Shown here: positions 1 to 64,000 of the stretch, piece after piece
Numbering within the stretch: position 1 is the stretch's first letter
How the letters are laid out: each line of letters opens with the position of its first letter
From: Saccharopolyspora aridisoli
Lineage (GTDB): Bacteria > Actinomycetota > Actinomycetes > Mycobacteriales > Pseudonocardiaceae
NCBI RefSeq assembly: GCF_004348445.1
Contig: NZ_SMKV01000027.1
Span: forward strand, 1 to 64,000
Length of the DNA: 64,000 nt
Reading direction: 5' to 3'
Program-made: the position numbers and the translations under genes
Notes under the pieces: model-generated
Told to the model about the DNA's origin: nothing
Seen by the model: the letters and a program-made list of their open reading frames with translations, nothing else
The model's database searches: none

Positions 1-1
1 G

Positions 2-166
2 GAGTGGGAGGCGGTTGACGGCGGGGTGGGGGACTGGTTGAGTTCGTGGCGTGTTGAAGCGCGCGTTCATCGGCCGACGGGGTCACATCGACCTGCACCG
101 CGTCGCCAGCGCGCTCTGTTCGTGTTCTTCGTGTTGATCGATCTCATCCGCTTCCCGGGTTGATCG
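2..166 (+). other. possible 3' end of an unidentified upstream gene
   Basis: This frame is open from the window edge to a TGA at 164-166 and would encode about 54 residues ending in a short hydrophobic stretch. Its third-position GC bias is only moderate and I recognise no family. It may be the tail of a gene starting outside the window, or chance. Nothing else is visible in 1-224 apart from the ribosome binding site of the next gene. Confidence 0.2.
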
Positions 167-224
167 CGGCGTCCTCGCACGCCTGCGCCCCGGGGTTCGC
201 TCACGATCTCCGAAGGACTTCCAC

Positions 225-662
225 GTGTTCGCCGTTCCGCCCAACACCCTTGCCGCGCCCGCTGACCTGAGCATCGCGCACCCGGCCCGCATCGCCCGCG
301 AGTTCGCCGCCGACCGCGAGTCCTGGGCGCACCTGCTGCGCTACGACGCCGAGGAGAGCTGGGCCGGGCTGCTCGCCCGCACCGACGCCTACGAGGCGTG
401 GCTGCTGAGCTGGCTGCCCGGCCAGCACACCGATCTGCACGACCACGGCGGCGCCACCGGTGCTTTCACCGTCGTGCAGGGAGATCTGACCGAACGGGTC
501 GCCCGGCCCGGGAACTCCGAGGTCCTGCACTCGCTGACCACCGGCCAGTCCCGGGTCTTCGGCCCGAACTACGCCCACCAGGTCAGCAACCTCGGCGTCG
601 ACCCGGCAGTGACCATCCACGTCTACCGCCCGCAGCGGGCGAACCGCACGATCCGCGGGTGA
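225..662 (+). CDS. cysteine dioxygenase family protein
   Basis: This 145-residue cupin is of the cysteine dioxygenase type I family, which oxidises L-cysteine to cysteine sulfinate using a mononuclear iron. The three-histidine iron site is visible: H72 and H74 in the run HTDLHDHGG and H118 in YAHQV. The GTG start at 225 follows GAAGGA at 212-217 with good spacing. The product is shorter than mammalian enzymes, as is usual for bacterial members. A thiol dioxygenase with another substrate (for example 3-mercaptopropionate) is possible. It stands alone upstream of a convergent flavin-oxidase-like gene whose stop lies 5 bases away. Confidence 0.85.
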   Translation: MFAVPPNTLAAPADLSIAHPARIAREFAADRESWAHLLRYDAEESWAGLLARTDAYEAWLLSWLPGQHTDLHDHGGATGAFTVVQGDLTERVARPGNSEVLHSLTTGQSRVFGPNYAHQVSNLGVDPAVTIHVYRPQRANRTIRG

Positions 663-667
663 TCCGC

Positions 668-1312
668 TCAGGGCCGCCGCAGAACGTGTTCGGGCACGGG
701 CAGTTCCGCGATCAGGTCCGCTGAAGGCACCGGTGTGCCCCAGCTCCGGTGCAGCGGGAGCACGCCGGCCCACACCTCGTTCGCCTCGACGTCCTCGGTG
801 TCGTCGCCCGGGTCGCCGGTGCGGATCTTCACCGCGGCCTCGGTGAGGTCCAGCGCCAGGACGGCGGTGGCGGCGAGCTCCTTCTTGTTGGGTCGGCGCG
901 CGTAGTCCCACGACCCCGGCGCGAGCTGCTCTGCGATCACCCGCAGTCCTTCCCACCGCTCGGCGGGGTCCTCGACGTGCCGGATGCGTCCGTGGACCAC
1001 CGCCGACCGGTAGTTGATCGAGTGGTGCATCATCGACCGCGAGTAGACGACGCCGTCCACGTTGGTCACCGACACGCACACCTCACCGGCATCCCGGAGG
1101 CTGCGCGCCCCGGTCGATCCGTGCAGGTAGAGCGTTTCGCCGCGACGCCCGTAGCCGGTGGGCAGCACGCGCGGCGAGCCGTCGACGACCACCGCCAGGT
1201 GGCAGACCAGCCCGGCGTCGAGGGTCGCGTGGAGATCGCTGCGTTCGGTGCGCGCCCGCTTGGCGCCTCGGCGGATGGTGGACCGTTCCGTGGGGGAGAG
1301 CTGTGAAGTCAC
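668..1312 (-). CDS. pyridoxamine 5'-phosphate oxidase family protein
   Basis: A protein of about 214 residues of the split-barrel PNPOx-like fold. Members bind FMN or F420, or act as small-molecule sensors. The core run VCHLAVVVDGSPRVLPTGYG and the later GARSLRDAGEVCVSVTNVDG match the family's N-terminal half. I chose the GTG at 1312 (VTSQLSPTERS); the frame stays open upstream to 1354 but would run into the operator. It is divergent from a MocR regulator, a pairing often seen in actinomycetes, so the regulator probably controls it. True pyridoxine oxidase activity is not shown. Confidence 0.8.
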   Translation of the reverse strand: MTSQLSPTERSTIRRGAKRARTERSDLHATLDAGLVCHLAVVVDGSPRVLPTGYGRRGETLYLHGSTGARSLRDAGEVCVSVTNVDGVVYSRSMMHHSINYRSAVVHGRIRHVEDPAERWEGLRVIAEQLAPGSWDYARRPNKKELAATAVLALDLTEAAVKIRTGDPGDDTEDVEANEVWAGVLPLHRSWGTPVPSADLIAELPVPEHVLRRP

Positions 1313-1334
1313 GTCACCAGCCTCACCTGAGAAG

Positions 1335-1353
1335 TGGCACCATCGAAGTGCCA
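1335..1353. promoter_or_regulatory. palindromic operator TGGCAC-N7-GTGCCA between divergent genes
   Basis: A perfect 6-bp inverted repeat with a 7-base spacer lies at 1335-1340 and 1348-1353, about 19 bases before the MocR start and 23 bases before the PNPOx-like start. A further half-site (TGCCAC) overlaps the MocR start codon region at 1373-1378. The position suits control of both divergent genes by the MocR protein, including autoregulation. That assignment is inferred. Confidence 0.6.
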
Positions 1354-1371
1354 ATCAGGGAGAATTCCGAA

Positions 1372-2790
1372 ATGCCACATGACGTGCCCGCGGCCAGCTC
1401 ACCGCTGCTGGAACTGGCCATCGACCTGCACCGTGACGGCGATCTGCCGCTCGCGGTGCAGCTGGCCGACGCGTTGCGGCACGCGGCCACCATCGGCCAG
1501 CTGCGCGGCGGCGACCGGTTGCCCTCGACACGCGCGCTGGCCCGCCACCTGGCCGTCAGCCGCACCGTGACGGCCGCTGCCTACGAGCAGCTGCACGCCG
1601 AAGGCTGGATCGTCGGGCGGCGCGGCTCGGGCACCTACGTCACCACCAGCCCGCCGGGGGCGCGCAGCGACGCCGTGCCGCCTCCGGTCCTGCAGCACCG
1701 GCACGCCGAACGTCCGATGATCGTCCTGGTTCCCGGGGTCCCGTGGGCCGACGGCATCGACCGCGCCATCTGGCGCCGGGCGTGGCGCGCCGCCGCCGAC
1801 ACCGCACCCGACCTGCGCCCGCAACGGGCTGGTCTGCTCAGCTACCGCGAGGCGGTCGTGGAACACCTGCTGCGACATCGGGGCCTGGTCGTCGGCGGCT
1901 GGACCCCGGAGAACGTGCTGGCCACCGGCGGCACGAGCACCGCGCTCGGTGAACTCGCCGCCGCCGTGCTGCCGCGCGGGGCGAAGGTCGCCGTCGAGGA
2001 ACCCGGCTACCAGCGCGCGGTCGGTGCGCTGAGAACAGCCGGCATGGAGGTCGTGCCCGCGCCGGTCGACCACTCCGGGCTCGTCGTCGACGACGTGCCG
2101 AGCGAGGTGGCGGCCGTCTACTGCTCACCGGCTCACCAGTTCCCGGTCGGCGGGAGGCTCCCGGCCGAACGACGCATCGCGCTCATCGAACGCGCTCGCT
2201 CCGAGGGCTGGCTGATCGTCGAGGACGACTACGACGGCGAACTCCGCTACGACGTCGCCCCGCTGCCGGTGCTGGCCTCGATGGCCCCGGACGTCGTCGT
2301 GCACCTGGGCACCACCAGCAAGATCCTCACCCCGACGCTCGGGGTCGGCTGGATGCTCGCCGCCGAGAAGATCACCACCGCCGTGCAGCGGCACCGGGAA
2401 CGCATCGGTGTCGGCCCGGCCGCCGCCGGGCAGCGCGTGCTGGTGGAACTCGCCCGCCACGGGGACCTCGGCAGGCACCTGCGCCGGCTGCGGCGGGAGC
2501 TCTCGCAGCGCCGCGCGATCGTCGTCGAGCGCCTCGCCGCCGAGGGGGTGAGCGTCTTCGGTGACCGCGCGGGCGCCCACGTCGTGCTCCCGCTGCCGGA
2601 CGCCGAGACCGAGCAGCGCGTCGTCGACGAGGCAGCGGAACGAGGAATCGTGCTGGACGGGCTGCGACGTCACCACGACGGTCCGCAGCGGTGGCACGGA
2701 CTTGCCCTCGGCTACGCCGCCTGCACCCGCGATGAGCTCGGAGTCGCGCTGCCGGTCGTGGCGCGGTTGTGCCGGCGAACCGGCGCGTGA
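1372..2790 (+). CDS. MocR-type (GntR/aminotransferase) transcriptional regulator
   Basis: A 472-residue regulator with an N-terminal GntR winged helix (about residues 15-85, including [19 protein letters not shown]) fused to a fold-I aminotransferase domain. The PLP-binding lysine is K317 in [15 protein letters not shown], and the [12 protein letters not shown] and VEDDYDGE motifs are present. Length is normal for MocR/PdxR. The ATG at 1372 follows GGGAG at 1358-1362; an upstream in-frame extension would cross the operator. The family usually senses PLP or an amino acid adduct and regulates a divergent neighbour, here the PNPOx-like gene. Confidence 0.9.
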
Positions 2791-2858
2791 CCGCATCGTG
2801 TCGCAGGCGGAAGGGCTTCGTAGAACGACGCCTGCTCGCGCGAGGTATGGTCCGGCGC

Positions 2859-3950
2859 ATGACTTCGCGCAAGACCCGGGTGGCCGTCGTCTTCGGCGGG
2901 CGCAGCACCGAGCACGGCATCTCCTGCGTGTCCGGCGGTAGCGTGCTCGCCCACCTGGACCAGGACCGTTTCGAGATGGTGCCGGTCGGCATCACCCAGG
3001 AAGGCGCCTGGGTGCTCGGCACCGACGACCCGAAGCAGCTGGAGATCCGGGACCGCAAGGAACCCCAGGTCGTCTCCGGCACCGCGCTGGCCCTCCCGGG
3101 TGACCCGACCCGCCAGGAACTGGTGCTGCTCGAACCGGAGAAGGGCGGTGAAGTCCTCTCCGGTGTCGACGTCGTGTTCCCGGTGCTGCACGGCGCCTTC
3201 GGCGAGGACGGCACCATCCAGGGCCTGCTGGAGATGGCGGACGTGCCCTACGTGGGTCCGGGCGTGCTCTCCAGCGCGGTGTCGATGGACAAGGAGTACA
3301 CCAAGAAGCTGCTCGCGGCCGAAGGCATCGAGGTCGGCACCTACGAGGTGCTGCGCAGGGGCCAGGAGACGCTGACCGAGGCGCAGCGCGACCGGCTCAC
3401 CTTGCCGGTGTTCGTCAAGCCCGCGCGCGCCGGTTCGTCGCTGGGCATCACCAAGGTCACCGACTGGGCCGACCTGGACGACGCGATCGCCGAAGCCCGT
3501 CGCACGGACCCGAAGGTCATCATCGAGACCGGTGTGGTCGGACGCGAGATCGAGTGCGGCGTCTTGGAGTTCCCCGACGGCCGCGTCGAGGCGTCGCAGC
3601 CCGCCGAGCTGCGGGTCACTGGTGAGAGCGACTGGTACGACTACGAGTCGAAGTACCTCGACGACGTCACCGAGTTCGACCTGCCCGCCAAGATCAGCGA
3701 CGAGCACACCGCCGAGCTGCGCGACATGGCGGTGCGCGCCTTCGCTGCGCTGGAGTGCCAGGGGCTCGCCCGCGTCGACTTCTTCCTGTCCGACGAAGGC
3801 GAGCTGATCATCAACGAGGTCAACACGATGCCGGGCTTCACCCCGATCTCGCTGTACCCGCGGATGTGGGCGCACAGCGGCATCGACTACCCGGCGCTGC
3901 TGACCACGCTGGTCGACACGGCGCTGGCGCGCGGCACCGGCCTGCGCTGA
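2859..3950 (+). CDS. ddl: D-alanine--D-alanine ligase
   Basis: A 363-residue ATP-grasp enzyme that joins two D-alanines for the peptidoglycan stem peptide in the cytoplasm. It shows the N-terminal [16 protein letters not shown] loop, [12 protein letters not shown], the [16 protein letters not shown] substrate loop and the metal-binding [17 protein letters not shown] near the C-terminus. The ATG at 2859 was chosen because homology begins at [13 protein letters not shown]. Its position next to DUF3515 and thiL matches ddlA of mycobacteria. A strong terminator follows. Confidence 0.97.
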
Positions 3951-3959
3951 CGCGAAGAA

Positions 3960-3987
3960 GCCGTCCCCCACATCGTTGGGGGACGGC
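3960..3987. terminator. bidirectional hairpin terminator after ddl
   Basis: An 11-bp perfect stem, GCCGTCCCCCA at 3960-3970 and TGGGGGACGGC at 3977-3987, encloses a 6-base loop. It begins 10 bases after the ddl stop and lies between convergent genes, so it may serve both. The tail is CTCCTC rather than a pure T run, as is common in actinomycetes. Confidence 0.85.
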
Positions 3988-4088
3988 CTCCTCACGACTC
4001 GGGCTGGTCCCGGTTGTGCCCGACCTGCTCGCACCGCTCAGGTCCTGCCACCCGCACCGCCAAGCAGAACGACCAACCCGGAGGGCTC

Positions 4089-4679
4089 CTACGGGAAGAC
4101 GGGCTGCTTCGGGAGTTTTCCGCCGATCAGCTTCGACAGGTCCTGCAACGGGCCCGTTCCTGTGGCGGCCGGGGCGCTCAGCGCCACGTAGACCGGCCGG
4201 TCCACGGCCAGCCACGAGGAATCGCCGCCCTGGTTGATCTGCAACCAGCTGACCCCGGACACGTCCATCAGCTGCGAGGTCGGGGTCAGCTCGGCGGGCG
4301 CGCCGATGCCGCAGCGCACGGTCACCGGGTCGTGCTCGGCGTCGCCCCAGGCGACGGTCGCGGCCGGTGCGGGCTGGGCCAGCGGCCTGCGCGGCACCTG
4401 GGCACCACCGATCGACAGCTGCGCGGGCAGGGCGGACATCACCGCCGAGCACTCCGGGGACTGCGCCTCGGGTGCCGGGATGGGTGCCGCTGCCAGCGGA
4501 CCCGTGCGCCTGGCAGCTTCGGCGGCCGCGATCTCCTGCCGGAGCCGGTGCTCGCCGTACCAGCCGTAGGCACCGACACCGGCCACGCCCACGGCCAACA
4601 GCACGCCGAGCGCGATCGCGATGATCAGAACCGGCCTGGGAACGCCGGAATCCTCGTGCTCAACCACGCCGCCCATCAC
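4089..4679 (-). CDS. DUF3515 family membrane-anchored protein
   Basis: A 196-residue protein with one N-terminal membrane helix (about residues 15-40, VLIIAIALGVLLAVGVAGVGAYGW is its core) followed by a short coiled segment and an extracytoplasmic domain. That domain has two cysteines, in SPECSAVM and VRCGIG, that could pair. It matches the actinobacterial DUF3515 family, found next to ddl and thiL in mycobacteria too. Function is unknown; the location suggests envelope work. It starts with GTG then ATG, so the first or second codon may be used. Confidence 0.85.
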   Translation of the reverse strand: MMGGVVEHEDSGVPRPVLIIAIALGVLLAVGVAGVGAYGWYGEHRLRQEIAAAEAARRTGPLAAAPIPAPEAQSPECSAVMSALPAQLSIGGAQVPRRPLAQPAPAATVAWGDAEHDPVTVRCGIGAPAELTPTSQLMDVSGVSWLQINQGGDSSWLAVDRPVYVALSAPAATGTGPLQDLSKLIGGKLPKQPVFP

Positions 4680-4715
4680 AGCACCACGCCGGGACCCGGC
4701 CGGAACAGGGGTTCC

Positions 4716-4949
4716 TCAGAGGTGGACCACCGGACAGGTCAGCGTGCGCGTGATGCCCTCGACGTTCTGGATCTTCGCGACGACCATCTTGCCGAGCAGG
4801 TCGACGTTCTCGGCCTCGGCGCGCACGATGACGTCGTAGGGACCGGTGACGTCCTCGGCGCTGATAACACCTTCGGACCCTGCAATCTCGCCGGCGACGG
4901 CGGCTGCTTTGCCGACCTCTGTCTGGATGAGGATGTATGCCTGTACCAC
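4716..4949 (-). CDS. stand-alone Lrp/AsnC ligand-binding (RAM) domain protein
   Basis: A 77-residue protein consisting only of the Lrp/AsnC effector-binding alpha-beta domain, with no helix-turn-helix. The fold's marks are the beta strand QAYILIQTEVG, the central GPYDVIVRAEA and the closing GITRTLTCPVVHL. The GTG start at 4949 has an AAGGGG site upstream. Stand-alone RAM proteins can form rings with full-length regulators or bind amino acids. It is divergent from thiL, as in other actinobacteria. Confidence 0.9.
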   Translation of the reverse strand: MVQAYILIQTEVGKAAAVAGEIAGSEGVISAEDVTGPYDVIVRAEAENVDLLGKMVVAKIQNVEGITRTLTCPVVHL

Positions 4950-5046
4950 GGCGTGCCCCTTCGTCTAGCCCATGTGCTCGGGGTAGGAAACTGGCAGAAA
5001 GCTACCCCATCTGACCGAGCTAATGCTCAAGGAAGGAAGGTCCCAG

Positions 5047-6012
5047 TTGGGTCCTGACTCGTCCCAGGAACCACAGACCATTTCCCAGGTGGGTGAGTTC
5101 GATCTCATCGATCGAGTGACAACTGGTCGTCAACAGTCGCCGGGCACGCTTCTCGGCCCGGGTGACGACGCCGCGGTGCTGGCCGCTCCCGACGGTCGCG
5201 TGGTGGCCAGCACCGATGTGCTGGTGGAACATGTCCACTTCCGCTTCGACTGGTCCACACCGCACCAGGTGGGCCGCAAAGCGGCCGCGGTGAACCTCTC
5301 CGACATCAACGCCATGGGCGCGGTGCCCACGGGTCTGCTGGTCGGTCTCGGATGCCCGCCCGACACGCCCGCGTCCGTGGTCGACGAGCTCGCGGACGGC
5401 CTGTGGGAAGAGGCACAGCAGGCCGGGATCGGGATCGTCGGCGGCGACATGGTGTCGTCACCGTCACTGACGATCTCGATCACAGCCCTCGGCGACTTGC
5501 AGGGCAGGGAACCCGTCACCCGCTCCGGTGCGCGTCCGGGTGACGTCGTCGCGGTGGCAGGCAGGCTCGGCTGGTCGGCGGCCGGGTTAGCCGTCCTGGG
5601 GCGCGGATTCCGCTCCCCGGTCGCCGTCGTCGGCGCGCACCGCGTGCCCGAACCGCCCTACGGCGCCGGACCGCAGGCCGCCGTCGCCGGTGCCACGTCC
5701 ATGGTGGACACCTCCGACGGTCTGCTGGCCGACCTGGGCCACATCGCGACCGCTTCGAGGGTCGCCGTCGACCTCCGCCTCGAGCAGGTCGAGATCCCGC
5801 AGCGGCTCACCGAGGTCGCCTCGGCCCTGGGGGCCGATGCCCGGCACTGGGTGCTCACCGGAGGCGAGGACCAGGCCCTGATCGCGACCTTCCCCGCCAA
5901 CCGCCCGCTGCCCCCGGACTTCCGCGAGATCGGCGTGGTCGCGGAAGGCTCGGGCGTGACCATCGACGGCAAGGACTACGAAGGCCCCACCGGCTGGGAG
6001 CACTGGCGGTAG
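5047..6012 (+). CDS. thiL: thiamine-monophosphate kinase
   Basis: This enzyme phosphorylates thiamine monophosphate to the active diphosphate. The ATP/Mg-binding motif LLGPGDDAAVLAA, the STDVLVEHVHF strand, GIVGGDMV and the DTSDGLLADLGH segment are typical of ThiL, and the length (about 320 residues) is normal. A TTG at 5047 follows GGAAGG at 5035-5040 with 6-base spacing. The in-frame ATG at 5023 lacks a clear site but would add only 8 residues, so it cannot be excluded. A hairpin terminator follows. Confidence 0.93.
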   Translation: MGPDSSQEPQTISQVGEFDLIDRVTTGRQQSPGTLLGPGDDAAVLAAPDGRVVASTDVLVEHVHFRFDWSTPHQVGRKAAAVNLSDINAMGAVPTGLLVGLGCPPDTPASVVDELADGLWEEAQQAGIGIVGGDMVSSPSLTISITALGDLQGREPVTRSGARPGDVVAVAGRLGWSAAGLAVLGRGFRSPVAVVGAHRVPEPPYGAGPQAAVAGATSMVDTSDGLLADLGHIATASRVAVDLRLEQVEIPQRLTEVASALGADARHWVLTGGEDQALIATFPANRPLPPDFREIGVVAEGSGVTIDGKDYEGPTGWEHWR

Positions 6013-6023
6013 GAGTGGCAGAG

Positions 6024-6056
6024 GAGGACGCCCCCGGATGAACCAGGGGCGTCCTC
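6024..6056. terminator. hairpin terminator between thiL and MFS gene
   Basis: An 11-bp perfect stem, GAGGACGCCCC at 6024-6034 and GGGGCGTCCTC at 6046-6056, has an 11-base loop. It lies between convergent genes and probably ends both transcripts. Confidence 0.85.
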
Positions 6057-6077
6057 GAATGTGGTGGGTTCCGGCGG

Positions 6078-7409
6078 TCAGCTCGCCGGGGCCGGCGCGG
6101 GGGCGTTCTGCATCAGCGGCTTCCTCGCGGTCTCCTTCATGAGCAGGATCGGCACCAGGGCGACCAGTGCCGCGCCCATCAGGTAGAAGGCGGGGAAGTA
6201 GCTGTTGCCGGTGTTGGTCACGACGGCGTCGTTGACCAGTGGCGCAGTGCCACCGAAGACGGCAGTGGAGATGTTGTAGCCGACCGAGAAGGCCGCGTAG
6301 CGGACCTTGGTCGGGAACATCGCCGGCAGCGTCGCGGCCAGCGGCCCGATCAGCTGCACGTGACCGACGGCCAGCAGCGCCAGACCGAGGACGGTGGTCA
6401 GCACCGTTCCCTGGCCGATCAGCCAGAACGCGGGGACCGGCAGCACCAGGAAGCAGATGGCCGCTGAGATGAACAGCGGTTTCCGGCCGATGCGGTCCGA
6501 CAGCGCGCCGATGGGCGTGATGATGACCATCATGAACGCGACCGTCAGCAGCAGCGGGACCAGCACCTGGTGCTCCTGCCCGTCGGGCACGTTGAGCGTG
6601 TCCGAGAGGTAGGTCTCCATGTAGGTCAGGATCGTGTAGTTGGCGACGTTGATCAGGACCACGATGCCCATGAGGATCAGCAGCTGGCGCCACCACTCGC
6701 GGACGAGGTCCCGCAGCGGGGACTTGGCGACCTGGTGGGTGTTCTCCAGCTGCTTGAACGCCGGGGTGTCCTCCAGCTTGGACCGCAAGTACAGACCAAC
6801 ACCGCCCAGCGGGCCGGCGATCAGGAAAGGAATGCGCCAGCCCCACGTTTCCATGGAAGTGCTGTCCAGCGTGAGGATCAGGATGGTCGGCACCAGCGCG
6901 CCGAGTCCGAAGCCGACGAGAGTGCCGAATTCAAGCCAACTGCCCCAGAAGCCGCGCTTGCGGTCGGGGGCGTACTCGGCGATGTAGGTCGCCGCGCCTC
7001 CGTATTCGCCACCGGTGGAGAAGCCCTGCAACAGCCGGCACAGCAGCAACAGCATCGGCGCGAAGATGCCGATGGCGCCGTAGGTCGGCAGCACGCCGAT
7101 GGCGAACGTCGAGCCCGACATCAGCAGAATCGTCACCGCGAGGACCTTCTGCCTGCCGATCCGGTCGCCGAGCGGGCCGAAGAACAGGCTGCCCAGCGGG
7201 CGGAACAGGAAGGAGATGGCGAAGACGCCGAACGCGGAGACGGTCTCCCACGGACCGGGGAAGAACTGGTGGCCGACATATGCGGCCACATACGCGTAGA
7301 CGCCGAAGTCGTACCACTCCGTGCAGTTACCGATTGCGGCTGCGCCGACCGCTCGACGCAGCAACGACTTCTGCTCGGCCTCTGATTCGGCGGTTTCCTG
7401 AGAAGTCAT
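6078..7409 (-). CDS. MHS-family MFS transporter (ProP/ShiA-like)
   Basis: A 443-residue major facilitator protein with about 12 membrane helices. The N-terminal GNCTEWYDFGVYAYVA run is the hallmark of the metabolite:H+ symporter family, whose members import proline, betaine, citrate, shikimate or other small acids. The conserved loop between helices 2 and 3 reads RPLGSLFFGPLGDRIGR. The ATG at 7409 was chosen because GGAGGTG sits just upstream; the frame remains open to 7553 but that extension has no family similarity. Substrate cannot be read from the sequence. It is a single-gene unit ending at the terminator shared with thiL. Confidence 0.88.
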   Translation of the reverse strand: MTSQETAESEAEQKSLLRRAVGAAAIGNCTEWYDFGVYAYVAAYVGHQFFPGPWETVSAFGVFAISFLFRPLGSLFFGPLGDRIGRQKVLAVTILLMSGSTFAIGVLPTYGAIGIFAPMLLLLCRLLQGFSTGGEYGGAATYIAEYAPDRKRGFWGSWLEFGTLVGFGLGALVPTILILTLDSTSMETWGWRIPFLIAGPLGGVGLYLRSKLEDTPAFKQLENTHQVAKSPLRDLVREWWRQLLILMGIVVLINVANYTILTYMETYLSDTLNVPDGQEHQVLVPLLLTVAFMMVIITPIGALSDRIGRKPLFISAAICFLVLPVPAFWLIGQGTVLTTVLGLALLAVGHVQLIGPLAATLPAMFPTKVRYAAFSVGYNISTAVFGGTAPLVNDAVVTNTGNSYFPAFYLMGAALVALVPILLMKETARKPLMQNAPAPAPAS

Positions 7410-7438
7410 GAGATGCGGCCCACCTCCGGGTGTTGTCT

Positions 7439-7450
7439 CCACGGCCGTGG
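7439..7450. promoter_or_regulatory. 12-bp palindrome CCACGGCCGTGG upstream of the MFS gene
   Basis: A perfect 12-bp palindrome lies 30 bases upstream of the MFS start. The position is right for an operator, but no regulator gene is adjacent. The rest of 7410-7768 shows no clear feature and must hold the divergent promoters of the MFS gene and ung. Confidence 0.35.
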
Positions 7451-7768
7451 TCGATTTGGAACTTCGCCAGAACCTAGCCGAGCGGCCAGGGGGAGGCCAC
7501 CAAAAGCGCGACATCGAGCATTCCCACGTTATTTGCTTTATGCGCCACCGCACGTTCGAAGTCCCGAAAACCGCTCCCGGAGCGTCACTGAGCTGACAAG
7601 TGCGTTTCCGCGATGACGGGCGAAAATGGCACTTTCGGAGTAGCCCCGATTACGCGTGCGGGCGAGCTCGCGATCGTCGTTACGTCATCGGTATGTGACC
7701 TGCGACACTAGCGAGTGGTTGTGGGGTTGTGCGCAAGGCCGTTGATGTCGATCGCTAACCTGCTCGGC

Positions 7769-8443
7769 ATGGCAGCACGTCCCCTGCACGAAACCGTTGA
7801 AGCCGGCTGGGCGGAGGCGCTCGCTCCGGTCGCGGATCAGATCGCGGCGATGGGCGCCTTCCTGCGTTCCGAGGTCGCCGAAGGCCGCACCTACCTGCCT
7901 GCTCCGGAGAACGTGCTGCGCGCCTTCCAGCAGCCGTTCCACGACGTGCGCGTGCTCATCGTCGGCCAGGACCCGTACCCCACGCCCGGTCATCCGGTGG
8001 GGCTGAGCTTCTCGGTCGCCGAGGGCGTCGCGCCACCGCGCAGCCTGGTCAACATCTTCCGCGAGTACAGCGAAGACCTCGGACACCCGAAGCCTTCCGG
8101 CGGGGACCTCACGCCGTGGACCGAACGCGGCGTGCTGCTGCTCAACCGCGCTCTCACGGTCAGCCCCGGCAAGCCCGGCTCGCACCGGGGCAAGGGCTGG
8201 GAGCAGGTCACCGCGCAGGCGATCAAGGCCCTGGCCGCTCGCGACGAACCGCTGGTGGCGATCCTGTGGGGACGCGACGCTCGCGACCTGCGACCGCTGA
8301 TGCCCGGTGTGGAGTGCGTCGAATCTCCCCACCCGAGCCCGATGTCGGCCGATCGCGGGTTCTTCGGATCGAAGCCCTTCAGCCGGGCCAACGAGATCCT
8401 CCAGCGCAAGGGCTGGGAGCCCATCGACTGGAAGCTGCCCTGA
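7769..8443 (+). CDS. ung: uracil-DNA glycosylase
   Basis: A 224-residue family 1 uracil-DNA glycosylase that removes uracil from DNA to start base excision repair. The water-activating motif [13 protein letters not shown] places the catalytic aspartate at about D68. The second motif [20 protein letters not shown] places the catalytic histidine at about H188. The ATG at 7769 gives the family's usual length; an in-frame ATG at 7745 is an alternative with no better binding site. It lies next to rpmB, as in mycobacteria. Confidence 0.95.
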
Positions 8444-8496
8444 GCTTCGGAAGCCGTCAGTGGTCATGCCGCTCCGCGGCGCCGGAGCGGAAATTT

Positions 8497-8616
8497 CATG
8501 GCCACTGCGCGGCGCTACGGCTGTCCTCCGCAGAGGACGTCTGAGGACCCGCGGCGGTGCGGGTCGGGAGGCGAGGCGCGGACGAAGCGCCTGCGGCGCT
8601 TGCCCGACGTGCTCGC
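8497..8616. repeat. diverged intergenic repeat, copy A
   Basis: This stretch shares long blocks with 31425-31545: the words CCACTGCGCGGCG, GTCCTC, GACGTCT, GGTGCGGGT and GCTTGCC-GACGTG occur in the same order. The opening word also has an imperfect upstream echo at 8461-8480. It sits between convergent ung and rpmB and has no convincing reading frame. It may belong to a dispersed non-coding family of this genome. Confidence 0.6.
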
Positions 8617-8637
8617 TCCCTGGCCCTCAACAGCAGA

Positions 8638-8666
8638 AAGCCCCGAGGACAACCACCTCGGGGCTT
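8638..8666 (-). terminator. rpmB terminator
   Basis: The perfect 11-bp stem AAGCCCCGAGG (8638-8648) with CCTCGGGGCTT (8656-8666) and a 7-base loop lies 18 bases after the rpmB stop. Read on the minus strand it is followed by TTTC. It may also stop ung transcripts. Confidence 0.85.
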
Positions 8667-8684
8667 CTAGCTGAGAACATTTCC

Positions 8685-8876
8685 TCAGCCGCGGGCGACC
8701 TTGCCTGCCTTCATGCAGGAGGTGCACACGTTCATGCGCTTGCGCTGGGACAGACCGATCTTGGCGTGCACGGTCTGAATGTTCGGGTTCCACCGGCGCT
8801 TGGTCTTCCGGTGGGAGTGCGAGACCGAGTTGCCGAAGCCTGGTCCCTTGCCACAGACGTCGCAGACGGCAGCCAC
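8685..8876 (-). CDS. rpmB: 50S ribosomal protein L28, zinc-binding form
   Basis: A 63-residue L28 of the large ribosomal subunit. Two CxxC pairs (C5/C8 and C51/C54) mark the zinc-binding form; many actinobacteria also carry a cysteine-free paralogue used in zinc starvation. The GTG at 8876 gives [11 protein letters not shown] and has AAGGGG (8885-8890) at 8-base spacing. The other in-frame GTG at 8885 overlaps that site and would leave no room for ribosome binding, so the shorter form is preferred. Expressed divergently from the DAK2 kinase gene. Confidence 0.95.
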
Positions 8877-9167
8877 GTCAGACACCCCTTACTTTGCTTG
8901 ACGGTTACAGCGATGAGAGCTCCGCTGTCGTGCCACGCCGAATCGGAGAGGCATTTCGGGAGCGCTTCCTGCTCACCGCCGTGCGGCGGACTGAGCCCGG
9001 AGAACCCGGTCGCCCGGGGTCATCGCCACCCTGGGACCCGATGAGTCTAGCCCACGGCACCCGGCTGCTCCCGCGCCGGGGGCCGATGTGCGGCGGAGCA
9101 CCGTGAGGGCGCCGCCTGCGGATAGTCTCGGCTGCGACCGATCCTAACGTGCGTGGGAGGTTCCCGG

Positions 9168-10727
9168 GTGTTGCGGACGCTGAACGCGGCGACTGCCCGC
9201 CGCTGGGCGGACCTGGCCATGTCGGCGCTGTCGGCCGAGCGCGAGGCGATCGACCGGATCAACGTCTACCCGGTCGCCGACGGCGACACCGGGACGAACC
9301 TGCTGCAGACCATGCGCGCGGCGGTGCGCACCCTCGACGAGGCGGCCCCGGACACGCTCGGCGGCGTGTTCGCCGCGCTGGCCAAAGGTGCCCTCGGCGG
9401 TGCCTGCGGGAACTCAGGGCTGCTGTTGTCGCAGGCCATCAGGGGTGTGGCCGAGCAGCTGCGGGACGCCGAGACCGCGGACGGCGTGGCGTGGCGGGAG
9501 GCACTGCGGCGAGCCGATGAGCTGGCCCGGCAGGCCGTCGCCGAGCCGCAGGAGGGAACCGTGCTGTCGGTGCTGCGCGCGGCAGCCCGCGGCGCGCGGA
9601 GCACCGAAGACCTGGCCGAGGTGGTGCGCTCCTCGACGCGCGCGGCGATCGACGCGCTGGCCGCGACACCTGCGCAGCTGCCGGTGCTGTCGGAGGCGGG
9701 CGTCGTCGACGCGGGTGGACGAGGTCTGGTGGTCCTGCTCGACGCGCTGCACGCGGTGGTCGTCGACGGCGAGTGGCTGGCCCCGAACTCGCCGGTGCCT
9801 GCGGAGTCGGATCTGCTGGAGCACGAGTCGAGCTTCGACTACGAGGTCATGTACCTGCTGGCCGACACCGACGCGGAGCGGGCCGAGTCGCTGCGCGGGC
9901 GGCTCGGAGGGCTGGGCGACTGCGTGTCGGTCGTCGGTGACGGGGTCGACGCCTGGGCGGTCCACGTGCACTGCGACGACATCGGAGGAGCGATCGAGGC
10001 GGGCGTGGAAACCGGCCGGGTGCACCGGATCAAGGTGACCCGCTTCGCCGATCAGCAGGCCGCCTACGCCCGCGACGTGGCGGTGCTGGCGTGCGTGCCG
10101 GGGGACGTGCTCGGCGAGGTCTTCGCCGCCGAGGGAGCCGATGTGCTGGTCACCGGCTCGATCCCGGTCCCGGCGGAGTTGCGGGAGGCGATCGTCGGCA
10201 CCGGTGCGGGTCACGTGGTCGTGCTGCCCAACGACCTGGACACTGCCCTGGTCGTGGAGCGGGCGGTGGCCGGTCGGTCCGGCGAGGGGCCCGAGGTCGT
10301 GGTGGTGCCGACCGCTTCGCCGGTGCAGGGGCTGGCCGCGCTGGCCGTGCACGATCCGCATCGGCGCCGCGCCGACGACCAGGTCGCGATGGCCGAGGCC
10401 GCTGCGGCGACCCGCCGGGGTGAGCTCTACGTCGCCGACGCCGAAGCGCTGACCTGGGTCGGTCGGTGCCGTCCCGGCGACATCCTCGGTCTGATCGACG
10501 GGGAGGTCGTGCTCATCGGCGAAGACCTGACCACCACCGCGCTGGAGCTGCTGACCAGGATGCTCACCGCCGGTGGCGAGCTGTTCACCGCGCTCATCGG
10601 CGACAACACGCCGCCCGAGCTGCCCGGGGAGCTGTCGGCTCACCTGCGTCGCGCCCATCCCGAGGTGGAGATGGCCCGCTATCCGGCGGGCGCCTTGGAC
10701 TCACTGCTGCTGATCGGCATCGAGTAG
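9168..10727 (+). CDS. DAK2-domain fatty-acid-kinase-like protein (FakA/YloV family)
   Basis: A 519-residue protein with an N-terminal DAK2 (DhaL-like) domain, marked by VYPVADGDTGTNLLQTM (Mg/ATP-binding aspartates) and GACGNSGLLLSQ, a middle region, and a C-terminal DegV-like half. The arrangement is that of FakA, the ATP-binding subunit that phosphorylates fatty acids held by a FakB partner; no FakB gene is nearby. The GTG at 9168 follows GGGAGG at 9156-9161 with 6-base spacing. The gene lies upstream of recG, as in mycobacteria and Bacillus. Confidence 0.85.
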   Translation: MLRTLNAATARRWADLAMSALSAEREAIDRINVYPVADGDTGTNLLQTMRAAVRTLDEAAPDTLGGVFAALAKGALGGACGNSGLLLSQAIRGVAEQLRDAETADGVAWREALRRADELARQAVAEPQEGTVLSVLRAAARGARSTEDLAEVVRSSTRAAIDALAATPAQLPVLSEAGVVDAGGRGLVVLLDALHAVVVDGEWLAPNSPVPAESDLLEHESSFDYEVMYLLADTDAERAESLRGRLGGLGDCVSVVGDGVDAWAVHVHCDDIGGAIEAGVETGRVHRIKVTRFADQQAAYARDVAVLACVPGDVLGEVFAAEGADVLVTGSIPVPAELREAIVGTGAGHVVVLPNDLDTALVVERAVAGRSGEGPEVVVVPTASPVQGLAALAVHDPHRRRADDQVAMAEAAAATRRGELYVADAEALTWVGRCRPGDILGLIDGEVVLIGEDLTTTALELLTRMLTAGGELFTALIGDNTPPELPGELSAHLRRAHPEVEMARYPAGALDSLLLIGIE

Positions 10728-10802
10728 TTCCGTCCCGGGAGCGGGGAACTTCCCGTTTCTCCGAGCTCGTCGCACCCGGTTCCGGGATGAATCTGATGGT
10801 GC

Positions 10803-10817
10803 TAGTGTCATTGTCAC
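10803..10817 (+). promoter_or_regulatory. -10 box and palindrome GTGNCANTGNCAC before the YtrA-type regulator
   Basis: TAGTGT at 10803-10808 resembles an actinobacterial -10 box and sits 10 bases before the ATG at 10819, which has no ribosome binding site. The message is therefore probably leaderless. Overlapping it, 10805-10817 forms the palindrome GTGTCATTGTCAC (three variable positions). It fits an autoregulatory operator for the GntR protein encoded directly downstream. Confidence 0.5.
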
Positions 10818-10818
10818 C

Positions 10819-11166
10819 ATGTTGCTCAGGTTGGACATCGAGGACGGGCAGCCGCTGCACGAGCAGGCCGCCGATGCGATCCGGCGCGCCATCGCCGACG
10901 GGGAGGCCGATCCGGGTGACCGGCTCCCACCCGCCCGCGACCTGGCCGACGCGATGAGCATCAACGCCAACACCGTGCTGCGAGCGCTGCGCGAACTGCG
11001 CGCCGAGGGACTGCTGGAGTTCCGCCGCGGGCGAGGGGTCACCGTGCTGAGGCGTCCCGACCCGGAGTCGGGGCTGCGCGCTCAGCTGCGCGACCTGGTG
11101 GCCGAGGTGCGGCGCCGGGGCTTCACCACCGCCGACCTGACGCGGTGGATCGAGGAGGAATCGTGA
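10819..11166 (+). CDS. YtrA-subfamily GntR transcriptional regulator
   Basis: A 115-residue regulator with a GntR winged helix (about residues 10-80, with PGDRLPPARDLADAMSINANTVLRALREL) and only a short C-terminal helical tail. That size marks the YtrA subfamily, which usually controls membrane-protein or ABC-transporter operons. The start appears leaderless. Its stop overlaps the start of the next membrane protein by 4 bases (GTGA), so the two are co-translated and the downstream DUF1648 proteins are its likely targets. Confidence 0.9.
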   Translation: MLLRLDIEDGQPLHEQAADAIRRAIADGEADPGDRLPPARDLADAMSINANTVLRALRELRAEGLLEFRRGRGVTVLRRPDPESGLRAQLRDLVAEVRRRGFTTADLTRWIEEES

Positions 11167-12119
11167 ACCGCCGCAAGGCATTCCTGGTCCTGTCGATCGC
11201 GTGGACGATGCTGGTGACCGTCGCGCTGGTCTCACCGGTGGTCGTGTTGCGCGAGCGGCTCCCGGACCCGATCGCCACCCACTTCAGCGGCGCAGGCCAT
11301 CCCGACGGGTCCACGTCCCTGGCGATGTTCCCGCTGGTCGTGCTGCCGGGGTGGTTGCTGCTCGCGGTGTTCGGGGTGGTCGTGGGAACGGTGGGCGAAC
11401 GCCGGGCGCACCGGGCCGGTTCCGCGGCGTTGCTGGGCGCTGTCGCCGCCTTCTTCGCGGGCATCACGGTCTCGACGCTGTGGGCGAACCTCGACCACAC
11501 CTCCTGGCAGGACGCGCGGTTGCCGGTGTGGCACGTGATCCTCGTGCTGGTGGGGGCGGCGGTGGCGGCCTTCGCCGGCTGGCTGGTCGGCAACCGAGGG
11601 CCCGACGAGCCCGGAGCCGAACCCGACGAGGCCGTTGACGCCGCCGGGCTCGACCTCGAACCGGGTCGCCGGACGGTGTGGATCTCCTCGGCGTCCAGCC
11701 GAGTCCTCGGCATCGTCGGAGCCGCCGGGGTGCTGGTGGGCGTGGCAGCGGTCGTCCTGAGCGGCTGGCAGGTCGCGCTGCCCGCGCTGCTCGTGGGAAT
11801 CGTCGTGTCAGCGCTGTCGACGGTGCGGATCCGCGTCGACGAGCGGGGCGTGCGCGCCGCGTTCGGCCCGCAGCGCTTCCCGGAGCGCCGGATCCGGCTG
11901 GAGCAGATCAGCAGCGCCCAGGTCGCCCGCCACCGCGCCATGGAGGTCGGTGGCTGGGGTTACCGGGTTCTTCCCGCCACCACCGCGATCATGCTGCGCG
12001 GCGGCGAATGCCTGGTGCTGCGCCTGAACTCCGGACGCGACTTCGTCATCAGCGTGGACAAGCCCGACCGCGGGGCGGATCTGGTCAACGCGCTGCTCGC
12101 GGAGCGCTCGGCGATGTGA
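11163..12119 (+). CDS. DUF1648 membrane protein with C-terminal PH-like domain
   Basis: A 318-residue membrane protein. The first 60 residues hold a DUF1648 segment (LPDPIATHFSGAGHPDG) after the first helix. Further helices lie near residues 50-75, 85-105, 125-145 and two around 180-220. The C-terminal 95 residues are soluble and resemble a bacterial PH-like domain (RIRVDERGVRAAFGP, EQISSAQVARH). The GTG at 11163 overlaps the regulator's stop and follows GAGGAGG. DUF1648 proteins such as SdpI act in immunity or signalling with a cognate regulator. That role here is only an analogy. Confidence 0.75.
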   Translation: MNRRKAFLVLSIAWTMLVTVALVSPVVVLRERLPDPIATHFSGAGHPDGSTSLAMFPLVVLPGWLLLAVFGVVVGTVGERRAHRAGSAALLGAVAAFFAGITVSTLWANLDHTSWQDARLPVWHVILVLVGAAVAAFAGWLVGNRGPDEPGAEPDEAVDAAGLDLEPGRRTVWISSASSRVLGIVGAAGVLVGVAAVVLSGWQVALPALLVGIVVSALSTVRIRVDERGVRAAFGPQRFPERRIRLEQISSAQVARHRAMEVGGWGYRVLPATTAIMLRGGECLVLRLNSGRDFVISVDKPDRGADLVNALLAERSAM

Positions 12120-12228
12120 GCACAGGAACCTCACTGGCACGTCCGCGCGTCGTCCCGGGTGGTTTGCGGTGATCACCGGCGGTGCCGCTAATCTCGAACC
12201 GAGTCATCGAGTGATGCGGGAGACAGCA

Positions 12229-12687
12229 GTGCGAATCCGGAGCCGGTACGTGTGGTTGATCGCCGGCTGGACGCTGTCCGTGGCCGTGCTGATGATCGCC
12301 GTGCCGCTGCTGGTGGGCGCGAGGCTGCCCGAACCCATCGCCGTGGAGTGGACCTCCACCGGATCACCCGAGAGTTCGAGCTCGCTGCGCGATTTCCTGG
12401 TCGGCAAGCTGGTGTGGTGGCTGGTGGTCGCCGCGGTGTGGAGCGCGTTGGTGCTGCGCGGGGTGTTGCGCGAGCGCGCCACCGCGCTGGCCGCGGCCGT
12501 GATGGCGGTGTTCGGCTGGGTGATGCTGGGGACCGTCGTGCTGACCACGATCGCCAACCTGGACGCGCCGGACTTCCGCGACGCCACCGAACTGTCCGGC
12601 GAGGGCTGGCTGGTGCTCGGCGCGCTTCCCGTGGCGTGGGCCGGCTGGCGGGTCGGCGGCCGGGAAACCGTCGGTGCCGCCGAGTAG
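12229..12687 (+). CDS. DUF1648 small membrane protein
   Basis: A 152-residue membrane protein with about four helices and the DUF1648 signature LPEPIAVEWTSTGSPESS after helix 1. It looks like a short relative of the preceding protein, so the pair may come from duplication. The GTG at 12229 follows GGGAG at 12218-12222; the in-frame ATG at 12214 is less well placed. It lies 110 bases after the first DUF1648 gene and 39 bases before recG, so the regulator's operon may read into recG. Confidence 0.75.
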   Translation: MRIRSRYVWLIAGWTLSVAVLMIAVPLLVGARLPEPIAVEWTSTGSPESSSSLRDFLVGKLVWWLVVAAVWSALVLRGVLRERATALAAAVMAVFGWVMLGTVVLTTIANLDAPDFRDATELSGEGWLVLGALPVAWAGWRVGGRETVGAAE

Positions 12688-12726
12688 CTCGCGGTGCCAA
12701 CTGAGTACGCAGGCGGAGGACTTGCA

Positions 12727-14985
12727 GTGACCACATTGGACGCGAAGCTCGACCGGTTGTTGGGTGCCAAGACCGGCAAGGCGCTCGAGTCTGCGCTCGG
12801 CCTGGTCACCGTCGGCGATCTGCTGCGGCACTACCCCCGCCGCTACGCCGAGCGCGGTGAGCTGACCGCGATCGCCGGTCTGGAGCTCGGCGAGCACGCG
12901 ACCGTTCTGGCCAAGGTCGAGCGGGTCACCAAGCGCACCATGAAGTCCCGCCGCGGCACGATCGTCGAGGCCCGCATCACCGACGGGCACCGGTCTCTGT
13001 CGTGCACGTTCTTCAACCAGGCGTGGCGAGAGCGGGAGCTGATCCCCGGCAAGCGCGGCATGTTCGCGGGCAAGGTCACCGCGTTCCGCGAGCAGCTCCA
13101 GCTCGCGCACCCCGAATACCAGCTCTTCGACCCGGAGGCCACCGACGTCGGCGCCGTCGCCGAGGAGTTCGCGAGCGCGCTGCTGCCGGTCTACCCGTCG
13201 GCGCAGGGGCTGCCGTCGTGGTCGATCGCGCGCTGCGTGAAGCAGGTGCTGGACGTGTGGGACGGGACCGACGACCCGCTGCCGACCGAGCTGCGCGAGC
13301 GCCTGGGCATGTCGGTGCTGGAGGACGCGCTGCGCAAGATCCACCTGCCGCAGAACTTCGGCGAGGTCGCGGCAGCGCAGGAACGGCTCAAGTGGGACGA
13401 GGCGCTGGCCGTGCAGCTCACGCTGGCGCAGCGGCGCAGCAACGCGAAATCGCACCCGGCGCCGGTCTGCGAGCGCCGCGACGACGGGGTGCGGGTGGCC
13501 TTCGACGAGCGGATGCCGTTCGAGCTGACCAGGGGTCAGCGAGAGATCGGCGAGCAGATCGCCACCGACCTCGGCACCGAGCACCCGATGAACCGCCTGG
13601 TCCAGGGCGAGGTGGGCAGCGGCAAGACGGTGGTCGCGCTGCGCGCGATGCTGCAGGTGGTCGACGCCGGGCGGCAGGCGGCGATGCTCGCGCCCACCGA
13701 GGTGCTGGCCGCGCAGCACGCGCGTTCGCTGCGGGAACTGCTCGGCGACCTGGCCATGGCCGGGGAGCTGGGCGGGGCGGAGAACGCGACGCGGGTGACG
13801 CTGCTGACCGGTTCGCTCAACACCGCGCAGCGGCGCGGAGCGCTGCTGGAGGCGGCCTCCGGTGAGGCGGGGATCGTCGTCGGCACGCACGCGTTGATCC
13901 AGGACGAGGTGTCCTTCGCCGATCTCGGGTTGGTCGTGGTCGATGAGCAGCACCGCTTCGGCGTTGAGCAGCGCGATGCCCTGCGCGCCCGTGCGGGTGA
14001 GGAGACCGCGCCGCACGTGCTGGTGATGACGGCGACGCCGATCCCGCGCACGGTGGCGATGACGGTCTACGGAGATCTGGAGACCTCGGCGCTGCGCGAA
14101 CTACCGCAGGGCCGTTCCCCGATCAGCACCAGCGTGGTGCCGGTGGCGGAGAAGCCCGCTTGGCTGGACCGGGCGTGGGCGCGGGTCCACGAGGAGGTCG
14201 CCGCCGGGCACCAGGTGTACGTGGTGTGCCCGCGCATCGGTGACGACGAGGAGACCTCGGGCAAGGGCAAGGGCAAGGGCAAGGGCAAGAAGTCCAAGAG
14301 GTCCGAGGAGCCCACTGTGGACGACGGCGACGGCGAGGAGCCGCCGCCGGACGACGGTGGTGAGCAGCGGCGTCCGCCGGTCGCGGTGATCGACGTGGCC
14401 GAGCAGTTGGCGGCCGGGCCGCTGTCCGGTCTGCGGCTGGGGATCTTGCACGGCAGGCTGGCCGCCGACGACAAGGACGCGGTGATGCGCGCCTTCGCCG
14501 CGGGCGAGCTGGACGTGCTGGTGGCGACCACGGTGATCGAGGTGGGCGTCAACGTTCCCAACGCGACCGTCATGGTGATCATGGACGCGGACCGGTTCGG
14601 CGTGTCGCAGCTGCACCAGCTGCGCGGCCGGGTCGGCCGGGGCAGCGCACCGGGGTTGTGCCTGCTGGTCACCGAGGCCATGGGCGGCACCACGACGCGT
14701 GAGCGGCTGGACGCGGTCGCCTCCACCACCGACGGTTTCGAGCTGGCGCGGCTGGACCTGGAGCTGCGCAGGGAGGGCGACGTCCTGGGTGCGGCGCAGT
14801 CGGGCCGCAAGTCCGGGTTGAAGATGCTCTCGTTGTTGCGCGACGAGGACGTGATCGCTCAGGCGCGCGAGGAGGCGGACCGCTTCGTCGCCGCCGATCC
14901 CGCTCTGCGGGAGCACCCGGGGTTGGCGCGGATGGTGGCCGAGGTCGTCGATGAAGAGCGCGCGGAGTACCTCGAGAAGTCGTGA
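12727..14985 (+). CDS. recG: ATP-dependent DNA helicase RecG
   Basis: A 752-residue superfamily 2 helicase that remodels stalled forks and branched DNA. It has the wedge/OB domain in the first 200 residues, Walker A GEVGSGKT at about 295, DEQH at about 405, and the C-terminal GRVGRG motif. The GTG at 12727 follows GGAGGA at 12715-12720. Unusually, about 40 charged low-complexity residues, beginning with a Gly-Lys repeat at residue 512, interrupt the second helicase domain between VYVVCPRIGDD and the LGILHGRL strand. The reading frame remains intact. Confidence 0.95.
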   Translation: MTTLDAKLDRLLGAKTGKALESALGLVTVGDLLRHYPRRYAERGELTAIAGLELGEHATVLAKVERVTKRTMKSRRGTIVEARITDGHRSLSCTFFNQAWRERELIPGKRGMFAGKVTAFREQLQLAHPEYQLFDPEATDVGAVAEEFASALLPVYPSAQGLPSWSIARCVKQVLDVWDGTDDPLPTELRERLGMSVLEDALRKIHLPQNFGEVAAAQERLKWDEALAVQLTLAQRRSNAKSHPAPVCERRDDGVRVAFDERMPFELTRGQREIGEQIATDLGTEHPMNRLVQGEVGSGKTVVALRAMLQVVDAGRQAAMLAPTEVLAAQHARSLRELLGDLAMAGELGGAENATRVTLLTGSLNTAQRRGALLEAASGEAGIVVGTHALIQDEVSFADLGLVVVDEQHRFGVEQRDALRARAGEETAPHVLVMTATPIPRTVAMTVYGDLETSALRELPQGRSPISTSVVPVAEKPAWLDRAWARVHEEVAAGHQVYVVCPRIGDDEETSGKGKGKGKGKKSKRSEEPTVDDGDGEEPPPDDGGEQRRPPVAVIDVAEQLAAGPLSGLRLGILHGRLAADDKDAVMRAFAAGELDVLVATTVIEVGVNVPNATVMVIMDADRFGVSQLHQLRGRVGRGSAPGLCLLVTEAMGGTTTRERLDAVASTTDGFELARLDLELRREGDVLGAAQSGRKSGLKMLSLLRDEDVIAQAREEADRFVAADPALREHPGLARMVAEVVDEERAEYLEKS
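14260..14289 (+). repeat. (GGCAAG)5 hexanucleotide repeat inside recG
   Basis: Five perfect in-frame copies of GGCAAG encode alternating Gly-Lys in a surface loop of RecG's second helicase domain. Copy number change by slippage would keep the frame and only lengthen or shorten the loop. Confidence 0.9.
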
Positions 14986-15328
14986 TCGTCTTCCGGGTGG
15001 GGTGTGGATTTCCCGGATGTTGGGCACATCTGGTCTGAACCGACCGGACAAGAGCGACGATCGGCACGGGCGGTCCGGGCCCGAACCACCCACTGCCGTC
15101 GCCCAGATGGCCGTGAGGTGACCTCCAGCCTTCGAATAGACGATCGAAAGTTCCGCGACAGGAAAGAAGTCATGATTTTCTTTCCGCTACAGCTTGTGCG
15201 CGGCAAGCGTTTGGGCTGGTCATGAGGGGTGCCGAGGTCTTCGTCACCTGACAGGTTCTCCCGCTGGGGGGAATTTTCGCGGTAGTGTCACTCACACCGA
15301 CCGACACCTGTTATCCGAGGGAGCCGGC
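14986..15328 (+). promoter_or_regulatory. 343-base spacer with the pyc promoter region
   Basis: No gene is supported here. A TAGTGT box at 15283-15288 could be a -10 element about 40 bases upstream of the pyc ATG; no matching -35 is evident. GAGGGAG just before 15329 is the ribosome binding site. I see no riboswitch-like structure. Confidence 0.4.
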
Positions 15329-18300
15329 ATGTTCCGCAAGGTGCTCGTCGCCAACCGCGGCGAGATCGCGATTCGCGCTTTTCGCGCCTCCTACGAGCTG
15401 GGAGCGGGGACCGTCGCGGTCTTCCCGCACGAAGACCGCAACTCGCTGCACCGCCTGAAAGCCGATGAGTCGTACGAGATCGGCGAACCCGGCCACCCGG
15501 TCCGGGCCTACCTGTCCGTCGACGAGATCATCAAGGCCGCGCGCCAGGCGGGGGCCGACGCGGTCTACCCCGGCTACGGCTTCCTCTCGGAGAATCCCGA
15601 GCTGGCCAGGGCGTGCCACGAAGCAGGCATCACGTTCGTGGGCCCGCGCCAGCAGATCCTGGAGATGACCGGCAACAAGGCCACCGCCGTGGCCGCCGCG
15701 CGCGAGGCAGGCGTTCCGGTGCTGGACTCCTCGGCGCCGTCCCGGGACATCGACGAACTGATGGCCGCCTCCGAGCAGATGACCTTCCCGGTCTTCGTCA
15801 AGGCCGTCGCCGGTGGTGGCGGACGCGGCATGCGCCGCGTCGACGACCCCTCCGGGCTGCGCGAGGCGCTCGAAGCCGCCATGCGCGAAGCCGAGTCCGC
15901 CTTCGGCGACCCGACGGTGTTCCTGGAGCAGGCCGTGGTCAACCCGCGGCACATCGAGGTCCAGATCCTCGCCGACAGCCATGGCAACGTCGTGCACCTC
16001 TTCGAGCGCGACTGCTCGGTGCAGCGGCGACACCAGAAGGTCATCGAGATCGCCCCGGCCCCGAACCTCGACCCACAGCTGCGGGAGCGGATCTGCGCTG
16101 ACGCGGTCGCCTTCGCCCGCAAGATCGGCTACGTCAACGCCGGAACCGTCGAATTCCTCGTCGACGAGCGCGGCAACCACGTCTTCATCGAGATGAACCC
16201 GCGCATCCAGGTCGAGCACACGGTCACCGAAGAGGTCACCGACGCCGACCTGGTCCAGTCGCAGCTGCGCATCGCCGGTGGCGAGTCGCTGGAGGACCTG
16301 GGCATGACCCAGGACAAGATCCAGCTGCGCGGCGCCGCCCTGCAGTGCCGCATCACCACCGAGGACCCGGCCAACGGGTTCCGCCCCGACACCGGCATGA
16401 TCAGCGCCTACCGATCGCCGGGCGGCGCGGGCATCCGCCTCGACGGCGGCACCGCCTTCGCCGGTACCAGCATCAGCGCGCACTTCGACTCGATGCTGGT
16501 CAAGCTGTCCTGCCGGGGACGCGACTTCCAGACCGCGGTCGGCCGCGCCCGCCGCGCCCTCGCCGAGTTCCGGATCCGCGGTGTCTCCACGAACATCCCG
16601 TTCCTGCAGGCGGTGCTCGACGACGACGACTTCGCCGAAGGCCGCGTCACGACCTCGTTCATCGACGAGCGCCCGCAGCTGCTCACCGCCCGGCACTCCG
16701 CAGACCGCGGCACCCGGCTGCTCAACTACCTCGCCGACGTCACCGTCAACCGGCCCAACGGGGAGCGCCCGAGCGCGGCCGACCCGAGCTTCAAGCTCCC
16801 CGAGGTCGACCTGACGGCCACACCGCTGCCCGGCTCGAAGCAGAAGCTCACCGAGCTCGGCCCGGAGGGCTTCGCGCGCTGGATGCGCGAGGCCAACAAC
16901 GTCGGCGTCACCGACACCACGTTCCGCGACGCCCACCAGTCGCTGCTGGCCACCCGGGTGCGCAGCAAGGACCTGCTGGCCGTCGCGCCGCACGTGGCGC
17001 GGATGACGCCGGACCTGCTGTCGGTGGAGTGCTGGGGCGGCGCCACCTACGACGTCGCGCTGCGGTTCCTCGCCGAGGACCCGTGGGAGCGGCTGGCCAA
17101 GCTCCGCGAGGCCATCCCCAACATCTGCCTGCAGATGCTGCTGCGCGGCCGCAACACCGTCGGCTACACGCCGTACCCGACGGAGGTGACCGAGCACTTC
17201 GTGCAGGAGGCCACCGACACCGGCATCGACATCTTCCGGATCTTCGACGCGCTCAACGACGTCGAGCAGATGCGCCCGGCCATCGAAGCCGTGCGCAACA
17301 CCGGGAAGTCCGTCGCCGAGGTCGCGCTGTGCTACACCGCTGATCTGTCCAATCCGGACGAGAAGCTGTACACACTGGACTACTACCTGCGGCTCGCCGA
17401 GCAGATCGTCGAGGCGGGCGCGCACGTGCTGGCCATCAAGGACATGGCGGGACTGCTGCGCGCACCGGCGGCGACGACGCTGGTCTCCGCGCTGCGCAAG
17501 GAGTTCGGCCTTCCGGTTCACCTGCACACCCACGACACCGCGGGTGGTCAGCTGGCGACCTACATGGCCGCCATCCAGTCCGGTGTGGACGCCGTGGACG
17601 CGGCGACCGCGTCGATGGCCGGTACCACTTCGCAGCCCGCGCTGTCGTCGCTGGTCGCCGCGACCGACTACACCGAACGCACCACCGGCCTGGACCTGCA
17701 GGCCGTGTGCGACCTGGAGCCCTACTGGGAGTCGGTCCGCAAGATCTACCAGCCCTTCGAGGCGGGCCTGGCCTCGCCGACCGGCCGCGTCTACTCCCAC
17801 GAGATCCCCGGCGGTCAGCTGTCCAACCTGCGCACCCAGGCGGTCGCGCTCGGTCTCGGCGACAAGTTCGAGGAGATCGAGGCCATGTACGCCGCGGCCG
17901 ACCGGATCCTCGGCCGGCTGGTCAAGGTCACCCCGTCCTCCAAGGTCGTCGGTGACCTCGCCCTGCACCTGGTGGGTGCGGGCGTCGACCCGGCCGACTT
18001 CGAGGCCGAGCCGCGCAAGTTCGACATCCCCGAGTCGGTGATCGGCTTCCTGCAGGGCGAACTGGGCGACCCGCCGGCCGGCTGGCCGGAGCCGTTCCGC
18101 ACCCGCGCGCTGGAAGGCCGCACCACCACCCGCAAGATCGCCGAACTGTCCACCGAAGATCGCAACGGGCTTGTCGAGGACCGGCGCAACACGCTCAACC
18201 GGTTGATGTTCGCCAAGCCCACCAAGGAGTTCCAGGACCACCGCGACGCCTACGGCGACACCTCGCTGTTGCGCAGCAAGGACTTCTTCTACGGCCTCAA

Positions 18301-18706
18301 ACCGGGGGAGGAGTACTCGGTGGACCTGGAACCCGGCGTGCGGCTGCTCATCGGGTTGGAGGCGATCAGCGAACCCGACGAGCGCGGCATGCGCACCGTG
18401 ATGGCGGTGCTCAACGGGCAGCTGCGACCCATCCAGGTGCGCGACCGCTCGGTGGCCAGCGACCTGCCGGTCGCGGAGAAGGCCGATCGCTCCAACCCGG
18501 GCCACGTCCCCGCGCCGTTCGCCGGCGTGGTCACCCTCGCGGTCGCCGAAGGTGACGCCGTCGAGTCGGGCCAAACGGTCGCGACGATCGAGGCGATGAA
18601 GATGGAGGCCGCCATCACCGCCCCGCAGAGCGGCCAGGTCAAGCGCCTCGCCATCGGCGCGGTGCAGCAGGTCGAGGGTGGAGACCTCATCATCGAACTC
18701 GGCTGA
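15329..18706 (+). CDS. pyc: pyruvate carboxylase
   Basis: A 1125-residue single-chain biotin enzyme that makes oxaloacetate from pyruvate, bicarbonate and ATP. Domains in order are biotin carboxylase (residues 1-460, with FVKAVAGGGGRGMR and ERDCSVQRRHQK), carboxyltransferase (about 530-810, FRDAHQSLLATRVR and LHTHDTAG), an allosteric linker, and the biotin carrier at the C-terminus with EAMKMEA, biotinylated lysine K1091. The ATG at 15329 has GAGGGAG upstream; an open frame before it has no similarity. In mycobacteria pyc is directly followed by rsmD. Here 11 kb of other genes separate them. Confidence 0.97.
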   Translation: MFRKVLVANRGEIAIRAFRASYELGAGTVAVFPHEDRNSLHRLKADESYEIGEPGHPVRAYLSVDEIIKAARQAGADAVYPGYGFLSENPELARACHEAGITFVGPRQQILEMTGNKATAVAAAREAGVPVLDSSAPSRDIDELMAASEQMTFPVFVKAVAGGGGRGMRRVDDPSGLREALEAAMREAESAFGDPTVFLEQAVVNPRHIEVQILADSHGNVVHLFERDCSVQRRHQKVIEIAPAPNLDPQLRERICADAVAFARKIGYVNAGTVEFLVDERGNHVFIEMNPRIQVEHTVTEEVTDADLVQSQLRIAGGESLEDLGMTQDKIQLRGAALQCRITTEDPANGFRPDTGMISAYRSPGGAGIRLDGGTAFAGTSISAHFDSMLVKLSCRGRDFQTAVGRARRALAEFRIRGVSTNIPFLQAVLDDDDFAEGRVTTSFIDERPQLLTARHSADRGTRLLNYLADVTVNRPNGERPSAADPSFKLPEVDLTATPLPGSKQKLTELGPEGFARWMREANNVGVTDTTFRDAHQSLLATRVRSKDLLAVAPHVARMTPDLLSVECWGGATYDVALRFLAEDPWERLAKLREAIPNICLQMLLRGRNTVGYTPYPTEVTEHFVQEATDTGIDIFRIFDALNDVEQMRPAIEAVRNTGKSVAEVALCYTADLSNPDEKLYTLDYYLRLAEQIVEAGAHVLAIKDMAGLLRAPAATTLVSALRKEFGLPVHLHTHDTAGGQLATYMAAIQSGVDAVDAATASMAGTTSQPALSSLVAATDYTERTTGLDLQAVCDLEPYWESVRKIYQPFEAGLASPTGRVYSHEIPGGQLSNLRTQAVALGLGDKFEEIEAMYAAADRILGRLVKVTPSSKVVGDLALHLVGAGVDPADFEAEPRKFDIPESVIGFLQGELGDPPAGWPEPFRTRALEGRTTTRKIAELSTEDRNGLVEDRRNTLNRLMFAKPTKEFQDHRDAYGDTSLLRSKDFFYGLKPGEEYSVDLEPGVRLLIGLEAISEPDERGMRTVMAVLNGQLRPIQVRDRSVASDLPVAEKADRSNPGHVPAPFAGVVTLAVAEGDAVESGQTVATIEAMKMEAAITAPQSGQVKRLAIGAVQQVEGGDLIIELG

Positions 18707-18729
18707 CCCAGCAACGCCTGACCCCTGGA

Positions 18730-18760
18730 ACGGGCCGCCCTTCTCCGGAGGGCGGCCCGT
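18730..18760 (+). terminator. pyc terminator
   Basis: An 11-bp perfect stem, ACGGGCCGCCC (18730-18740) and GGGCGGCCCGT (18750-18760), has a 9-base loop and a TCTTC tail. It begins 23 bases after the pyc stop. Confidence 0.9.
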
Positions 18761-18865
18761 TCTTCATCCGATGCGGTGAATACGTGGCCAACTGGCAACA
18801 GGAGCGCCGCGGGCGTCCGTGTTTCCGGTAGCCAGTGAGCCGCAACCGAAGACTTGGGGGTCGTC

Positions 18866-19387
18866 ATGCGGAAATGGTTCTCGTCGAGCGCGTGGGTGCT
18901 CGTGGCCGCGGGATTGGTCGCGGGGAGCGGTGTGGCCACCGCCGACGTGCAGCAGGTCGACTGGCACAACGCCGAATTCGAGGTCCCGCAGGTGGGATCT
19001 TGCCCGCGGCAGGTGGTCTCGTTCACCGACGGAGCCGGTGAGGCCGGAGACCGGGTCTACCGCTTCACCCCGGACAAGCCGATCGGCTACGCCGACGTCA
19101 CCGGCGAAGGGCTCGAGGACGCCCTGATGCTGATCGAGTGCGGGCCTCGGGACTCCGAGTACTCCCGGGCGCTGATCGGCATGACCACGGACCCGGGCGG
19201 CACCGTGCCGCGCACGTTGGGAACCGTCGTCAGCCCGCCCGTGTGGACCCAGGTGCCGGAGGAGTTCCAGGTGTTCCACCACGACATCGCCGTGTGGATC
19301 AACGACTTCGACACCGGCCAGGGCCACACCGAGCACTACCGATGGGCCTCCTCGGCCCAGGCGTTCGTCCGCATCGACGGTCAGTAA
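18866..19387 (+). CDS. secreted hypothetical protein
   Basis: A 173-residue protein with an N-terminal signal peptide: basic MRKW, a hydrophobic core, and a likely cleavage after the ATA of VATADVQQ, around residue 27. The mature part has two cysteines (GSCPRQ and IECGPR), enough for one disulfide, and is rich in aromatic and acidic residues. I recognise no family. The ATG at 18866 follows a GGGGG stretch. The last 7 bases overlap the end of the convergent aldolase gene. Nothing ties it functionally to the catabolic block. Confidence 0.7.
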   Translation: MRKWFSSSAWVLVAAGLVAGSGVATADVQQVDWHNAEFEVPQVGSCPRQVVSFTDGAGEAGDRVYRFTPDKPIGYADVTGEGLEDALMLIECGPRDSEYSRALIGMTTDPGGTVPRTLGTVVSPPVWTQVPEEFQVFHHDIAVWINDFDTGQGHTEHYRWASSAQAFVRIDGQ

Positions 19388-20283
19388 CCGGCCTCCGACC
19401 AGGACGCCAGGACGCCGGTGACCTGTTCGCGCTGCTGCGAGGACAGGCCACCGGCCGGTGGCCGCACCCCTGCGCCGCACAGCCCCTGCTGGGCCAGGGC
19501 CTCCTTGACCACCGCGACGTTGCAGGCGGTCGCGTCCTCGGCCCGCATCTTCTCGAACGGGGCGATCAGCGACCACAACCGCAGGATCTCGGCCTGGTCG
19601 CCGCTGCGCAGGGCCGCTAGGTAGTCCAGCGAGAGCCTCGGCGCGACGTTGACCCCGCCCGAGGTGAAACCGGCCGCGCCCAGTGGCCAGAACGACGGCG
19701 CCCACCGCTCGGCGAGCCCGCAGGACCATGCCACCCGGTCGGTGCCGAGCGCGGTGCAGATCTCGCCGAAGCGCAGCGGATCGGCGACCGCGTACTTGAT
19801 GCCGACCACGTTGGGGCACGCGTCGAACAGCGAGCCCAGCGCCTCGGCGTCGATGCGGGAATCCTTGACGTAGAGCACGAAACCGAGGCCTGGCGCGGAC
19901 CGAGCGATCAGCCGGTTGTAGGCCGCCCACCCGGCCACCGACTGGTGCGGGTGGACCGGCTGGTGCAGCATCGCCAGCGGCGCACCGAGCTGCTGCACCG
20001 CGACCGCCATGTCCTGGGCGGTGGCGATGTCGTAGCCGATGCCGGGCATCACCACCGAGTCGCCTGCGGCGGCCATCGTGACCTCGTTGGCCCGCTGCCA
20101 CTCCTGGCGGGACAGCGCGTAGAACTCGCTGGTGTTGCCGTTGGGCGTGATCACGTGGACCCCTGCCGCACCCATCCGCGCCACGATCGCCTCGTAGCCG
20201 GACCAGTCGGGTGAGCCCGTGCCGTCGAACGGGGTCACGGTGATCGCGGTGACCCCGCGCAGCGCATCGACGCTGGTGGACAT
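19381..20283 (-). CDS. DapA-family aldolase or dehydratase of sugar acids
   Basis: A 300-residue TIM-barrel protein of the dihydrodipicolinate synthase/N-acetylneuraminate lyase family. The Schiff-base lysine is K163 in VVGIKYA, the partner tyrosine is Y138 in GFVLYVKD, and the carboxylate-binding loop is PNGNTSEF. Relatives cleave or dehydrate 2-keto-3-deoxy sugar acids to pyruvate plus an aldehyde, or to a ketoglutarate semialdehyde. It lies 17 bases downstream of a pentonate-type dehydratase on the same strand, so it probably acts on that enzyme's product. The ATG at 20283 has GGAGGCGAGG upstream. Confidence 0.88.
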   Translation of the reverse strand: MSTSVDALRGVTAITVTPFDGTGSPDWSGYEAIVARMGAAGVHVITPNGNTSEFYALSRQEWQRANEVTMAAAGDSVVMPGIGYDIATAQDMAVAVQQLGAPLAMLHQPVHPHQSVAGWAAYNRLIARSAPGLGFVLYVKDSRIDAEALGSLFDACPNVVGIKYAVADPLRFGEICTALGTDRVAWSCGLAERWAPSFWPLGAAGFTSGGVNVAPRLSLDYLAALRSGDQAEILRLWSLIAPFEKMRAEDATACNVAVVKEALAQQGLCGAGVRPPAGGLSSQQREQVTGVLASWSEAGY

Positions 20284-20300
20284 CCTCGCCTCCGCTCGCG

Positions 20301-22031
20301 TCAGTGGATCGCCGGTTCGGGCGCGCCGCCGGTGCCTTCGAGGAAGTCGAAGTCGCAGCCCTTGTCGGCCTGGGTGATGTGCTGGGCGAACAACTTGCCG
20401 TAGCCGCGCGAGAAGACCGGCTCCGGCGGCGTCCACTCGGTGCGCCTGCGCTCCAGCTCCTCGGCGTCGACGTGCAGGTCGAGCCGACGTCCGGGCACGT
20501 CGAGCTCGACGACGTCGCCGTCGCGCACCAGTGCCAGCGGCCCGCCCGCGACCGACTCCGGCGCCACGTGCAAGACGCAGGTGCCGTAGCTGGTGCCGCT
20601 CATCCGCGCGTCGGAGACCCGGACCATGTCCGATACTCCTCGCCGCAGCAGCTTCTTCGGGATCGGCAGCATGCCCCACTCCGGCATGCCCGGCCCGCCC
20701 AGCGGACCGGCGCCGCGCAGGATCAGCACCGAGCTCTCGTCGACGTCGAGGTCTTCGGCGTCGATGCGGGCCTCCATGTCGTCGTAGGAGTCGAACACGA
20801 TCGCCCTGCCCCGGTGCCGCAGCAGTTCCGGGCTGGCCGCGCTGGTCTTGATGACGCAGCCGTCGGGCGCCAGCGAACCGCGCAGCACCGCCAGCCCGCC
20901 CTGTTCGGTCAGCGGGTCGTCGCGGCGGCGGATCACGTCGGTGTCGTGGATCTCGGCGCCTTCGAGGTTCTCGCCGAGCGTGCGGCCGTTGACGGTGATC
21001 GTGTCGCGGTGCAGCAGCTCGCCGAGCTCGGCCATCAGCCCGCGCAGCCCGCCCGCGTCGTAGAAGTCCTCCATCAGGTACTCGCCGGAGGGCCGGATGT
21101 TGGCCAGCGCTGGGACTGCGCGGGACCAGTCGTCGAAGACCTCCAGCGGCAGGTCGACCTCGGCACGACCGGCCATCGCCACCAGGTGGATCACCGCGTT
21201 GGTGGAGCCGCCCATCGCCATCACCACCGCGATGGCGTTCTCGAACGCCTCCCGGGTCAAGATCTCCCGCGGCGTGACGTCCTCCCAGACGAGGTCGACG
21301 ATCCGGCGTCCGGTGGCAACCGCCAGCTGCGGGTGGTGGGAGAACGCGGCGGGGACCGAGGAACCGCCGGTCAGCGTCAGCCCCAGCGCCTCGGCGGCAG
21401 CGGTCATCGTCGAGGCGGTGCCCATCGTCATGCAGTGGCCGGGTGAACGGGCGATGCCGTCCTCGATCTCGCCCCACTCCTGCTCGCCGAGGGTGCCCGC
21501 GCGGCGCTGCGCCCAGTACTTCCAGGTGTCCGAGCCGCTGCCGAGCGTCACGCCCTTCCAGCGGCCCTTGAGCATCGGGCCGGCGGGCAGGAAGATCGAG
21601 GGCACGTCGACGCTGGTCGCGCCCATGATCAAGCCCGGTGTGGTCTTGTCGCAGCCGCCCATCAGGACGCAGCCGTCGATGGGGTAGGAGCGCAGCAGCT
21701 CCTCGGTCTCCATCGCGAGCATGTTCCGGTAGAGCATCGTGGTCGGCTTCTGGAACGGCTCGGACAGCGACATCGCCGGCAGCTCCAGCGGGAAGCCCCC
21801 CGCCTGGTGAACGCCCCGCTTGACGGTCTCGGCGCGCTCCCGGAAGTGCGTGTGGCACGGGTTGATGTCGCTCCAGGTGTTGACGATGCCGATCACCGGC
21901 TTGCCCGAGCAGTCCTCGGCGTCGAAACCCATCTGCTTGGCGCGGGACTTGTGCCCGAACGAGCGCATGGTGTCCACGCCGAACCAGCGGTGACTGCGCA
22001 GCTGCTCGGCGGTGAGCCTGGGACGGGTCAT
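20301..22031 (-). CDS. IlvD/Edd-family sugar-acid dehydratase (pentonate type)
   Basis: A 576-residue Fe-S dehydratase converting an aldonate to a 2-keto-3-deoxy acid. Likely cluster ligands are C59 (DINPCHTH), C127 (GGCDKTTP) and C200 (SPGHCMTMG). The VSDARMSGTSYG motif carries the probable catalytic serine. Length and these positions agree with rhizobial L-arabinonate dehydratase better than with E. coli Edd or IlvD, so an L-arabinonate, D-xylonate or galactonate-like substrate is likely. The first gene of a two-gene operon with the aldolase; the operator at 22121-22136 lies 90 bases upstream. Confidence 0.9.
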   Translation of the reverse strand: MTRPRLTAEQLRSHRWFGVDTMRSFGHKSRAKQMGFDAEDCSGKPVIGIVNTWSDINPCHTHFRERAETVKRGVHQAGGFPLELPAMSLSEPFQKPTTMLYRNMLAMETEELLRSYPIDGCVLMGGCDKTTPGLIMGATSVDVPSIFLPAGPMLKGRWKGVTLGSGSDTWKYWAQRRAGTLGEQEWGEIEDGIARSPGHCMTMGTASTMTAAAEALGLTLTGGSSVPAAFSHHPQLAVATGRRIVDLVWEDVTPREILTREAFENAIAVVMAMGGSTNAVIHLVAMAGRAEVDLPLEVFDDWSRAVPALANIRPSGEYLMEDFYDAGGLRGLMAELGELLHRDTITVNGRTLGENLEGAEIHDTDVIRRRDDPLTEQGGLAVLRGSLAPDGCVIKTSAASPELLRHRGRAIVFDSYDDMEARIDAEDLDVDESSVLILRGAGPLGGPGMPEWGMLPIPKKLLRRGVSDMVRVSDARMSGTSYGTCVLHVAPESVAGGPLALVRDGDVVELDVPGRRLDLHVDAEELERRRTEWTPPEPVFSRGYGKLFAQHITQADKGCDFDFLEGTGGAPEPAIH

Positions 22032-22120
22032 GCCGCGAGCCCCCTTCCGGTGTCTGGAACTTCGTCGTTCGCGTGACTTGACTGGTCGATGTCGTCGAGC
22101 GGTCCGGATGTTGCGGCTGC

Positions 22121-22136
22121 GGTATATGATATCTCA
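22121..22136. promoter_or_regulatory. GntR regulon operator, site 1
   Basis: GGTATATGATATCTCA stands out as AT-rich in a GC-rich intergenic region, 27 bases before the RraA-family start and 90 bases before the divergent dehydratase start. Its core ATGATATCTCA is identical to the site at 27794-27804 and similar to the two sites beside the GntR gene. Confidence 0.7.
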
Positions 22137-22163
22137 GAGATCCGACGATGCGAAGGGTCGAAG

Positions 22164-22907
22164 ATGGTGGACACCTCGGTCAAGACTCCCGATCCGCTGC
22201 CGGAGGGCGTCCTGCTGGCGCTGCGCCGCGCCAGCACGGCGACCATCACCACGCAGCTGCTCTCGCGCGGTCTGCGCAACCAGTTCATGCAGGGCCTGCG
22301 GGCGCTGAACCCGGCGCAGGTGAACATGGTCGGCGTCGCGTTCACCCTGCGCTACATCCCGGCGCGGGAGGACGTCGACGTGCTGTCGGTGTTCCAGGAC
22401 TACGACCACCCGCAGCGCAAAGCCGTCGAATCCGTGGGCCGTGGCGAGGTGCTGGTCATCGACTCGCGCGGGCAGCAGCGAGCCGCCTCGCTCGGCCACA
22501 TCCTGGCGACCCGGCTGCTGCACCGCGGTTGCGCGGGCGTGGTGACCGACGGCTCGGTGCGCGACTCGGACGGCTTCGCGACGCTGGAGATGCCGACGTT
22601 CGCGATGAACCCGTCCGCCAACACCAACCTGATCCAGCACCACGCGGTGGACATGCAGGTGCCCATCGGCTGCGGCGAGGTCGCGGTCTACCCGGGAGAC
22701 GTGCTCGTCGGCGACTCCGACGGCGTCGTGTGCCTCCCACGTCACTTGGCTGAGGAGGTCGCCGAAGCCGCTGCGGCGCAGGAGCACCTCGAAGCGTTCG
22801 TCCTCTCCAAAGTGGAATCAGGTCGTCCGCTGCGCGGCACGTACCCGCCGGACGAGGCCACCCGCGCCGAGTACGAGGCGTGGGCCGCCGAAAACCCCCT
22901 GTTGTGA
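22164..22907 (+). CDS. RraA/HMG-aldolase family protein
   Basis: A 247-residue protein of the RraA-like fold shared by 4-hydroxy-4-methyl-2-oxoglutarate aldolase, oxaloacetate decarboxylase and the RNase E inhibitor RraA. The metal/substrate site is seen in VVTDGSVRDSDG, and the family's closing strand is VLVGDSDGVVCLP. In this setting an aldolase or decarboxylase of a keto acid is much more likely than RNase regulation. The ATG at 22164 follows GAAGGG; an upstream in-frame extension would cross the operator. An LDH2-type gene follows on the same strand. Confidence 0.85.
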   Translation: MVDTSVKTPDPLPEGVLLALRRASTATITTQLLSRGLRNQFMQGLRALNPAQVNMVGVAFTLRYIPAREDVDVLSVFQDYDHPQRKAVESVGRGEVLVIDSRGQQRAASLGHILATRLLHRGCAGVVTDGSVRDSDGFATLEMPTFAMNPSANTNLIQHHAVDMQVPIGCGEVAVYPGDVLVGDSDGVVCLPRHLAEEVAEAAAAQEHLEAFVLSKVESGRPLRGTYPPDEATRAEYEAWAAENPLL

Positions 22908-22945
22908 ACCTCTTGCGGTCGGACGCAGGTGCGAGGAGGAACGAG

Positions 22946-24013
22946 GTGCGGGTTTCCGCCGAGGCAGTGCGCACGCTGATCATCGACGTCCTCGCCGCGT
23001 GGGGCATGGACCGCGACCTGGCCGAGATCACCGCCGAGGTGATGGTCGAGACGGACCTGGCGGGCATCGACTCGCACGGCGTGTCGATGCTCATGACCTA
23101 CGAGCAGTTCCGCGCCGAGGGCAGGATCGACCTGCGCGCCAGGCCTGCGGTGGTGCGCGAGAACGCCGCATCGGCGCTGGTCGACGCCCACAGCGGCATC
23201 GGGCATCCGGCGGGGGAGTTCGCCATGCGGATGGCCATCGACAAGGCGAAGGCCGGCACGGTCGGCGTGGTCTCGGTGGTCAACTCGCACCACTTCGGCG
23301 CGGCGGGTCACTACGCCGAGATGGCCGCGCGGCAGGGGCTGGTCGGACTGGTCACCAGCTCGGCGAACCTGCCCGCCTCGCCGCCGACGGGATCGGTGGT
23401 GCCGATGCTGGCCACCAACCCGATCGCCTTCGCAGCGCCCGCCCGGCGCAATCCCCACTTCCTGCTCGACATCGCCACCACCACGGCCGCCGTCAACAAG
23501 GTCAAGGTCTACGACTTCCACGGCGAACCCCTCCCGGAAGGCTGGGTGGTCGACGACGCCGCCCGCCCGGTGACCGACGCGCACCGGGCTCTCGGCATCC
23601 TCCGCAACGACGACGTCGGCGGGCTGACACCGCTCGGTGGAACACCGGAAATGGGTTCGCACAAGGGCTACGGGCTGAGCGTGATGGCCCACGTCCTGGC
23701 CGCCACGCTGTGCGGTGGCGCGTTCCCGGCGAGCCGGAAACGCGAGGACCCCCACAACATCGGGCACTTCTTCCTCGCTCTCGACCCGAGCGGGTTCCGC
23801 CCACCAGGCGAGTTCGAAGACGACCTCGACGATGCCATCGACCGGCTCCACGCGACACCACCGCTGAACCCGGACGAACGCGTCCTGGTGGCGGGAGATC
23901 CGCAGGCCGCCTCACGGGAAGTGCGTCGTCGGGAGGGGATTCCGATGCCGGACACCCTCGTCGAGCAGCTGTGCGGTGTCGCCGAACGCGCTGGAGTCGA
24001 GTTAGCTCTCTAA
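22946..24013 (+). CDS. LDH2/malate dehydrogenase family NAD(P)H oxidoreductase
   Basis: A 355-residue member of the Ldh2 family, which interconverts 2-keto and 2-hydroxy acids (malate, ureidoglycolate, 2,3-diketogulonate, sulfolactate and others). Typical segments are GIDSHGVSML, the VVNSHHFGAAGHYAEMA active-site region and GSHKGYGLSVM near the C-terminus. The GTG at 22946 follows GAGGAGGA; a GTG at 22904 overlapping the previous stop is an alternative. Substrate is unknown; a keto acid from the same pathway is inferred. Its 3' end overlaps the convergent ThDP gene by 12 bases. Confidence 0.87.
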   Translation: MRVSAEAVRTLIIDVLAAWGMDRDLAEITAEVMVETDLAGIDSHGVSMLMTYEQFRAEGRIDLRARPAVVRENAASALVDAHSGIGHPAGEFAMRMAIDKAKAGTVGVVSVVNSHHFGAAGHYAEMAARQGLVGLVTSSANLPASPPTGSVVPMLATNPIAFAAPARRNPHFLLDIATTTAAVNKVKVYDFHGEPLPEGWVVDDAARPVTDAHRALGILRNDDVGGLTPLGGTPEMGSHKGYGLSVMAHVLAATLCGGAFPASRKREDPHNIGHFFLALDPSGFRPPGEFEDDLDDAIDRLHATPPLNPDERVLVAGDPQAASREVRRREGIPMPDTLVEQLCGVAERAGVELAL

Positions 24014-25555
24014 GAAGTCCGCCAGTCGTGCGTCGGCGGTGAGCACGTCGGGATCGATGCGCACGTCCAGCACGCACGGCCGGTCCTCGGCCAGCGCGCT
24101 CCGGATCGCTGGTTCCAGCTGTTCGCGCGTGTCGACGGTGTGCCCGGCGGCGCCGAGACTTCGTGCCCAACCAGCGAAGTCCACCGCGCCGATGTTCACC
24201 GCGGACATCGGGCGGTTGCTCTTGACCTGGTGCAGCGCGATCGTGCCGTACAAGCCGTTCTGGAACACCACCACGACCACGTGTGCCCTGTGCCGCACGG
24301 CCGTCTCGATCTCCTGGCCGGTCATCAGCGCGCCGCCGTCGCCGACCATCGCGAGCACGGTGCGCTCCGGCGCGACGAGCTTCGCCGCCACCGCCGAGGG
24401 GACCGCGTAGCCCATCGCCCCGTTGCACGGGCCGAGCTGCGTGCGCGGTTCGGTGAAACCCCAGTAGCGGTGCGCGAATCCGGAGAAGTTGCCCGCATCG
24501 TTGGTGACCACCGCGTCGCGCGGAGCGAGTCGCCGCAGTTCTCGCACCACCTCGGTCGGGTGCGGGGCGGAGCTGGCGTCGAGCTCCGGTGGGGTCATGA
24601 ACTCGCGCACCGCCTCGTGGGCGGTCGACCAGTCACGTCGTCGACCCGGGGTCCTCGCGCGCAACTCGGCGAGCGCCGATGGCGGCAGCCGCAGGTGGTC
24701 CTGCTCGGGCAGCGGGAACCTGAACCCCTGGCTGGTCACCTCGTCGAGCCGCATGCCCACCGACAACACCACGTCGGCGTTCTCGAGCGCCTTGAGCTGC
24801 GCGTCCGGCACCGACAGGCCGAGGTGTCCGGCGAAGTGCGGGTGGTCCTCGGGGAAGGCGTCCTGGCGCCGGAAACCCGTGTACACCGCGAGCCCGAGCT
24901 CCTCGGCGGTCGCGACGAGTTCGCGGTGGCTCACGGGATCACGTGCTCCGGTGATCACCACGGGACTGCGCGCGGCAGCGAGCCGTTCGGCCGCAGCGGC
25001 GACGTCGGGAACCTCCGCGGGCAGCGGCTCGGGAACCGGCAGCGGGCCGTGGAAGGGCTCGTCCCAGAAGTCACTGGGCACCGCCACCACCGCCGGACCT
25101 GGGCGCGGGCCGGTCGCCTGCGCGAACGCCTCGGCGACCACGCCCGGGACCTCGGCGGCGGAGGCGGGCTGCGCTGACCAGTTGGCCAGCGGGGCGAACA
25201 TCGCCGCGAGGTCGACCTCCTGGAAGCTCTCCCTGCCCAGCTTGCTGGAGGGGACCTGGCCGAGCAGCACCACCATCGGTGTGTGGTCCTGCCGGGCGGT
25301 GTGCACGCCGATGGACAGGTTCGTCGCGCCGGGACCTCGACTGGCCATCGCCACGGCGGGGACACCGCGCAGTTTGCCGCACGCTTCGGCCATGAACGCC
25401 GCGCCGCTCTCGTGGCGCGTGGAAACCAGCGTCAGCTCCGGGGTTTCGGCGAACGCGTCGAGCAACCCCAGGAACGATTCCCCGGGCACGGTGAAGCCGT
25501 GTTCGACTCCCGCGTCGGCGAGCACGCGGGCCACGGCCTGGGCGACTGTACGCAT
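24002..25555 (-). CDS. thiamine diphosphate-dependent enzyme, acetolactate-synthase-like
   Basis: A 517-residue ThDP enzyme with the usual three domains. The catalytic glutamate is seen in VSTRHESGAAFMAEA; the ThDP/Mg motif begins at MVGDGGALMTGQE and ends at VVFQNGLYG. It is shorter than housekeeping acetolactate synthases (about 570-600 residues) and no small subunit is nearby, so a decarboxylase or carboligase of a 2-keto acid in the sugar-acid pathway is more likely than branched-chain amino acid synthesis. The ATG at 25555 has GAGGAG upstream. It is divergent from the GntR regulator with operator-like sites between them. Confidence 0.85.
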   Translation of the reverse strand: MRTVAQAVARVLADAGVEHGFTVPGESFLGLLDAFAETPELTLVSTRHESGAAFMAEACGKLRGVPAVAMASRGPGATNLSIGVHTARQDHTPMVVLLGQVPSSKLGRESFQEVDLAAMFAPLANWSAQPASAAEVPGVVAEAFAQATGPRPGPAVVAVPSDFWDEPFHGPLPVPEPLPAEVPDVAAAAERLAAARSPVVITGARDPVSHRELVATAEELGLAVYTGFRRQDAFPEDHPHFAGHLGLSVPDAQLKALENADVVLSVGMRLDEVTSQGFRFPLPEQDHLRLPPSALAELRARTPGRRRDWSTAHEAVREFMTPPELDASSAPHPTEVVRELRRLAPRDAVVTNDAGNFSGFAHRYWGFTEPRTQLGPCNGAMGYAVPSAVAAKLVAPERTVLAMVGDGGALMTGQEIETAVRHRAHVVVVVFQNGLYGTIALHQVKSNRPMSAVNIGAVDFAGWARSLGAAGHTVDTREQLEPAIRSALAEDRPCVLDVRIDPDVLTADARLADFLES

Positions 25556-25587
25556 GAGCTCCTCGCAGCTTCCGATCCTTAGGCGTT

Positions 25588-25604
25588 GGTATATCATACA
25601 TCAA
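25588..25604. promoter_or_regulatory. GntR regulon operator, site 2
   Basis: TGGTATATCATACATCA-like sequence, 33 bases upstream of the ThDP-enzyme start. Read on the minus strand it is TGATGTATGATATACC, which matches the minus-strand reading of site 1 (TGAGATATCATATACC) at 13 of 16 positions. Confidence 0.65.
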
Positions 25605-25655
25605 GCCGGTGGAGAGCTGCGGAATCCGCAGGTCGTCCGGGTGCGTCGGACCACC

Positions 25656-25667
25656 TTGATATATCAT
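25656..25667. promoter_or_regulatory. GntR regulon operator, site 3, overlapping the regulator's promoter
   Basis: TTGATATATCAT contains the perfect 10-bp palindrome TGATATATCA at 25657-25666. TATCAT at 25662-25667 also fits a -10 box 7 bases before the GTG at 25675. Binding here would block the regulator's own transcription. Confidence 0.7.
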
Positions 25668-25674
25668 CGGAGGC

Positions 25675-26367
25675 GTGACACAGCTGGCCAGTGATTCCTC
25701 CGGACTGCGCCCCCTCAGCGGGCCCGCCAGCCGCACCGACCTGGTCGCGGACTCCATCCGCAACGCGATCCTGGCCGGTGAGCTGCGGCCAGGCGAGACG
25801 CTGGTCGAGCGGCGCCTGTCGGAACTGCTCGGCGTGTCGAAGACGCCCGTGCGCGAAGCCCTGATCGGCATGGCCCACACCGGTCTGGTCACGGTGGTGC
25901 CGAACAAGGGCATCACCGTCCGCAAGCTCTCGCTCGAAGACGTCCGCAAGGTCTACGAAGTCCGCAGGCTGCTCGAACCGTGGGCCGCCAAGATGACCAC
26001 CCGCAGCGGCTCACCCGACGTGGTCCGTCGTGCGCAGGACGCGCTCAACGAGGCCGCCGGGCTGCTCAGCGCGGGCGACAACCACGCGCTGAGCATGGCC
26101 AACCGCCGCTTCCACCGGTCGCTGTACTCCGGCTGCGGCAACGCCCTGGTCATCGACCAGCTCGACGACCTGCAGGACCTCACCGCCCTGGGCGTGGTGA
26201 ACCTGCTGTGGGACCGCTGGCCCACCTGGCGCGAGGAATTCGTCGAGCACGCCGAGATCCTGGCGGCCGTCACCGACGGCAACGCCGACGAAGCCGAACG
26301 CCTCGTGAGCAAGCACGTCCAGCAGTCCCTGACCAACCTCGAATCGGCCGAGGAGGCCGACTCCTGA
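25675..26367 (+). CDS. FadR/FCD-family GntR transcriptional regulator
   Basis: A 230-residue regulator with a GntR winged helix (residues about 22-85: AILAGELRPGETLVERRLSELLGVSKTPVREAL) and a C-terminal FCD ligand domain with metal-type residues (NRRFHRSL, FVEHAEILAAV, SKHV). FCD regulators bind small acids such as sugar acids or lactate. GGAGG lies only one base from the GTG start, while a -10-like TATCAT sits 7 bases upstream, so a leaderless message is likely. It probably represses the surrounding catabolic genes and itself through the TGATATNTCA-type sites. Confidence 0.92.
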   Translation: MTQLASDSSGLRPLSGPASRTDLVADSIRNAILAGELRPGETLVERRLSELLGVSKTPVREALIGMAHTGLVTVVPNKGITVRKLSLEDVRKVYEVRRLLEPWAAKMTTRSGSPDVVRRAQDALNEAAGLLSAGDNHALSMANRRFHRSLYSGCGNALVIDQLDDLQDLTALGVVNLLWDRWPTWREEFVEHAEILAAVTDGNADEAERLVSKHVQQSLTNLESAEEADS

Positions 26368-26384
26368 AGGCTTCTCCGAGCGCG

Positions 26385-26422
26385 CGCGGCGGTGCCGTGA
26401 GGGCCGCTCAGGCACCGCCGCG
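26385..26422. terminator. hairpin terminator between GntR regulator and transporter
   Basis: A 12-bp perfect stem, CGCGGCGGTGCC (26385-26396) and GGCACCGCCGCG (26411-26422), has a 14-base loop and lies between the convergent genes. Confidence 0.85.
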
Positions 26423-26437
26423 AGGCACGAGTCGTGC

Positions 26438-27772
26438 TCAGAACATCGGCTTCTGCTCGTCCAAGGGTTTGACCTGCACCACGAAGGCGTAGAAGAACGC
26501 GCCCAGCACGCACATCGCCCCGGCGAACACCAGCGGCCACACGTAAGCGAACTGCCCGGTGCCCAGCAGGAAGCCGATCACGATGGGCCCGATGATCCCG
26601 CCCAGCTGCGAACCGAAGTTCTGCACGCCGGTCAGCGACGCCACGTTGCGCGGCGTCGGGGCCACGTCCGCCGGGAGCGACAGCAAAGCACCCGTGGACA
26701 CCGCCGCGCTGCAGTAGGAGGCGGTGAGGAACACCAGCGCCCACGCGGGACTCGGTGCGATCGAGGCCAGCGCGATCGTCGACGCACCGACCATGCCGAT
26801 CACCAGCGGGATCTTGCGGGCCATCGGCAGCGGGGTTCCGCGGCGCACCAGCCAGTCGGAGAACAACCCGCCCAGCCAGTTCGCCACCATCGCCGCCAGG
26901 CCCGGGATCGCGCCGAACAGGCCCAGTTCCAGCAACGAGAAGCCCTGCTGGTTGACCAGGAAGTCCGGGTACCAGGTGATGAAGAAGTAGATGATCACAC
27001 CGCGGCAGGTGTAGCCGGCCACCAGCGCCCAGGTCGTCGAGTAGCGGAACAGGTCGCGCCACTTCATCGGCTGCTTGCCCGCGTCGCCGAGCTCCTTCTC
27101 CTCGGTGCGGCCGCCGCCCTGCTCGATGTAGTCCACCTCGGCCTGGTTGGCCCACTTCTGCTGGCGCGGCGAGCGGTAGATCAGCAACCACGCCACGACC
27201 CAGACCAGGCCCAACGCTCCGGTCACCACGAACGAGCCGCGCCAGCCGACGAGCGCGATCAGCAACGTCACCAGCGGGACCGACAGCGCGCTGCCGAACT
27301 CCGAGCCGGTGTCGAAGATGGACGACGCGAACGCCCGCTCCTTGCGCGGGAACCACTCCGACACCACCCGGGCGTTGGCCGACTGCACCGGGGCCTCGCC
27401 GACGCCCAGCACCAGCCGGCAGCCGATCACCCCGGCGAACCCCCTGGTGAGCGCGGTGGCCGCGGTGCCGATCGACCACCACACGACCGCGATCGCGTAG
27501 AGCGCTCGCGGCCCGTAGCGGTCGACGAGCCAGCCTCCCGGGAGCTGGAACAACGCGTAGGTCCAGAAGAACGAAGACAGCATGACGCCCTTGAGCTCGT
27601 CGGAGAACTGGAGCTCCTGCTGCATGGAATCGCTTGCGACGCTGAGGTTCGCGCGGTCGATGTAGGCGATGGCGGTGGCCAGGGCGACCAGGACGACCAT
27701 GAACCACCGGATCTGGGACCGCTTGCCGGTGGACCGCTTCGGGGCCGCAGTGGACATGGCGGGTTCGTGCAT
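26438..27772 (-). CDS. ACS-family MFS transporter for sugar acids (glucarate/galactonate permease-like)
   Basis: A 444-residue, about 12-helix major facilitator of the anion:cation symporter family. The N-terminal AIAYIDRANLSVASDSM run is the family mark seen in ExuT, GudP and DgoT, and LFQLPGGWLVDRYGPR follows in the next loop. Imports of this family are hexuronates, aldarates and aldonates, which fits the dehydratase-aldolase neighbours. The ATG at 27772 is preceded by GGGGTGG; the ATG at 27757 is a possible later start. The conserved operator word sits 22 bases upstream. Confidence 0.9.
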   Translation of the reverse strand: MHEPAMSTAAPKRSTGKRSQIRWFMVVLVALATAIAYIDRANLSVASDSMQQELQFSDELKGVMLSSFFWTYALFQLPGGWLVDRYGPRALYAIAVVWWSIGTAATALTRGFAGVIGCRLVLGVGEAPVQSANARVVSEWFPRKERAFASSIFDTGSEFGSALSVPLVTLLIALVGWRGSFVVTGALGLVWVVAWLLIYRSPRQQKWANQAEVDYIEQGGGRTEEKELGDAGKQPMKWRDLFRYSTTWALVAGYTCRGVIIYFFITWYPDFLVNQQGFSLLELGLFGAIPGLAAMVANWLGGLFSDWLVRRGTPLPMARKIPLVIGMVGASTIALASIAPSPAWALVFLTASYCSAAVSTGALLSLPADVAPTPRNVASLTGVQNFGSQLGGIIGPIVIGFLLGTGQFAYVWPLVFAGAMCVLGAFFYAFVVQVKPLDEQKPMF

Positions 27773-27793
27773 GCAACCACCCCGTCGTGACGC

Positions 27794-27807
27794 ATGATAT
27801 CTCATAT
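27794..27807. promoter_or_regulatory. GntR regulon operator, site 4
   Basis: ATGATATCTCATAT lies 22 bases upstream of the transporter start. Its first 11 bases are identical to those of site 1 at 22126-22136, 5.7 kb away, tying the transporter to the same regulon. Confidence 0.7.
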
Positions 27808-27857
27808 CCCACGCTAGGTGAGCTGCGTTGCAGGGTCAACCGGTCTTCGTGGTCAGC

Positions 27858-27899
27858 GGAGGGCCCGCGAGGAGGAGAGGAGGGCCCGCGAGGAGGAGG
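27858..27899. repeat. two tandem 21-bp repeats
   Basis: Two adjacent 21-bp units (27858-27878 and 27879-27899) differ only at the last base and start with GGAGGGCCCGCGAGGAGGAG. They lie between the transporter promoter and the 3' end of the HelD gene. Role unknown. The rest of this 165-base spacer shows nothing clear. Confidence 0.85.
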
Positions 27900-27937
27900 C
27901 GACCCGTCGCCGGCCCGACGACGAGTCGCCTCCGGTG

Positions 27938-29986
27938 TCAGCTGGGCCTGATCGCCGTGAGGAGCTGGGTGGCCCGGCTGAGGGCGACGTACAGCGCCCT
28001 CCGGCCGGTGGACGACTCCGCCGCGAGGCCGTCGGGGTCGACCACCGCCACCGCGTCGTACTCCATGCCCTTGGAGTCGAGGCTGCCGACCACCCTGAGC
28101 CTGGGGTCGTCCACATCGGACAGCCAGGCCCGCACCTCGTCCCTGCGGTCCATCGTGGTGATGACGCCGATCGTGCCCTCGGCCCGCTCCAGCAGGTCGC
28201 GGGTTGCGTCCCGGGTCGTCGCGGCCAGCTGGTCCGCCGGAGCCTCGCGCACGTCCGGTTCGACGCCGGTGGTGCGCACCGCCGTCGGCAGGTCGTCCGG
28301 GTTGACCAGGTCCCGGACCGCGTCCGAGGCGTAGTCGAAGATCTCCGCCGAGTTCCGGTAATTGGTGCGCAGCGTGAACTTGCGGTGGGTGCGCTGGGCG
28401 CTGAGCGCCTCCTCGCGCGCGGTCGCGGCCTCGGCCGGATCCGGCCAGGAGGACTGCACCGGGTCGCCCACGATCGTCCAGCTCGCGTGCCTGCCGCGAC
28501 GGCCGACCATCCGCCACTGCATCGGGGAGAGGTCCTGCGCCTCGTCGATCACCACGTGCGCGTACTCGTCGTAGTTGGAGGCGCGGCGCGGCTGCTCGGC
28601 CTCCGGCTCGTCCCGGCGGGCGCGCTTGGGCGGCGGACCGATCAGCATCCGCAGCTCGTCGATCAGAGCGATGTCGGCCACCGTCCACTCGGAGACCTCA
28701 GCCCACGACTTGGCCAGCACGTCGACTTCCTCGGCGGCCAGCAGCCGTCGAGCCGCGCGGGCCAGCCGTTCCGGATCGGACAGCCAGCGCAGCACCTGCA
28801 TCGGGTACAGCGCGGGCCACCAGGCGACGAGGAACCGGTGGAACTCGATGCGCTCGCCGATCTCGCTGATCAGCTGGTCGCGGTCCGGCTGGAAATCCCG
28901 GTCGGCCAGGCCCCGGGCCAGCTGCCACAGGGCTTCCAGCAGCGCGTCGGCGGCCTTCATTCGGTTCTTGTTCGGTTGGCCGCCCTTGTTGTGCAGGGTG
29001 CGGCGGATTCGCTTCAGGTCGTCGGCCTCCAGCTTGAGCACCGTGCCCCGGTAGAACAGCTGCAGCGATTCCGGGGCGTCCGGCGGAGGCAGGCGCAGCG
29101 CGCGACGCAGCACCTTGACCATCCGCGACGAGCCCTTGACCTCGGCGGTGCGCGGGTCGTCGACCCTCGCGGCGCTGATGCCGTCGAGCACCTCGCCGAG
29201 CGCGCGCAGCTCCACGTTGTGCTCGCCCATCGACGGCAGCACCCGCGAGATGTAGCTCATGAACACCGGCGACGGTCCGATGACCAGCACGCCCGGCCCG
29301 CCGAGCCTGCGCTGCTCCCGGTACAGCAGGTAGGCGGCGCGGTGCAGCGCGACGGCCGTCTTGCCGGTGCCGGGACCGCCGGTGATCTCGGTGACGCCGC
29401 TCTCCGGAGCCCGGATCGCCTCGTCCTGCTCCTTCTGGATGGTGGCGACGATGTTGCGCATCGTTTCGCCGCGCGAGCGGGTCAGCGCCGCCATCAGCGC
29501 GCCGTCGCCGATCACCCGCATGTCGGACGGTGCCCGATCCGGGTCGAGCAGGTCGTCGGAGACGTCGACCACCTGCTCGCGCGAGCAGCGGATCACCCGG
29601 CGGCGGATCACGTCCTGCGGGTGCTCGGGAGTGGCTTGGTAGAAGGCGGCGGCCAACGGGGCGCGCCAGTCCACCAGCAGGTTGTCGAAGCGTTGGTCGC
29701 GGATGCCCAGCCGGCCGATGTGCACGGCGTCCCCGGTGCCGAGGTCCAGGCGGCCGAACACCAAGCCCTCGGACTCGGCGTTGAGCGCCTGCAACGTCCG
29801 GTTGGCGTGGTGCAGCATCACGTCCCGCTCGTTGAGGGCCTCGGGCGTGGCCTCCCGGCCGTACTCGTAGCTCTTGTCGCGCATCGCCTCGGCTTCGGAG
29901 CGCAGCTCGTCGAGCCGGGCGTACACGCGGTCCACGTGCTCCTGCTCGACCGCGATCTCGGCCTGCTTTTCGGATGCTTCGGACAC
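27938..29986 (-). CDS. helD: HelD-like UvrD/Rep-family ATPase (RNA polymerase recycling factor)
   Basis: A 682-residue superfamily 1 ATPase of the HelD type, which pries open stalled RNA polymerase and releases nucleic acid. It begins with an acidic coiled coil (about residues 5-60: AEIAVEQEHVDRVYARLDEL), the arm that enters the polymerase secondary channel. Walker A follows as ITGGPGTGKTAVALH, then the long inserted arm, VIDEAQDLSPMQW and the C-terminal YVALSRATQ motif. The GTG at 29986 was chosen because homology starts at SEASEKQ; the open frame upstream is unconserved. In actinobacteria HelD is linked to rifampicin tolerance. Confidence 0.88.
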   Translation of the reverse strand: MSEASEKQAEIAVEQEHVDRVYARLDELRSEAEAMRDKSYEYGREATPEALNERDVMLHHANRTLQALNAESEGLVFGRLDLGTGDAVHIGRLGIRDQRFDNLLVDWRAPLAAAFYQATPEHPQDVIRRRVIRCSREQVVDVSDDLLDPDRAPSDMRVIGDGALMAALTRSRGETMRNIVATIQKEQDEAIRAPESGVTEITGGPGTGKTAVALHRAAYLLYREQRRLGGPGVLVIGPSPVFMSYISRVLPSMGEHNVELRALGEVLDGISAARVDDPRTAEVKGSSRMVKVLRRALRLPPPDAPESLQLFYRGTVLKLEADDLKRIRRTLHNKGGQPNKNRMKAADALLEALWQLARGLADRDFQPDRDQLISEIGERIEFHRFLVAWWPALYPMQVLRWLSDPERLARAARRLLAAEEVDVLAKSWAEVSEWTVADIALIDELRMLIGPPPKRARRDEPEAEQPRRASNYDEYAHVVIDEAQDLSPMQWRMVGRRGRHASWTIVGDPVQSSWPDPAEAATAREEALSAQRTHRKFTLRTNYRNSAEIFDYASDAVRDLVNPDDLPTAVRTTGVEPDVREAPADQLAATTRDATRDLLERAEGTIGVITTMDRRDEVRAWLSDVDDPRLRVVGSLDSKGMEYDAVAVVDPDGLAAESSTGRRALYVALSRATQLLTAIRPS

Positions 29987-30156
29987 CTGTGGCTTTCTCC
30001 CGGTCTGGCGCGGTGGGCAGACCCAACAGAGTACGCGCGATGCCGCACCGCCCGACGTGTCCCGCCTGCCGTCGAGGCCGGTTCGCGGGCGTAAGGTGCG
30101 CGGTGGCGGCGGACCCGCGAAACACCTTCCCACCAGCGGTGCGCGACGATGTCTTG

Positions 30157-30717
30157 GTGACGCGGATCGTGGCGGGGAGTGCGGGCGGGCGACGCCTGGA
30201 AGTGCCCCCGAAGGGAACCAGGCCAACCTCAGAGCGGGTGCGCGAGGCGCTCTTCAACTCGCTGGAGACGATGCTCGACATCGACGGGCTCCGCGTGCTC
30301 GACCTCTACGGTGGTTCCGGGGCGCTGGGGCTGGAAGCCCTCTCCCGAGGCGCCGGGCACGCCACCTTCGTCGAATCCGATCGCCGCGCCGCCCAGGTCC
30401 TCAAGCGCAACGCCACCACCCTGGGGTTCCACGACGTGCGGGTCGAGCAGGTCAAGGCCGAGACGCTGACCGCCGCGGCGAGCTCCGAACCGTTCGACGT
30501 GGTCATGGCCGACCCGCCCTACGACCTGCCCGGTGACCTGCTGCAACGCGTGCTGGACGGGCTCGTCGCCAACGGCTGGGCCGGGCCGGGCAGCGTGGTG
30601 ATCGTCGAACGCGCGGTGCGCAGCGGTGACCTGGACTGGCCCGCCCCGCTGAAGCCGCTGCGCTCCAAGCGCTACGGGGACACGTCGGTGCACTGGGCCG
30701 TGATCGAACAGCGGTGA
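30157..30717 (+). CDS. rsmD: 16S rRNA (guanine(966)-N(2))-methyltransferase
   Basis: A 186-residue class I methyltransferase that methylates G966 of 16S rRNA using S-adenosylmethionine. Visible are the N-terminal RIVAGSAGGRRLEVP, SAM loop LDLYGGSGALGLEALSRGA and the catalytic ADPPYDL. The GTG at 30157 starts at the conserved TRIVAG; no strong ribosome binding site is seen and the open frame upstream has no similarity. coaD follows 54 bases later, as in most actinobacteria. Confidence 0.95.
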   Translation: MTRIVAGSAGGRRLEVPPKGTRPTSERVREALFNSLETMLDIDGLRVLDLYGGSGALGLEALSRGAGHATFVESDRRAAQVLKRNATTLGFHDVRVEQVKAETLTAAASSEPFDVVMADPPYDLPGDLLQRVLDGLVANGWAGPGSVVIVERAVRSGDLDWPAPLKPLRSKRYGDTSVHWAVIEQR

Positions 30718-30771
30718 GCCAGGACACGTGGATCTGGGGGGTTCGGGTTCCGGCTGCTAACGTCCCAGCAC

Positions 30772-31254
30772 ATGAGGCGTGCGGTATGTCCAGGTTCATA
30801 CGACCCCGTCACCAACGGTCATCTGGACATCATCGAGCGAGCGTCGGGCCTGTTCGACGAGGTCGTCGTCGCGGTGCTGATCAACAAGAGCAAGAAGGGC
30901 TTGTTCTCCGTTGACGAGCGCCTCGAAATGCTGCGCGAGGTCACCGCCCAGTTGCCCAACGTGCGCATCGACTCCTGGCACGGCCTGCTGGTCGACTACT
31001 GCAAGGCCAACGAGATCGGCGCGATCGTCAAGGGCCTGCGCGCCGTCAGCGACTTCGACTACGAGCTGCAGATGGCGCAGATGAACCAGCAGCTGTCCGG
31101 GGTCGAAACCATGTTCATGTCGACCAACCCGCTCTACAGCTTCCTGGCATCTTCCCTGGTCAAGGAGGTCGCCACCTACGGCGGCGACGTCTCCAACCTG
31201 CTCCCGCCGAAGATCGAGCAGCGGCTGCGCGAGCGCATCGCCGAGAACGGTTGA
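30772..31254 (+). CDS. coaD: phosphopantetheine adenylyltransferase
   Basis: A 160-residue nucleotidyltransferase that makes dephospho-CoA from 4'-phosphopantetheine and ATP. The nucleotide-binding motif reads CPGSYDPVTNGHLDII, and KGLRAVSDFDYE with the C-terminal SSLVKEVATYGGDVS are typical. Length equals the family norm. It closes an rsmD-coaD pair and is followed by a long repeat-bearing spacer. Confidence 0.97.
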   Translation: MRRAVCPGSYDPVTNGHLDIIERASGLFDEVVVAVLINKSKKGLFSVDERLEMLREVTAQLPNVRIDSWHGLLVDYCKANEIGAIVKGLRAVSDFDYELQMAQMNQQLSGVETMFMSTNPLYSFLASSLVKEVATYGGDVSNLLPPKIEQRLRERIAENG

Positions 31255-31424
31255 CCTCCGCACATCACCGGGTCACGCATCCGTCTGCGGGGCTTTTCGC
31301 GGTGCCCCTTCGGGTTCCCGCCATTTCCGCAGGGTGACGGCCTGCGCCGAATTGATCGCACTCCCCACTGCCTGCCGGTGCGGGTAGCGCCGTCCGGGCC
31401 GGGGTGCCACTCCTCATGCGTGTC

Positions 31425-31545
31425 CATGTCCACTGCGCGGCGGAGTGCCGTCCTCACCAGACGACGTCTCAGACGCCCCGGGGGTGCGGGTTGCTCGACC
31501 TCCGGTGCTTGCCTGACGTGAACGAGGGGACCTTCCGCCCAAACC
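31425..31545. repeat. diverged intergenic repeat, copy B
   Basis: This stretch shares ordered blocks with 8497-8616 (CCACTGCGCGGCG, GTCCTC, GACGTCT, GGGTGCGGGT, GCTTGCCTGACGTG). It sits in the 470-base gap between coaD and the SepIVA-like gene. Just after it, 31529-31565 can fold into an imperfect GGGGACCTTCC/GGGAGGTTCCC hairpin. Confidence 0.6.
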
Positions 31546-31567
31546 CTGTTGGTGGGGAGGTTCCCTT

Positions 31568-31626
31568 CCTTCGTGCGCGAACGGTGGCTTGACACGCGCA
31601 CGAAGGATTTCCCCCGCGTACGGGGG
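31568..31626. repeat. inverted repeats upstream of the SepIVA-like gene
   Basis: A perfect 12-bp inverted repeat, CCTTCGTGCGCG (31568-31579) and CGCGCACGAAGG (31595-31606), has a 15-base loop that contains TTGACA at 31589-31594. Next to it CCCCCG-CGTA-CGGGGG (31611-31626) forms a second tight hairpin. They could end coaD transcripts or frame the promoter of the next gene. The rest of 31255-31725 has no gene. Confidence 0.65.
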
Positions 31627-31725
31627 TCGCGGAGGCAGACTGTGGAGGGAAACGGCCCGTGATCGGCATCGCGCGGCGTTCTGACATGCTTGAGCGGCGC
31701 GGCGCTGAACGACTGCAGGGAGATC

Positions 31726-32457
31726 ATGGTGTACCGGGTGTTCGAGGCCCTCGACGAGCTGGTCACGATCGTCGAAGAGGCGCGTGGCGTCCCCATGACC
31801 TCGGGTTGTGTGGTGCCCCGCGGTGACGTGCTGGAGCTGCTCGACGACGTGCGGGACGCGTTCCCGCAGGAGCTCGACGACGCCCAGGACGTGCTGGACC
31901 ACCGCGACGAGGTGGTCACCAAGGCCCAGACCGAGGCCGACAAGTCGGTCGCGGAGGCCCGGAGCGAGGCCGAGCGCACCATCGCCGAGGCCCGGGCCGA
32001 AGCGGAGCAGCTGCTCGCCGAGGCCCGGCAGCAGGCCGATCACCTGCTCTCCGACGCGCGCGGCCAGGCCGAGCAGACCGTCACCGCGGGCCGCCGCGAG
32101 TACGAGGACTACATCAGCCGCGCCCAGTCGGAGTCCGACCGCATGGTGCAGGCCGGGCGCGCCGCCTACGAGCAGTCGGTGCACGAGGGCAAGGCCGAGC
32201 AGGCCCGCCTGGTCACCGACACCGAGGTCGCGCAGGCCGCCAGCGCCGAGGCCAAGCGGATCGCGGAGGAGGCCAACGAGGAGGCCGAGCGGCTGCGCAG
32301 CGAGTGCGACGCCTACGTCGACTCCCGCCTGGCCGACTTCGAAGACCTGCTCGGCCGCACGCTGCGCACGGTCGGCAAGGGTCGTCAGCAGCTGCGCAGC
32401 CCGATGGGAGCGCCCTTCGACTACGAGGAGTGGCAGCCCTCGGCGGGCGCCAACTGA
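31726..32457 (+). CDS. SepIVA/DivIVA-like coiled-coil cell division protein
   Basis: A 243-residue cytoplasmic protein. A short N-terminal segment (YRVFEALDELVTIVEEARGVPM, GDVLELLDDVRDAFP) resembles mycobacterial SepIVA. About 130 residues of Ala/Glu/Arg-rich heptads follow (roughly 65-205, with repeated AEAR units), a long coiled coil, then a short basic tail. Position upstream of DUF177, rpmF and rnc is the same as for SepIVA in mycobacteria, where it acts in septation and intracellular membrane organisation. The ATG at 31726 follows CAGGGAG. Confidence 0.82.
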   Translation: MVYRVFEALDELVTIVEEARGVPMTSGCVVPRGDVLELLDDVRDAFPQELDDAQDVLDHRDEVVTKAQTEADKSVAEARSEAERTIAEARAEAEQLLAEARQQADHLLSDARGQAEQTVTAGRREYEDYISRAQSESDRMVQAGRAAYEQSVHEGKAEQARLVTDTEVAQAASAEAKRIAEEANEEAERLRSECDAYVDSRLADFEDLLGRTLRTVGKGRQQLRSPMGAPFDYEEWQPSAGAN

Positions 32458-32622
32458 GCAGGCCTCCCGCCGGCCTTCGGAACCGCCTTGAACAGGGGCT
32501 GGTGTCATTCGCGGCCGGCCGTCGCGTACGCTGGGAGGGCTGACTTGGGCGCAGTGCCCGATTCGTCGTGGTCCGTCCCCAAGATCGGCCAAATGCCCGT
32601 TCACCAAGCACCGAAATTCGTG

Positions 32623-33195
32623 ATGTCTCAGAGCCATGAAACGCGCAATGCGCAAGTCGGCCCGTGGGTGATCGACACCCGGGAGATCGGCCACCGGGCC
32701 GGTAGCAGCCGTGCCTACACGCGCAAGGCCCCGGCGCCCGCCGACTTCGGGCTCGACATGATCAAGGTGCCCGAGGGCGAGCCGGTGGAGCTTGATCTGC
32801 TGGCCGAGTCCGTGGTGGAGGGCGTGTTGGTGTCGGGCACGGCGTTGGCCCAGCTGGCCGGTGAATGCGTCCGGTGCCTCGACCCGGTCTCCGAGGAGAT
32901 CGAGATCGAGGTTCGGGAGCTCTTCGCGTACCCGGACAGCGCGACCGACACCAGCACCGATGACGACGAGGTCGAGCGGGTCGTCAACGACCTGATCGAT
33001 CTCGAACCGGTGGTGCGGGACGCGATGTTGCTGTCGCTTCCCTCGGCGCCGGTGTGCTCGCCGGACTGCCAGGGGCTGTGCTCCGGGTGCGGCGTGAAGT
33101 GGGCCGAACTCGCCCCCGAGCACACGCATGAGACCATTGATCCTCGCTGGGCCGCGCTTCAAGAGCGGCTCGGCGGTACCGAAGAGGAGAAGTAG
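32623..33195 (+). CDS. DUF177/YceD family protein
   Basis: A 190-residue protein of the YceD family, almost always encoded just before rpmF and thought to act in 23S rRNA or ribosome maturation. The first cysteine pair is in [10 protein letters not shown]; a second cluster, [16 protein letters not shown], resembles a zinc site. The ATG at 32623 (MSQSHETRN) gives the usual family length, though no good ribosome binding site is visible; the open frame upstream is unconserved. rpmF starts 2 bases after its stop, so the two are translationally coupled. Confidence 0.88.
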
Positions 33196-33197
33196 TC

Positions 33198-33380
33198 GTG
33201 GCCGTCCCGAAGCGCAAGATGTCCCGGGCCAACACCCGTCACCGCCGTTCGTCGTGGAAGACCTCGGCGCCGACGCTGGTCGAGTGCTCGAACCGCTCCT
33301 GCCGTGAGCAGAAGCTGCCGCACGTCGTCTGCCCGGCCTGCGGTCAGTACGACGGCCGTCAGGTCGTTCAGCCGGCCTGA
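33198..33380 (+). CDS. rpmF: 50S ribosomal protein L32, zinc-binding form
   Basis: A 60-residue L32 of the large subunit. The N-terminal [17 protein letters not shown] is diagnostic. C30, C35, C45 and C48 form the zinc site of the cysteine-bearing paralogue. The GTG start is preceded by GAGGAG that overlaps the end of the DUF177 gene. rnc follows. Confidence 0.97.
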
Positions 33381-33424
33381 GCGGCGGTCACGTAGTGGGG
33401 GGAAAGCAGTCGAGGGCCCGTCAA

Positions 33425-34153
33425 GTGGATCGGGCTCCGTTGTTGGCAGCGCTCGGCGTCGAACTGGACGCCGAGCTGCTCACCCTTGCTCTCACCCACC
33501 GTTCGTACGCGTACGAGAACGGCGGTCTTCCGCCGAACGAGCGGCTGGAGTTCCTCGGCGACGCGGTGCTCGGGCTGGTGATCACCGATCACCTCTACAA
33601 CGAGCACCCCGACCTGCCGGAGGGGCAGCTCGCGAAGCTGCGCGCCAGCGTGGTCAACATGCACGCGTTGGCCGGGGTGGCCCGCGGGCTCGGTGAGGGC
33701 GGACTCGGCGAGTACCTGCTGCTCGGTCGTGGCGAGGAGCTCACGGGGGGCCGTGACAAGGCGAGCATCCTCGCGGACGGTTTGGAGGCGGTGCTCGGCG
33801 CCGTCTACCTGGCCGAAGGCATCGACGTCGCGCGCGGCGTCGTGCACAAGCTCTTCCAGCCGTTGCTGGCCGAGGCTCCGCAGCGCGGAGCCGGTTTGGA
33901 CTGGAAGACCAGCCTCCAGGAACTGACCGCCTCCGCGGCTCTCGGCGTGCCCGAGTACCGCGTCGAGGAAGAGGGCCCTGATCACCGCAAGGAGTTCAGC
34001 GCTTTCGTGGCGGTCGGTGGCCAGACCTACGGGCGAGGCGACGGCAGCACCAAGAAGGAAGCCGAGCAGAAGGCGGCCGAAGCGGCTTGGCGCCAGCTCA
34101 ACGAGCAGGTCAACGCCGTTCAGGCCGAGGACTCGGCGGACTCCGCATCGTGA
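33425..34153 (+). CDS. rnc: ribonuclease III
   Basis: A 242-residue double-strand RNA endonuclease that matures rRNA and degrades structured RNA. The signature [13 protein letters not shown] with its acidic residues, the second metal site [12 protein letters not shown] and a C-terminal dsRNA-binding domain (about 160-228, [11 protein letters not shown] to [13 protein letters not shown]) are clear. I chose the GTG at 33425 because GAGGG lies 8 bases upstream and the length then matches mycobacterial RNase III; a GTG at 33395 would add 10 residues without a binding site. Two hairpins separate it from mutM. Confidence 0.95.
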
Positions 34154-34155
34154 GT

Positions 34156-34181
34156 CGGTCGGTTCGATCGCGAACCGACCG
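34156..34181 (+). terminator. first of two hairpins after rnc
   Basis: An 11-bp perfect stem, CGGTCGGTTCG (34156-34166) and CGAACCGACCG (34171-34181), closes on an ATCG tetraloop, 2 bases after the rnc stop. There is no T tract of its own. Confidence 0.75.
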
Positions 34182-34186
34182 TGACG

Positions 34187-34230
34187 AAGGGACATGACCA
34201 AGGGCTCGACCCTGAGGTCATGTCCCTTTT
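34187..34230 (+). terminator. second hairpin with T tract, upstream of mutM
   Basis: A 13-bp perfect stem, AAGGGACATGACC (34187-34199) and GGTCATGTCCCTT (34216-34228), has a 16-base loop and ends in TTTT. It looks like a full intrinsic terminator, which is unusual here because mutM starts 47 bases later on the same strand. Confidence 0.85.
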
Positions 34231-34277
34231 CCACGCCCGCCTCCAGGCGCGTTCCGGGCGTGGGTGAGGATGTGTTC

Positions 34278-35162
34278 GTGCCTGAGTTGCCCGAGGTCGA
34301 GGTGGTCCGCCGCGGTGTTGCCGATCACGCGGTGGGACGGAAGCTCTCCAGCGTCGAAGTGCTGCACCCGCGCGCCGTCCGCCGTCACGTGCCTGGAGCG
34401 CAGGACCTCGCGGCGAGACTCGCCGGGAGGGTGCTGACCGCGGCCCGCCGGCGCGGCAAGTACCTGTGGATCGAACTCGGCGACGGCCCCGGGGAGACCG
34501 ACGCCGAAGCCGTGGTCGTGCACTTGGGCATGAGCGGGCAGCTCCTCGTGCAGCCCACCTCCGCGCCCGACGAGAAGCACCTGCGGGTGCGGATGCGCTT
34601 CGCCGACGGCGGTTCCGAGCTGCGGTTCGTCGACCAGCGCACCTTCGGCGGGCTGCAGCTGGCCGAACTCGTCGAGGTGAACGGCGTAGCACTGCCCCAA
34701 CCGGTCGCGCACATCGCCCCCGACCCGCTGGAACCGGTGTTCGACCTAACCAGGCTGACCGAGCGGCTGCGCGGTCGCCGCACCGGCATCAAGCGCGCCC
34801 TGCTCGACCAGAGCCTGATCTCCGGCATCGGCAACATCTACGCCGACGAAGCCCTGTGGCGGGCCAAGCTGCACTGGGCCCGCCCGACCGCGACCTTGAC
34901 CCGCCCCAAGGTCCGCGAACTGTTCGAGGCCGTCACCGACGTCATCGGCGAAGCGCTGCACGCGGGCGGCACCTCGTTCGACGCGCTCTACGTCAACGTC
35001 AACGGCGAATCGGGCTACTTCGACCGATCCCTGGCGGTCTACGGCCAGGACGGGAAGCCCTGCCCGCGCTGCGGAGCCTCGATCCGCCGCGACGCGTGGA
35101 TGAATCGCTCCTCCTACACCTGCCCGGTCTGCCAGCCGAAACCGCGCAACGCGCACCTGTGA
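34278..35162 (+). CDS. mutM: formamidopyrimidine-DNA glycosylase
   Basis: A 294-residue bifunctional glycosylase/AP lyase that removes 8-oxoguanine and formamidopyrimidines. The GTG at 34278 yields [13 protein letters not shown], putting the catalytic proline at position 2; GAGGA lies 7 bases upstream. [15 protein letters not shown] is the helix-two-turn-helix and the C-terminal zinc finger is CPRCGAS plus CPVCQPK. The order rnc-mutM matches other actinobacteria. The terminator-like hairpin before it suggests its own promoter or attenuation. Confidence 0.95.
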
Positions 35163-35163
35163 T

Positions 35164-37212
35164 TCACGCAGCGCCGCGGCAGTCGTAGAGGTGCGTGGTC
35201 GAGGTGGTGTCACCGCCGTAGGCGGCGGGGTCGACGATCGCGCAGTGCTGGGCGACCCATCCCATGGAGGCGTCCACCACGGCCGTGTCCACCTCGCCTC
35301 CCATGCTCCGCACGCCTGACGAGCCGCTGGTCCACACGTACCGGAGCTCGCCGTCCGCGACGTGCCGCTCCACCTCCTCGACGGTCGGGGTCGGATCGTT
35401 TCCGTTGTAACCGCCGATGGCCATCACCGGCTGGCCTGTCTCCAGGATCACCGGCGCGGCGACCATCGATCCCACCACCGCCACCAGCCAGGTCTCGTCC
35501 TCGTGATGATCGGTGAGGTAGCGGATCAGTTGCGAGCTGACCAGCTCACCGCTGGACCGCTCACCACCTTCGCCACCGCCGCGCATGCCGCCCGGTCGCA
35601 ACGCGTTCGGCTGCGCACCGTTGCCTCGACCGCCGCCGTCGGCTGTCCGGCCGCCGCCGGGACCGCCGTGGGCACCACCGCTGGGACCTGCGGAAGGGAA
35701 CGTCGCTCCCACCGGGGTGGACAGCGGCGTCACCGCGTAGGCCGTGGGGCCCGCGAGTGAAGCCAGGACTCCCACCAGCGCTCCGGCCGCGATGAAGGGG
35801 CGCTTCCTGCCACGCCAGTCGCGCAGGAGGACCAGGGGAATCGCCATCGCGACACCGGCCACGAGCGTGACGACTGCGACGATCGTTCCCATCCACGGCA
35901 GGAAGTCGTCGTTCTGGCCGAGCAGGTGCGCGCTCCACAGACCGGTGGTGGTGATCGAGGCGGGGAGCAGGAGGCCCCACCACTCGGTGTCGCGAGCCAG
36001 GCGCCACATCGCGATCACGCCCATCCCGACCACCGCTGCCAGCGGAGCCGCCAGGGCGACCACGTAGTAGGTGTGCCAGGTGCCCGATGCGAAGGTGAAC
36101 ACGACCGCTGTGACCAGCAGGGTTCCGGCCCACAACAGGAAGTCCGCGCGCTGGGCGTCGTGCCGGGGGCGGCGCCGCAGGTGCACGATCACCGCGACGG
36201 CGCCGAGCAGGGCCAGCGGGAACAGCCAGCCGATCTGCGGGGCGACTTCGCCGCTGAACAACCGGGTCAAGCCGGCGTCGTCCATTCCGCCACCGGGCCC
36301 GCCGGGCATGCCGCCCCGGGGCATGGCACCGCCAGGAGGCGGCCCTCCGCCCGGTGACCCGCCGCCGCCCATCATCCCCGGCGACATGATCTGCGCCTGG
36401 CCTTCGACGCGACCGAACCCGTTGTAGCCCAGCAGCAGGTCCAGCACCGTGTTGTTGGTGCTACCGCCCACGTAGGGCCGGGCCGAAGCCGGCACGAGGT
36501 CGACCACGAGCATCCACGACAGGCTCACAGCGGCCAGGACGACACCGGCGACACCGAGGTTGCGCAGCTTGCGAGTCCACTTCGGACGGGCTGCCACCAG
36601 GTAGACCGCCGCGATCACCGGGACCACGAAGAACGCCTGCAGCATCTTGGTGTTGAACGCCAAGCCCACGGCCACCGCGCACCACACCAGCGGCAGCAGC
36701 TGTGAGGAGCGAATCGCGTTCGAGGCCGCCCACAACGCCAGCACCAGCAGCAGGCCCAGCAGCGTGTCCGGGTTGTTGTGGCGGGCCATCACCACGGCGA
36801 TCGGCGTCACCGCCAGCGCGAGTCCCGCCACCACACCGGCGAGGGGCCCGGAACTCCGGCGCACCACGTGCTGCACAACCCACACCGCGACGACGCCCGC
36901 GATCGCCTGCGGCAGCAGCAGACTCCAGGTGTTGAACCCGAAAACCCGTGCCGACAACGCCTGCAACCACAACGCCAGCGGAGGTTTGTCGACCGTGATG
37001 AACGATCCCGCGTCCATCGCGCCGTAGAAGAACGCCTTCCAGCTCTGCGTCATCCCCAGCACAGCGGCCGAGTAGTAGGTGTTGGCCCACTCGTTGATCG
37101 ACAGCGCCCTGGTGTTGAGCAACGCGGCGATCGCCAGCACCGCCCAGCGGGCGGGAGGCGACCACCTCGGTTCGCCGGAGCGAGCGAGCGGCAGACGCGG
37201 ACGTGCGGCCAT
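35164..37212 (-). CDS. GT39-family (ArnT/YkcB-like) polytopic glycosyltransferase, paralogue 1
   Basis: A 682-residue membrane protein with about 11-13 helices, of the family that moves a sugar from a polyprenyl-phosphate carrier to an envelope acceptor. The first periplasmic loop holds NTYYSAAVLGM and the conserved VDKPPLALWLQ; ARHNNPDTLL follows. A Gly/Met/Pro-rich linker (around residues 285-315) and a second near residue 510-550 precede a soluble C-terminal domain with AIGGYNGNDPTPTVEE and a final CAIVDPAAYGG...YDC cysteine pair. It is a close paralogue of the 38647-40728 gene. The binding site GGGAAGGG precedes the ATG at 37212. Confidence 0.85.
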   Translation of the reverse strand: MAARPRLPLARSGEPRWSPPARWAVLAIAALLNTRALSINEWANTYYSAAVLGMTQSWKAFFYGAMDAGSFITVDKPPLALWLQALSARVFGFNTWSLLLPQAIAGVVAVWVVQHVVRRSSGPLAGVVAGLALAVTPIAVVMARHNNPDTLLGLLLVLALWAASNAIRSSQLLPLVWCAVAVGLAFNTKMLQAFFVVPVIAAVYLVAARPKWTRKLRNLGVAGVVLAAVSLSWMLVVDLVPASARPYVGGSTNNTVLDLLLGYNGFGRVEGQAQIMSPGMMGGGGSPGGGPPPGGAMPRGGMPGGPGGGMDDAGLTRLFSGEVAPQIGWLFPLALLGAVAVIVHLRRRPRHDAQRADFLLWAGTLLVTAVVFTFASGTWHTYYVVALAAPLAAVVGMGVIAMWRLARDTEWWGLLLPASITTTGLWSAHLLGQNDDFLPWMGTIVAVVTLVAGVAMAIPLVLLRDWRGRKRPFIAAGALVGVLASLAGPTAYAVTPLSTPVGATFPSAGPSGGAHGGPGGGRTADGGGRGNGAQPNALRPGGMRGGGEGGERSSGELVSSQLIRYLTDHHEDETWLVAVVGSMVAAPVILETGQPVMAIGGYNGNDPTPTVEEVERHVADGELRYVWTSGSSGVRSMGGEVDTAVVDASMGWVAQHCAIVDPAAYGGDTTSTTHLYDCRGAA

Positions 37213-37314
37213 TGCGCGAGATCCCTTCCCGGACGGACGTTCCCGCGACGAGAGTGGCCGCTGCCGCTGGGAGAACCGTGTGAGTTGACCGCACGCCCGC
37301 CGGGAAGCCCGCTC

Positions 37315-37329
37315 CCAGCTGATTCCCAG
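37315..37329. promoter_or_regulatory. direct-repeat site CCAG-N7-CCAG between glycosyltransferase genes
   Basis: CCAGCTGATTCCCAG carries CCAG twice with an 11-bp period, the spacing usual for OmpR-family regulators. It lies 71 bases before the GT2 start and about 103 bases before the divergent GT39 start. The same pattern, CCAGGGTTTTCCCAG, occurs at 40829-40843 before the response regulator. Confidence 0.5.
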
Positions 37330-37399
37330 CTTCCACCAACGGCGCTCGCACCTGCGTCCGGCTTGATGGATGCCGAACCGGATGAGAGGTGGGTGGGAG

Positions 37400-38650
37400 A
37401 TGAGTGCCGTGCCGCAGCTCGGCGCCGAGGCAGAGCAGCGCGCGTCGAACCGGACCGCGACCGTCGACGTGGTGATCCCGGTCTACAACGAGGAACGTTC
37501 CCTTCCCGGATGCCTGGAAGTGCTGAGCAGGTACCTCGACGAGGGGTTCCCCTTCTCGTGGTCGATCACCGTCGTCGACAACGCCAGCACGGATTCGACC
37601 CTGCAGGTGGCGCACGGGCTGGCCCAGGAGATGCCCAACGTGCGGGTGCTGCACCTGGACCGCAAGGGACGCGGCGTGGCGTTGCGCACCGCGTGGGGGT
37701 GCAGCGACGCCGACGTCGTGGTCTACATGGACGTGGATCTGTCGACGGGGCTGGACGCGCTGCTGCCGCTGGTCGCGCCGCTGGTCAACGGGCACTCCGA
37801 CCTGGCCATCGGCTCCCGGCTGGCCCCGGGCGCGCGGACCGTGCGCGGCGGGAAGCGGGAGATGATCTCGCGTGGTTACAACAAGGTGATCAGGTGGACC
37901 CACGGCGCGCGGTTCACCGACGCCCAGTGCGGTTTCAAAGCCGCCCGCACCGAGATCATCCGTCCGCTGCTGCGGCAGGTGGCCGACGATTCCTGGTTCT
38001 TCGACACCGAACTGCTGCTGCTGGCCGAGCACAACGGCCTGCGGGTGCACGAGGTACCGGTGGACTGGGTCGAAGACGTCGACACCCGGGTGAACGTGCT
38101 GCGCACAGCGACCGACGACGTCGCAGGGCTGGTCCGGGTAGCGCGCGCCAAGATCACCGGCGCAGCGCGGGTCCCGGGCCTGCCGCGACGTCCCGAACCC
38201 CGGGCCGCGCACCCGCAAGCGGTGCTGGCCGAGCGGGAGAACGGCCTGCTGTGGCAGCTGGTCTCCTTCGGCGCGATCGGGTTGGTGTCCACAGTGCTCA
38301 CGTCGGTGCTGTACGCGATCTTGCGCGGTTGGTGGCCACCACTGCTGGCGAACTTGGTCGCGCTGACCGTCACGACGGTGTGGAACACCGAGGCCAACCG
38401 GCGTTGCACGTTCCCGCAGCAGCGCGGCTCGTCCGGTCGGGTGCACGCCCAAGGGCTGATCGTTTTCGCGCTGTACTACGTGGTGACCTCCGGCGCGCTG
38501 CTCGGGTTGCACGCCTGCGCGGCGGATCCGTCGCGCTGGCTGGAGGTCGTGGTCCTCGTTCTGTCCTCTGTGGTCGGTACCGCTGTGCGGTTCGTACTGC
38601 TCCGCTCGTGGGTCTTCGCGGGCCCGGTGAAGGAAGGGGAAGTGTCATGA
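37400..38650 (+). CDS. GT2 polyprenyl-phosphate glycosyltransferase fused to a GtrA domain
   Basis: A 416-residue fusion. Residues about 22-260 form a GT-A glycosyltransferase 2 domain like dolichyl-phosphate mannose/glucose synthases (VIPVYNEERSLPGC, VVYMDVDLSTGLD with the metal-binding DxD, then SRGYNKVIRWTHGARFTDAQCGFKAAR). Residues about 280-410 are a GtrA domain with four helices, a proposed flippase for the lipid-linked sugar. It probably charges the lipid carrier used by the two GT39 proteins beside it, as YkcC does for YkcB in Bacillus. The ATG at 37400 follows GGTGGGAG. Confidence 0.87.
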   Translation: MSAVPQLGAEAEQRASNRTATVDVVIPVYNEERSLPGCLEVLSRYLDEGFPFSWSITVVDNASTDSTLQVAHGLAQEMPNVRVLHLDRKGRGVALRTAWGCSDADVVVYMDVDLSTGLDALLPLVAPLVNGHSDLAIGSRLAPGARTVRGGKREMISRGYNKVIRWTHGARFTDAQCGFKAARTEIIRPLLRQVADDSWFFDTELLLLAEHNGLRVHEVPVDWVEDVDTRVNVLRTATDDVAGLVRVARAKITGAARVPGLPRRPEPRAAHPQAVLAERENGLLWQLVSFGAIGLVSTVLTSVLYAILRGWWPPLLANLVALTVTTVWNTEANRRCTFPQQRGSSGRVHAQGLIVFALYYVVTSGALLGLHACAADPSRWLEVVVLVLSSVVGTAVRFVLLRSWVFAGPVKEGEVS

Positions 38651-40728
38651 TCGCGATCGAAGGGGCCGTACGGCCGCGAACGCGCGGTGATGAGCCGCCG
38701 CTGCGGTCTCGGCTCGCGTTGGCGGGGGCCTGCGCGCTCGCGGCCGTGCTCCACCTCTGGGGGATCGGGAGCTCGTGGGGCAACGGCTACTACTCGGCGG
38801 CTGTGAAGTCGATGTCGGCGAGCTTCGAGGCCTTCTTCTTCGGGTCGTTCGACGCGGCCGGAGTCGTCACCGTCGACAAACCCCCGATGGCCCTGTGGTT
38901 GCAGGTGCTCTCGGTGAAGATCTTCGGGTTCAACCAGTTCGCCGTGCTGTTCCCGCAGGTCGTGTGCGGTGTCGCGGCCGTGTTCCTGCTGCACCGGACG
39001 GTGCGGCGGTGGGCGGGGGAGAACGCCGCGCTGATCGCCTCGCTGGTGCTGGCGCTGAGCCCCATCACCGTGCTGATCAACCGGGACAACAACCCGGACA
39101 CGCTGCTGGTGCTGCTGGTGGTCGCCGCGGCCTACGCGATGACGCGGGCGGTGTCCGACCGCCGTTCGACCGGCTGGATCGCGCTGGCCGCGTTCCTGGT
39201 CGGCTGCGGGTTCCTGACCAAGATGTTGCAGGCGTGGATGGTGCTGCCGGCGTTCATCGCGGCCTACCTGGTGGGCAGCGGGAACGGCTGGGGGCGCAAG
39301 TCCGCCGACCTCTGCGTGGCGGCTGCGGTCCTGCTGGTGGGCTCGTTCTGGTGGGTCGTGGCGACCGAGTTGTGGCCTTCGCCCAAGCCCTACATCGGTG
39401 GCAGCACGGACGGTTCGGCGTGGGACCTGATCTTCGGCTACAACGGCTTCGGCCGGATCCTCGGTGAAGGCTCGGGCCAGGGCAGCGGGCCCGGGGGCGG
39501 ACCCGGCGGTGGCGGCGGGTTCTCCGGAACCGCAGGCGTGCTGCGGATGTTTAACGAGCAGCTGGCCGGTCAGATCAGCTGGCTGCTGCCGCTGTGCGCG
39601 TTGGTGCTGGTCACGATGCTGGTGCTGGGGGTTCGGCACTGGCGAGCAGGAAGTTCCCCGCATCGCGAGCTGACCGCGGGCTGGGTGTTGTGGGGCGGCT
39701 GGTTGGTCGTCATCGGCGTGATGTTCAGCTTCGCCCAGGGCACCATGCACCCCTACTACACGACGATGCTGGCGCCCGCGGTCGGCGCGGTGGTCGGGGC
39801 CGGGCTGGTCCGGTTCTGGCAGTGGTACCGGCAGCCGGGCGGGAAGGCCTGGTTGCTGCTGCCCGTCGGTGTCGCGATCACCGTCGCCTGGGCGATGGCC
39901 GTGGTGGCGAGAGACATGAGCTGGCACCCGTGGACCGGCTACCTGGCCGTGGGGCTGGGAGTGCTGGCGCTGGTGGTGCTCGTGGTCGGTCGTCGTGGAC
40001 GCGCGGGTGTGGCCAGGGCCGGGTTCGTGCTGGCGCTGTCGGCGATGCTCACCGTGCCCGCGACCTGGTCGGCGATCGGTGCTGTCGGCGGGGGCACTGG
40101 GATGATGGGTGGCGCCAACCCGATGGCCGGACCGCAGACGTCGATGGGTGGGCCCGGTGGTGGGTCGAGGGACGGCCGCATGCCGGGCATGGACGGTCAG
40201 GTGCCGGGCATGAGCGGGCAGATGCCTCCCGGCGCGTTCGGGGATCGAGGCCCCGGCGGTGGCATGGGTGGCGGTCCTGGAGGTGCTTCGCTGAGCGCCG
40301 ATCAGCAGAAGATCGTCGACCACGTGAAGGCGAACGCGGGTGGCGCGCGGATCCCCCTGGCTGTGGAGGGCGGCGCGAACGGCGCGTCGAGCTACATCAT
40401 CAACACCGATCTGGCGGTGGTCGGCATGGGCGGCTTCATGGGTTCCGATGACGCACCGTCGGTCGCCCAGCTCACGGAGTGGGAGCGGAGCGGCCAACTC
40501 GGGTTCGTCCTGCTGGGCGGCGGCCCGGGCAGCCTGGTGCGTGCCCACGACGGCCAGGTCCTGAACGGGGAGCAGGGCGGCGCCGGCGTGCGACCGCCCG
40601 GTGGCGGCCGAGGCGGTCAGGCCGCCACCGACCGGGAGAACTGGGTGAAGCGGAGCTGCACCCTCGTCGACCCCGCGGCCTACGGCGGCGCGACGGACTC
40701 CTCCCAGCAGCTCTACGCCTGCGGGTGA
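38647..40728 (+). CDS. GT39-family (ArnT/YkcB-like) polytopic glycosyltransferase, paralogue 2
   Basis: A 693-residue membrane glycosyltransferase whose ATG overlaps the GT2 stop (ATGA), so the two are coupled. It shares VDKPPMALWLQ, NRDNNPDTLL and the C-terminal ending CTLVDPAAYGG...YACG with paralogue 1. A Gly-rich loop lies near residue 280-300 and a long Met/Gly/Pro-rich stretch near 485-545, just before the soluble C-terminal domain (LSADQQKIVDHVKANAGG). The acceptor is unknown; envelope glycolipid or protein decoration is inferred from family and operon. Nothing suggests a pseudogene. Confidence 0.87.
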   Translation: MIAIEGAVRPRTRGDEPPLRSRLALAGACALAAVLHLWGIGSSWGNGYYSAAVKSMSASFEAFFFGSFDAAGVVTVDKPPMALWLQVLSVKIFGFNQFAVLFPQVVCGVAAVFLLHRTVRRWAGENAALIASLVLALSPITVLINRDNNPDTLLVLLVVAAAYAMTRAVSDRRSTGWIALAAFLVGCGFLTKMLQAWMVLPAFIAAYLVGSGNGWGRKSADLCVAAAVLLVGSFWWVVATELWPSPKPYIGGSTDGSAWDLIFGYNGFGRILGEGSGQGSGPGGGPGGGGGFSGTAGVLRMFNEQLAGQISWLLPLCALVLVTMLVLGVRHWRAGSSPHRELTAGWVLWGGWLVVIGVMFSFAQGTMHPYYTTMLAPAVGAVVGAGLVRFWQWYRQPGGKAWLLLPVGVAITVAWAMAVVARDMSWHPWTGYLAVGLGVLALVVLVVGRRGRAGVARAGFVLALSAMLTVPATWSAIGAVGGGTGMMGGANPMAGPQTSMGGPGGGSRDGRMPGMDGQVPGMSGQMPPGAFGDRGPGGGMGGGPGGASLSADQQKIVDHVKANAGGARIPLAVEGGANGASSYIINTDLAVVGMGGFMGSDDAPSVAQLTEWERSGQLGFVLLGGGPGSLVRAHDGQVLNGEQGGAGVRPPGGGRGGQAATDRENWVKRSCTLVDPAAYGGATDSSQQLYACG

Positions 40729-40731
40729 TGC

Positions 40732-40771
40732 GATTACCGCCGCATCCCGTTCGCGGATCACGGCGGTGATC
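40732..40771 (+). terminator. weak hairpin after the GT39 gene
   Basis: GATTACCGCCG (40732-40742) and CGGCGGTGATC (40761-40771) can pair over 11 bp with one G-T pair and an 18-base loop, 3 bases after the stop. There is no T tract, so this is a tentative call. Confidence 0.45.
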
Positions 40772-40828
40772 CGTGTTGTCCCGCTCCTGCCGGGTGAGGG
40801 ACGACACCTGGGGCCTTTCAGCGAACGT

Positions 40829-40843
40829 CCAGGGTTTTCCCAG
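40829..40843. promoter_or_regulatory. direct-repeat site CCAG-N7-CCAG before the response regulator
   Basis: CCAGGGTTTTCCCAG repeats CCAG with an 11-bp period and shares CCAG....TTCCCAG with the site at 37315-37329. It ends 11 bases before the ATG at 40855, next to the AGGTGGG ribosome binding site, a position suited to autoregulation. Confidence 0.5.
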
Positions 40844-40854
40844 TGAGGTGGGTG

Positions 40855-41571
40855 ATGCTGGAGGACGTGGTGGAGAGCAGTGGAGCACGAGTGCTCGTCG
40901 TGGACGACGAGCCCAACATCTTGGAACTGCTGGCGGCGGCACTGCGCTTGAGCGGTTTCGAGGTCCGCGGTGCCGCGACCGGTGCGGAGGCGTTGCGGGC
41001 GTCGGCCGAGTTCCACCCGGACATCGTCGTGCTGGACGTGATGCTTCCCGACCGCGACGGCTTCTCCGTCGCCACCGAGCTGCGCGGCGGCGGAAGCACC
41101 GTCCCGGTGCTGTTCCTCACCGCGCGCGACGCGGTGGAGGACCGCATCGCCGGCCTGACGGCGGGTGGCGACGACTACGTCACCAAGCCGTTCAGCCTCG
41201 ACGAGGTCGTCCTGCGGCTGCGCGCGATCCTGCGGCGCGTCCGTCCCGAGCAGGACGACAGCGCCAAGCTGCGCTACCAGGACCTGGAGCTCGACGAGGA
41301 CACCTACGAGGTCCGCCGGGCCGGGCAGCTGGTGAGCCTGTCGCCGACCGAGTTCAAGTTGTTGCGGTACCTGCTGATCAACTCCGAGAAGGTGGTCAGC
41401 AAGGTGCAGATCCTGGACCGGGTGTGGAACTACGAGTTCGGCGGCGATTCGCGGATCGTGGAGTCCTACATCAGCTACTTGCGGCGCAAGATCGACTCGG
41501 TGTCGCCGCCGTTGATCCACACCATCCGCGGGGTCGGCTACGTGCTGCGGCTCCCCCCGGAGAACCGATGA
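40855..41571 (+). CDS. OmpR/PhoB-family response regulator
   Basis: A 238-residue two-domain regulator. The receiver (residues about 11-125) has the acidic pair in VVDDEPN, phospho-acceptor D61 in VVLDVMLPD and the lysine in VTKPFS. The C-terminal winged helix (about 140-235) contains LSPTEFKLLRYLL and SYISYLRRKID. The ATG at 40855 follows AGGTGGG. It overlaps the histidine kinase by 4 bases. The shared CCAG site suggests it controls the flanking glycosyltransferases. Confidence 0.93.
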   Translation: MLEDVVESSGARVLVVDDEPNILELLAAALRLSGFEVRGAATGAEALRASAEFHPDIVVLDVMLPDRDGFSVATELRGGGSTVPVLFLTARDAVEDRIAGLTAGGDDYVTKPFSLDEVVLRLRAILRRVRPEQDDSAKLRYQDLELDEDTYEVRRAGQLVSLSPTEFKLLRYLLINSEKVVSKVQILDRVWNYEFGGDSRIVESYISYLRRKIDSVSPPLIHTIRGVGYVLRLPPENR

Positions 41572-43010
41572 GGTTCCTGCGCACGCTGCGCGGACGCCTG
41601 GTGCTCGTGCTGGTCGGGGCGCTGGTCGTGGGCCTGCTGCTGATGGGGTTCACCAGCGTCGCGCTGCTCAACCGCTCCCTGGTGGAACGCACCGACGACC
41701 GGCTCGCCGAGATGTCGATGCCCTGGGAGGAAGGCCGCATGCCGCCTCCGGACCCGACGCACCGGCATCCCGAGGGCCCTGGCCGGGGAGAGCTGCCGAC
41801 CGACTTCCGCGTGCTGATCTTCGACCCCGCCGGTCGCCAGGTGGGGGCAACCCTCGGTGCGACCGAGGGTGAGCCGGGAGGCCCCCTCCTGCTCAACCCG
41901 GAGCGCGGACCGCTGGTCGGCACGGTCCCCGACCGGGCGGGCGGTTCGGACTGGCGGGTGCGGCGAGTGCAACTGCCCGACGGGCGCAACGTCGTGCTGT
42001 CGTTGTCCCTGGGCAACGCCCAGGCGACGGTGCAGCAGCTGGTCGTCATCGAGCTGGTGGTCGGTGGGCTGGTGCTGCTGGTGCTGGCGCTGGCCGCTGC
42101 GGGAACGGTCCGGCTCAGCCTGCGCCCGCTGGCGCGGATCGAGGACACCGCCGACGCCATCGCCGCGGGTCAGCTGGATCGTCGGGTGCCCGATCAGGAT
42201 CCGCGCACCGAGACCGGCCGGCTCGGCGAGGCTCTGAACACGATGCTCGGCAGGCTGACCGACGCGTTGCAGCAGCGGGAGCGTTCCGAGGACCGGCTGC
42301 GCAGGTTCGTCGCCGACGCCTCGCACGAGCTGCGCACCCCGCTGACCTCGATCCGCGGGTTCGCCGAGCTCTACCGCCGCAGCGAGGAGCACCGGCCGGA
42401 GGACGTGCGGATGATGATGCGCCGCATCGAGTCCGAGGCGGTGCGGATGGGCGGGCTGGTGGAGGACATGCTGCTGCTGGCGCGGCTCGACCGGGAACGC
42501 ACCATCGACCTGGTCGAGCTCGACCTGGTGCCGCTGGCCCACGACGTCGTGCACGACGCCAGAGCGCGCGACCCGGAACGCGTGATCACCCTGGAGGGCC
42601 CGGACCAACTGCGGGTCCTCGGTGACGGCGCCCGGCTGCGGCAGGTGCTGACCAACCTGGTCAACAACTCCCTCGTGCACACCCCGGCCGGTTCGCCGAT
42701 CACGGTCGACATCGCCCACGCCGAGGTGAACGACCGGGCCGTCGCCGCGGCAGGCGCGAGCATCCGCCACGGGGCCAGGGTGGTCGCGGTCTCGGTCACC
42801 GACACCGGGCCGGGAATCCCGCCGGAGCACGCGACGAGGATCTTCGACCGCTTCTACCGAGTCGACGAGGGGCGAACCCGTGCTGCCGGCGGGACCGGGC
42901 TGGGACTGGCGATCACGGCAGCACTGGCGCAGGCGCACAACGGTCGCCTCGAACTCCACGGCAGTCCAGGCGGTGGCAGCACTTTCCGCCTCCTGCTGCC
43001 GGTCGCCTGA
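41568..43010 (+). CDS. membrane sensor histidine kinase
   Basis: A 480-residue sensor with membrane helix 1 (about residues 9-35), an extracytoplasmic domain of roughly 120 residues, helix 2 (about 155-180), HAMP (LARIEDTADAIAAGQLDRRV), a HisKA domain with phosphorylated H253 in DASHELRTPLTS, and an HATPase domain (NLVNNSLVHTPAG, DTGPGIPPEH, GTGLGLAI). The sensor loop has a Met/His/Pro-rich start (EMSMPWEEGRMPPPDPTHRH). Start and regulator stop overlap as ATGA. The signal is unknown; secretion or envelope stress is a reasonable guess. Confidence 0.92.
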   Translation: MRFLRTLRGRLVLVLVGALVVGLLLMGFTSVALLNRSLVERTDDRLAEMSMPWEEGRMPPPDPTHRHPEGPGRGELPTDFRVLIFDPAGRQVGATLGATEGEPGGPLLLNPERGPLVGTVPDRAGGSDWRVRRVQLPDGRNVVLSLSLGNAQATVQQLVVIELVVGGLVLLVLALAAAGTVRLSLRPLARIEDTADAIAAGQLDRRVPDQDPRTETGRLGEALNTMLGRLTDALQQRERSEDRLRRFVADASHELRTPLTSIRGFAELYRRSEEHRPEDVRMMMRRIESEAVRMGGLVEDMLLLARLDRERTIDLVELDLVPLAHDVVHDARARDPERVITLEGPDQLRVLGDGARLRQVLTNLVNNSLVHTPAGSPITVDIAHAEVNDRAVAAAGASIRHGARVVAVSVTDTGPGIPPEHATRIFDRFYRVDEGRTRAAGGTGLGLAITAALAQAHNGRLELHGSPGGGSTFRLLLPVA

Positions 43011-43071
43011 AGCGAGGAGGGCAGCCGCGACTCGGGTGGAACTGCGTCTCCCCTCCTCGCCCCTCATGCGG

Positions 43072-44898
43072 TCAGAGCTTGACGGTGGGGTTGTGGAGGT
43101 CGAACCAGACCGACAGGTCGAGGGCGCGCTCGAAGGTGTAGCGAGCAGCCGTGTCGATGTTGGCCGGGTCCTGCTCGAGGGCCTCGGCGATCCACTTCTC
43201 GTTCAGCAGCGAAAGCGCAGGGCTGTCGGCCTTGACCAGGTCGCGGACCTGGCGCTGCAGGACCGCCGCGTACTTCGGGTCCTGAGTGGACGGGTACGGG
43301 CTCTTGACCCGCTCGACCACCGACTGCGGGAGGGTGTTGGCGGTGGCGTGGCGGAGCAGGCTCTTCTCGCGGCCGTCGAAGGTCTTGAGCGACCACGGGG
43401 TGTTGAAGACGTACTCGACGAGGCGGTGGTCGCAGAAGGGCACGCGCACCTCCAAGCCGACCGCCATGCTCATCCGGTCCTTGCGGTCGAGCAGGATGCG
43501 CACGAAGCGGGTCAGGTGCAGGTAGCAGATCTCCCGCATCCGCCGCTCCAGGTCGCTCTCCCCGTCGCGGGTGGGAACCTCGCCGAGCGCGGTGCGGTAG
43601 CCGTCGGCGATGAACGACGGGATGTCGAGCGCGGCGGCGACCCCGGGGTCGAGCATGTCGAAGCCGGCGCCCTGGCTCTGCACGGCGGCCAGCCACGGGA
43701 AGGTGTCGGCCGCGCGCACGTCCGGGTCGTGGAACCACTTGTAACCACCGAAGACCTCGTCGGCGGACTCACCTGACAGCGCCACCGTGGAGTGCTGCCG
43801 GATGGCCTTGAACAGCAGGTACAACGACTGGTCCATGTCGCCCAGGCCCATCGGGAAGTCGCGCGCCTGCACGGTCGCGCGGCGCACCTCCGGGTCGGCG
43901 AGGGTGTCGGGGTCGAGGACGATGTCCTGGTGCTGCGAGCCCACGTGCTCGGCGACGTCGCGCACGTAAGGGCCGTCCGGGGTGGCGCGCATGGGGTCGG
44001 GGACGAAGTTCTCGGTCTGACCGAGGAAGTCGACCGCGAAGCTGCGCACCTGCTCGCCGCTCTTGGCCAGGTGGAGACCGGACAGCGCGGTGATGGCGCT
44101 GGAGTCGAGGCCGCCGGAGAGCAGCACGCAGCGCGGCACGTCCGAGACCAGTTGGCGCTGCACGATGTCGTCCATCAGCTCGCGCACGTGCGCCACGGAC
44201 GCCTGCTGGTCGTCGGTGTGCTCGGTGGCCTGCAGCTCCCAGTAGGTCTGCTCGCGCAGGCCCTTGCGTCCGAGTGTGACGACGGTGCCGGGCTCGACCT
44301 CGCGCATGCCCGCCCACACGGCCTGGCCGGGAGTCTTGACCATGCCGAACAGCTCGCGCATGCCGTCGGCGTCGACGACCTCGTCGGCGAGCGGGTTGGC
44401 CAGGATCGCCTTGGGCTCGGAGCCGAACAGCACGCCGTGGTCGGTGGGGTAGTAGTACAGCGGCTTGATGCCCATCCGGTCGCGGACGAGCAGCAGCTCC
44501 TCCTCGCGGGAGTCCCAGACGGCGAAGGCGAACATGCCATTGAGGTGTTCGGCGACCTGGGCGCCCCACTCGAGGTAGCCGTGCAGCACGACCTCGGTGT
44601 CGCTGTCGGTGTCGAACCGGTGGCCGCGGCGCCGGAGCTCGTCGCGCAGTTCGGTGAAGTTGTACGCCTCACCGCTGTAGACGATGGCGACCTGGCCGCT
44701 CTCCGCCTCCATCGGCTGCGCGCCTCCGGGCAGGTCGATGATGGCCAGCCGCCGGTGTCCGAGCGCGGCGTGCCTGCTGACCCAGGTGTCACCCGCGTCC
44801 GGGCCGCGACAGGTCATGGTGTCGCACATGGCGTCGACTGTGGAGCGGCGCTCGGTCAGGTCGCGCTGGAAGTCGATCCAGCCGGAGATTCCACACAT
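43072..44898 (-). CDS. asnB: asparagine synthase (glutamine-hydrolysing)
   Basis: A 608-residue AsnB-type enzyme that amidates aspartate with glutamine nitrogen and ATP. The ATG at 44898 gives MCGISGW, so the glutaminase nucleophile is C2 after methionine removal; the open frame upstream would destroy it. The glutaminase half has RGPDAGD and YSGEAYNF. The synthetase half has the pyrophosphate loop LLSGGLDSSAI and GESADEVFGGYKWF. Length is normal. It is divergent from kdp, and a GlnR-like repeat lies 84-110 bases upstream. Confidence 0.95.
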   Translation of the reverse strand: MCGISGWIDFQRDLTERRSTVDAMCDTMTCRGPDAGDTWVSRHAALGHRRLAIIDLPGGAQPMEAESGQVAIVYSGEAYNFTELRDELRRRGHRFDTDSDTEVVLHGYLEWGAQVAEHLNGMFAFAVWDSREEELLLVRDRMGIKPLYYYPTDHGVLFGSEPKAILANPLADEVVDADGMRELFGMVKTPGQAVWAGMREVEPGTVVTLGRKGLREQTYWELQATEHTDDQQASVAHVRELMDDIVQRQLVSDVPRCVLLSGGLDSSAITALSGLHLAKSGEQVRSFAVDFLGQTENFVPDPMRATPDGPYVRDVAEHVGSQHQDIVLDPDTLADPEVRRATVQARDFPMGLGDMDQSLYLLFKAIRQHSTVALSGESADEVFGGYKWFHDPDVRAADTFPWLAAVQSQGAGFDMLDPGVAAALDIPSFIADGYRTALGEVPTRDGESDLERRMREICYLHLTRFVRILLDRKDRMSMAVGLEVRVPFCDHRLVEYVFNTPWSLKTFDGREKSLLRHATANTLPQSVVERVKSPYPSTQDPKYAAVLQRQVRDLVKADSPALSLLNEKWIAEALEQDPANIDTAARYTFERALDLSVWFDLHNPTVKL

Positions 44899-44981
44899 TT
44901 CCGGACTCTTCCCCAATCTCGTTCGGTGCCGTTCTCGGGCGCTTCGCGGTGAGTTCTCGACGCGCCTACTTGTTAGCGAGA

Positions 44982-45008
44982 GTAACGAGATCGTTGCATC
45001 GATGAAAC
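44982..45008. promoter_or_regulatory. GlnR-like box GTAAC-n6-GTTGC-n6-GAAAC
   Basis: Three pentamers, GTAAC (44982-44986), GTTGC (44993-44997) and GAAAC (45004-45008), repeat with an 11-bp period, matching the published actinobacterial GlnR pattern gTnAC-n6-GaAAC with one weak element. A GTTA at 44972 may extend it. The target is most simply asnB, a nitrogen-assimilation gene; the kdp operon is the alternative. Confidence 0.5.
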
Positions 45009-45080
45009 CAACTAGCGGAGTGAACTCACCCACCCCGCAAAACGCGCAGACCTGCTGAGAACGGGAGGAAAGCGGCTTCG

Positions 45081-45118
45081 TCAAGAACGCATCAAGGACG
45101 CCCTCCACCGCGTCAAGG
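45081..45118 (+). promoter_or_regulatory. TCAAG direct repeats upstream of kdp, possible KdpE operator
   Basis: TCAAG occurs at 45081, 45092 and 45113, always after a G or A and mostly in the form GCRTCAAGGA. The spacing of 11 and 21 bases (about one and two helical turns) is typical of OmpR-family sites. It lies about 90 bases before the first small gene of the kdp operon. Confidence 0.45.
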
Positions 45119-45205
45119 AGTCGTCATGGGACTCGACCGCGCATCCGGTGCGGGGCTTGGCTGGACCACGGGTCATCGAGGAGAACTCGGGAAGGGTGAC
45201 CGGTC

Positions 45206-45289
45206 GTGGTCGATATCGCCTTCGCGGCGCTGCTGGTCGGCGGATTCCTGGCGCTGGCGCTGCTGCTGCGCGGTTTGGAGCGGTTATGA
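45206..45289 (+). CDS. 27-residue membrane microprotein ahead of kdpF
   Basis: A GTG-initiated frame encodes MVDIAFAALLVGGFLALALL followed by LRGLERL: one membrane helix with a short basic tail. GAAGGG lies about 9 bases upstream, and its TGA overlaps the kdpF ATG as ATGA, the same coupling used throughout this operon. Codon choice is strongly GC at third positions. It differs from KdpF itself, which lies directly downstream. I infer a small accessory subunit of the Kdp complex or a coupling peptide for kdpF translation. Confidence 0.7.
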   Translation: MVDIAFAALLVGGFLALALLLRGLERL

Positions 45290-45381
45290 GTGCCCTGGTC
45301 GCCAACACCGCCGGTGGTGTGCTGGCGCTGCTGCTGATCGGATACCTGTTCGTCGCGCTGGTCCGCCCGGAGAAGTTCTGA
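45286..45381 (+). CDS. kdpF: potassium-transporting ATPase subunit KdpF
   Basis: A 31-residue single-helix protein ending in [12 protein letters not shown], the recognisable KdpF C-terminus. KdpF stabilises the KdpABC complex in the membrane. The ATG at 45286 overlaps the preceding microprotein's stop, and its TGA shares one base with the kdpA ATG (TGATG). Confidence 0.9.
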
Positions 45382-47027
45382 TGGGACTGCTCCAAGCGGG
45401 TCTGCTGGTGGCCCTGCTCGCGGTCGTGCACGAGCCCTTCGGGGACTACATGGCGCGCGCCTACACCGCCGAAACCGACTGGCGCGTCGAGAAGGTCGTC
45501 TACCGACTGGTCGGCGTGAACTCCTCGACCCGGCAGCGCTGGACCAGCTACGCGACCGGTGTGCTCGCGTTCTCGCTGGTCTCGATCGCGCTGCTCTACG
45601 CGGTGCAGCGGTTGCAACCGCTGCTCCCGCTGAACTTCGGACGCAGTTCCGTGCCGCCGTCGATGGCGTTCAACACCGCCGTCAGCTTCGCCACCAACAC
45701 CAACTGGCAGTCCTACGTGCCCGAGGAAGTCCTCGGGCACGGCGTCCAGATGGCCGGGCTGACCGTGCAGAACTTCCTCTCCGCAGCGGTGGGGATGGCC
45801 GTCGCGGTCGCCCTCGTGCGCGGCTTCGCCTGCAACGGCACCGGCCGGATCGGCAACGTGTGGGTCGACATCACCCGCGGGTGCACCCGGATCCTGCTGC
45901 CGATCTCGGTCGTGGCCGCGATCGTGCTGGTCGCGCTGGGTGCGGCGATGAGCCTCGCACCCGGCATCGAGGTGACCGGCCTCGACGGGCAGGCGCGCAC
46001 CATCGCCACCGCCCCGATCGCGAGCCAGGAGGTCATCAAGGAGCTCGGCACCAACGGCGGTGGCGTGCTCAACGCCAACGCCGCGCACCCGTTGTCCAAC
46101 CCGGGCGGCGCCTCGAACCTGCTCGAGATCTTCCTGCTGCTGGTCATCCCGGTTTCGCTGACCCGCACCTTCGGCACCATGGTCGGCGACCGCCGGCAAG
46201 GCCACGCCCTGGTGGCGGTGATGGCAACGTTGTGGGCGGCGATGCTGGCCGTGACCTGGTGGGCCGAAACGCACCCGAACGGCCCGGCGGCGCTGGCAGC
46301 GGGAGTCGCCTTGGAGGGCAAGGAGGCCCGGTTCGGCATCGACGCCTCCGTGCTGTGGGCGGTGAGCACCACCGGCACCTCCACGGGCGCGGTCAACGCG
46401 ATGCACGACAGCTTCACCGGACTCGGTGGCGGGACCGTCCTGCTCAACATGCTCATCGGGGAGATCGCTCCCGGCGGAGTCGGCGCCGGGCTCTACGGAA
46501 TCCTCGTGCTGGCCGTGATCGCCGTGTTCCTCGCAGGGCTCATGGTCGGACGCACCCCGGAGTACCTCGGCAAGAAGCTTGGCCGTCGCGAGGTGACGGC
46601 CGCCGCCCTGTCAGTGCTGACGATGCCGACCGCCGTGCTGCTGGGCACCGGGCTCGCGATGGCGCTTCCCTCCACCGGGCACGCCCTGAACAACACCGGC
46701 GCGCACGGGCTCTCCGAAGTGATCTACGCCTTCGCCTCCGCCGGCAACAACAACGGCAGCGCCTTCGCCGGGCTCACCGCGACGAGCCCCTTCTTCCAGA
46801 CCGCGCTGGGCGTGGTGATGCTGATGGGTCGTTTCGTGCCGATCCTGGCCGTGCTGATGCTCGCCGGCTCGGTCGCGCAGCAGCAACGCGTCCCCGCCAC
46901 CGCCGGGACGTTGCCGACCACCGGGCCGCTGTTCGCCGGCCTGCTCGGCGGCACGGTCGTGCTCTTCGCAGCGCTGACGTTCCTCCCCGCACTCGCACTA
47001 GGCCCGATCGCGGAGGCCCTGGCATGA
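45381..47027 (+). CDS. kdpA: potassium-transporting ATPase subunit KdpA
   Basis: A 548-residue, about 10-helix subunit that forms the potassium channel of the Kdp pump. Selectivity-filter loops are recognisable: [57 protein letters not shown] and [14 protein letters not shown]. Length is normal. GGAGAAG precedes the ATG at 45381, and its stop overlaps the kdpB start as ATGA. Confidence 0.97.
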
Positions 47028-49075
47028 CCACCACCCTGGAACCCGCGCTCGAAACGTCCGCCGCGCAACGGCGAACCGCCGCGGGAACCTTCCGCCCACG
47101 CCAGCTCCTGAGCTCGGTCCCCGAAGCGCTGCGCAAACTCCACCCGCGACACCAGCTGCGCAATCCGGTGATGTACGTGGTGTGGGTCGGTTCTGCGCTG
47201 ACCACCGTCCTCGCCGCGTTCTCCCCGAGCGCCTTCACGATCGCGGTCGCGGCGTGGCTGTGGTTCACCGTGCTGTTCGCGAACCTCGCCGAAGCTGTCG
47301 CCGAAGGACGAGGCCGCGCGCAAGCGGAATCCCTGCGGCGCACCCGGACCGAGGCCGTCGCCCGCAAGCTCGTAGGAGGGGGTGAGAGGGAGGTTCCCGG
47401 CACCGCACTGGCGATCGGTGATGAGGTCGTGGTCGAGGCGGGCGAGACCATCCCCGGCGACGGAGACGTGGTCGACGGCATCGCGACCGTCGACGAATCG
47501 GCCATCACCGGTGAGTCCGCGCCCGTCATCCGGGAATCCGGCGGCGACCGCTCGGCCGTGACGGCGGGAACCACCGTGCTCTCCGACCGGATCGTCGTGC
47601 GGATCACCGCCGCACCGGGCGAGACCTTCGTGGACCGCATGATCGCGCTCGTCGAGGGCGCGCAACGGCAGAAGACGCCCAACGAGATCGCGCTGACCAT
47701 CCTGGTGTCCACGCTGACGATCACATTCCTGCTCGCCGTGGTCGCCCTGCAGCCGATGGCGGCCTACTCCGGTTCGCTGATCGAGGTCACGACCTTGACC
47801 GCGCTTCTGGTGTGCCTCATCCCAACCACGATCGGAGCGCTGCTCTCGGCGATCGGCATCGCGGGGATGGACCGGCTCGTGCAGCGCAACGTCCTCGCCA
47901 AGTCCGGCCGCGCGGTCGAGGCCGCAGGCGACGTGGACACGCTGCTGCTGGACAAGACCGGAACCATCACCTCCGGCAACCGCCGGTGCACCGAGCTCGT
48001 CCCCGTCAACGGCGTCGGTCCTGCCGAGCTCGCGAAGGTCGCCCGCCTGTCGAGCCTCGCCGACCCCACCCCCGAAGGCAGCAGCATCGTGGCCTTCTGC
48101 GCGCGGGAGTTCGGCCTGCCCGAGGTAGCCGTTGGTGCGGAGGTGGGTGCGAAGGAGGTTCCCTTCACCGCGCAGACCCGGATGAGCGGCATAGACCTCG
48201 ACGGCCGCAGCTTCCGCAAGGGAGCCCTCAGCGCGATCCGCGACCAGGTGGGAATACTTCCCGATCAGGTCGTGCGACGCGCCGAGGAGATCGCCGCGTG
48301 CGGCGCGACGCCGTTGGTCATCGCGGAGAACGACCGCGTGGTCGGCGTCATCCGGCTGTCCGATGTGGTCAAACCCGGTTTGCCCGAGCGCTTCGCCGAG
48401 CTGCGCGCGATGGGCATCCGGACGGTGATGATCACCGGCGACAACGAACTCACCGCCCGCGCCATCGCCGCCGAAGCCGGGGTGGACGACTACCTCGCCG
48501 AGGCCAAGCCCGAGGACAAGATGGCCTTGATCAAGCAGGAGCAGGCCGGTGGGCGGATGGTGGCCATGACCGGTGACGGCACCAACGACGCCCCCGCGCT
48601 CGCCCAGGCCGACGTCGGGGTCGCGATGAGCACCGGCACCAGCGCGGCCAAGGAAGCGGGCAACATGGTCGATCTCGACTCGGATCCGACCAAGCTGATC
48701 GAGATCGTCAAGATCGGCAAGCAGCTGCTGATCACCCGTGGCGCGTTGACGACCTTCAGCATCGCCAACGACCTGGCCAAGTACTTCGCGATCCTGCCCG
48801 CGCTGTTCGTGGGCATCCACCCGCAGCTGGACGCGCTGAACGTGATGGGCCTGTCGACCCCGAACTCGGCGGTGCTGTCGGCGGTGGTGTTCAACGCGCT
48901 GGTCATCGTCGCGCTGGTCCCGCTGGCGCTGCGAGGTGTCCGCTACCGGCCGTCAGCGGCGGCCGTCCTGCTGCGGCGGAACCTGCTGATCTACGGACTG
49001 GGCGGTGTGGTGACGCCGTTCGCCGGGATCTGGTTGATCGACATGGTGATCCGATTCGTGCCCGGAATCGGGTGA
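47024..49075 (+). CDS. kdpB: potassium-transporting ATPase subunit KdpB
   Basis: A 683-residue P-type ATPase that powers potassium uptake. The phosphorylated aspartate is about D310 in LLDKTGTIT; the actuator loop TGES appears in [13 protein letters not shown], and the hinge is [21 protein letters not shown]. Helices lie at both ends and around residues 215-285. The N-terminal extension of about 35 residues is somewhat longer than in E. coli. Start and stop overlap kdpA and kdpC. Confidence 0.97.
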
Positions 49076-49683
49076 GGGGAGTGAGTGCGTTGCTGCGTCA
49101 GTGCGCGGCCGGACTTCGGCTGCTGCTGGTGGCCACCGTCGTGCTCGGCATCGGCTATCCGATGGCGATCTGGGGAGTCAGCCGACTCCCAGGGCTGGTG
49201 GCCCACGCGGAGGGTTCGCAGATCGTGGCCGACGGCCGCGTGGTCGGCTCCTCGCTGATCGGAATCGACCCCGTGAGCGAAGATCCGGCGAGGGACCCCT
49301 ACTTCCACACCCGGCCGTCGGCGTCGGCGGAAGGTCCCCTCGGTCCCGGTGATCCGGCCACGTCGGGCGGCTCGAACCTCGGCGGCTTCAACGGCGACCT
49401 CCTCGCCGCGGTCCAGGAACGTCGCAGCGCCATCGCGGCCCGGGAGGGAGTCGCCCCCGACGCGGTCCCGGCCGATGCGGTCACCGCCTCGGCGAGCGGA
49501 GTCGACCCGCACATCAGCCCGGCCTACGCCGAGCTCCAGGCGTCCCGGGTGGCGAGGGTGACGGGACTGTCCCTCGCAGAGGTCCACCGCCTCATCGCCG
49601 GCTGCGAGGAAGGCGGCCTCGTGTCACCGAGCGCGGTCAACGTCACCACCCTCAACGTGGCCGTGCACCGAGCCGCGCGGTGA
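49072..49683 (+). CDS. kdpC: potassium-transporting ATPase subunit KdpC
   Basis: A 203-residue subunit with one N-terminal helix (about 12-35) and an extracytoplasmic domain. Family motifs are [27 protein letters not shown] (cut by a variable residue), TSGGSNLG and [17 protein letters not shown]. The GTG at 49072 overlaps the kdpB stop; a GTG at 49081 is too close to the GAGGGG site. kdpD begins 140 bases later, and that spacer shows no clear terminator. Confidence 0.95.
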
Positions 49684-49822
49684 CGAGGGGAACGAACGTG
49701 TCGCGCGGCGATGTAGCTCAGCCGAGACTGAGGGCGCCGCGGCCGCGGAGGGCTGGGGCGCGAGCGATGACATCCGATGATGTTCGGCGCTGATAGCAGC
49801 GGGCAGTAGGAGACTGGACGTC

Positions 49823-52360
49823 GTGGAACAGGGGCGAAAGCGCGGTGAGCTGCGGATATACCTCGGGGCGGCGCCGGGGGTCGGCAAGACCTACGCGATG
49901 CTCAACGAAGCGCACCGCAGGGCCGGGCGCGGCACCGACGTGGTCGCGGGGTTCATCGAGGACCACGGACGCGCCAAGACCGCGGCGCTGCTCGACGGCC
50001 TCGAGGTGCTGCCGAGGGCGGAGAAGTCCCATCGCGGGGTGGCGCTGACCGAGTTCGACGTGGACGGGTTGCTCGCACGCCGACCGGAGGTCGCCGTCGT
50101 CGACGAGCTCGCCCACACCAACGCCCCCGGCAGCCGCAACGAGAAGCGCTGGCAGGACGTCGAGGAACTCCTGGACGCCGGCATCACCGTGCTCTCGACC
50201 GTCAACGTCCAGCACCTGGACAGCCTCAACGACGTCGTGGAGACCATCACCGGGGTCCGCCAGCGGGAAACCGTCCCCGACGACGTGGTCCGCAGGGCGG
50301 GGCAGGTCGAGCTGGTCGACATCACCCCGCAGGCGCTGCGCCGCCGCATGGCCCACGGCAACGTCTACCCGGCCGAGCGGGTCGACGCGGCCCTGGGCAA
50401 CTACTTCCGCACCGGGAACCTCACCGCCCTGCGCGAACTGGCCCTGCTGTGGCTGGCGGACCAGGTGGACGTGGCGCTGCGCCGGTACCGGGCGGAGGAG
50501 CAGATCACCGCGACCTGGGAAACCCGGGAACGGGTCGTGGTCGCGGTGACCGGCGGACCGGAGAGCGAAACGCTGATCCGCCGGGCCCGCCGGATCGCCG
50601 CCCGCGCTGGAGCCGAACTGCAGGTCGTGCACGTCCTGCGCGGCGACGGGCTGTCCGGAACGTCCCCTCGCGCGCTGGGCAGAGCGCGCGAGGTCGCCGA
50701 CGCCGTGGGCGCCAGCTTCCACACCGTCGTCGGCGACGACGTCCCGGAAGCGCTGCTGGAGTTCGCCCGCGCCGCCGACGCCACCCAGCTCGTGCTGGGA
50801 ACTTCTCGCCGATCGCGCTGGGCGCGGATCTTCGACGAGGGGATCGGCTCGACCACGGTGCAGGAGTCCGGGCCGGTCGACGTCCACATGGTCACCCACG
50901 ACGAGGCGGGCACCAGGCGACTGCTGAAGAACCTGGCCCGCAACCCGCTGTCGGCGACCCGCCAGGCGTGGGGCTGGATGCTCGCAGTGGTGCTGCCCTC
51001 GCTGGTCACGGTGCTCGCCACGACGTGGGCGGACGTCGCGGTGTCCACCGACGTCGTCGGCTACTTCCTGGCCACGACCGTGGTCGCGCTGGTGGGCGGG
51101 ATGGCACCGTCGATCGCGGCCGCGCTGCTGGCGGGTGGGCTGTTCAACTTCTTCCTCACCGAACCGCGCTACTCGCTGATGGTCACCGATCCGGAGAACG
51201 TGGTCACGCTGGTGGGGATGGTGCTGGTCGGGGTGCTGGTGGCCTTCACCGTCGACCGGGCGGCCCGGCTCGCCGAGCAGGCGGCCCGCGCCGGCACGGA
51301 GGCGGCCTTGCTCACCTCCTACGCCCGCACCGTGCTGACCCATCCGGCACCTCTGGCCCGGTTGCTGGAGAAGGTCGCGGAGAACTTCGGCCTCACGTCG
51401 GTGGCCTTGCTGGAGCGCGTCGACGACTCCTGGAGGGTCGCCGCGAGCACCGGGGGCGATCCGTGCCGACGGCCCGATGAGTCCGATGTGGACATCGAGG
51501 TGACCGAGGACGCCCACCTGTCACTGCGCCGCGCGGGCAAACGGCCCCTTCCCGCCGCCGACCGCGTGGTCCTGGAAGGTGCGGCCGGGCAGGCGCTGCT
51601 GGCGTTGCGGCAGCAGCGGATGGCCGACGGAGCCAGGGAGGCGCAGCGTCGCGCCGACGCCACGCAGCTGCGCACCGCCCTCCTGTCGGCCGTGGGCCAC
51701 GACCTGCGCACCCCGCTGGCGTCCATCAAGGCATCGGTGAGCAGCCTGCGCGCCCCCGACCTGCAGCTGTCCCCGGACGACACCGGGGAACTCCTGGCGG
51801 GAGTGGAGGAATCCGCCGACCGGCTCACCCAGCTCGTCGACAACCTGCTGGACTCCTCGCGCCTGGCCACCGGTGCCGTGACACCGCGGTTGCACCCCGT
51901 CGGCTACGACGAGGTCGTCGCCCGCGCGCTGGCGGGCCTCGACGGGCGGCACCACATCGACCTCGACATCTCCGAGCGGCTGCCGCGCGTGATGGCCGAT
52001 CCCGGGTTGATCGAGCGGGTAGTGGCCAACGTCGTGCAGAACGCGCTCAAGTACGGGCGGCCGGATGAGGGGCGCATCCGGGTCGGCGCCAGCGCCCACG
52101 CCTCCCGGGTCGAGCTGCGCGTCGTCGACCACGGGCCCGGGCTTCCCGCCGGTGCCGATGAGGACGCGTTCGCTCCCTTCGAGCGCCTCGGCGAACACGG
52201 CGAGCGCGGTGACGCGGGGCCGGGTGGTGTCGGCCTCGGGCTGAGCGTGGCGCAGGGGTTCGTGGACGCGATGAGGGGAACCATCCGCGCGGAGGACACT
52301 CCTGGTGGCGGACTGACGATCGTGGTCTCGCTCCCCGCGGCGGACCGGCAGGGGGATTAG
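49823..52360 (+). CDS. kdpD: osmosensitive potassium channel histidine kinase KdpD
   Basis: An 845-residue sensor of potassium limitation. The N-terminal KdpD domain begins with the Walker A motif LGAAPGVGKTYAML (residues 15-28) and has VDELAHTNAPGSRNEKRWQDV. A universal-stress-like domain follows (about 235-360), then four membrane helices (about 390-475), a GAF-like region, HisKA with H626 in VGHDLRTPLASIK, and an HATPase domain ending GVGLGLSVAQGFVDA. The GTG start at 49823 gives normal length. kdpE follows directly. Confidence 0.96.
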   Translation: MEQGRKRGELRIYLGAAPGVGKTYAMLNEAHRRAGRGTDVVAGFIEDHGRAKTAALLDGLEVLPRAEKSHRGVALTEFDVDGLLARRPEVAVVDELAHTNAPGSRNEKRWQDVEELLDAGITVLSTVNVQHLDSLNDVVETITGVRQRETVPDDVVRRAGQVELVDITPQALRRRMAHGNVYPAERVDAALGNYFRTGNLTALRELALLWLADQVDVALRRYRAEEQITATWETRERVVVAVTGGPESETLIRRARRIAARAGAELQVVHVLRGDGLSGTSPRALGRAREVADAVGASFHTVVGDDVPEALLEFARAADATQLVLGTSRRSRWARIFDEGIGSTTVQESGPVDVHMVTHDEAGTRRLLKNLARNPLSATRQAWGWMLAVVLPSLVTVLATTWADVAVSTDVVGYFLATTVVALVGGMAPSIAAALLAGGLFNFFLTEPRYSLMVTDPENVVTLVGMVLVGVLVAFTVDRAARLAEQAARAGTEAALLTSYARTVLTHPAPLARLLEKVAENFGLTSVALLERVDDSWRVAASTGGDPCRRPDESDVDIEVTEDAHLSLRRAGKRPLPAADRVVLEGAAGQALLALRQQRMADGAREAQRRADATQLRTALLSAVGHDLRTPLASIKASVSSLRAPDLQLSPDDTGELLAGVEESADRLTQLVDNLLDSSRLATGAVTPRLHPVGYDEVVARALAGLDGRHHIDLDISERLPRVMADPGLIERVVANVVQNALKYGRPDEGRIRVGASAHASRVELRVVDHGPGLPAGADEDAFAPFERLGEHGERGDAGPGGVGLGLSVAQGFVDAMRGTIRAEDTPGGGLTIVVSLPAADRQGD

Positions 52361-53041
52361 ATGGCGAAGGTCCTCGTGGTCGACGACGAACCGCAGCTGC
52401 TGCGCGCCCTGCGGATCAACCTGGCCGCTCGCGGGTACCAGGTGCTCACCGCCGTCGACGGGAGGTCGGCGCTGCGCGCGGCCGGCGACGGCAAACCCGA
52501 CGTCGTCGTGCTGGACCTCGGGTTGCCGGACCTCGACGGCACCGAGGTGATCGCCGGACTGCGCGGGTGGACGACGGTTCCCATCATCGTGCTGTCGGCG
52601 CGCACCGACTCAGCCGACAAGGTCCACGCCCTCGATGCCGGAGCCGACGACTACGTCACCAAACCCTTCGGCATGGACGAACTCCTGGCGAGGCTGCGGG
52701 CCGCCGTCCGCCGGGCCAGCACCAGCGGCTCGGACGACCAGCCGGTGGTCGAGACGGCGACCTTCACCGTCGACCTCTCGGCGAAGAAGGTGCTCCGCGA
52801 CGGCGTCGAGATCCACCTCACCCCCACCGAGTGGGGAATGCTGGAACTGCTGGCGCGCAACCAAGGGCGCCTCGTGGCGCAGAAGCAGTTGCTGCACGAA
52901 GTCTGGGGTCCGCAGTACGCCAACGAGACCCACTACCTGCGCGTTTACCTCGCCCAGCTCCGCCGCAAGCTCGAACTCGACCCCAGCCGCCCCCGCCACC
53001 TGCTGACCGAACCGGGAATGGGGTACCGGCTGGAGGTCTGA
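52361..53041 (+). CDS. kdpE: response regulator KdpE
   Basis: A 226-residue OmpR-type regulator that activates kdp transcription. The receiver has VVDDEPQ, phospho-acceptor D52 in VVLDLGLPD and VTKPFG; the DNA-binding half has LTPTEWGMLELLARN and HYLRVYLAQLRRKLE. The ATG immediately follows the kdpD stop. The TCAAG repeats before the kdp operon are its candidate target. Confidence 0.96.
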   Translation: MAKVLVVDDEPQLLRALRINLAARGYQVLTAVDGRSALRAAGDGKPDVVVLDLGLPDLDGTEVIAGLRGWTTVPIIVLSARTDSADKVHALDAGADDYVTKPFGMDELLARLRAAVRRASTSGSDDQPVVETATFTVDLSAKKVLRDGVEIHLTPTEWGMLELLARNQGRLVAQKQLLHEVWGPQYANETHYLRVYLAQLRRKLELDPSRPRHLLTEPGMGYRLEV

Positions 53042-53169
53042 ACCTTCCCATGCGCGTTCGCGAATAGGGGTGGGGAGTTCTCGGAAGTGGGTGCTGGCCG
53101 GGTTGGAGCGCTGCTACTGTCGGTCCCGACCGGGTGATCAAATGCCGCTGCGACCTGGGGGTTTCCGCG

Positions 53170-53538
53170 ATGACGACACCACCACCTCCTGCGCCGGATG
53201 CGGGAGTGGCCGGGCCGACCATCACGGTCAACGAGGACAACGTCCTCCAGGTCCGCAGGACGATCCTCGCCGCGGCCGAGGACGCGCGCGAGCGGTTGTA
53301 CGGCCTCGCCGCCAGCTTGCAGGTCACCCCGCCGGCCAACGACGACGTCAGCAAGCACGCCGCGAACACCTGGACCGCTTACCTGCTGGGCAATCCCGAT
53401 TCGCACTTCAACCGGCTCGTGCAGTACGTGGACAACGTCGTGCAGCTCGGGGAGCAGATCGGTGAGGCGGCGAAGCAGTACGGCTACACCGACGAGGAGA
53501 TCAGCGCCTCCTTCCAGCTCACGCGAGGACCGAAGTGA
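53170..53538 (+). CDS. PE-like type VII secretion substrate (putative)
   Basis: A 122-residue helical protein with a Pro-rich N-terminal tail, two long amphipathic stretches (about residues 20-50 and 60-103) and a C-terminal YGYTDEE. The last fits the YxxxD/E secretion signal of type VII substrates (Y104 and D108) placed after a helix. Gene order with a PPE-like protein and EspG supports a PE/EsxA-like role. The sequence alone is too diverged for a firm family call. The ATG at 53170 follows a GGGGG run. The preceding 128 bases presumably hold the promoter of the four-gene unit. Confidence 0.6.
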   Translation: MTTPPPPAPDAGVAGPTITVNEDNVLQVRRTILAAAEDARERLYGLAASLQVTPPANDDVSKHAANTWTAYLLGNPDSHFNRLVQYVDNVVQLGEQIGEAAKQYGYTDEEISASFQLTRGPK

Positions 53539-53549
53539 GGGGAACGCCG

Positions 53550-54146
53550 GTGCGAGTGCGTCCCTGGAGCGCAGTGGCGGCGGCCTGCGCGGCTCTGCTC
53601 GTCGTGACCGGTTGCGCTGTCAACGGTCCCGACCCGGCCCCGGCGCCGATCGCTCCCGCCCCCGCCGAGTCGGTGGAACTGCCGCAGCGGCCGGAGGACC
53701 TGGCGGTCGCGGGCAAGCAGGACGACGACGTGTGCACCTGGCTCAGCGCTGAGCAGCAGCAGTCGTTGCGGGTCGGCGGCGCTCAGCCGGTGATCAGGAA
53801 CGGGGACAACTACAACGGCTGCGGCTACCTCGGCGACACCGGTGCGGCCCGTTTCGCGATCGGCGTGCGCATCGTGCCGGAGCCGGTCGAGCTGTTCCTG
53901 CAGAAGATCAACTCGAGCCCCGGTACGCGACAGGTCTACGTGCTCAGCGGTTTCGGCACCGTGCAGAGCCAGATCGGCGGCGGGGAGGGTCTCGGCTGCG
54001 ATGCGTTCATCGACGCGGCGGAGGGCCAGACGGTCTGGGTCAACATGCAGTTGCAGACACCCGGCGCCATGAACGCCGACCAGATGTGCGAGAAGGCCCA
54101 GACGGCGGCGCATTCCGCCGTCAGCACGTTGCAGGCTCAGAGCTAG
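53550..54146 (+). CDS. DUF3558 family lipoprotein
   Basis: A 198-residue lipoprotein. The signal peptide ends in the lipobox LVVTGC at about residues 17-22, so the mature protein is anchored by the acylated cysteine. The body has DDDVCTWLSAEQQQSL, YNGCGY, GLGCDAF and DQMCEKA, the spaced cysteines of actinobacterial DUF3558. The GTG at 53550 follows GAGGGGA with 6-base spacing and is preferred to a GTG at 53535 that overlaps the previous stop. Its setting between PE-like and PPE-like genes suggests a surface partner of the secreted pair. Confidence 0.85.
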   Translation: MRVRPWSAVAAACAALLVVTGCAVNGPDPAPAPIAPAPAESVELPQRPEDLAVAGKQDDDVCTWLSAEQQQSLRVGGAQPVIRNGDNYNGCGYLGDTGAARFAIGVRIVPEPVELFLQKINSSPGTRQVYVLSGFGTVQSQIGGGEGLGCDAFIDAAEGQTVWVNMQLQTPGAMNADQMCEKAQTAAHSAVSTLQAQS

Positions 54147-54155
54147 GGGGCTGGC

Positions 54156-55562
54156 GTGACCTACACCGACCCGATCCGCGACATCCGCTTCAAGGGGATG
54201 GACATCCCCGAGCTGCAGGAGTGGATCGCTCAGATCAAGCAGGGCCAGGGCACCCAGGCGATGCAGGGAGCCGTTCGCGCGTTGGACGAGTGCGTGCAGG
54301 TCGTGGTCGACCTCGACGACGCGCTGCGCCGCGAGCTCGGCAAGCTGCACGTCGAGTGGGAGGGCAGCGCGGGCAGCCTCGCCGCCGAGGCGACCCGGCA
54401 GCAGAGCGTGGCCTTCGGCGACGCCCCCGATCCGCTCGCGGTGTCGGCGAGCAGCGTCGACGCGCAGGCCGGCGGGTACGAGTCGGCGCGGCACCGGCTG
54501 CCCAACGCCGAGGAGCTGCGGCACAAGCAGTCGGAGAACGTCTTCGAGTGGGCCGGCGGCGGATTCGGCTACGAGAGCGACTACGACGAGGAAGCCAAGA
54601 AGATCGAGGCGGAGAAGCAGGCCGCGCAGGCGGCGCTGTCGAATTACCGCGACACCTCGGTCGAGCAGGCCCAGGCCTACCAGCCGCTGCCGACGATGCC
54701 AGCCACCGCGGTGGTGCCAGCGGCATCGTCCGGGACCGCGTCCTCAGCTGGGAACGGATCGTTCGGGACGGCCGCGGGTGGTTCCCAGGAAGACCTCGCC
54801 GGTGACGCGGTCGTCGGCGGTGCGATCGCCGGTGGCGCGGTCGCCGGAGGCCAGGTCGGTGGTGGTCAGGTCGGTGGTGGTCAGGTCGGTGGGGACCGGC
54901 CGGGTGCGCCGAGGACGCCCGTCGAGCAGCCGTCGGCCGGGCAGCGCCCGGGCGAGCAGCCGCCCGCCGGGAGGCGTCCCGGTGACCAGGCGCGTCCCGG
55001 TGACCAGGAGCGACCCGTTGACCAGGAGCGACCCGGTGACCGAGAGCGTCCCGACCAGGGCGAGGACGAGCACGCGGCCGAGTTCGACGCCGATCCGGAC
55101 CCGCAGGCCGGGGTCGACGACGGCGGAGTCAGCACGGGAACGGTCCTGGGCATCGCCGCCGGTGGTGCGGCGGTGGCCGGGATCGGCGCGTACGCGGCGA
55201 GCAAGGTCATCGGTGGTCGGCTCCCTGCGACCACGTCCGGCCCCAAGGTCGTGCCCGGGGCGGGCGAGTCGAAGACTCCCGCGACGCGGAGCGGGACCAT
55301 AGGCGGAGGTCCGGGAGACACGGTGGTGGGCAAGGCGGCGGGAAGCACTCCGGGGAGCCGGCCCGCGCCCGGATCGGTGATGTCGCCCGCGGCCACGCGC
55401 GGCGAGAAGCCGGGCGAGGGCTCCGAGCACGACAACGACTACACCGCCGAGGAAACCCCGTTCGACGACGACCGACTGGTCGCTCCCGCTGTGCTGGGGC
55501 ACGTCGAGCCGCAGGCCACCGAGAGCGAAGACGACGACGCCGAGCCGAAGAAGCGGGACTGA
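54156..55562 (+). CDS. PPE-like protein with repeat-rich linker
   Basis: A 468-residue protein. Residues 1-175 are helical and contain a WxG motif (W68-E69-G70 in HVEWEGSAGS), as in PPE/WXG proteins. Residues about 215-250 are Gly/Val repeats, about 270-305 are RPGDQE-type hexapeptide repeats, and a hydrophobic Gly/Ala segment (about 325-355, TVLGIAAGGAAVAGIGAYAA) could span a membrane. The C-terminus is acidic. It probably pairs with the PE-like product and is escorted by the EspG encoded next. The GTG at 54156 is 9 bases after the lipoprotein stop. Confidence 0.75.
   Translation: MTYTDPIRDIRFKGMDIPELQEWIAQIKQGQGTQAMQGAVRALDECVQVVVDLDDALRRELGKLHVEWEGSAGSLAAEATRQQSVAFGDAPDPLAVSASSVDAQAGGYESARHRLPNAEELRHKQSENVFEWAGGGFGYESDYDEEAKKIEAEKQAAQAALSNYRDTSVEQAQAYQPLPTMPATAVVPAASSGTASSAGNGSFGTAAGGSQEDLAGDAVVGGAIAGGAVAGGQVGGGQVGGGQVGGDRPGAPRTPVEQPSAGQRPGEQPPAGRRPGDQARPGDQERPVDQERPGDRERPDQGEDEHAAEFDADPDPQAGVDDGGVSTGTVLGIAAGGAAVAGIGAYAASKVIGGRLPATTSGPKVVPGAGESKTPATRSGTIGGGPGDTVVGKAAGSTPGSRPAPGSVMSPAATRGEKPGEGSEHDNDYTAEETPFDDDRLVAPAVLGHVEPQATESEDDDAEPKKRD
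54852..54893 (+). repeat. 15-bp tandem repeats in the PPE-like gene
   Basis: Two perfect copies of CAGGTCGGTGGTGGT and a partial third encode repeated GGGQV units. In-frame copy-number change is possible. Confidence 0.85.
54975..55046 (+). repeat. 18-bp tandem repeats in the PPE-like gene
   Basis: Four imperfect 18-bp units resembling CGTCCCGGTGACCAGGAG encode RPGDQA, RPGDQE, RPVDQE and RPGDRE. A fifth, degraded unit follows. They make a charged, probably unstructured linker. Confidence 0.85.
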
Positions 55563-55564
55563 CG

Positions 55565-56410
55565 TTGCGCCCCGGAGCCGAAGCCGAACCGATCTACCTG
55601 TCCGCGCTGGAGTTCGACGTCGTGTGCGAGGCGGCCGGGTTCGACGAGCGGCGCCACATCATCCTCGACGTGCCCAGCCCGGGTTCCACCTACACCGAGC
55701 GCGCGGAACTCGTCGCGCAGGCGTGGGATTCGTTGCGTCACAAGCGACTCGCCGAGACCAAGCGCGACCGGGTCGAGGTGGAGTTCGCCGACCTGCTCGG
55801 GCTGCTGGACCGGCCGCAGCGCAGCATCGATGTCCGCATCTGGGCCGACCGCCCGATCCGCGCGCTGGCCTGCGCGAACGGCGGTGAAGGGCTGCTGGTG
55901 GTCGTCGACGGCGACGTGGTCGAGATGACTCCGATCAGGGGCGGTTCGCTGGCCGAGGCCGCCGTGTCGGTCGCCGGTGAAGTGCCGCCCGGTCCCGGGC
56001 GCGCGGTCAGCCTGCCCAACCGGGCACTGCGCGAGGCCTCCGACGTCGCCGGAGCGGGGAACCCGTTGGCCTTCACCGATGAGCTGCGCATCCTCGGCGT
56101 CGGTCACGACGACGCGGCGGACGTCGCGAACATGGCCAACAACATGGGAATTCGCGGCCAGTTCGGGGCCGAGGGCAGCGCGGGACGTGGCAAGCCCGCC
56201 CGCGCCGGTCGCGTCGTCGCCTTCCACGACACCGATCGCGGCCGCTACCTGCACGTCGTTCGCAGCAGTGGCGACGGCCGGGCCTGGAGCACCATCGCAC
56301 CAGCCGACAACGGCCGTCTCGCCGAGTACGTCCGGGAACTCCTCACCGAGGTCTGGGACGACTTTGCCGCCCACGACTTCAGCGGAAGCCCGTACCCCGA
56401 TTTCCGCTGA
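55565..56410 (+). CDS. espG: ESX secretion-associated chaperone EspG
   Basis: A 281-residue protein of the EspG family, cytoplasmic chaperones that bind the tip of PPE proteins and deliver them to the ESX translocon. The N-terminal LSALEFDVVCEAAGFDERRH, the central strand ADRPIRALACANGGEGLLVV and the closing GRYLHVVRSSGDGRAWSTIAP match the family. It starts with TTG at 55565, two bases after the PPE-like stop; no better start is visible. No eccC, eccD or mycP gene is in the window, so it must work with machinery elsewhere. Confidence 0.85.
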   Translation: MRPGAEAEPIYLSALEFDVVCEAAGFDERRHIILDVPSPGSTYTERAELVAQAWDSLRHKRLAETKRDRVEVEFADLLGLLDRPQRSIDVRIWADRPIRALACANGGEGLLVVVDGDVVEMTPIRGGSLAEAAVSVAGEVPPGPGRAVSLPNRALREASDVAGAGNPLAFTDELRILGVGHDDAADVANMANNMGIRGQFGAEGSAGRGKPARAGRVVAFHDTDRGRYLHVVRSSGDGRAWSTIAPADNGRLAEYVRELLTEVWDDFAAHDFSGSPYPDFR

Positions 56411-56525
56411 GATCCGGTCAGCCGGGGTGCCCATGATCGGGGTCTGGTTCGATGCGGCCGGTCAGTTCGGAGTTGGCGAGGGCTCGAAGACCGGAGTGCG
56501 GGGGCGGCGGAACTAGGGTGGGGTC

Positions 56526-57140
56526 GTGTATTCGGAGTTGATCTCGCGGGCGAAGCGCCTCGCGGAGAGCGGGACGCGAGCGATCCTGGGGATCGCCGGG
56601 GCGCCGGGAGCGGGCAAGGGCACCGTGGCCGAGCGGGTGCGCAGCGAGGTCGCCGACTCCGCCGTGCTGGTGCCGATGGACGGGTTCCACCTGGCCAACG
56701 AGCAGTTGCGGCGGTTGGGCCGGGCCGACCGCAAGGGAGCACCGGACACCTTCGACGCAGCCGGTTACGTCGCGCTGCTGCGGCGGATCCGGGAGGGCTC
56801 GGAGGCCGTGTTCGCGCCCCGGTTCCACCGCGAGGTCGAGGAGTCCTTCGCTGCCGAGATCGTCGTGGAGCCCGACGTCCCGCTGGTGATCACCGAGGGG
56901 AACTACCTGCTGCTGGACACCCCGCCCTGGTCACAGGTGCGCGGGCTGCTCGACGAGTGCTGGTTCCTCGCGCCCGACGACGAGTTGCGCGTGCAGCGGC
57001 TGATCGACCGCCACGTCCGCTACGGCCGGACGCCCGAGGCCGCGGCCGAGTGGGTCCGCCGCAGCGATGAGCGCAACGCCGCCCTCGTCGCAGGCACTCG
57101 CCACCGCGCGGATCTCGTCGTGGAGGGCGACCCCAGCTGA
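56526..57140 (+). CDS. P-loop kinase of the uridine/phosphoribulokinase-like family
   Basis: A 204-residue kinase with Walker A GIAGAPGAGKGT (about residues 22-33), the VPMDGFHLANEQL segment that carries the catalytic aspartate in this family, and a lid-like arginine region (RHVRYGRTPEAAAEWVRRSDERNA). Members phosphorylate nucleosides, pantothenate or sugars such as fructose; the substrate cannot be set here. The GTG at 56526 starts at the conserved N-terminus. It stands alone and may read with no neighbour, since the next genes run in the opposite direction. Confidence 0.8.
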   Translation: MYSELISRAKRLAESGTRAILGIAGAPGAGKGTVAERVRSEVADSAVLVPMDGFHLANEQLRRLGRADRKGAPDTFDAAGYVALLRRIREGSEAVFAPRFHREVEESFAAEIVVEPDVPLVITEGNYLLLDTPPWSQVRGLLDECWFLAPDDELRVQRLIDRHVRYGRTPEAAAEWVRRSDERNAALVAGTRHRADLVVEGDPS

Positions 57141-57141
57141 C

Positions 57142-57330
57142 TCAGCGCTGCCGGAGTTCCGCGCGCACGTCGTCGGGGATGCGGCCGGTGTGATCGATCG
57201 GCGTCCACGCTTCGCTGCGGATCCACTGCGAACCGCAGCCCCGGCAGGCCAGCAGCGGAAGTCCGTCGAGCTGCGCGGGAGTCCGGTGCCACGAGCACAA
57301 CGACCGGCACGCGTGCACTGCCAGCGACAT
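57142..57330 (-). CDS. small cysteine-bearing protein of unknown function
   Basis: A 62-residue protein with C8 and C12 near the N-terminus (HACRSLCSWH) and a CRGCGSQW pair that could bind zinc with them. I recognise no named family. Its ATG overlaps the stop of the preceding membrane protein by one base (TGATG), so the two are co-translated. Its stop lies one base from that of the convergent kinase gene. Confidence 0.6.
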   Translation of the reverse strand: MSLAVHACRSLCSWHRTPAQLDGLPLLACRGCGSQWIRSEAWTPIDHTGRIPDDVRAELRQR

Positions 57331-57851
57331 CAGTTCGACGTCTTGGTCGAGCTCGGGCCGTGCGTGGCGGTGGGTTCCGGCGGGTTTGGCTCGGTCGTGG
57401 TGGTCGGCGTCGGCGACGAGGTGGGCGACGGCCTGGTCGGCGTCGGGCGGGGCGTCGTCGTGGTCGGGGTCGGAGGCTGTGGCGGCGCCTGCGTGGCCGA
57501 CGGCGTCGTCGACGACGAGCTGCGCGTGGTCGACGCGTCCTCGCTGGTGTTGGAGGTCTCCGAGCTCGTGGTGCCGGTGATCGGCGGGCCCGGGGGCATC
57601 GGTGGCGCCGTCGTGTACGAGGTGGCGCTGCTGCGAGTGGTGGTGGGGCGCAGGGTGATGTCCGGGCCGGCGGACTCGCGCCTGTCAGATCCGGCCACGA
57701 CAGCTGCGGTCGTCGCGAAGATCGTGGCCACCGCGATGCCGGACGCGGCGAGCATCACCAGGCGCTTCGGCCGGGCGTCCGGGTCTTCCACGTCCAACGG
57801 GTCCATCGGTGCCCCAACTCGTGTCGGTTCGTCCTCGTCCCCCGCGGTCAC
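57330..57851 (-). CDS. single-pass membrane protein with Thr/Pro/Ser-rich exterior
   Basis: A 173-residue protein with a short acidic cytoplasmic N-terminus, one membrane helix (about residues 30-53, LVMLAASGIAVATIFATTAAVVAG) and about 115 residues dominated by Thr, Ser and Pro. That composition suggests a wall-spanning, possibly O-mannosylated stalk. No domain follows it. It is translationally coupled to the small cysteine protein. It may be an envelope stalk or a sensor remnant. Confidence 0.65.
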   Translation of the reverse strand: MTAGDEDEPTRVGAPMDPLDVEDPDARPKRLVMLAASGIAVATIFATTAAVVAGSDRRESAGPDITLRPTTTRSSATSYTTAPPMPPGPPITGTTSSETSNTSEDASTTRSSSSTTPSATQAPPQPPTPTTTTPRPTPTRPSPTSSPTPTTTTEPNPPEPTATHGPSSTKTSN

Positions 57852-57952
57852 CGGCTCGCGCCGGGATCTGGCGGATCATACCGGCAGCCGGATCGGTCTC
57901 GATCAGCTGCCGGTAATGTGACCTCGAAGCGGGCGCGGCATCATCGGGGACC

Positions 57953-58237
57953 GTGACGGAATCGGAACGGGCACGACTGATCGCGCGGGTGCACGGGCAA
58001 GTTCAAGGCGTGGGTTTCCGCTGGTGGACGCGATCTCGCGCGCTGGAGCTGGGACTCGTCGGAAGCGCCACCAACCTCCCCGCCAGCCGGGTCGAGGTCG
58101 TCGCCGAGGGTCCGCGGGAAGACTGCGAAAAACTCCTGGAGGCGCTGCGTTCCGGCCGGACACCCGGTCGGGTGGATCACGTCGCCGAGCTGTGGATGGA
58201 ACCCAAGGGCGGTCTGACCGGCTTCGTCGAGCGTTGA
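57953..58237 (+). CDS. acyP: acylphosphatase
   Basis: A 94-residue acylphosphatase that hydrolyses acyl phosphates. The active-site arginine is in GQVQGVGFRWWTRSRA and the paired asparagine in GSATNLP. Length is normal. The GTG at 57953 was chosen for family fit. It lies just upstream of smc, the order also seen in mycobacteria. Confidence 0.93.
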   Translation: MTESERARLIARVHGQVQGVGFRWWTRSRALELGLVGSATNLPASRVEVVAEGPREDCEKLLEALRSGRTPGRVDHVAELWMEPKGGLTGFVER

Positions 58238-58325
58238 ACCAGCGGTTCTGCGTCGAGCGGAGCTCGATCGACGGTAGAGTCTCGCGGACGTGGTCGCGTA
58301 ACCGACGGGAAGGTCGACGGCAGCC

Positions 58326-61300
58326 GTGCATCTCAAGAGCCTGACGCTGAAGGGTTTCAAATCCTTCGCCTCGGCCACCACGCTGCGCTTCGAACCCGGC
58401 ATCACCTGCGTCGTCGGCCCCAACGGCTCGGGCAAGTCCAACGTCCTCGACGCGCTTCGCTGGGTGATGGGCGAGCAGGGCGCCAAGGACCTGCGCGGCG
58501 GCAAGATGGAGGACGTGATCTTCGCGGGCACCGCGGGTCGCGCCCCGCTGGGCCGCGCCGAGGTCACGCTGACCATCGACAACTCCGACGGCGCGCTGCC
58601 GATCGAGTACACCGAGGTCTCCATCACCCGCCGGATGTTCCGCGACGGCGCCAGCGAGTACGAGATCAACGGCAACACCTGCCGGTTGATGGACGTGCAG
58701 GAACTGCTGTCGGACTCCGGTATCGGCCGCGAGATGCACGTCATCGTCGGTCAGGGCCAGCTGGCGTCGATCCTGCAGGCCAAGCCCGATGAGAACCGCC
58801 GGCTCATCGAAGAGGCCGCCGGTGTGCTCAAACACCGCAAGCGCAAGGAGAAGGCGCTGCGCAAGCTCGACGCGATGCAGGCGAACCTGACGCGTCTGAC
58901 CGACCTCACCAGCGAGCTGCGGCGACAGCTCAAGCCGCTGGGCAAGCAGGCCGAGATCGCCCGCAAGGCGCAGACCGTGCAGGCCGACCTGCGCGACGCC
59001 AGGCTCCGGCTGATCGCCGACGACCTGGTCACGGCCCGCGCGGACCTGGCCCGCGACGAGGCCGATCAGGAGACCGCGCGCGCCAAGCGCACCGAGGTCG
59101 AGCGGGCCCTGCAGTTCGCCCAGTCCGAGGAGAAGACCCTCGAAGAGGCGGTGGCCGCGGACTCGCCGCGCCTGAACAAGGCCCAGGAGACCTGGTACCG
59201 GTTGTCGGCGCTGGAAGAACGCCTGCGCGGCACGCTGCGGCTGGCTGTCGAACGGCACCGGCACCTCACCGAGCAGACCGAGGAGCAGCGCTCCGGTCGC
59301 GACCCCGACCAGCTCGACGCCGAGGCCGAGGAAGCCGCCGAGCAGGAGATCGAACTCCGCGAGCAGGTCGAGGAGGCGCGCGAAGCCCTGCAGGACGTGG
59401 TGCAGCGCCGCTCCGAGCTGGAATCGCAGCTCAAGCAGGCCGAGCAGGCTCACATGGCGGCGGTGCGAGCCATCGCCGACCGGCGCGAAGGCGCAGCCCG
59501 CCTGTCCGGTCAGGTCGAGTCGCTGCGCGGGAAGGTCAGCGACAGCGCCGACGAGATCGCGCGCCTCAGCGAATCCCTGGAGGAGGCCACCGCTCGCGCC
59601 GAGGAGGCGCACGGTGCGCTGGCCGACGCCGAGGAGGAGAGCGGCGGCTACGACTCCGACGACGCCGGCCTGCAGGAACGCCGCGAGAACGCGGCGCAGG
59701 CACGTGACGCCGCCCGCGCGCGGGTGGAGGAGCTGGTCGAGCAGGAGCGCGCCGCCGAACGCGAGATCGCGTCCTGGAGGGCGCGGGTCGAGGCCCTGTC
59801 GATGGGCCTGCAGCGCAAGGACGGTGCCGGTGCCCTGCTGGCCGCCGGTGACCGGGTCCCAGGCCTGCTGGGTTCGGTCGCCGCGCTGCTCACCGTCGAA
59901 ACCGGTGCTGAGGCGGCGCTCGCCGCTGCGCTGGGCGCGGTCGCCGACGCGGTCGTGGTGCGCGGTGTCACCGACGCGGTGACCGCGCTGAACCTGCTCA
60001 AGTCCGACGAAGCGGGTCGTTCCGGCGTGGTGATCGGCTCCGACGCCGACGTCGACCGCTCGCACTGGCCGCAGCTGACCGGATCCGCCCGGTGGGCCGT
60101 GGACCTGATCACCGCACCGGAGGAGCTCCGGGGTGCGGTGCTCAGCGCGCTCGACCAGGTCGTGGTGGTCGAAACCCTGGACGCCGCGCGGGAAGTCGTG
60201 CAGGAACACCCGAGCGTGCGGGCGGTGACCTCGACCGGTGACGTGCTGGGCGCGCACTGGGCCACCGGCGGTTCGGACGACAAGCAGAGCGTCATCGAGG
60301 TCCGCGCCGCCGTCGAGGAGGCCGAGAGCGAGCTCGCCGCGGCCGAGCGCAGGCTGGAGCAGCATTCGGCCGCGTTGGAAGGTGCCCGCGCCGAGGAGGA
60401 GTCCCGGCGCGCCGAGGCCCGTGCCGCGCAGGAGCTGATCAACGAGGCCAAGGTCGCCCGCGCTCGCAGCACCGAGCGGTTGTCGAGCCTGCAACGCGCC
60501 GCCCGCAACGCGACCTCCGAAGTCGAGCGGATCTCCGAGCGGCGCGTCAAGGTCGAGCAGACCCGCGACCAGTCGCTGGGGAAGCTCGCCGAGCTCGAAG
60601 AGCGCCTCGACGCCGTGAAGGACGAGCAGGAAGAGGCCGCCGAGCCCGACACCGACGAGCGCGACCGCCTCTCCACCGAGCTCACGGCCGTGCGCCAGCA
60701 GGAGATGGAAGCGCGGCTGACCCAGCGCACCGCCGAGGAGCGCGCCCGCGCCGTGCAGGGCCGGGCCGATCAGCTGCGCCGCGCCGCACGTCACGAGCGC
60801 GAGACCCGCGCTCGTGCCGCGGCCGCCCGCGAGGCCCGGGAACGGGCGGCCCGCGTCACCCGCGCCGTCATCGACGGCGCCGAGACCGCGCTGGAGCGGA
60901 TCACGGTGTCGCTGCAGGCCGCGACCGAGGAGCGAGACGTCGCGCAAGCCAAGCAGAGCGAGCACGAGCAGGCCCTCGGCGTGATCCGCGCCCGCGTCCG
61001 CGAGCTGTCCGGTGAGCTGGAGAAGCTGACCGATGCGGTGCACCGCGACGAGGTGGTGCGCGCCGAGCAGCGGTTGCGGATCGAACAGCTCGAAACCAAG
61101 ATCATCGAGGACTTCGGGATCGGCCTGGACGACCTGGTCGACGAGTACGGCCCGACAGTCCCGGTTCCGCCGAGCCCCGCCGAGGTCGCCGAGTACGAGG
61201 CCGCGAAGGAACGCGGCGACGAGGTCAACGCCCCGCCGCCGGTGCCCTACGACCGCGCGACCCAGGAGCGGCGCGCCAAGCGCGCGGAGAAGGACCTGTC

Positions 61301-61976
61301 GCTGCTGGGAAAGGTCAACCCGCTGGCGCTGGAGGAGTTCGCGGCGCTGGAGGAGCGCTACAAGTTCCTGTCCACCCAGCTGGAAGACCTCAAGGACAGC
61401 CGCCGCGACCTGCTCAGCGTGGTCAAGGAGGTCGACGAGAAGATCCTGGAGGTCTTCAGCTCGGCTTTCGAGGACGTGGCCAAGGAGTTCGAGGTCGTCT
61501 TCAAGGTCCTGTTCCCGGGTGGCGACGGTCGCCTCACCCTGACCGATCCGGGCGACATGCTCAGCACCGGTGTCGAGGTCGAAGCACGTCCGCCGGGCAA
61601 GAAGGTCAAGCGGCTGTCGCTGCTGTCCGGTGGCGAGAAGTCGCTGACCGCGGTGGCGATGCTGGTGGCGATCTTCCGCGCCCGCCCCTCGCCGTTCTAC
61701 GTGATGGACGAGGTCGAGGCGGCGCTGGATGACACCAACCTGCGGCGCCTGATCACGCTGCTCGACCAGCTGCGCGCCACCTCGCAGCTGATCATCATCA
61801 CGCATCAGAAGCCGACGATGGAGATCGCCGACGCGCTCTACGGCGTGACGATGCGCGGCGATGGCATCACCCAGGTCATCTCGCAGCGCCTGAAGGGCAA
61901 GGCGGACGAGAAGTCCGACGAACCCGAGCCCGAAGGCGCCCCTGAAGAAGGCGACGTCGCCTCGGTCCTGGACTAG
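58326..61976 (+). CDS. smc: chromosome segregation protein SMC
   Basis: A 1216-residue condensin ATPase that compacts and segregates the chromosome. Walker A GPNGSGKSN is at residues 32-40, followed by a long coiled coil. The hinge lies about 495-660 (LLAAGDRVPGLLGSVAALL onward), then the return coil, ABC signature LLSGGEKSLTAVAML at about 1098 and Walker B YVMDEVEAALDD. An Ala/Glu/Arg-rich composition marks the coils. The GTG at 58326 fits MHLKSLTLKGFKSFA. The acidic C-terminal tail ends in a stop shared with the convergent gene. Confidence 0.97.
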   Translation: MHLKSLTLKGFKSFASATTLRFEPGITCVVGPNGSGKSNVLDALRWVMGEQGAKDLRGGKMEDVIFAGTAGRAPLGRAEVTLTIDNSDGALPIEYTEVSITRRMFRDGASEYEINGNTCRLMDVQELLSDSGIGREMHVIVGQGQLASILQAKPDENRRLIEEAAGVLKHRKRKEKALRKLDAMQANLTRLTDLTSELRRQLKPLGKQAEIARKAQTVQADLRDARLRLIADDLVTARADLARDEADQETARAKRTEVERALQFAQSEEKTLEEAVAADSPRLNKAQETWYRLSALEERLRGTLRLAVERHRHLTEQTEEQRSGRDPDQLDAEAEEAAEQEIELREQVEEAREALQDVVQRRSELESQLKQAEQAHMAAVRAIADRREGAARLSGQVESLRGKVSDSADEIARLSESLEEATARAEEAHGALADAEEESGGYDSDDAGLQERRENAAQARDAARARVEELVEQERAAEREIASWRARVEALSMGLQRKDGAGALLAAGDRVPGLLGSVAALLTVETGAEAALAAALGAVADAVVVRGVTDAVTALNLLKSDEAGRSGVVIGSDADVDRSHWPQLTGSARWAVDLITAPEELRGAVLSALDQVVVVETLDAAREVVQEHPSVRAVTSTGDVLGAHWATGGSDDKQSVIEVRAAVEEAESELAAAERRLEQHSAALEGARAEEESRRAEARAAQELINEAKVARARSTERLSSLQRAARNATSEVERISERRVKVEQTRDQSLGKLAELEERLDAVKDEQEEAAEPDTDERDRLSTELTAVRQQEMEARLTQRTAEERARAVQGRADQLRRAARHERETRARAAAAREARERAARVTRAVIDGAETALERITVSLQAATEERDVAQAKQSEHEQALGVIRARVRELSGELEKLTDAVHRDEVVRAEQRLRIEQLETKIIEDFGIGLDDLVDEYGPTVPVPPSPAEVAEYEAAKERGDEVNAPPPVPYDRATQERRAKRAEKDLSLLGKVNPLALEEFAALEERYKFLSTQLEDLKDSRRDLLSVVKEVDEKILEVFSSAFEDVAKEFEVVFKVLFPGGDGRLTLTDPGDMLSTGVEVEARPPGKKVKRLSLLSGGEKSLTAVAMLVAIFRARPSPFYVMDEVEAALDDTNLRRLITLLDQLRATSQLIIITHQKPTMEIADALYGVTMRGDGITQVISQRLKGKADEKSDEPEPEGAPEEGDVASVLD

Positions 61977-62314
61977 ATCCCGCCCCAGGCGTAGCCGACG
62001 CCGAAGGCGACCAGCGCGGCCACCAGGACGACGCCGAGCATCAGCGTCCAGCCCGGTGCGGTCTCCCGGTGCGGTTGCCGCAGCACGTCGTGATCAGCGA
62101 TGACGCGTTGCGGTGCGGCACGGTTCCACAGCTCGGGGCGGCGCAGGTCGGCTTGGCAGTCGGCGCATTCGGCCAGGTGCGTGCGCATCATGAGCCAGTC
62201 GACGTCGTCGAGGTCGTCGACCGCGAAGGCGTCCAGCCTGCTCCGCACCTCCCGGTGCTCGGTGCGGTAACCGGTTGGCGATCCGGCCCGGCTCCTGTGG
62301 ACGAACATTCCCAT
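61973..62314 (-). CDS. zinc-finger anti-sigma-like membrane protein
   Basis: A 113-residue protein with an N-terminal HxxxCxxC element (THLAECADCQAD), as in ZAS-type anti-sigma factors, and one C-terminal membrane helix (LMLGVVLVAALVAFGVGYAWGG). No sigma factor gene is adjacent, so the partner, if any, is elsewhere. The ATG at 62314 has GGAGC upstream; a longer frame exists but is unconserved. Its TAG stop overlaps the smc TAG within the palindrome CTAG at 61973-61976. Confidence 0.75.
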   Translation of the reverse strand: MGMFVHRSRAGSPTGYRTEHREVRSRLDAFAVDDLDDVDWLMMRTHLAECADCQADLRRPELWNRAAPQRVIADHDVLRQPHRETAPGWTLMLGVVLVAALVAFGVGYAWGGI

Positions 62315-62505
62315 TGCTCCATGATCGGCTCGTTCCCGGCGGTGCTGAAGGGCCGTGCGCAGGCTTTGCGATGGGGGGTTGGGGGCAGGGGAACGCATGC
62401 GCGAAGATGGTCGTGATCCGGCATCTCTCCGGGCGAGGGTCGGCGTCGTGCTCCCGCGAGCACCACCCCCAGTGCGGGGACCGAGGCAGGCACTAGGAGT
62501 TCTTG

Positions 62506-63204
62506 ATGACCAACCCGTACGGCCCCCCGCCAGGGCAGTCGCCGCATCCGCAGCAGGGCGCCCAGGTGCCCCCCGGGTACGGTCCGCAGTCCGGCCCGAT
62601 GTCGCAGCAGCCGATGCCCCAGGGCTACCCGCAACAGCAGGGACATCCGCAGCAGCAGGGATATCCGCAGCAGCAGGGATATCCGCCGCAGGGCTACCCC
62701 CAGCAGGGCCCTGGGTACCCGCAGTCCGGGCCGATGCCGCAGATGGCCCCGCAGCAGGTGCAGCCGCACCAGCAGATGCCGCAGCAGCAGATGCCTCCGC
62801 AGTTCCCGCCGCCTCCGCCCGGCATGGGACGGCTGCTGATCGACTGCTCGTACCACTGGCTGATGCTCGCCTTCCTGCTGTTCAAACCGCAGGTGACGAT
62901 CAACGGTCAGCCCGGTCCGGTGCTGACCTGGGGCAAGAACCCGATCGACCTGCCGCCCGGGCAGCACCAGGTCCGAGTCCACGTGAACTACCTGTGGAAG
63001 ATCGGTTACGCCACCGCGGTGATCCCGGTCGGAGCCGGCCAACAGCTCGACGTGTACTACAAGCCCCCGGCGATGGTCTTCATGGACGGCGCGATCGGTC
63101 CGACCCCGCAGGAAACCCCGGGGCTGGGCGTCACGATCGGCGTCAGCATCGCCGCGTTCGTCCTGCTCCTCCTCGTCGGCCTCCTCCCCCTGGCCTTCGC
63201 CTGA
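62506..63204 (+). CDS. Gln/Pro-repeat membrane protein of unknown function
   Basis: A 232-residue protein. Residues 1-110 are Pro/Gln/Gly/Tyr/Met-rich with tandem QGYPQQ units. A compact domain of about 85 residues follows ([39 protein letters not shown]), then a C-terminal membrane helix ([22 protein letters not shown]). The middle domain resembles beta-rich modules found after such tails in actinobacterial membrane proteins, but I assign no function. The ATG at 62506 follows TAGGAG. A very strong terminator follows. Confidence 0.75.
62638..62691 (+). repeat. three 18-bp tandem repeats in the Gln/Pro-rich gene
   Basis: Units of CAGGGAYATCCGCAGCAG at 62638-62655, 62656-62673 and 62674-62691 differ at one or two positions and encode [12 protein letters not shown] and QGYPPQ. 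Confidence 0.9.
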
Positions 63205-63215
63205 CCCGCAGGCAA

Positions 63216-63252
63216 GACTGCGGCCCCCGGCAACTCACCGGGGGCCGCAGTC
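63216..63252. terminator. strong bidirectional terminator
   Basis: A 15-bp perfect stem, GACTGCGGCCCCCGG (63216-63230) and CCGGGGGCCGCAGTC (63238-63252), has a 7-base loop and lies between the convergent repeat-protein and symporter genes. Confidence 0.92.
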
Positions 63253-63266
63253 GTGTCGCACCCCGA

Positions 63267-64000
63267 TCACCACCGCGATCGGGGATCTGGTTGCGGCGGT
63301 GACCCGGGTTGGACGGTCTCGGGGACGGGTTGTTCATCCCGACTGTGGCGGAGTGCCAGGAGCCCGCCCACGACGAGGGTCACGATCACGCCCAGCGGGG
63401 TGTACCACGGGAAGGCCAACGACGTCTCGCCGCCTTCACCGTCGGGGAAGCTGACCCCGACGACGACGTACAGCACCACCGCGATGGTCGCTGCGAAGGC
63501 GGTGATCGCGTCGGCCTGCCGCGCGCGCTTGACCAGCAGACCCAGCAGGAACGCTCCCAGCAACGCGCCGTAGGTGTAGCTGGCGATGCTCAGACCGACC
63601 TCGACCACCGGGTCCTCGGTGCTGGTGAACATCGAGGCGAACGCCACGAACACCACCGCCCACACCAGCGTCCACAGCTTGCCCATCTTCAGCACGGCCG
63701 CGTCGTCGAGCGGTTTCTTCGACAGCCGCTGGTAGAGGTCGCTGACCGTCGAGGTCGACAGCGAGTTCAGCGAGGACGCCAGGGTGCTCATCGCGGCGGC
63801 GAGGATGCCGGCGATGAACAGCCCCGAGATGCCCGGCGGCAGGTCGTTGACGATGAACCGCGGGAACAGCTCGTCGGAACTGGCCAGCCCCATCGAGTCC
63901 GGGGTGGCTCCCCTGAACAACGACCACAGCATGGTGCCGATGAACAGGAACAGCCCGAACTGCAGGGCCACCACGACACCGCTGGCGATCAGCGCCCGCC
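63267..64000 (-). CDS. sodium:solute symporter family protein, 5' end outside the window
   Basis: The C-terminal 240 or so residues of an SSS-family transporter; the frame stays open to the window edge, so the start is missing. Helices alternate from VALQFGLFLFIGTMLW onward. The conserved SSS region is FIAGILAAAMSTLASSLNSLSTSTVSDLY. The tail is short and proline-rich. The family uses sodium to import sugars, amino acids or carboxylates; the substrate is not evident from this part. The terminator at 63216-63252 serves its 3' end. Confidence 0.88.
   Translation of the reverse strand, partial: RALIASGVVVALQFGLFLFIGTMLWSLFRGATPDSMGLASSDELFPRFIVNDLPPGISGLFIAGILAAAMSTLASSLNSLSTSTVSDLYQRLSKKPLDDAAVLKMGKLWTLVWAVVFVAFASMFTSTEDPVVEVGLSIASYTYGALLGAFLLGLLVKRARQADAITAFAATIAVVLYVVVGVSFPDGEGGETSLAFPWYTPLGVIVTLVVGGLLALRHSRDEQPVPETVQPGSPPQPDPRSRW

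Follow-up and report, generated by a model that had tools for sequence, protein, structure and literature searches.

The genome of Saccharopolyspora aridisoli (6.0 Mb) contains a compact gene set of an importer, enzymes, one regulator and four operator-like sites. It is best explained, with a probability of about 0.6, as a self-contained sugar-acid utilisation module, in which the import of an aldonate-like acid and its breakdown by the enzymes of the block would be repressed by a GntR protein. The block lies in a 64,000-nt stretch of DNA, referred to here as the window. A sugar-acid catabolic module had been proposed in a first-pass annotation, and the protein families support this well: the dehydratase passed the L-arabinonate dehydratase model, the transporter is nearest to a galactonate model, and the regulator is of the FCD type. 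Binding, repression, ligand, substrate, operons and each catalytic step are what we infer from these sequences. The genes fall into five putative transcription units, namely DHAD-DapA, RraA-LDH2 (divergent to DHAD-DapA), ThDP, GntR and transporter:

18866-19387: small predicted secreted protein at the left edge, outside the module
19381..20283, minus strand: DapA/DHDPS-family enzyme (DapA), second gene of the DHAD operon (PF00701; best NCBIfam match KdgD-type, below cut-off)
20301..22031, minus strand: IlvD/Edd-family dehydratase (DHAD), L-arabinonate dehydratase type (NF009559)
22164..22907, plus strand: RraA-like protein of the NF006093 family (PF03737, NF006093, neighbourhoods of relatives)
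22946..24013, plus strand: LDH2-family 2-hydroxyacid dehydrogenase (PF02615; reading frame opens at 22880, start chosen)
24002..25555, minus strand: ThDP-dependent member of the acetolactate-synthase superfamily, its central domain shortened (profile searches and alignment; reading frame opens at 25597, start chosen)
25675..26367, plus strand: FCD-type GntR regulator (PF00392, PF07729)
26438..27772, minus strand: MFS transporter (PF07690; best NCBIfam match TIGR00893; reading frame opens at 27805, start chosen)

The block had earlier been taken to start at 18866, which is corrected here. The secreted-protein gene, whose product gave no Pfam or NCBIfam match in profile searches, was found in 14 of the 22 genus genomes. 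It was left out of the module because 9 of those 14 genomes lack a cluster-type RraA and because it has no operator-like site.

Judged by family, the enzyme set fits non-phosphorylative catabolism of an aldonate-like acid. DHAD scored 971.2 bits against NF009559, above the curated equivalog cut-off of 882, in agreement with its first description as a pentonate-type dehydratase; its nearest solved structures are 8ej0 and 5j83. Related IlvD/Edd enzymes act on several aldonates. Family membership leaves the sugar acid unfixed, and L-arabinonate activity is a family-based candidate. DapA (PF00701, 99 bits) had been called a DapA-type aldolase, of which the family part stands; its best NCBIfam scores were with KdgD-type 5-keto-4-deoxyglucarate dehydratases rather than aldolases, all below cut-off (TIGR03249, 103.1 bits; cut-off 373.95). 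Aligned with 4ur7, its third-best solved relative, DapA was observed to keep the catalytic Lys, the Tyr and the GxTxE stretch, and its LYVKD, aligned with VYNRD of 4ur7, places a Tyr at the position of the KdaD Glu. Excerpts of PMC13398020 give a Glu at that position as the mark of KdaD; since this Glu is replaced in DapA, the canonical route from L-arabinonate to alpha-ketoglutarate with KdaD was rejected. DapA thus appears to resemble the keto-deoxy-aldarate dehydratases (KdgD), at scores far below cut-off, and to be unlike KdaD of the L-arabinonate pathway.

The RraA-like protein (PF03737, 118 bits) passed NF006093 (312 bits; cut-off 208), a family whose proteins public records call 'ribonuclease activity regulator RraA'. 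Identity with the RNase E regulator RraA was rejected on score (NF006875, 61.3 bits; cut-off 136), and databases probably misname this family as an RNA-decay regulator. The models of HMG/CHA aldolase also scored below cut-off (TIGR02798, 78.8 of 304.5 bits; NF006731, 85.1 of 179 bits). The VRD of the protein was aligned with the VRD of 3noj, matching the catalytic Arg123 and the metal ligand Asp124 of HMG/CHA aldolase, in which Glu199 is the second metal ligand. All 80 relatives compared, the best 80 of at least 450 confirmed ones, keep this Arg-Asp pair, and all shares given for them apply to close relatives only; the Asp102 column is not kept. At 30 of the best 80 loci, a DHAD gene lies directly upstream of RraA on the same strand, with 2-159 bp between the aligned stretches, and 3 of these 30 have an ALDH gene nearby. 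No DHAD was found at 43 of the best 80 loci, 6 of which have less than 1.9 kb upstream. ALDH at 40% identity or more was found at only 7 of the best 80 loci, including L079, a query source; the observed gene orders are DHAD-RraA-ALDH in L128, ALDH-DHAD-RraA in L154 and L130, and RraA-ALDH in L079. Because the two genes adjoin in many bacteria, RraA may be a dehydratase or aldolase partner of DHAD, which refines the activity first assigned (aldolase/decarboxylase) and retains the family. According to excerpts of PMC8563752, the RraA-family enzyme FlDet turns a 2-keto-3-deoxy acid into alpha-ketoglutaric semialdehyde, and the FlDet gene lies next to the corresponding dehydrogenase gene. FlDet aside, no RraA-family enzyme in sugar-acid catabolism was found among the titles and abstract openings listed from the open PMC literature.

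LDH2 (PF02615, 347 bits) fell below every NCBIfam cut-off listed. For the ThDP enzyme, initially described as acetolactate-synthase-like, the superfamily holds; acetolactate synthase proper was rejected on the large-subunit scores, both below cut-off (TIGR00118, 278.5 of 538 bits; TIGR02418, 259.8 of 551 bits), and NF006052 (502 of 539 bits) was likewise below cut-off. In glyoxylate carboligase a Val stands where other ThDP enzymes have their catalytic glutamate, and this role was rejected because the ThDP enzyme of the block keeps the catalytic Glu (RHESGA). Among 12 aligned ThDP enzymes, those of L036, L043 and L044 have Asp and the rest Glu. Relatives of the ThDP enzyme in other genera of the host's family occur mostly without other block genes; of 16 such loci from beyond the genus (L035-L050), L035 alone has a further match to the window proteins, a GntR. 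With the ThDP enzyme as query, plasmids yielded no match at 1e-70. The best match of the MFS transporter is the D-galactonate transporter model TIGR00893 (308.7 bits, below the cut-off of 395). The block contains no aldehyde dehydrogenase gene; two ALDH genes elsewhere in the genome are 44-46% identical to the ALDH of L079, and neither has an operator-like site.

In the best explanation, GntR would most likely bind four TGATATATCA-like palindromes near the start codons of all five transcription units, its own among them, and would repress these units until the imported acid, or a 2-keto-3-deoxy acid formed from it, binds the FCD domain. The MFS protein would import the aldonate-like acid, DHAD would remove water to give the 2-keto-3-deoxy acid, and RraA, DapA or both would convert the latter, likeliest by a dehydration yielding alpha-ketoglutaric semialdehyde, which one of the two ALDHs encoded outside the block could oxidise to alpha-ketoglutarate. 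Instead of a dehydration, an aldol cleavage could yield pyruvate and an aldehyde. A side branch, probably made up of LDH2 and the ThDP enzyme, would oxidise a 2-hydroxy acid and then decarboxylate or condense the resulting 2-keto acid. RraA and DapA could perform one and the same step, a redundancy that counts against this explanation, as do the missing ALDH gene, the site-free ALDH genes outside the block, the 43 DHAD-free loci and the scarcity of ALDH among the best 80, the absence of a site from L158 and L035, which have GntR relatives, and the occurrences of the TGATATATCA core elsewhere in the genome.

A doubtful reading, and the one that survives best beside the main one, makes RraA (or DapA) an aldolase that would cleave the 2-keto-3-deoxy acid, giving pyruvate and a short aldehyde, with the ThDP enzyme joining or decarboxylating the products and LDH2 interconverting 2-hydroxy and 2-keto acids. 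The retained Arg123 and Asp124 and the absence of an aldehyde dehydrogenase from the block would suit such a cleavage, as would L071, where a DHAD-RraA-ThDP set sits with genes like those of HpaI aldolase, tartronate-semialdehyde reductase (model passed) and hydroxypyruvate isomerase. However, the HpaI-like gene of L071 would make a second aldolase superfluous, the Asp102 column is not kept, and DapA scores best, although below cut-off, with dehydratase (KdgD) models. Moreover, FlDet, the sole RraA-family enzyme found for a 2-keto-3-deoxy acid in the literature searched, is a dehydratase/decarboxylase according to excerpts of its description.

It is unlikely that one regulator instead serves two separate pathways, in which DHAD-DapA would handle one acid and RraA-LDH2-ThDP a second one, for instance by oxidising a 2-hydroxy acid and decarboxylating the product. 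The two divergent operons and the separate ThDP unit would accord with such a division. So would a Paraburkholderia caribensis locus with RraA, an MFS gene, LDH2 and ALDH together without DHAD (L167), a Methylobacterium locus with LDH2 near ThDP genes (L168), and a Streptomyces locus with DapA beside GntR, ALDH, enolase-type dehydratase and MFS genes without RraA (L158). Against it, DHAD directly precedes RraA at 30 of the best 80 loci, and DapA and RraA adjoin in L078 with DHAD nearby; on these two observations, RraA and DHAD often belong together.

A tentative reading, to which we would give a little less than even odds, sees in NF006093 a family of enzymes rather than of RNase regulators. 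Its members would catalyse the second step of a non-phosphorylative aldonate pathway (DHAD, then RraA, then a semialdehyde dehydrogenase), both undescribed and widespread in Proteobacteria and Actinobacteria, to which the Saccharopolyspora version would have added DapA, LDH2 and the ThDP enzyme, all governed by a single dedicated GntR regulon.

The regulator itself belongs to the FCD subfamily of GntR regulators, both Pfam cut-offs being exceeded: PF00392 (61.9 bits; cut-off 27) covers the N-terminal winged helix and PF07729 (83.8 bits; cut-off 24.3) the C-terminal FCD domain. It is proposed to be an autoregulated repressor, and a local regulon over four sites is very likely, with strong support from the counts across the genome and from the sites kept in other species and genera. 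No paper containing two of the three motif words, or one of them together with GntR, was found in the open PMC literature. The sites are:

22126-22136, plus strand: site 1, ATGATATCTCA, between the divergent DHAD-DapA and RraA-LDH2 operons
25587-25597, minus strand: site 2, ATGATATACCA, before the ThDP gene
25657-25667, minus strand: site 3, ATGATATATCA, before the GntR gene
27794-27804, plus strand: site 4, ATGATATCTCA, before the transporter gene

As the first-pass annotation had claimed, each site lies just upstream of a block gene, 7-94 bp before the likeliest start codons, which were picked by ribosome-site-like sequence: site 1 is 27 bp from that of RraA and 94 bp from that of DHAD, and sites 2, 3 and 4 are 31, 7 and 21 bp from those of ThDP, GntR and transporter, respectively. 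The first and last sites, noted as identical over 11 bases and 5.7 kb apart, are indeed so, at a spacing of 5,668 bp, and ATGATATCTCA occurs twice in the genome, both times in the block. The pattern ATGATATMYCA fits all four sites and has 4 matches in the 6.0-Mb genome, all in the block, against none for the reversed-pattern control. Because the pattern was derived from these same four sites, the independent tests are the other genomes. The palindrome core TGATATATCA, with up to two mismatches, occurs 6 times in the window against 1.47 expected (0 of 100 shuffles reach 6), one match overlapping site 2 and one (32621) lying outside the block.

Among the 22 genus genomes, 20 of 26 ATGATATMYCA matches fall within or at the block, in six genomes that keep RraA at 79% identity or more. 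The sites are aligned and conserved in two further species (G025 and G063), with one change in each at site 3 and sites 1, 2 and 4 conserved, and are also present in S. endophytica. Three loci (L033, L034 and L083) have four sites each with up to one mismatch, against 0.01 or fewer expected, and none of 200 simulated sequences has as many. In L078, from another actinomycete with a GntR 58% identical, two sites in 20.7 kb precede DapA-RraA and DHAD, a count reached by 0 of 200 simulations; this reduced module of two operons shows that the DHAD-DapA-RraA-GntR core recurs. On an Arthrobacter plasmid (GntR 46% identical), the one site precedes RraA, which is weak on its own, 18 of 200 simulations reaching it. 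No site with up to one mismatch was found in L079, L080, L089, L035, L071 or the Streptomyces locus L158 (GntR relative, 46% identity); in L035 (GntR relative, 54%), the two-mismatch TGGTATACCA precedes the ThDP gene. That the TGATATATCA-type word is a general core of many FCD-type GntR regulators, the sites therefore not being specific to the block GntR and marking no specific regulon, is very improbable: the core, less specific than ATGATATMYCA, lies with up to one mismatch at 13 places in the genome, 4 in the block and 9 elsewhere, of which C45:129544 and C10:34332/34545 are in regions also coding other FCD-like GntR relatives, but the longer form is confined to the block in its own genome and seldom found in the 16 genus genomes that lack the block, with 4 matches among them.

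If the reading proposed for NF006093 is true, a family that public records present as an RNA-decay regulator would be a sugar-acid enzyme, and this small, intact, self-regulated block would offer a direct route to the reaction of the RraA-like family. The four conserved sites would also define cleanly what one FCD-type GntR protein recognises.

How does the block compare with known systems? The first-pass annotation had named no exact counterpart of the enzyme set among the sugar-acid pathways known to it; the set is unusual, but not unique, as other actinobacteria (L071, L078 and L079) have parts of it. Weimberg-type and L-arabinonate oxidative pentose pathways use an IlvD/Edd dehydratase, a second dehydratase such as KdaD, and an alpha-ketoglutaric semialdehyde dehydrogenase. 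The block shares with them an L-arabinonate-type IlvD/Edd dehydratase, a DapA-family second enzyme and, probably, the absence of phosphorylation, whereas its DapA has Tyr instead of the KdaD Glu, the semialdehyde dehydrogenase is missing, and RraA, LDH2 and ThDP genes are extra. The D-glucarate/galactarate pathway, whose first dehydratases are GudD/GarD, resembles the block in that DapA is nearest to KdgD models; however, DapA reaches 103 of 374 bits, and the first dehydratase of the block is of the aldonate type. In the FlDet-FlDeg alginate route of Flavobacterium, compared by its description in excerpts of PMC8563752, an RraA-family enzyme likewise acts on a 2-keto-3-deoxy acid, as proposed here, and an alpha-ketoglutaric semialdehyde dehydrogenase gene neighbours FlDet, as ALDH neighbours RraA in L128 and L079; unlike in the block, the FlDet substrate is a hexarate from alginate that is not made by an IlvD/Edd enzyme. 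Finally, unlike HMG/CHA aldolase (3noj), the RraA-like protein of the block scores below all aldolase family cut-offs, does not keep the Asp102 column and falls in a separate subfamily, NF006093, and like that aldolase it belongs to the RraA family, with the Arg-Asp pair kept throughout its best 80 of at least 450 relatives.

The block lies on contig C20 of a 6.0-Mb genome and comprises seven genes between a pyruvate-carboxylase-like gene on one side and a HelD-like helicase gene on the other (both named from sequence). The genes and the four operator-like sites preceding their transcription units are arranged as follows.

DapA (DapA/DHDPS-family enzyme) and DHAD (IlvD/Edd-family dehydratase), minus strand, one operon by spacing
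22126-22136, site 1
RraA (RraA-like protein) and LDH2 (2-hydroxyacid dehydrogenase), plus strand
24002-25555, minus strand, ThDP enzyme
25587-25597, site 2
25657-25667, site 3
25675-26367, plus strand, GntR (FCD-type regulator)
MFS transporter, minus strand
27794-27804, site 4

The first-pass annotation had begun the block at 18866. That boundary has to be moved, since the gene at 18866-19387, which encodes a small predicted secreted protein and is convergent with DapA, is present in 14 of the 22 genus genomes and is not a module member; a family scan of this protein returned no match. The same cluster was found on a contig of Saccharopolyspora endophytica (L083) with protein identities of 92-98%, and the gene order is identical in the genus genomes G025 and G063. 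The RraA-LDH2 gap of G025 (L033, about 12378-12739) is longer by about 320 bases, and within this extra DNA a segment of some 60 bases is duplicated. In G091 (L051, about 8479-10319), the region between pyruvate carboxylase and HelD retains nothing of the block but fragments of the LDH2, ThDP and MFS genes, and such remnants at the same place indicate that an ancestral block was probably lost.

The pattern ATGATATMYCA fits all four sites and was found to match the whole genome four times, in each case at one of sites 1-4, and its reversed control pattern gave no match in this genome. The four-site motif described earlier for the block is borne out by the genome scan. Because the pattern was written from the window's own sites, other genomes were searched as a further test. 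Among 26 matches over 22 genus genomes, 20 lie at the cluster of six genomes having an RraA of at least 79% identity (4, 4, 3, 3, 3 and 3); in G547, G551 and G559, which make up half of these genomes, this placement was inferred from nearness to the RraA match. Two others lie elsewhere in one of these six genomes, and four are scattered across the 16 genomes without a cluster-type RraA. The G547 contig coordinates are those of L083. In promoter-region alignments of three species, the sites, above all sites 1 and 4, stand out as conserved blocks amid poorly conserved spacers. Loci L033, L034 and L083 contain four TGATATATCA sites each (at most one mismatch) in about 20 kb, with at most 0.01 expected; the simulated sequences used for site counts retain dinucleotide frequencies on average. 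The predicted GntR regulon has the strongest support that sequence evidence can give.

Sites were also observed beyond the genus. A reduced module is present on a contig from an unclassified actinomycete MAG (L078): one strand encodes DapA-RraA, the opposite strand DHAD-GntR. Its 20.7 kb contain just two sites, one located 33 bp ahead of the DapA ORF and one 31 bp ahead of the DHAD ORF, a number not reached in any of 200 simulated sequences. An Arthrobacter plasmid (GntR 46%, RraA 71%) has just one site, 63 bp ahead of the annotated start of RraA, which is weak alone, as 18 of 200 simulations attain one. A Streptomyces locus (L081, GntR 43%) has one site near the probable GntR gene start. An unnamed protein, alike by eye, adjoins the GntR/DHAD genes in L078 (13236-14303) and L081 (1324-2523). 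The motif scan found no site in L158 (GntR 46%), and in L035 (GntR 54%) only a two-mismatch TGGTATACCA before the ThDP gene.

The core TGATATATCA occurs at nine further places in the window's genome. Two of those regions also encode FCD-like GntR relatives (25-27% identity), and therefore the core may be common to several regulators, with the flanking bases carrying specificity. These relatives are encoded in L052 and L053, an arrangement suggestive of paralogous regulons that share this core. Further sites of this type are at the following positions.

L052: 4333 and 4546
L053: 5545
L054: 4988, 6914 and 10755
L055: 6213

By eye, the neighboring gene sets include sarcosine/dimethylglycine-dehydrogenase-like genes and an MFS gene.

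DHAD, annotated earlier as a pentonate-type dehydratase, scores 971 bits against the L-arabinonate dehydratase equivalog, above the cut-off of 882. The transporter is closest to the D-galactonate model, with a score under its cut-off. Neither LDH2 nor the ThDP enzyme passed an NCBIfam cut-off among the matches listed. The ThDP enzyme retains the catalytic Glu in an alignment of 12 sequences (the window, eight from the 19 other genomes with relatives, and L071, L079 and L083). Its central domain is about 20 residues shorter than in relatives from other genomes, and the same gap is present in L033, L034 and L083. In loci L071 and L168, too, LDH2 and ThDP genes are close together, at most about 5 kb apart. 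As a guess, the two enzymes would form a side branch converting a 2-hydroxy acid to a 2-keto acid and then to an aldehyde.

RraA is a member of NF006093 (312 bits, cut-off 208) and scores below the cut-offs of the RNase-regulator and HMG-aldolase models. When named genomes were searched using an alignment of RraA sequences, 450 relatives were confirmed, of which the best 80 were kept and all inspected. The Arg-Asp pair aligning with aldolase Arg123/Asp124 is kept in all of these best 80. Aldolase Asp102 is an important residue; its column contains Asp in only five of the 80 (Gly in 24, Ser in 33, others in 18); in the window protein the residue is His. The genome has a second RraA-like gene (L077, about 5813-10906), which lies beside another DapA, an aldehyde dehydrogenase (ALDH) and, by eye, a ring-cleavage-dioxygenase-like gene, resembling an aromatic-acid pathway.

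Among the same best 80 of 450, DHAD is directly upstream of RraA on the same strand in 30 loci, with 2-159 bp between the aligned stretches, and elsewhere in the locus in seven; none was found in 43, six of which have less than 1.9 kb upstream. The one upstream DHAD scanned, that of L128, passes NF009559. An ALDH at least 40% identical to the query set was found in seven of the 80, including L079, itself a query source. The gene order is DHAD-RraA-ALDH in L128, ALDH-DHAD-RraA in L154 and L130, and RraA-ALDH-ThDP in L079, which also has DapA and an L-2-hydroxyglutarate-oxidase-like gene. A Paraburkholderia plasmid (L167) shows the order L-2-hydroxyglutarate oxidase (model passed), further ORF, RraA, MFS, LDH2 and ALDH. 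Of solved structures, 3v4c and 1eyy, both NADP aldehyde dehydrogenases, are closest to the L128 ALDH, and type III alpha-ketoglutaric semialdehyde (alpha-KGSA) dehydrogenases resemble the latter; NCBIfam at 1e-40 gave no model naming these ALDHs.

Overall, the module is predicted to carry out non-phosphorylative sugar-acid catabolism in a novel version. The DHAD-RraA pairing, the part of the findings with reach past the window's own genome, suggests that RraA belongs to a misnamed enzyme family. DapA matches the DHDPS family, and its closest structures are 3e96 and 3d0c, deposited just as dihydrodipicolinate synthase, followed by the keto-deoxy-galactarate dehydratase 4ur7, with which it shares the Lys, Tyr and GxTxE stretch. 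Unlike KdaD, it lacks the Glu that marks that enzyme according to PMC13398020. DapA relatives are grouped with GntR, aldehyde dehydrogenase, enolase-type and MFS genes in L158, and with oxidoreductase, SMP-30 lactonase and ABC transporter genes in L160. By analogy with FlDet of Flavobacterium and from the gene neighborhoods, RraA would be the enzyme acting after DHAD, a reading whose main qualification is the presence of DapA alongside RraA in the window block and L078. FlDet, also an RraA-family enzyme, is described in PMC8563752 as converting 2-keto-3-deoxy-hexarate to alpha-KGSA, with its gene adjoining that of an alpha-KGSA dehydrogenase.
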